From positions 1-16,019 of the forward strand of contig JAEOTI010000483.1 of assembly GCA_016839955.1 (NCBI GenBank): a stretch of DNA of 16,019 nt, written 5' to 3'. Shown piece by piece: positions 1 through 16,019 of this stretch. The stretch's first letter is position 1; each line of letters starts with the position of its first letter. The notes under the pieces were generated by a model that saw only the letters and a list, made by a program, of their open reading frames with translations, did no database searches and was not told the origin of the DNA. The DNA is from Candidatus Hodarchaeota archaeon. GTDB taxonomy: Archaea; Asgardarchaeota; Heimdallarchaeia; Hodarchaeales; YT1-057. Made by a program: the position numbers and the translations under genes.

Positions 1-2
1 GA

Positions 3-84
3 TGTGTTGAATTCTTGACGCAACAGGGGGATAGAAGAAGAAAAGCTATTTATTATCACGTCTGAAATAGAACTTCAAAATTAG
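3..84 (+). pseudogene. 3' end of an unidentified gene, probably frameshifted
   Basis: This is a possible gene tail cut by the left edge. Frame 3 reads CVEFLTQQG up to a run of five G (26-30). If one G is removed the reading continues in frame 1 as IEEEKLFIITSEIELQN and stops at 82-84. The joined sequence looks like an ordinary protein C-terminus, whereas the uninterrupted frame 3 ends in an arginine-rich tail at 63-65. No family can be named from this little sequence. The join is inference and the whole entry could be non-coding. Confidence 0.25.
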
Positions 85-118
85 TAATCACTAGAAAATA
101 TGGAACTGCGGTGATTAA

Positions 119-335
119 TTGAGTCCATCTGATTATACAACAGTTTCTATTCTAAAAATTCCTATACGAGAAAGTACAACAACGTATTGAGGGAACGGGT
201 TTTACATCAGTATCAAGATTTGTTGTATTCATCATTCGAGAGTTAGTTACAGAGCCAAAAAAAGAAAAAACACCTTTTTCAGAAGAAGATAAGAAACAAC
301 TCTTAGAAAAACTAGAAAAATTAGGTTATACATAA
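119..335 (+). pseudogene. Frameshifted ribbon-helix-helix (CopG-like) regulator, paralogue of the next gene
   Basis: From a TTG start at 119, preceded by GGTGAT (110-115), the frame reads MSPSDYTTVSILKI and is then lost at CCT (161). One base later (frame of 162) it reads LYEKVQQRIEGTGF and stays open to the stop at 333-335. Dropping one C gives a protein of about 71 residues: a basic/hydrophobic beta strand (TTVSI), two helices and a charged tail ending EKLEKLGYT. After correction it aligns residue for residue, without gaps through the RHH core, with the intact gene at 501-707, whose tail ends KRLERLGYL. This makes them tandem paralogues. RHH proteins bind DNA as dimers through the paired N-terminal strands. 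The single-base insertion is either real decay or a sequence error. Confidence 0.7.
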
Positions 336-460
336 AATAATTCACTATACAACCTTTATTCAATCTGTTTTTGACTAAATCAATAATAGATTAGATATCA
401 TAATAGTTAATTAACAATTATTTTTTCTTTGTATTAACCTTGAATTTCTATTTATGACTA

Positions 461-485
461 ATATCTAGAGATATTTTTCTAGAAA
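461..485. promoter_or_regulatory. Candidate tandem operator upstream of the RHH-sat operon
   Basis: TCTAGA occurs twice, at 464-469 and 478-483, exactly 14 bases apart. The first copy is the core of a 12-base palindrome with one mismatched pair (461-472). The second is the core of the perfect 10-base palindrome TTTCTAGAAA (476-485). The pair ends 15 bases before the GTG start of the RHH gene, where an autoregulatory RHH repressor could act. Binding is inferred; short AT-rich palindromes also occur by chance. Confidence 0.35.
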
Positions 486-500
486 TCGGCGGTTAGAACA

Positions 501-707
501 GTGTCAGAGCAAAGAAAAACAATTTTCATTTCCAAACAGCTGTATGAGCTAATAGAACGAAAAATAAATCACAATAATTTCAAGACGGTGGATAATTATG
601 TTGAACACCTACTTATGGAAGTCTTCCAGGCGGAAAGTACGGATGACTTTGACCCAGAGGAAGAGGAGGAAATAAAGAAACGTCTAGAAAGGCTAGGGTA
701 TTTGTAG
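501..707 (+). CDS. Ribbon-helix-helix (CopG-like) DNA-binding protein
   Basis: This is a 68-residue putative transcription regulator. Residues 6-11 (KTIFIS) fit the DNA-contacting beta strand of the RHH fold, and residues 14-26 and about 30-43 the two helices. A very acidic linker (DDFDPEEEEE) leads into a short charged helix ending KRLERLGYL. The length is normal for stand-alone RHH regulators. The start is GTG at 501, preceded by GGCGGTTAG-like sequence (488-496) as a weak ribosome site. The stop overlaps the GGAG ribosome site of sat, 13 bases before its ATG, so it is almost certainly cotranscribed with sat, the phosphatase-like gene and cysC and may control them. Two palindromes just upstream are possible autoregulatory sites. 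The decayed gene at 119-335 is its duplicate. The fold is well supported; the regulatory target is inference. Confidence 0.75.
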   Translation: MSEQRKTIFISKQLYELIERKINHNNFKTVDNYVEHLLMEVFQAESTDDFDPEEEEEIKKRLERLGYL

Positions 708-720
708 GAGCCTAATCATA

Positions 721-1866
721 ATGGTGAAACCTCATGGTGGACGATTAACGAATCGTCTCCTTTCCACTAATCAATTAGATAGGTTAAAAAAAGAAATTAA
801 CGAATTTGTACACGTACCTATTGACTCTGAAACTTATATTGAAATTGAGAACATTGCCATTGGAACATACAGCCCTTTAGAAGGGTATATGACTCAACAA
901 GAGTTTGGGTCAGTGGTAGAAACAAATCGCATCACAAATGGCTTAGCATGGACGATCCCGATAACATTCGACATAAGTGAAAGCCAAACTAATGGTCTGG
1001 AAAAAGGGAACCAAATTGTATTGACATATCAAGGGGAGCCAATCGCCCTTTTTGATATCGAAGACAGATTTAAACCAAATAAAAAACAATGGGCAGAAGT
1101 GGTATTTGGTACAACTGATGAGAACCATCCAGGTGTTCAAAGAATCTTCTCAAAGGAAGATATTTTGCTAGGGGGAGCCATCGATCTATTAAAACGGCCT
1201 AAAGTGCCATTCCCAGAAAATCGTTTGACCCCTAAAGAGACGCGAGTACTATTCAAGGCAAAGGGATGGAAAACAGTAGTGGGCTTTCAAACACGAAATG
1301 CTCCCCATATTGGACATGAGTACGTCCAAAAAGCAGCTTTAACCTTTGTCGATGGATTATTTATCAACCCAGTAATAGGGAAAAAGAAACCAGGAGATTT
1401 TAAAGACGAAGTGATCTTAAAGTCTTATCAAGCACTAATTGACCATTATTATTTACGGCAACGCGCGGTACTTGTCACACTCCTGACGGAAATGCGGTAT
1501 GCCGGGCCTAAAGAAGCCATCCACCATGCGATCATGCGAAAAAATTATGGGTGTACCCATTTCATTGTTGGTCGCGATCATGCAGGAGTGGGAGATTATT
1601 ATCCCCCCTTCGCCGCACAAGATATTTTTGATGAATTTCCCGACATCGGTATTGTCCCTCTCTTTTTCAGGTCTTTTTCACATTGTACAAAATGTGGATC
1701 TGTTGTGAATGAGAAAATATGTCCTCATCCCCCTGAACATCATATTAATTTCAGTGGAACGAAGATTAGACTGAGTTTAATTGAAGGAAATAGACCCCCA
1801 ACAGAGCAAATGCGACCTGAAGTAGCGGATATCATCCTCCAATATGAAAATCCATTTGTTGAATGA
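721..1866 (+). CDS. sat: ATP sulfurylase (sulfate adenylyltransferase)
   Basis: Catalyses ATP + sulfate to adenosine 5'-phosphosulfate (APS) + PPi in the cytosol, EC 2.7.7.4. The 381 residues match the single-chain Sat family (about 380 without a kinase domain). Visible motifs are QTRN (190-193) leading into the HxxH nucleotide-binding motif (H196, H199), GRDHAGVGDYY (284-294), and SGTKIR (345-350). Cysteines 322, 325 and 334 with nearby histidines fit the zinc site seen in some bacterial and archaeal Sat proteins. GGAG at 707-710 precedes the ATG by 10 bases. The stop overlaps an ATG of the next frame. With APS kinase two genes downstream and no APS or PAPS reductase or sulfate transporter in the window, the likely purpose is PAPS supply for sulfation rather than cysteine synthesis; that purpose is inference. 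Confidence 0.97.
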   Translation: MVKPHGGRLTNRLLSTNQLDRLKKEINEFVHVPIDSETYIEIENIAIGTYSPLEGYMTQQEFGSVVETNRITNGLAWTIPITFDISESQTNGLEKGNQIVLTYQGEPIALFDIEDRFKPNKKQWAEVVFGTTDENHPGVQRIFSKEDILLGGAIDLLKRPKVPFPENRLTPKETRVLFKAKGWKTVVGFQTRNAPHIGHEYVQKAALTFVDGLFINPVIGKKKPGDFKDEVILKSYQALIDHYYLRQRAVLVTLLTEMRYAGPKEAIHHAIMRKNYGCTHFIVGRDHAGVGDYYPPFAAQDIFDEFPDIGIVPLFFRSFSHCTKCGSVVNEKICPHPPEHHINFSGTKIRLSLIEGNRPPTEQMRPEVADIILQYENPFVE

Positions 1867-1886
1867 TGGAGATCTGTGGAAAGGAA

Positions 1887-3281
1887 ATGACAAAAAGAAA
1901 AATGCTAGTAATAGGTTTGGATTGTGCATCACCGAAGTTAGTATTTGAGGAATTTAAGAATGACCTACCAAACTTATCTAAGTTAACAGATAATGGACTC
2001 CACGGGAAGTTGAGGTCAACAATGCCTCCAATCACAGTTCCCGCCTGGATGGTAATGTTCACAGGGAAAAATCCAGGGAAACTCGGATTATATGGTTTTC
2101 GGCACCGAAAGAACAATTCTTATACCGACATTTGGATTGCAAGTCCTAAAAGTATACGAGAACAAAAGGTTTGGGATATTCTGGGAGATAGAGGTAGAAA
2201 ATCTTGTTTATTTGCAGTACCTCCAAATTACCCTCCGCAGGCCCTCAACGGATGTTCAGTAGGCTGTTTTTTAACCCCTAGTGCTAAAAGCAATTACACT
2301 TATCCTCTTGAATTAAAACAAGAATTAGAAAATAATTATGGCCCATATATACCTGATATCGATTACCGAAGCGGGAATCGAGATGAAATCAAAGAGCAGC
2401 TATTTAAAATGCTAGAAAATCACATGAACATGATTAAACACTTGATAAAAGAAAAAACATGGGATTTTTTTGCATTTGTAGAAATTGGAGTAGATCGTGT
2501 TCATCATGCTTTTTGGCGCTATTATGATGAAACACATCATATGCATGAATCTAATAGCAAATATAAGCGGGTCATTCGTGATTACTATAGTCGTGTGGAT
2601 CACCATATTGGTGAAATCATTAAACTAATAGATAATAACACCTACATTCTTGTAACTTCTGATCATGGCGTAAAAGCTATGCGTGGTGCTTTTTGCATAA
2701 ATGAATGGTTGATAACAGAAAAATATTTAAGACTCAAAGAAAATCCAAGCCAACAAATACCCCTCTCGAAGGCAAACATAGATTGGGCTAAGACCAAGGC
2801 ATGGGCGTGGGGAGGATATTACTCAAGGGTCTTTTTAAACGTTAAAGGACGAGAAAAAAACGGAAACATCGATCCTAAAGAATTTGATAAAGAACTTAAA
2901 AGGCTTAGGAAAAAATTGCTTAACCTAAAGGATAATGAAGGAAAGAAAATGAATAATATCGTCTTTCGACCAGAGGAGTATTATGATACTCCAACTGGGG
3001 ACTATCCTGATCTTATGGTAATATTTGATGATCTCAACTGGCGTGCTGCTGGAACTGTTGGTCATAACACCCTTCATCTTCTTGAGAATGATACTGGTTC
3101 AGATGATGCGATGCATGATTGGGATGGTATGTATATTTTATACGACCCCAAAGGTGAGATCACCCCATTTCAAATGGATGCAAAAATTGAGGATGTTGCT
3201 CCCACCATTCTGCATTTATTAGGCGAGGAAATCCCAAAAAATTTTGATGGAAATGTGATCGAACATGTCAAACGAACATAA
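1887..3281 (+). CDS. Alkaline-phosphatase-superfamily phosphodiesterase/pyrophosphatase-like protein
   Basis: A metal-dependent hydrolase of the type I phosphodiesterase/nucleotide pyrophosphatase branch of the alkaline phosphatase fold. From the chosen start the residues are: metal ligand D12 in VIGLDCA, nucleophile T50 in PPITVPAW, D203 and H207 in GVDRVHHAFW, D259 and H260 in TSDHG, and a late histidine in MHDWDG. No signal peptide is seen, so it is probably cytosolic. ATG 1887 has GGAAAGG upstream and starts the protein just before the first strand; ATG 1863, which overlaps the sat stop, would add eight residues. The 3' end overlaps cysC by 17 bases. Sitting between sat and cysC, it may act on a phosphosulfate-pathway nucleotide such as 3',5'-PAP, or on pyrophosphate-type by-products. 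The substrate is unknown and this is inference. Confidence 0.9.
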   Translation: MTKRKMLVIGLDCASPKLVFEEFKNDLPNLSKLTDNGLHGKLRSTMPPITVPAWMVMFTGKNPGKLGLYGFRHRKNNSYTDIWIASPKSIREQKVWDILGDRGRKSCLFAVPPNYPPQALNGCSVGCFLTPSAKSNYTYPLELKQELENNYGPYIPDIDYRSGNRDEIKEQLFKMLENHMNMIKHLIKEKTWDFFAFVEIGVDRVHHAFWRYYDETHHMHESNSKYKRVIRDYYSRVDHHIGEIIKLIDNNTYILVTSDHGVKAMRGAFCINEWLITEKYLRLKENPSQQIPLSKANIDWAKTKAWAWGGYYSRVFLNVKGREKNGNIDPKEFDKELKRLRKKLLNLKDNEGKKMNNIVFRPEEYYDTPTGDYPDLMVIFDDLNWRAAGTVGHNTLHLLENDTGSDDAMHDWDGMYILYDPKGEITPFQMDAKIEDVAPTILHLLGEEIPKNFDGNVIEHVKRT

Positions 3282-3798
3282 TGGATTTGTACTATGGTTT
3301 ACTGGGTTATCTGGGTCTGGAAAAAGTGAATTAGCTTCCAGAGTAGCAACGAAGCTAAAGAAAATAAATAAGAAGGTGGAAATCTTAGATGGCGATGTGG
3401 TACGCCAAAGTTTAACAAAGGATCTAGGATTTACCGAAGCAGATCGAAAAACAAATCTGGAGAGGGTCATATTCGTAGCCAAACTGCTCAGTAGAAATGG
3501 TATTGCCACATTGGTCTCATTTATTTCTCCATACATTGCATCCAGAGATGCAGCCCGAAGAACAACAACGAATTTCATTGAAATTTTTGTTAAATGTCCT
3601 GTGGAAGTGTGTATTGAGAGAGATGTGAAAGGACTGTACAAAAAAGCAATTACTGGAGAAATCGAGAATTTTACAGGTATTAGTCACCCCTATGAAGAAC
3701 CCCCAAACCCTGAAATTATTGTTGAGACAGATAAAGAAACACCTGAAGAAAGTGTAATAAAAATTATATATTTTTTAACTTCTAATGGGTTCTTGTAG
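3265..3798 (+). CDS. cysC: APS kinase (adenylylsulfate kinase)
   Basis: Phosphorylates APS at the 3' position with ATP to give PAPS, the universal sulfate donor (EC 2.7.1.25). The 177 residues are a normal single-domain length. Walker A is GLSGSGKS (14-21), DGD (42-44) follows strand 2, and ISPY (87-90) carries the family serine. FTGISHPYE (136-144) followed by PPNPE is the typical substrate lid and C-terminal signature. After ISPY most relatives have R; here it is I, a minor difference. The ATG at 3265 lies inside the end of the phosphatase-like gene, so translation is probably coupled. This completes the sat-cysC pair. No gene follows closely, so it is likely the last gene of the operon. 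Confidence 0.96.
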   Translation: MSNEHNGFVLWFTGLSGSGKSELASRVATKLKKINKKVEILDGDVVRQSLTKDLGFTEADRKTNLERVIFVAKLLSRNGIATLVSFISPYIASRDAARRTTTNFIEIFVKCPVEVCIERDVKGLYKKAITGEIENFTGISHPYEEPPNPEIIVETDKETPEESVIKIIYFLTSNGFL

Positions 3799-3829
3799 AG
3801 AAAATTGGGCTGTTTTATAGGGAATTTTT

Positions 3830-4335
3830 GTGATTAATGAGCACACTCCTAGCGACCTAAGAAATAAAGATCAATATCTTGCCTTAGTCGTTCTTCAAGA
3901 CTCATTCTATTCTTTTAACTAAGTAATTGCGTATTTTTTCAATACATAGTCAATTTTTGAACGACTGAAGTTAGAGATTGATAATATAGATTTTGTTGTG
4001 ATAGATACAATGCAATTGGTTATCCCAGTAAGAAGTGAAGAAACACACCAAAATTGTCGTTTGTTTAAATATTGAGGGGTACTTGTATTAAAAATAATTA
4101 TATAGATAATTTTTTACTTGGAAAATAACCCAAACCACTTATAACAACTGTTCATGACTATTTAGTTACTATTTTGAGTATGATTTAGACATTACAAGAT
4201 CCTAGCAATTTTTACTAATGAAGGAGATGAAAAAAAAATTGAAGCTATGCTATAAAAGGCAATTTCGCCAAAAGAATCTTAATCCAGAATTCATTCAGGA
4301 TTTAACAGTTAGAAAATACAATAATAAAGGGTAAA
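3830..4335 (+). pseudogene. Gene-poor stretch with traces of decayed coding sequence
   Basis: The 540 bases between cysC and the epimerase hold no intact gene. Protein-like fragments appear in order on the plus strand: from GTG 3830 a 30-codon frame with DLRNKDQYLALVVLQDSF; from 3950 a 41-codon frame with FERLKLEIDNIDFVVIDT that stops at 4073; around 4140-4180 a stretch reading ITTVHDYLVTILSMI; and around 4213-4335 two overlapping frames with TNEGDEKKIEAML and NPEFIQDLTVRKY. The fragments are separated by stops and frame changes. They may be remains of one gene of about 165 codons, of no family I recognise, or chance. No RNA gene or clear terminator was seen here. Confidence 0.3.
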
Positions 4336-4338
4336 ATC

Positions 4339-5450
4339 ATGAAAAAAAAGTATGTCTTAATTACAGCACCAGGCCTCAGATTATCAAGTCAGTTCCCATC
4401 ATTAGGGCCGCTAAATCTACAAGTGAAATTGAACTTATTCATATTTTTACAGGTCAACATTATGATTCATACTTAGCTGATATCTTTTTTCAAGCTTTAA
4501 AAGTTGAATCTCCAAAACATCTGTTAAATGTAAGGTCTGGATCTACTGACTATTATATCCGCATGATACTCGAAAAACTTGTTCCTCTTCTAAAAAATGA
4601 CAGAATTACAGGAGTTCTTATTCCTGGTGATACAAATTCGGCTTTTGCAGCTAGCCTTGCTGGTATGTTCCTTTCTCTTCCTGTTATACACGTTGAACCA
4701 GGATTGAGAAGTTATGACCTCATCATGCAAGAAGAAATAAATCGTCGCTTAATTGACCATGGTTCTTCTGTCCTTTTTGCACCCACAAAAAACGCTATAA
4801 AAAACCTAAATAATGAATCTGTTCTTGGAAATGTTGTTTTTTCGGGTGATACTATGTATGATCTTTTACTCGCTGAAAAAGAAAAAATAACAAGAAAATC
4901 ACTTTTCTCTCAAGCTGCAGACTCATATAACATCGTTGAGAAACAATACTCAATTATGACTGTACATAGACGTGAAAATGTTACAAACCTTGAAAAACTT
5001 AAACAGATAATAACAACGATGGGGCAGATAGATATTAAGATTATCTTTCCCATTCATCCAAATACCCGAAAAATACTTGAAAACTCGAAGATGAAAATAT
5101 CTAACAATATTAAATTAATAAACCCTATTTCCTATCAAGAATTTCTGAATCTTGTCGCATTTTCTGGATTAGTAATTACCTATTCAGGTGGGCTTCAAAA
5201 AGAAGCATACCTACTTAATGTGCCATGTATAACCCTTAGAAATTCCACAGAATGGGTTGAAACATTAGTTAATGATGCTAATAGGATAGTTGGAACCAAA
5301 CCTGCTCTTATTTCTCAAGCAATCGTTGATCTATTCAATAAAGAGCTTCATACAGATCGTTCTGTCTACGGTAACGGAAAGGCCGCTGAAATCATTGTTA
5401 AAGAACTTATTAGGAGCGATCCTGAAGTTCCAAGTGTTTCAGAACCATAA
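4339..5450 (+). CDS. wecB: UDP-N-acetylglucosamine 2-epimerase, frameshifted near the N-terminus
   Basis: Interconverts UDP-GlcNAc and UDP-ManNAc (EC 5.1.3.14 family, GT-B fold). ATG 4339 reads MKKKYVLITA and then leaves the family frame at 4366-4370. The other frame reads TRPQIIKSVPIIRAAK from 4368 and stays open to the TAA at 5448. Adding one base restores MKKKYVLITA-TRPQ and a protein of about 370 residues, the usual length. The only in-frame ATG after the shift is 4563, which would lose about 75 residues including the first Rossmann strand. Counting from 4563, family residues are present: D23 in PGDTNS, E45 in HVEPGLRS, EEINRR (57-62), H135 in TVHRREN, and SGGLQKEA (208-215), which binds UDP. 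The rest is clean, so a sequence error or very recent mutation is more likely than old decay. Confidence 0.88.
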
Positions 5451-5581
5451 AAGAAGAGTTAAATTCTTAGATGTTATATATAGTAAATAAACAGCATAGA
5501 TTCAAACATTGATAGAGCGTTTATACTCCCTTCAGAATCACGTCTGCTTTGCAATGGTTTAATAGAATTCATGTATAACAC

Positions 5582-5589
5582 TTATAAAG
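5582..5589 (+). promoter_or_regulatory. Candidate TATA box for the MaoC-type gene
   Basis: TTATAAAG lies about 40 bases before the ATG at 5627. An archaeal start about 26 bases downstream of its centre would leave a leader of roughly 15 bases containing GAGATGAT (5616-5623) as ribosome site. It is judged on sequence and spacing only. Confidence 0.35.
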
Positions 5590-5626
5590 AAAATTATCCA
5601 GCCTAGACATAAACTGAGATGATAAG

Positions 5627-6046
5627 ATGGTAGAGTTAAGTTATTCTGAGATCAAAGTTGGTCAAAAAGCCGAACTAAAACGAATTGTAACAGAGGATGA
5701 TATTGAAAAGTTTGCTGCTGTGAGCGGAGATCGAAATCCAATTCATCTAGATGAAGACTATGCGAAGAAAACATTCTTTCAAGGGAGAATAGCCCATGGA
5801 ATGCTCTCTGCAGCCTTTATCTCGGCAGTTCTCGCCAATAAGCTTCCAGGAAAGGGAAGTATATACTTAAACCAAGAATTAATATTTAAAAAACCTATAC
5901 GTATAGGAGATACTATTATTGTAGTTGTAGAAGTGATAGGAAAGGATGATGAAAAAAGACATGTTTTTTTGAAAACATCTTGCATTAATCAGAATGATGA
6001 AATGGTTGTAGATGGTAAAGCTGTGGTGAGGTTAATGGAAAAATAA
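5627..6046 (+). CDS. MaoC-type (R)-specific enoyl-CoA hydratase
   Basis: A single hot-dog domain of 139 residues, the length of PhaJ-type (R)-specific enoyl-CoA hydratases, which hydrate 2-enoyl-CoA to (R)-3-hydroxyacyl-CoA. The hydratase-2 motif is complete: SGDRNPIHLDEDYA (33-46) has catalytic D35 and H40, followed by GRIAHGML (53-60). No membrane or signal segment is seen. It stands alone on the plus strand and ends 9 bases from the end of the oppositely oriented RHH-nucleotidyltransferase gene. Among sugar genes its role is not obvious. One possibility is making (R)-3-hydroxyacyl chains for the LpxA-like acyltransferase at 14522-15388; an unrelated acyl-CoA role is equally possible. Family assignment is firm, substrate is not. 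Confidence 0.88.
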   Translation: MVELSYSEIKVGQKAELKRIVTEDDIEKFAAVSGDRNPIHLDEDYAKKTFFQGRIAHGMLSAAFISAVLANKLPGKGSIYLNQELIFKKPIRIGDTIIVVVEVIGKDDEKRHVFLKTSCINQNDEMVVDGKAVVRLMEK

Positions 6047-6055
6047 ATTTAATCC

Positions 6056-6895
6056 TCAATATCCTAGATATGTTTTCAGCATTGCTAGATCATTTAAGGT
6101 GTGAATATTAAACCATTCTCCTGCAATTGGGTATCCAAGCACTTTCTTTTGATCTATAAGTTTAGAGAGGAGCTCTATCTCGATCCTCCATTCCACAGGA
6201 CCAGGGGGAATATATTCAAATATTTGGGGAGATAAGATTCCAATCATGGTTTTAATTAAATGGCTTTTAGGTACTTTTGGTCTCTCTTCGTGTGAGATGA
6301 TACGAAAACCATCCAGTTCGACTACTCCCTTATATTTACTATCAAAAGAGGTTCGACTATAAATTGCAAATGTGGCAAGAGTGTCCTGTTGTTGATGAAA
6401 ATTATATAGATCTTGTAAATTAAAGTCAAAATATGTATCACAAGGAACAATCAGGAAATCATTTTTAATTTGACTTCTTGCTAGTTCCAATGTTTTGGCT
6501 GTTCCTAAAGATTTTGACTCTTCAATGAATTCCATTAATGCCAATATAGATTTATTAGGAGCGATAACAGAATATACCGCTTTAATTAAACTTGACTGAC
6601 CAACAATAATTATTTTTTGGAAACCAGCAGAAATGATTTTATCAATAATATACTCAATGAGAGTTTTTTCATTAATGGGAAGTAGAGGACGATAATCTGC
6701 AGTTTCAAGAGTACGTAATGAGTTGGGATTTCCTCCTGCCAGAATAATGGCGACTTTTTGTTTTTCTAGATGCAGTCTAACAAATTTTTCGATTGCTTCA
6801 CTGCGAGAGCGAATTAGTACCCCATCAATCTCAGTATCAATTTGTTTTAAGATATCTGGATCAATAGTAATAGTAATTCGTGTTTTAGTTGTCAT
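6056..6895 (-). CDS. RHH DNA-binding domain fused to a degenerate sugar nucleotidyltransferase domain
   Basis: A two-domain protein of 279 residues from ATG 6895. Residues 5-45 fit an RHH domain: strand TRITITI (5-11), helix from DPDILKQID, then RSRSEAIEKFVRLHL (29-43). From residue 48 the sequence follows NTP_transferase enzymes such as RmlA and GlmU: VAIILAGG, RPLLPI (69-74), PCDTYF with metal ligand D153, and GEWFNIHT (259-266). Key positions are changed. The GxGTR phosphate loop reads GNPNS with no deletion, so the catalytic Arg is Ser; the usual K of KPLLPI is R; and the second metal Asp (WxDxxT) is N263. A longer form from TTG 6943 is possible, but the RHH strand normally starts near the N-terminus. 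It follows ugd by 57 bases on the same strand. It may be a regulator that senses a nucleotide or sugar phosphate (inference). A weakly active enzyme remains possible. Confidence 0.85.
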   Translation of the reverse strand: MTTKTRITITIDPDILKQIDTEIDGVLIRSRSEAIEKFVRLHLEKQKVAIILAGGNPNSLRTLETADYRPLLPINEKTLIEYIIDKIISAGFQKIIIVGQSSLIKAVYSVIAPNKSILALMEFIEESKSLGTAKTLELARSQIKNDFLIVPCDTYFDFNLQDLYNFHQQQDTLATFAIYSRTSFDSKYKGVVELDGFRIISHEERPKVPKSHLIKTMIGILSPQIFEYIPPGPVEWRIEIELLSKLIDQKKVLGYPIAGEWFNIHTLNDLAMLKTYLGY

Positions 6896-6952
6896 AAAAA
6901 GACCCAAAGTGGGTATAAGTTTAATTGTTGCCTTTGTATGCAAAAATTAGTT

Positions 6953-8302
6953 TCACGAAATCTCCTTTCGACCGATACATTGAAGTTGCACCTGTCCATT
7001 GAATTCTGAAGGGTTATAGACCCGACGTCCATCTATAATAATTGGTGTTTTCATATATTTCTTGAAAACTTCTGGTTTTAATGCTGCAATGTTACCCCAT
7101 TCCGTCACAATAATAGCAGCATCAGCATTATCAAGAGCATCTTCAACTTTTTCTGCGTATAGAATTGAGTTACCTAAGATTTTCTGAGCTTCTTCTTCTG
7201 CAACTGGATCATAACCAATAACAATAGCTCTCTGCTTGAGTAAATGATGAGCTATTCGAATCGATGGTGCATATCTCATATCATCTGTACCTGGTTTGAA
7301 AGATAGTCCCAAAAGCGCCACTCGCTTATCTGTCAAATCTGGAATAACTTCTTGAAGTAATTTTACAGCATGTATTGCTTGCTGTTTATTTATTTCCAAA
7401 ACAGCAGGAAACAAACGTGTGTTATATCCATTAGATCTAGTAAAGGCTACAATAGCGTTTACATCCTTCGGGAAACAAGAACCGCCAAAACCAACCCCAG
7501 GGCTTAAAAATTTTTCATTAATTCGATAATCAAGTCCAACAGCTTTTAAGACTTGGATAATGTCCACACCTGGGACAAGTTCGGCAATACGTGACATTTC
7601 ATTAGCATAAGAGATTTTAGTTGAGAGCAAACAATTATTTCCATATTTGACAAGCTCTGCAGTTTGTAAATTCATCCGAAGTATGGGAGAATTCTCCAGA
7701 TGAATTCCATAAAATCTTTCATACAATTTTTGAAGGATATCTCCCGATTTAGTATCCAATTCGCCAATAACAACTCTATCAGGTTCCAATGTATCCTGAA
7801 TAGATCTTCCTTCTGCTAAAAACTCGGGTTGCATACATAAACCAAAATCTTTTCCCATAATTTTTCCTGATTCTTCTTCAACTAACTTCCCTACCAAATT
7901 TTCAGTAGTTCCTGGGACCACCGTTGAACGGACAACAATGAGGTGATAACCATTTTTTTCTTTGAGAATTTGGCCAATCTGGCGGGCTGTTTGTTTAATA
8001 TATTTCAGATCAATGCTGTTGTCTTCTCTCATAGGGGTACCAACGGCAATCATACTGATATCTGATTCTAGAACTGCTTCCTCCCGTCCAAGTACGCATT
8101 TAAAATTCCCAGAATCTAGTGCTTCTTTAAGCAGCTCCGACAATCCATTTTCAAAGAATGGAGATATTCCTTGGTTGATTTGCTCATATTTTTTCTGGTT
8201 AAATGTCGAATTTATTGTTTTAATTCCTCTAATGGCAAAACAACAACCACAAACCAAACCAATGAACCCAGTACCATGTATTGCAACCCTGTATTCTTTC
8301 AT
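6953..8302 (-). CDS. ugd: UDP-glucose 6-dehydrogenase-type nucleotide-sugar dehydrogenase
   Basis: Oxidises C6 of a UDP-hexose to the uronic acid in two NAD-dependent steps. From ATG 8302 there are 449 residues. The N-terminal Rossmann motif is GTGFIGLV, QPEFLAEG lies near residue 160, K219 and N223 sit in VKYGNN, and catalytic C276 is in GFGGSCFPKD. That motif is the UDP-glucose dehydrogenase type; UDP-GlcNAc and UDP-ManNAc dehydrogenases usually read GGHC. UDP-glucuronate is therefore the most likely product. GTG 8309-8311 would add three residues. After the second beta strand the NAD-binding Asp is missing (TINSTFNQ), but the +2 frame over 8202-8210 reads FDI, suggesting two compensating one-base indels. 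The gene is followed on its strand by the RHH-nucleotidyltransferase. Confidence 0.93.
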   Translation of the reverse strand: MKEYRVAIHGTGFIGLVCGCCFAIRGIKTINSTFNQKKYEQINQGISPFFENGLSELLKEALDSGNFKCVLGREEAVLESDISMIAVGTPMREDNSIDLKYIKQTARQIGQILKEKNGYHLIVVRSTVVPGTTENLVGKLVEEESGKIMGKDFGLCMQPEFLAEGRSIQDTLEPDRVVIGELDTKSGDILQKLYERFYGIHLENSPILRMNLQTAELVKYGNNCLLSTKISYANEMSRIAELVPGVDIIQVLKAVGLDYRINEKFLSPGVGFGGSCFPKDVNAIVAFTRSNGYNTRLFPAVLEINKQQAIHAVKLLQEVIPDLTDKRVALLGLSFKPGTDDMRYAPSIRIAHHLLKQRAIVIGYDPVAEEEAQKILGNSILYAEKVEDALDNADAAIIVTEWGNIAALKPEVFKKYMKTPIIIDGRRVYNPSEFNGQVQLQCIGRKEIS

Positions 8303-8477
8303 TTGATTCACTTACCACTAAAATTAAAAAATATCGTTTTCAAGCTATCAAAGAGACTAGTATTTATCTTATACCTATCATATTTAATACTACTATGTCA
8401 TACTGCTTAATATTCTGGTCAGTCAAATGAGACAATCTGTAAGAAATTCACAAAATCCGAGTTCTAGGGTTTTCATT

Positions 8478-8520
8478 AAAAAAAATACCTATCAGAACAA
8501 TATTAATGTCTTTTGATAGG
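8478..8520 (-). terminator. Hairpin plus U8 terminator after the GT4 gene
   Basis: On the minus strand a 10-pair stem (one G-U) is formed by 8511-8520 and 8488-8497 with a 13-base loop. It is followed after TA by eight consecutive T (complement of 8478-8485). The stem is CCTATCAAAA pairing with TTCTGATAGG. It lies 88 bases past the GT4 stop and about 175 bases before the ugd start, so it would separate the two minus-strand genes. A poly-U tract alone can terminate archaeal transcription; the hairpin makes this a stronger call. Confidence 0.6.
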
Positions 8521-8608
8521 ATTAAATAATGTTTATTTCTATGATATGGCATAATTAAGGTAAATATTGGACAAAAAACTATAGTATAAATAGTTGATAT
8601 GAGTAGTA

Positions 8609-9793
8609 TCATGTTACATTTTCGTATAGTGTAATCAATCTTTGTTCGTCTTTTTTAGCTGAATTTAGATCCAGTATTTTTTGAGCACGTAAAGTGATCT
8701 CTTTATCAGACATTCTTAATGACTGTTTGATTGCTCTAGCTAGACTAATTTTAGAGCCTGATTTGTAATAAGGAAGATTAGATTGAGTTAAGTATATGAT
8801 ATTTTCTAATAAAGGAACTACAGTTCTTTTATTGTAAGCAAGGTATTCAAATAATTTGTTGGGAGTTGCATGTCTATATACTGGGACATTGCTAGCTAAG
8901 ACCAAACACACGTCAGCGAGCTTAATATATTCTTTAATTTCATTTGGTGGAACAAAACCAACTAAACTGACTTTATTTGATAATCGCATACTTTTTATAT
9001 GTATTTTTATTTTTTCAAGATAAGGCCCGTCTCCTACTAAGACCAAATGATATTTTGGTGAAATTTGTTCTTTAAGTAAAGCTAAAACTGTATCTAAGTC
9101 TCTCATTTTTCCAATTAAACCTTGGTACAACAAAACTATATCTGTATCAGAGAAATTCAGTTTTGATCGATTGATATTTGCTGAAATGCCTTCTTCCTCC
9201 AATTCCTCATTAGCATATCCATAGGTATTATTTCCAACTACAACAGTTCGCTTTATTTTAGCTTTCTCATAATCTTCTTTTTCAATTTGATTTATGACTA
9301 TTACTCCATCAACTAGCTTAGCAATCATATTCTCAAAAGCTTTTAACATTTTATAGACAATTGATTTTTCTGACAACTGTAGATGGGAAATCACAGATAG
9401 GGCGAATGGTTCGTGTCTATCAAGGATGATCCTTTTTTGGAAGAATAAGTTAAAAAATTTTACAGGAATGACAAGAATATCTGGTGGATTATGAATATGG
9501 AAAACATCAGTCTTATGGAACTGTTTATTGAATAATAGAATGGCAAACAATTGAAGTGTAAAATAGAGATAAGACATGAGGTAGCCAACAGGAGAGTTCT
9601 TATTCTTAAATCTACTATCAAAAAGTCGAAATACTTCAATATTCTTCGTAAGTTTCTCTCTATTTTTTAAATCTAGTTTTGAAAAAGAAATGATATTGAT
9701 CTTATAACCGTGTTTTGATAATGCTAGAGCCTCTCGATGGACTCTTACGTCTTTTAGATATTCACTTAATACAATCATTGTTACTATTGGCAT
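8609..9793 (-). CDS. GT4-family glycosyltransferase
   Basis: A GT-B fold retaining glycosyltransferase of 394 residues, normal for GT4. The N-terminal domain has VHREALAL (18-25) and the acceptor-side segment HIHNPPD (99-105). The donor-binding half carries LLYQGLIG (221-228), LVGDGPY (252-258), VGFVP (278-282) and PNKLFEYLA (311-319), where E316 is the final acid of the EX7E-type motif. There is no cleavable signal. A hydrophobic stretch near 76-88 could help membrane association. It would transfer a sugar from a nucleotide sugar to a lipid-linked or glycan acceptor. Donor and acceptor cannot be read from the sequence. It is transcribed away from the aminotransferase gene and ends before the terminator at 8478-8520, so it is probably a single-gene unit. 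Confidence 0.9.
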   Translation of the reverse strand: MPIVTMIVLSEYLKDVRVHREALALSKHGYKINIISFSKLDLKNREKLTKNIEVFRLFDSRFKNKNSPVGYLMSYLYFTLQLFAILLFNKQFHKTDVFHIHNPPDILVIPVKFFNLFFQKRIILDRHEPFALSVISHLQLSEKSIVYKMLKAFENMIAKLVDGVIVINQIEKEDYEKAKIKRTVVVGNNTYGYANEELEEEGISANINRSKLNFSDTDIVLLYQGLIGKMRDLDTVLALLKEQISPKYHLVLVGDGPYLEKIKIHIKSMRLSNKVSLVGFVPPNEIKEYIKLADVCLVLASNVPVYRHATPNKLFEYLAYNKRTVVPLLENIIYLTQSNLPYYKSGSKISLARAIKQSLRMSDKEITLRAQKILDLNSAKKDEQRLITLYENVT

Positions 9794-9997
9794 TTATTCA
9801 TCATTTTCATGTTTTTTTTTAAAAGTTTAAAATTTTCCCTTATCCTCTTCATCCAAAATTATAAAAATTTTCTTTTTTTTTTCAAAAACAGTATGTTGAT
9901 TCTTTAAGGAAATAAAAGTATTATCAGGAATGGTTAATTGAATAGTTTAGTAAAATATTTGTTGTTTTACTTATTTCTTCATTATGCAATCGATGAG

Positions 9998-10014
9998 GGG
10001 CCAAGATTGGGCCA
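9998..10014. promoter_or_regulatory. GGGCCA direct repeat, one helical turn apart, upstream of a TATA box
   Basis: GGGCCA occurs at 9998-10003 and 10009-10014, 11 bases apart. The inner ten bases, CCAAGATTGG, are also an inverted repeat. This is by far the most GC-rich patch in an otherwise very AT-rich spacer. It lies 32 bases upstream of the TATA box at 10047. Repeats on one face of the helix fit a dimer- or tetramer-binding regulator such as an RHH protein. Function is inferred. Confidence 0.4.
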
Positions 10015-10046
10015 GTATTAGGATATTTTTTAATGCCTTCGGGAGA

Positions 10047-10054
10047 TATAAATA
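10047..10054 (+). promoter_or_regulatory. Archaeal TATA box for the aminotransferase-oxidoreductase operon
   Basis: TATAAATA is a near-ideal archaeal TATA element, preceded by purine-rich GGGAGA in the BRE position. A start site near 10077 would give a leader of about 37 bases containing the GGAGAT ribosome site before TTG 10115. Confidence 0.55.
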
Positions 10055-10114
10055 GTTCACCCTTAAACTTTCAAAACCGATTTTAATTTTCATATCCTAA
10101 TAGGAGATCAAATT

Positions 10115-11224
10115 TTGGTTGAGGATGAAAATTCTATTGATAGAACTCGAGTTCATTTGGGTGAAGGAGAGTTAAAAGCTGTTCACAGAGTTTTTAGGAG
10201 TGGCATTTTTGTCAAAGGCCCAGAAGTTGAAAGCTTTGAGAAAGAATTTGCTCAATATTGTGGAGCGCGTCATGGAATTGCATTGAACTCGGGGACATCA
10301 GCATTATTCCTTTCGTTAATTTCCATAGGCCTTAAACCAAATGATGAGGTAATTACTGTTCCAAATACTTTTGTAGCAACAGTCAACGCTATAGTCCACG
10401 CTGGTGGAATTCCACGATTAATTGACATCGATCAAGAAACGATGAATATTAATGTAAATGATTTGAAGGAAAAGATCACACCAAACACGAAGGTGATCCT
10501 CCCTGTTCATCTGTATGGACTTCCTGTAGATATGAATCCGATAACCGAATTGGCCGATAAAAAAGATATAGTAATCCTAGAAGATGCATGTCAAGCTCAT
10601 GGCGCTGATTACAGAGGAAAAAAAGTGGGTTCTTTAGGAGATATTGCCTCGTTTTCGTTTTATCCTACAAAAAACCTCACTGTGGGTGGGGATGGAGGAA
10701 TGATTTTAACAAATGATAAAGAAAAAGCAGATAAGATAAGAATGCTGAGAGATCACGGAAGAAGATCAACTTATGAATATGAATGTTTTGGGTATAACTT
10801 CCGGTTATCAGAAATCTTAGGTGCAATCGGACGCTATAGGTTGGGTAAATTGGACTCAGATATCTCTAAACGGCGAAAAATAGCAAAAGTTTACCAGGAA
10901 CTCCTTTCAGATCTCCCTCAAGTTAAATTACCTATTGATCCTTCCTATGCAAAACATGTATATTATCTATATGTTCCTAAGTTTGAGGAACGCAATAAAA
11001 TAAAGGCTTATCTTCAAAAGAAAGGTATCAAGACTGCAATTGACTATCCAAGTACAGTCAATCAAATGAAACACTATCAGGAGCATTATAATTTCAAAGA
11101 TGGAATGTTCCCTGTGGCTGAAGCTCTTACAAAAGAGATTCTCGCTCTTCCAATGTATCCAGAATTAGAAGATAGTAAAGTTGAAAGGATATCAGCTGAA
11201 ATTCATAATTTTTATAGGAAGTAA
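10115..11224 (+). CDS. DegT/DnrJ/EryC1-family PLP sugar aminotransferase
   Basis: Transfers an amino group, usually from glutamate, to a keto nucleotide sugar. The 369 residues are normal for the family. Visible are NSGTSAL (58-64), which holds the PLP phosphate, EDACQAHG with D157 and Q160 contacting the ring, and the Schiff-base lysine K186 in FYPTKNLTVGGDGG. The start is TTG 10115, eight bases after GGAG (10103-10106); there is no usable ATG nearby. Five bases separate it from the Gfo/Idh oxidoreductase, which would make the 3-keto substrate. This pairing is known from WbpB/WbpE (UDP-GlcNAcA to the 3-amino form) and GnnA/GnnB (UDP-GlcNAc to UDP-GlcNAc3N). A C3 aminotransferase is the best inference; C4 activity cannot be excluded. 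Confidence 0.95.
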   Translation: MVEDENSIDRTRVHLGEGELKAVHRVFRSGIFVKGPEVESFEKEFAQYCGARHGIALNSGTSALFLSLISIGLKPNDEVITVPNTFVATVNAIVHAGGIPRLIDIDQETMNINVNDLKEKITPNTKVILPVHLYGLPVDMNPITELADKKDIVILEDACQAHGADYRGKKVGSLGDIASFSFYPTKNLTVGGDGGMILTNDKEKADKIRMLRDHGRRSTYEYECFGYNFRLSEILGAIGRYRLGKLDSDISKRRKIAKVYQELLSDLPQVKLPIDPSYAKHVYYLYVPKFEERNKIKAYLQKKGIKTAIDYPSTVNQMKHYQEHYNFKDGMFPVAEALTKEILALPMYPELEDSKVERISAEIHNFYRK

Positions 11225-11229
11225 AGGAA

Positions 11230-12255
11230 ATGAAAGTTGCATTAATTGGTGTTGGACATTGGGGACGAAATCATCTCAAAATTTATTCTGAATTAAAAGA
11301 AAAAGAGATAATTGAAGATATAATTATATTTGACAAAATTACAGCTCGTGCTAAACGACTTGCTGATATTTTTCAAGTAAAACATGAAAAAAGTATTCGT
11401 AAAATTCTTCAGAATAAAGAAATCATGATGGCAAGCATTGTGACACCATCACCATCTCATTACGAACTTGCTATGAAATTTCTTGAGGCAGGAAAAGATA
11501 TTTTAGTTGAAAAACCATTAGCCCTCACTTCGAAAGAAAGCTGGGAACTTGTTCGACGATCAACAGAGTTGAATCGCATTCTATTGCCTGGTCATCTGTT
11601 TCGGTTTCATAATGCCCTTCTAGAACTAAAAAAAGTAGTAAAACGGGGAGATTTAGGAAAACCTATACAAATAAATATAGAAAGAACAGCCTTTAATGTT
11701 CCTCGTGAGGATATGGGTGTTCTTCATGCCCTAGCGATTCACGATGTAGATATATCTTGTTTTTTACTTGACCAAGAATACCCTAAAGATATATCTGCAT
11801 ATGCAACATCATATTACCGTAAATATCCTGATGAAACCGCCACGATATTTTTAGATTTTGATGACGGAACAGCTTCAATTTTAAATGAAAGCTGGTTGAA
11901 TCCAATCAATGGGAAAATAAGAAAACTATTACTTATCGGAACCAGAGGATCTGCACAAATTAATTTTCTTGTCCCAGATAGTATAGAACTAATTGATACA
12001 TATATTGATAATAATGAAGGAAAAACACTAAATGTAGTTAGAGAGGGAACACGTGAGAAAAGGGTTAAACCTAGCGAGCCTCTACGGAATGAAATTATCC
12101 ATTTCGTAAATAGCTCATTGAATGGCAATGAAGTAGCTATTCCTGCTGAAATAGGAGCTCGGGCTGTTGAGATGATCGAGATTGCTCTTGAATCAATAAA
12201 AACCAAAAAAACTGTGAATGTAGAGAAATATTTCCAGCAAAATTCCTCTGGTTAG
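11230..12255 (+). CDS. Gfo/Idh/MocA-family nucleotide-sugar oxidoreductase (WbpB/GnnA-like)
   Basis: NAD(P)-dependent oxidation of a sugar hydroxyl to a ketone. The Rossmann motif GVGHWG is at 7-12, the catalytic EKP is at 94-96 (K95), and IHDVD (170-174) supplies the histidine and aspartates of the active site. The 341 residues are typical. AAAGGA sits directly before the ATG, and the gene starts five bases after the aminotransferase, so they form one operon. The partner aminotransferase points to 3-keto nucleotide-sugar formation. The dehydrogenase in this window is of the UDP-glucose type, so the substrate may be UDP-GlcNAc itself (GnnA-like) rather than UDP-GlcNAcA (WbpB-like). That choice is inference. 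Confidence 0.93.
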   Translation: MKVALIGVGHWGRNHLKIYSELKEKEIIEDIIIFDKITARAKRLADIFQVKHEKSIRKILQNKEIMMASIVTPSPSHYELAMKFLEAGKDILVEKPLALTSKESWELVRRSTELNRILLPGHLFRFHNALLELKKVVKRGDLGKPIQINIERTAFNVPREDMGVLHALAIHDVDISCFLLDQEYPKDISAYATSYYRKYPDETATIFLDFDDGTASILNESWLNPINGKIRKLLLIGTRGSAQINFLVPDSIELIDTYIDNNEGKTLNVVREGTREKRVKPSEPLRNEIIHFVNSSLNGNEVAIPAEIGARAVEMIEIALESIKTKKTVNVEKYFQQNSSG

Positions 12256-12400
12256 ACTTTAATACCTTAAATCTGGAGATTCAGGACTAATGGGGGAAAA
12301 ACTCTCTTACCAATTGGAGATTTTTAATCGATACTACTCATTGTCAGGGCGAAATACTGAATAGTGGCTAATGTGTTATTTAATTACACATTCTGTTATA

Positions 12401-12431
12401 TTTAAATACTAAAAACAAAAATTTAGTGTTT
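12401..12431 (+). promoter_or_regulatory. TATA-like element with overlapping inverted repeat before the amidohydrolase gene
   Basis: TTTAAATA (12401-12408) is a plausible archaeal TATA box. It overlaps the left arm of an inverted repeat: AAATACTAAA (12404-12413) against TTTAGTGTTT (12422-12431), with one G-T pair. An operator overlapping the TATA box would block transcription. However, the start codon is about 145 bases away, so the leader would be long. The rest of 12256-12532 shows nothing clear. Confidence 0.3.
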
Positions 12432-12553
12432 TTGATGCACCACTTCAGAAAGCAACACACTTTTCAGTAAAGAACAAGAAATTTTTTCAAAGAATCAATT
12501 ATATGTACGCACTATAACGAGAAAGATTTCCATTGAAATTAGGGTTCTTAAGA

Positions 12554-13312
12554 ATGGAGATTATTGATATTCATGTTCATATGAATTCTCAGTTTCAAGA
12601 TATTTTTGAATTTAATTGGAATGATCTCTTAAAATATCTAGAACATGTAGAACAAGTAGGATTAATGCCAATCCTTACAAGAAATTCAAATTCTATTGAG
12701 ATAAATAAAGATTTTTTTCAAAAAATTACTGAAATACCGAATTCACAAATTATTTCCTATTTTTGGGGTCACCCAGATCAGGTGACTCTTTCAATTGTGA
12801 CGGAGTTTAAACCAGATGGATTGAAATTTCATCCAAGCATTGGTGAGGAAAATTTATTAAATTGCCCTCATGTAGTAGAAATTGCTGAGAAACTCAAAAT
12901 TCCATTGTTAGTTCATTGTGGAAGAAATGAAAGAAGTCTAATGAGATTCATTCTTTCTACAATGGAAATATATACCGATGTGAAGATAATAGGGGCACAT
13001 CTAGGAGGTTTAGCGACCCAGCTCATCTTAAGAGCTTTAAATGAAATTAAAACATCACAGATTGATAAAGGGAACCTGTATTTAGATACATCAGGAGTTA
13101 TGAATCCAAAATTATTAAGATTGGCCCAGGAAACTGTAACAGCAGATAATATTCTATATGGTACTGATATCCCCTTTCATGATCCCCAAATATCTTTATA
13201 TACAATCTCTTTAGCTTTTCCTGATCGGGAAATAAGACAGAAAGTGCTTTACTCCAATGCACAAAGATTATTTAATATTAAATCCCCCAAAAAAAAGAAA
13301 TTGATAACATAA
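12554..13312 (+). CDS. Metal-dependent amidohydrolase (Amidohydro_2-type TIM barrel)
   Basis: A 252-residue member of the amidohydrolase superfamily. The metal-binding set is present: DIHVHM at the N-terminus (H7, H9), GLKFHPS with K91, LLVHCGR with H121, IGAHLGG with H149, and LYGTDIPFHDP with D205. This pattern fits the PF04909 group of small hydrolases and decarboxylases. ATG 12554 starts immediately before the first strand, as is usual; TTG 12533 would add seven residues. The C-terminus ends in a lysine-rich tail. It stands alone, with 298 bases upstream and 264 downstream, on the same strand as the sugar genes. Deacetylation or hydrolysis of a sugar intermediate is possible but nothing in the sequence fixes the substrate. 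Confidence 0.85.
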   Translation: MEIIDIHVHMNSQFQDIFEFNWNDLLKYLEHVEQVGLMPILTRNSNSIEINKDFFQKITEIPNSQIISYFWGHPDQVTLSIVTEFKPDGLKFHPSIGEENLLNCPHVVEIAEKLKIPLLVHCGRNERSLMRFILSTMEIYTDVKIIGAHLGGLATQLILRALNEIKTSQIDKGNLYLDTSGVMNPKLLRLAQETVTADNILYGTDIPFHDPQISLYTISLAFPDREIRQKVLYSNAQRLFNIKSPKKKKLIT

Positions 13313-13520
13313 AGGTCTTTTCAACAAATCCACTCTGCATTTAGAATTAATAAAATTCGAACTATGAAAAATACTGACAATTGAAGAGCAATTTCATTGA
13401 GCGTATAATGAGATTTCTTTTTTATCGGTTTTATAAGAATTTAAGATCAAGTGACCGCCATGAAAGGATTATAGCATAAGCTTTAATGATAAACTGAGAA
13501 AGGATTAAAAATCAATATGA

Positions 13521-13533
13521 TAGGGTGACCCTA
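13521..13533. promoter_or_regulatory. Inverted repeat upstream of the GT2 gene
   Basis: TAGGGT-G-ACCCTA is a perfect six-base inverted repeat around one base, 43 bases before the GT2 start. It is a candidate operator. GGAG at 13562-13565, 11 bases before ATG 13577, is the ribosome site. The rest of 13313-13576 shows no gene or clear TATA box. Confidence 0.3.
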
Positions 13534-13576
13534 AGCTAAAATCGCTCACTCAATATCTTATGGAGCCTGTATATCC

Positions 13577-14521
13577 ATGTATCGCGAGCATAAAACTGGC
13601 CTAATTATCCCTGCTTATAACGAAGAGAAATTAATAATACCGACCCTGAAAGGAGTTCCTGAATATTTCGATCACATTATCTTGGTTGAAGATAAAAGTA
13701 TAGATTCAACAAAAAGTATAGTTGAAGAATATTCTAAAAAAGATCCAAGAATAAAACTAGTATTACACGATAGAAACAGGGGAGTTGGTGCAGGGGTAGT
13801 TACAGGCATTGAAGAAGCGTTAAAATTAGATCTAGAAGTTGTACTCGCAGTAGGGGGAGATAATCAAATGGATCTATCTGAAGCTAAGAAATTTCTTGAT
13901 CCTCTTGTTGATGGAAGAGCTGATTATGTAAAAGGAAATCGGTTTATGTCTAAAGGAAACGCGTTTAGAGATATGCCCAAACAACGTCTTTTTGGTAATA
14001 TATCACTATCACTATTAACAAGGATGTTTTCAGGATATTGGAGGATTTTTGATACCCAAGATGGATATATTGGTTTTTCAAGAGAGCTTATGGAGACAAC
14101 TGATTGGAGTAATTATTGGAAGAGATACGGATTTGTCTCAGATTTTATCATTCGTTTTTCTGGTGAGAAAAGGCGCGTAATGGATGTCCCAAGGCGAGCT
14201 ATTTATTTGAAAGGAGTAAAACAGACTCAAATTAAAGTAAGAAGATATTTTTTTATGATTTATTATGTTATGTTGATTGCGTTATTGTCTCGAATCAAAA
14301 AGAGATATTTTTCCGTATTTTCACTAGGAGGAATGCTCTTAACGTTAGGTGTATTTGGATATCTATTTTCATTGCTTAATTTATCAGTTCCTCCCTTTAC
14401 TGAATATATAAACTTTTTTACTTCCTCAATACCTTTTGTAATATTTTTCCTATACGATATTATAACAAATCTCAAGTACCAGCCAGAGTGGCTCAAGTAC
14501 TACAAATTGAAAGACTATTAA
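13577..14521 (+). CDS. GT2-family glycosyltransferase with C-terminal membrane segments (dolichyl-phosphate sugar synthase-like)
   Basis: Residues 7-225 form a GT-A domain: IIPAYNEE (10-17), VEDKSIDST (37-45) with the nucleotide-binding acid, GGDNQMD (93-99) in the DxD position, and QDGYIGF (161-167). Hydrophobic stretches around 225-238, 247-267 and 283-297 would anchor it to the membrane. The domain order is that of polyprenyl-phosphate mannose or glucose synthases and their archaeal relatives, which load a sugar on a lipid phosphate at the cytosolic face. The 314 residues fit. The LpxA-like gene begins directly after its stop, so the two are translationally linked. Sugar donor unknown. Confidence 0.93.
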   Translation: MYREHKTGLIIPAYNEEKLIIPTLKGVPEYFDHIILVEDKSIDSTKSIVEEYSKKDPRIKLVLHDRNRGVGAGVVTGIEEALKLDLEVVLAVGGDNQMDLSEAKKFLDPLVDGRADYVKGNRFMSKGNAFRDMPKQRLFGNISLSLLTRMFSGYWRIFDTQDGYIGFSRELMETTDWSNYWKRYGFVSDFIIRFSGEKRRVMDVPRRAIYLKGVKQTQIKVRRYFFMIYYVMLIALLSRIKKRYFSVFSLGGMLLTLGVFGYLFSLLNLSVPPFTEYINFFTSSIPFVIFFLYDIITNLKYQPEWLKYYKLKDY

Positions 14522-15388
14522 GTGGAAAATATGGCCTCTAACAAAGAAAAAAATCGAAATCTTATCCTTGGCAAAGTATCTGTTGATGTTTCTATTGGAT
14601 CCAATACTCAAATTGGAGAAAGTGTAACTATTGAAAAGGGAACTCAAATTGGGTCTAATACAGTTATTGATGGAGAGGTTTCCATTGGAAAAGACAATAT
14701 CATCGGATCAAATACCGTAATTCATGGCCCAACACAAATTGGGGATAAGAATTTTATTTCTGATCTCTGTTCAATAGGTGTTGTTTCTCAACATTCCATT
14801 GAGAGATATGAGATTTCAGATAAATACAATTATACAGGAAAAAAGATTATTATTGGAAATTTCAATGTGATAAGAGAGTTTTCAACAATTCATTTACCGA
14901 TGGTATCTAGGACAGAAATCAAGAATAATTGCTATCTAATGGATTATAACCATGTTTCTCATGATACTGTCCTTCATGAAGGTGTTATTCTAGCGAATAA
15001 TACACAAATCGGGGGTCATACATCGCTATTACCTTATGCAAATATAGGTTTATCCACAACAATTCACCAACGATCTACTATAGGAAGTTTTACAATGATT
15101 GGTATGGGGTCTATTATTGCTTCAGATATTCTTCCATTCGTTATTGCGTTAGGAACTCCTGCTAAGCCTAAAAAATTGAATATCAGAGGTTTTGAGAGAA
15201 ATAACTTCTCAGAAGATCAGATTACTAAAATTAAATCATTTTTTTCAAGTCTAAAGGATGAAAAATATATAGAGGAAATAAATATTGAGAATATAGACAT
15301 CTCTATTGTCGAAAACTCATTCAAGGAATTTTTCAAAACCAGAAAGGAAAATAGAAAGATAGCTTCATTGTCAGAACTAAAGGTGTGA
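14522..15388 (+). CDS. LpxA-like left-handed beta-helix acyltransferase
   Basis: A 288-residue hexapeptide-repeat protein. Repeats run from about 17 to 75 and again from about 108 to 200. The order of motifs follows LpxA, the UDP-GlcNAc O-acyltransferase (262 residues in E. coli): NVIREFSTIH (115-124), YLMDYNHVSHD (138-148) with H144 and H147 at the positions of H122 and catalytic H125, ILANNTQIGGH (156-166), HQRSTIG (182-188) and LNIRGFERNNFS (219-230) leading into the C-terminal helices. M195 stands where E. coli has G173, the acyl-chain ruler; P. aeruginosa also has Met there and uses C10 chains. The extra ~25 residues are at the C-terminus. GTG 14522 follows the GT2 stop directly; ATG 14531 is an alternative start. 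It is unlike the ~190-residue WbpD/WlbB N-acetyltransferases. Confidence 0.85.
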   Translation: MENMASNKEKNRNLILGKVSVDVSIGSNTQIGESVTIEKGTQIGSNTVIDGEVSIGKDNIIGSNTVIHGPTQIGDKNFISDLCSIGVVSQHSIERYEISDKYNYTGKKIIIGNFNVIREFSTIHLPMVSRTEIKNNCYLMDYNHVSHDTVLHEGVILANNTQIGGHTSLLPYANIGLSTTIHQRSTIGSFTMIGMGSIIASDILPFVIALGTPAKPKKLNIRGFERNNFSEDQITKIKSFFSSLKDEKYIEEINIENIDISIVENSFKEFFKTRKENRKIASLSELKV

Positions 15389-15525
15389 GAATATATTCAA
15401 ATATGATTTAGAATCAGAGTGATTGAGCAGATTAAAGTTGTGAAAGGATGAATAAAACAAGATTATTTTTCAGGTTTAGTTTCAGGCTACTTTTATGAGA
15501 GGTGTTCAACATTATAAGGAAGGAC

Positions 15526-16019
15526 TTGGAAGATAGAATCAAATCTTTTGTCCTAAATCCTTTGTTACTAATTTTTTTAATAAACTTCCTAATCCGTATT
15601 CCACGAATACCTCACGCTCAAGGAAATGATGCGTTCCGTGTTCTTTGGATGGCTGAAGCGATACAATTTGGTTTTTTTGACGCTTGGTTATTAACTCCCT
15701 TATCCATATTTGGATTTGATCCTTTTTCGTTTTATCCAATAGGCGGGCCTCTTATTCTTTCAATTTTACTTCAAATGAAACTCAATTTTGATTTCGCTGT
15801 TTATGTTTTTTCACTTATATTCATGGTAATTTCAATAGTAACAAGTTCCTATCTATCAAAATTGCTCTTCGATAAAGATACTTTCTCTCAATATTGGTTT
15901 GTTTTTTTTTACACGACAACTCCAGTGTTTTTGAGGTTTTCTTATTGGACCTCCTCTGTAAGAGGTTCGTTTTTAGCGATCTTACCTTTGACTCTATATT
16001 TTAATATTAAACTAATTCA
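15526..16019 (+). CDS. Multi-pass membrane protein, possibly GT-C-type glycosyltransferase (5' part, cut by window edge)
   Basis: An open frame runs off the right edge: 164 codons from TTG 15526, which has AGGA five bases upstream. GTG 15502 is an alternative start; the frame is closed by TGA at 15496. A first membrane helix lies at about 8-24. A loop with NDAFRVLWMAEAI (34-46, D35) follows, then PFSFYPIGGPL (66-76), then hydrophobic helices around 76-84, 91-113, 123-137 and 147-160. A first helix, an acidic residue in the first outer loop and a YP.G.P motif are typical of GT-C enzymes and related archaeal membrane proteins that use lipid-linked sugars. With the catalytic half missing I cannot name the family, and a non-enzymatic role is possible. 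Confidence 0.75.
   Translation, partial: MEDRIKSFVLNPLLLIFLINFLIRIPRIPHAQGNDAFRVLWMAEAIQFGFFDAWLLTPLSIFGFDPFSFYPIGGPLILSILLQMKLNFDFAVYVFSLIFMVISIVTSSYLSKLLFDKDTFSQYWFVFFYTTTPVFLRFSYWTSSVRGSFLAILPLTLYFNIKLI

Follow-up and report, generated by a model that had tools for sequence, protein, structure and literature searches.

An RHH domain fused to a nucleotidyltransferase fold with an altered catalytic pocket: a putative nucleotide-sugar-sensing regulator in archaea

To our knowledge little is understood of the control of surface-glycan precursors in DPANN and Asgard archaea, and a gene in a 16,019 nt stretch of Candidatus Hodarchaeota archaeon DNA (GCA_016839955.1, contig JAEOTI010000483.1, positions 1-16,019 of the forward strand, here called the window) raises the question of what an RHH DNA-binding domain does when joined to a sugar nucleotidyltransferase (NTase). 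The gene (6056..6895, minus strand, ATG at 6895) encodes 279 residues, and its homologues are similar in length and start. Residues 1-45 (6761..6895, minus strand) match Pfam RHH_1 with a score of 20.7 against a cut-off of 20.5, and are NikR-like in profile comparison (E 1e-7), with R6, T8 and T10 as the strand residues. The C-terminal nickel-binding domain of NikR is absent from the rest of the protein; residues 48-279 (6059..6754, minus strand) instead match PF00483 (NTP_transferase) by both profile and fold. The fold is complete, and a chain of the GMPPA/GMPPB complex is among the best structure matches of the predicted model, a monomer. An earlier note, made from the DNA letters, had read an RHH N-terminus running into an NTP_transferase fold, and the Pfam, NikR and fold matches bear this out. 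None of the best 25 of 32 matched NCBIfam families reaches its curated cut-off, the highest score among them being 83.1 bits against 292.1. The fusion is no assembly artefact, as 14 other full-length homologues (78-87% identity) have the same architecture, which also recurs in relatives from several phyla. We did not find it described in the literature searched, which excludes most subscription papers.

The canonical Arg, Lys and Asp residues have catalytic roles in sugar nucleotidyltransferases, and the window protein lacks most of this set. In a gap-free alignment against GMPPB the Arg of GxGTR is replaced by S59 (codon 6719..6721) and the catalytic Lys by R69 (6689..6691); one of the two metal-binding Asp is kept as D153 (6437..6439), and the second has become N263 (6107..6109), turning WxDxG into WxNxH (all codons on the minus strand). 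These are the changes that the earlier note had picked out. R69, D153 and N263 are invariant in 60 of 60 close relatives, which rules out sequencing error as their source. Position 59 is occupied by Ser (19), Lys (16), Asn (13), Arg (2) or other residues (10), and the co-occurrence of substitutions that the note had proposed to look for, a non-Arg residue at 59 with R69, D153 and N263, is found in 58 of the 60. Other residues distinguish the clade: P57 and K134 (each 55/60) and H265 (59/60) stand where 41 relatives without the RHH part mostly have Gly, and P151 (60/60) likewise differs from those relatives, which retain Lys at position 69 in 39 cases and Asp at position 263 in 38. Since the substitutions and P57, K134, P151 and H265 are nearly fixed, the altered pocket is, to judge by these sequences, maintained, and its positions rank among the most conserved of the NTase domain.

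This conservation bears on an alternative in which the protein is a DNA-binding regulator whose NTase fold is an oligomerisation scaffold, with no sensing and with repression set by the level of the protein. The repeat sites and gene order described below would require no ligand. A scaffold, however, would need none of the pocket motifs, R69, N263, H265 and K134, that are conserved so strongly here, and we regard this alternative as unlikely. Ligand sensing by the window protein is, in our judgement, probable.

The architecture is common in DPANN archaea; in two of their phyla, more than a third of the genomes sampled have it. Whole-genome searches with a 59-row profile (cut-off 1e-28 for the phyla of the Hodarchaeote and Aenigmatarchaeote, 1e-34 for those of the Woesearchaeote and Micrarchaeote) gave matches in 72 of 145 genomes of the Aenigmatarchaeote's phylum, 61 reaching into the RHH part by a hand count of rows; in 109 of 279 of the Woesearchaeote's, nearly all among the matches listed reaching the RHH part; and in 23 of 146 of the Micrarchaeote's, 22 of them doing so. 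In the Hodarchaeote's own phylum 27 of 227 genomes have matches, and only those of G001, G002, G014 and G177 extend to where the RHH part begins. RHH-bearing relatives also occur in bacteria, among them one named Microgenomates protein (P0076).

The alignments took the first 91 of 120 listed homologues. Among 227 aligned rows, which may include the same protein from two sources, the RHH part is present in 183. In this group 108 rows lack R59, K69 and D263 but have D153, and five have all four residues intact. The 44 rows lacking the RHH part have R59 in 40, K69 in 40 and D263 in 38. In a second, hold-out set of RHH-NTases (see below) all four residues are present in 16 of 56. Since such intact fusions exist, the presence of an RHH part does not imply a dead enzyme, and by its residues the family would span possibly bifunctional to probably non-catalytic members. 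The earlier note had held that homologues combining the RHH part with an intact Arg/Lys/Asp set would refute a ligand sensor; such proteins do occur in the wider family, the 60 close relatives are substituted, and the intact members do not refute the sensor reading for the window clade. In quick trees of 106 and 110 representatives, which have many weak branches and of which only the latter omits the four catalytic columns, the window protein sits in a large group of substituted RHH proteins (59 and 47 rows respectively, the 47 including one fragment without the RHH part), with intact, partly intact and RHH-less proteins intermixed across the rest of both. On the 110-representative tree the state of the K69/D153/D263 set, retained or not, must have changed at least 12 times; the tree gives no direction for these changes.

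Several genes around the fusion are of nucleotide-sugar type. Directly upstream and co-directional is a nucleotide-sugar (UDP-glucose/UDP-HexNAc type) dehydrogenase (6953..8311, minus strand, with an alternative ATG at 8302), assigned by Pfam and by NCBIfam TIGR03026 above its cut-off, which ends 57 nt before the RHH-NTase ATG. The window and loci L001 and L002 share this order, the RHH-NTase following the dehydrogenase in the same direction with 12-66 nt from ORF to ORF, as an operon would. Farther upstream on the same strand lies a group 1 glycosyltransferase (8609..9793). On the plus strand an aminotransferase and a Gfo/Idh-type UDP-GlcNAc 3-dehydrogenase-like gene (10115..12255), both below curated cut-offs, add to the nucleotide-sugar context, as does a UDP-GlcNAc 2-epimerase of WecB type (4563..5450). 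The match of the epimerase begins at profile position 74 of 366 and no plus-strand ORF of at least 80 aa precedes it at 3799-4562, so the gene (3799-5450) may be broken or the sequence frameshifted.

In the relatives, the RHH-NTase gene is typically transcribed away from its upstream neighbour: 76 of 99 are divergent, against 157 of 460 other genes (of at least 150 aa, in the larger loci; Fisher p 6e-15, kinship ignored) and, for relatives in which an RHH part was not detected, 18 of 68. The hold-out genes are divergent in 39 of 56 cases. Among 75 of the 76 divergent neighbours in the first set (one in L005 was omitted, being the same gene as one in L176) UDP-glucose/GDP-mannose dehydrogenases are commonest (21), and there are seven epimerases/dehydratases, four NTP_transferases, three dTDP-sugar isomerases and six proteasome subunits. 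Not all RHH-NTases adjoin sugar genes, as the six proteasome subunits all come from a single clade, L149-L157. These Woesearchaeote-phylum RHH-NTases, with the strand KxRxSFT, have as neighbours conserved genes of proteasome-subunit, FttA-like beta-CASP and Lon type, and six of their nine upstream regions contain none of the three half-sites defined below.

In L006, L008, L009, L010, L162, L171 and L172 another NTase gene is adjacent or one gene away, giving possible enzyme/regulator pairs. Such pairs would suit a second alternative, that the protein is a non-catalytic partner subunit regulating another NTase or the dehydrogenase by contact, its RHH part being a dimerisation module. The structure match to the GMPPA/GMPPB complex points the same way, and GMPPA, in the accessible part of PMC11228364, is a non-catalytic NTase that still binds a nucleotide sugar (GDP-mannose) and inhibits GMPPB. 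Against this, the window ORFs of at least 70 aa contain no second NTase-profile match, and a partner subunit leaves unexplained the repeats that track the RHH strand residues; we give this alternative very little weight.

Inspection of the upstream regions by eye revealed repeats: GTATTAC/GTAATAC in branch A, CTTACC-N2-TATCCTACTTTAT in the Woesearchaeote phylum and TCATACTTTATCATAC in Micrarchaeotes. As the half-site pattern drawn from the first set of regions, T[ACG][TCA]TAC, was chosen by eye on the same sequences, it was tested in several ways. In the 67 of 76 divergent regions whose gap measures 25-260 nt it occurs at 25 per kb, compared with 4 per kb in 74 divergent regions of other genes in the same loci; two or more sites are present in 50/67 and 4/74 respectively, and two or more of the plain TNNTAC in 52/67 and 11/74. 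The 99 upstream regions together hold 152 half-sites, against a mean of 32 and a maximum of 50 in dinucleotide shuffles. P-values throughout overstate the evidence, since the sequences are related and the half-site was picked by eye from the first set. Promoter TATA boxes are not the source of the signal, as TTTATA (8.7 and 8.8 per kb, controls second) and TTTAAA (12.5 and 10.5) show. The commonest distances between half-sites are 10-11 and 20-22 bp, and a few are 32-33 bp; an extra peak at 1 bp comes from half-sites being read on both strands.

At genome scale, 15 of 15 genomes have exactly one copy of a 21-bp element (up to two mismatches), always upstream of the RHH-NTase gene, the reversed pattern being absent from the same 15; the genomes were selected for carrying the gene, and some of them supplied the pattern. 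The exact palindrome GTAATACN2-6GTATTAC occurs in only three of 12 genomes; two have it at an RHH-NTase gene, and the third is G005. There a perfect GTAATAC-N3-GTATTAC palindrome at G005:C16:21701-21717, on a contig other than that of the G005 RHH-NTase genes, is a possible second target.

RHH-NTases with all four catalytic residues mostly bear half-sites of the same kind as substituted ones. Of the five among the 99 genes of the first set, three have a half-site; in the hold-out set 16 of 16 have one and 12 have at least two, against at most 10 and five in shuffles. This speaks for a third alternative, a bifunctional trigger enzyme in which an active nucleotidyltransferase would also bind its own promoter; possible examples make up 5/99 and 16/56 of the two sets. 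For the window protein itself we consider this highly unlikely, as in all 60 close relatives the Lys is replaced by Arg and the Asp by Asn.

The window's own candidate operator (8374..8403, minus strand) lies in the promoter of the dehydrogenase/RHH-NTase operon; at the aligned place L001 has three TATGAT repeats and L002 a related element. It consists of GTATGA, a degenerate unit and ATATGAT at 10-bp steps, followed by ATAAGATAAA. The window reads GTATGACATAGTAGTATTAAATATGATAGG from 8403 to 8374, then TATAAGATAAA where L001 has AATAAGATAAA; the L001 operon promoter has GTATGATTTAGTATGATCGAGTATGAT directly after TTATATA. The best 44-bp identities are 33 for window and L001 and 32 for L001 and L002 (each reached by 0/500 shuffles), and 28 for window and L002, which at 25/500 shuffles is not beyond chance. 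With a single exact GTATGA, an ATATGAT and a degenerate middle unit, the window copy is weaker than that of L001. No half-site pair is present in the gap directly upstream of the window RHH-NTase (6896-6952), the element being one gene farther up. The pattern GTATGATN4TATGAT has no exact match in the 3.6 Mb of G001, from which L001 comes, except at the promoter of the orthologous operon. With one mismatch allowed there are 19 matches in G001 (reversed control 6) and 13 in G002; as the G002 control gives 11, that genome shows next to no excess, and its own element was not recovered by the pattern.

We compared the RHH strand residues at positions 6, 8 and 10 (numbered as in the window protein) with the dominant half-site of each region, ties going to the first half-site listed. 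An RSS strand goes with TATTAC in 11 of 11 cases and RST with TATTAC in 18 of 32 (none in 13, TCYTAC in one); KST goes with TCYTAC in 24 of 28 (none in four), RTT with TCATAC in 15 of 20 (TCYTAC in three, TATTAC in one, none in one), and KAS with TCATAC in five of six; two further genes have other triples. The association was reached by none of 20000 label shuffles, and by none with 50 representatives below 60% identity; with 22 representatives below 45% identity it was reached by seven of 20000. The window's promoter region, with one TCATAC and one TC[CT]TAC half-site, scores against the RTT rule through the tie rule.

The rule was written down before 59 distinct unseen loci, of 60 asked for, were examined as a hold-out. 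Three had no RHH gene by the criterion used to detect one, leaving 56 genes, whose closeness to first-set proteins was disregarded. Prediction was right for 32, wrong for 15 and lacking for two, and seven had no listed half-site; shuffled regions gave 3.5 right on average and at most eight. Ties account for six of the 15 wrong and two of the 32 right. Where a site was present KST was right in nine of 10 (four of 14 had none) and RST, in small numbers, in four of five, two by tie (two of seven had none). RTT was right in 19 of 32, the others having TATTAC (12) or TCYTAC (one), and five of these 13 are ties. The result is mixed but above chance, and the rule is partly confirmed. Outside the set from which the rule was made, structure 1q5v, which we take to be E. 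coli NikR, has an RTT strand (RVTIT). The E. coli NikR operator is given in the accessible part of PMC7055735 as GTATGA-N16-TCATAC, and the RTT/TCATAC rule agrees with this strand and half-site.

Two RHH-NTase paralogues lie about 2-9 kb apart in L164, L145, L146, L147 and L176; in the first four of these the two differ in strand residues and half-sites, and may be insulated regulator pairs.

The earlier note's proposal that the protein is a transcription factor is thus strengthened by the divergent gene order, the periodic repeats and the half-sites that track strand residues; its proposal of a ligand sensor agrees with the conservation of the altered pocket and with the nucleotide-sugar genes nearby. 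The repeats ahead of many relatives suggest that the protein switches adjacent sugar genes, and it may respond to what those genes make. For the window protein we favour, with fair confidence, a local transcriptional regulator, most likely a repressor, whose altered NTase fold probably senses a nucleotide sugar; binding to DNA at half-sites of the RHH-NTase type is the part we consider very likely. Domain make-up, fold, conserved substitutions, gene order, repeats and the covariation of half-site with strand residue are computed directly, and from them we infer DNA binding, oligomeric state, repression, the ligand and its effect. RHH dimers, joined through the NTase-fold domain, would bind arrays of 6-7 bp half-sites (TATGAT/TCATAC type in the window) spaced 10-11 bp apart along one face of the helix in the core promoter of the operon encoding the RHH-NTase itself and the UDP-sugar dehydrogenase. 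Given archaeal promoter layout, the closeness of the sites to a TATA-like box suggests steric repression. The NTase-fold domain, lacking the nucleotide-transfer groups (Arg, Lys and one metal Asp) and keeping its strongly conserved pocket, would probably bind a nucleotide sugar as a feedback signal that alters DNA binding. A UDP-sugar of the pathway is our best guess, with UDP-HexNAc or UDP-uronate likeliest because the window neighbours (dehydrogenase, WecB-type, 3-dehydrogenase-like, aminotransferase) make UDP-sugars. The outcome would be negative autoregulation together with control of the adjoining sugar genes.

Parts of this organisation have counterparts in known systems. NikR, a nickel-responsive RHH repressor, has the same RHH sequence type and R-x-T-x-T strand, with a sensor domain after the RHH; that sensor is a tetrameric metal-binding domain, whereas the second domain here has a nucleotidyltransferase fold. 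The GTATGA/TCATAC half-site is also shared, although the NikR half-sites, as far as the accessible part of PMC7055735 gives them, form a single pair 16 bp apart and those of RHH-NTases recur every 10-11 bp. Compared with the enzymes RmlA, GalU, GlmU and GMPPB (PF00483), the window protein has the Arg, Lys and second Asp replaced and an RHH part added. GMPPA and GalF are degenerate NTases retained as regulators, as the window protein would be; their target is a sister enzyme, and they are not known to contain a DNA-binding domain. In ROK repressors and B. subtilis PurR we see enzyme folds turned into ligand sensors of repressors, with folds and DNA-binding domains that differ from those of RHH-NTases. 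NadR and BirA keep their activity, in folds unlike that of RHH-NTases, and intact RHH-NTase relatives would be the matching case. Both are listed, in the accessible part of PMC8249747, among trigger enzymes, which join a metabolic enzyme to a DNA-binding domain. As far as our searches show, the novelty lies in RHH-NTases pairing a degenerate-NTase sensor with a DNA-binding enzyme, in a series whose half-sites follow a readable rule.

Extended to the whole family, these observations allow a reading to which we give even chances: in a widespread archaeal family an NTase became joined to an RHH domain to give bifunctional enzyme-repressors, several losses of the catalytic residues then left proteins devoted to sensing nucleotide sugars, which repress adjoining UDP-sugar genes and the promoter of their own gene, and three strand residues set the half-site. 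The sites of members with and without the catalytic residues are alike in kind, so that the passage from enzyme to sensor is open to direct comparison. If this reading is true, a single living series displays both a DNA-recognition code and an enzyme-to-sensor path, and a nucleotide-sugar-sensing repressor would supply regulator, target and site at once. The strand-residue rule also yields predictions for other RHH proteins.

Elsewhere in the window a 68-aa ORF with a GTG start (501-707, plus strand) and a C-terminal EEEIKKRLERLGYL tail has no Pfam match above cut-off and looks by eye like a small DNA-binding protein; a tail similar to EEEIKKRLERLGYL can be read by eye farther up, at about 16-330. 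The ORF lies upstream of an apparent operon beside the glycan locus (721-3798, plus strand), encoding a sulfate adenylyltransferase, a type I phosphodiesterase/nucleotide-pyrophosphatase-type protein and an adenylylsulfate kinase, a set consistent with provision of PAPS for surface-glycan sulfation.
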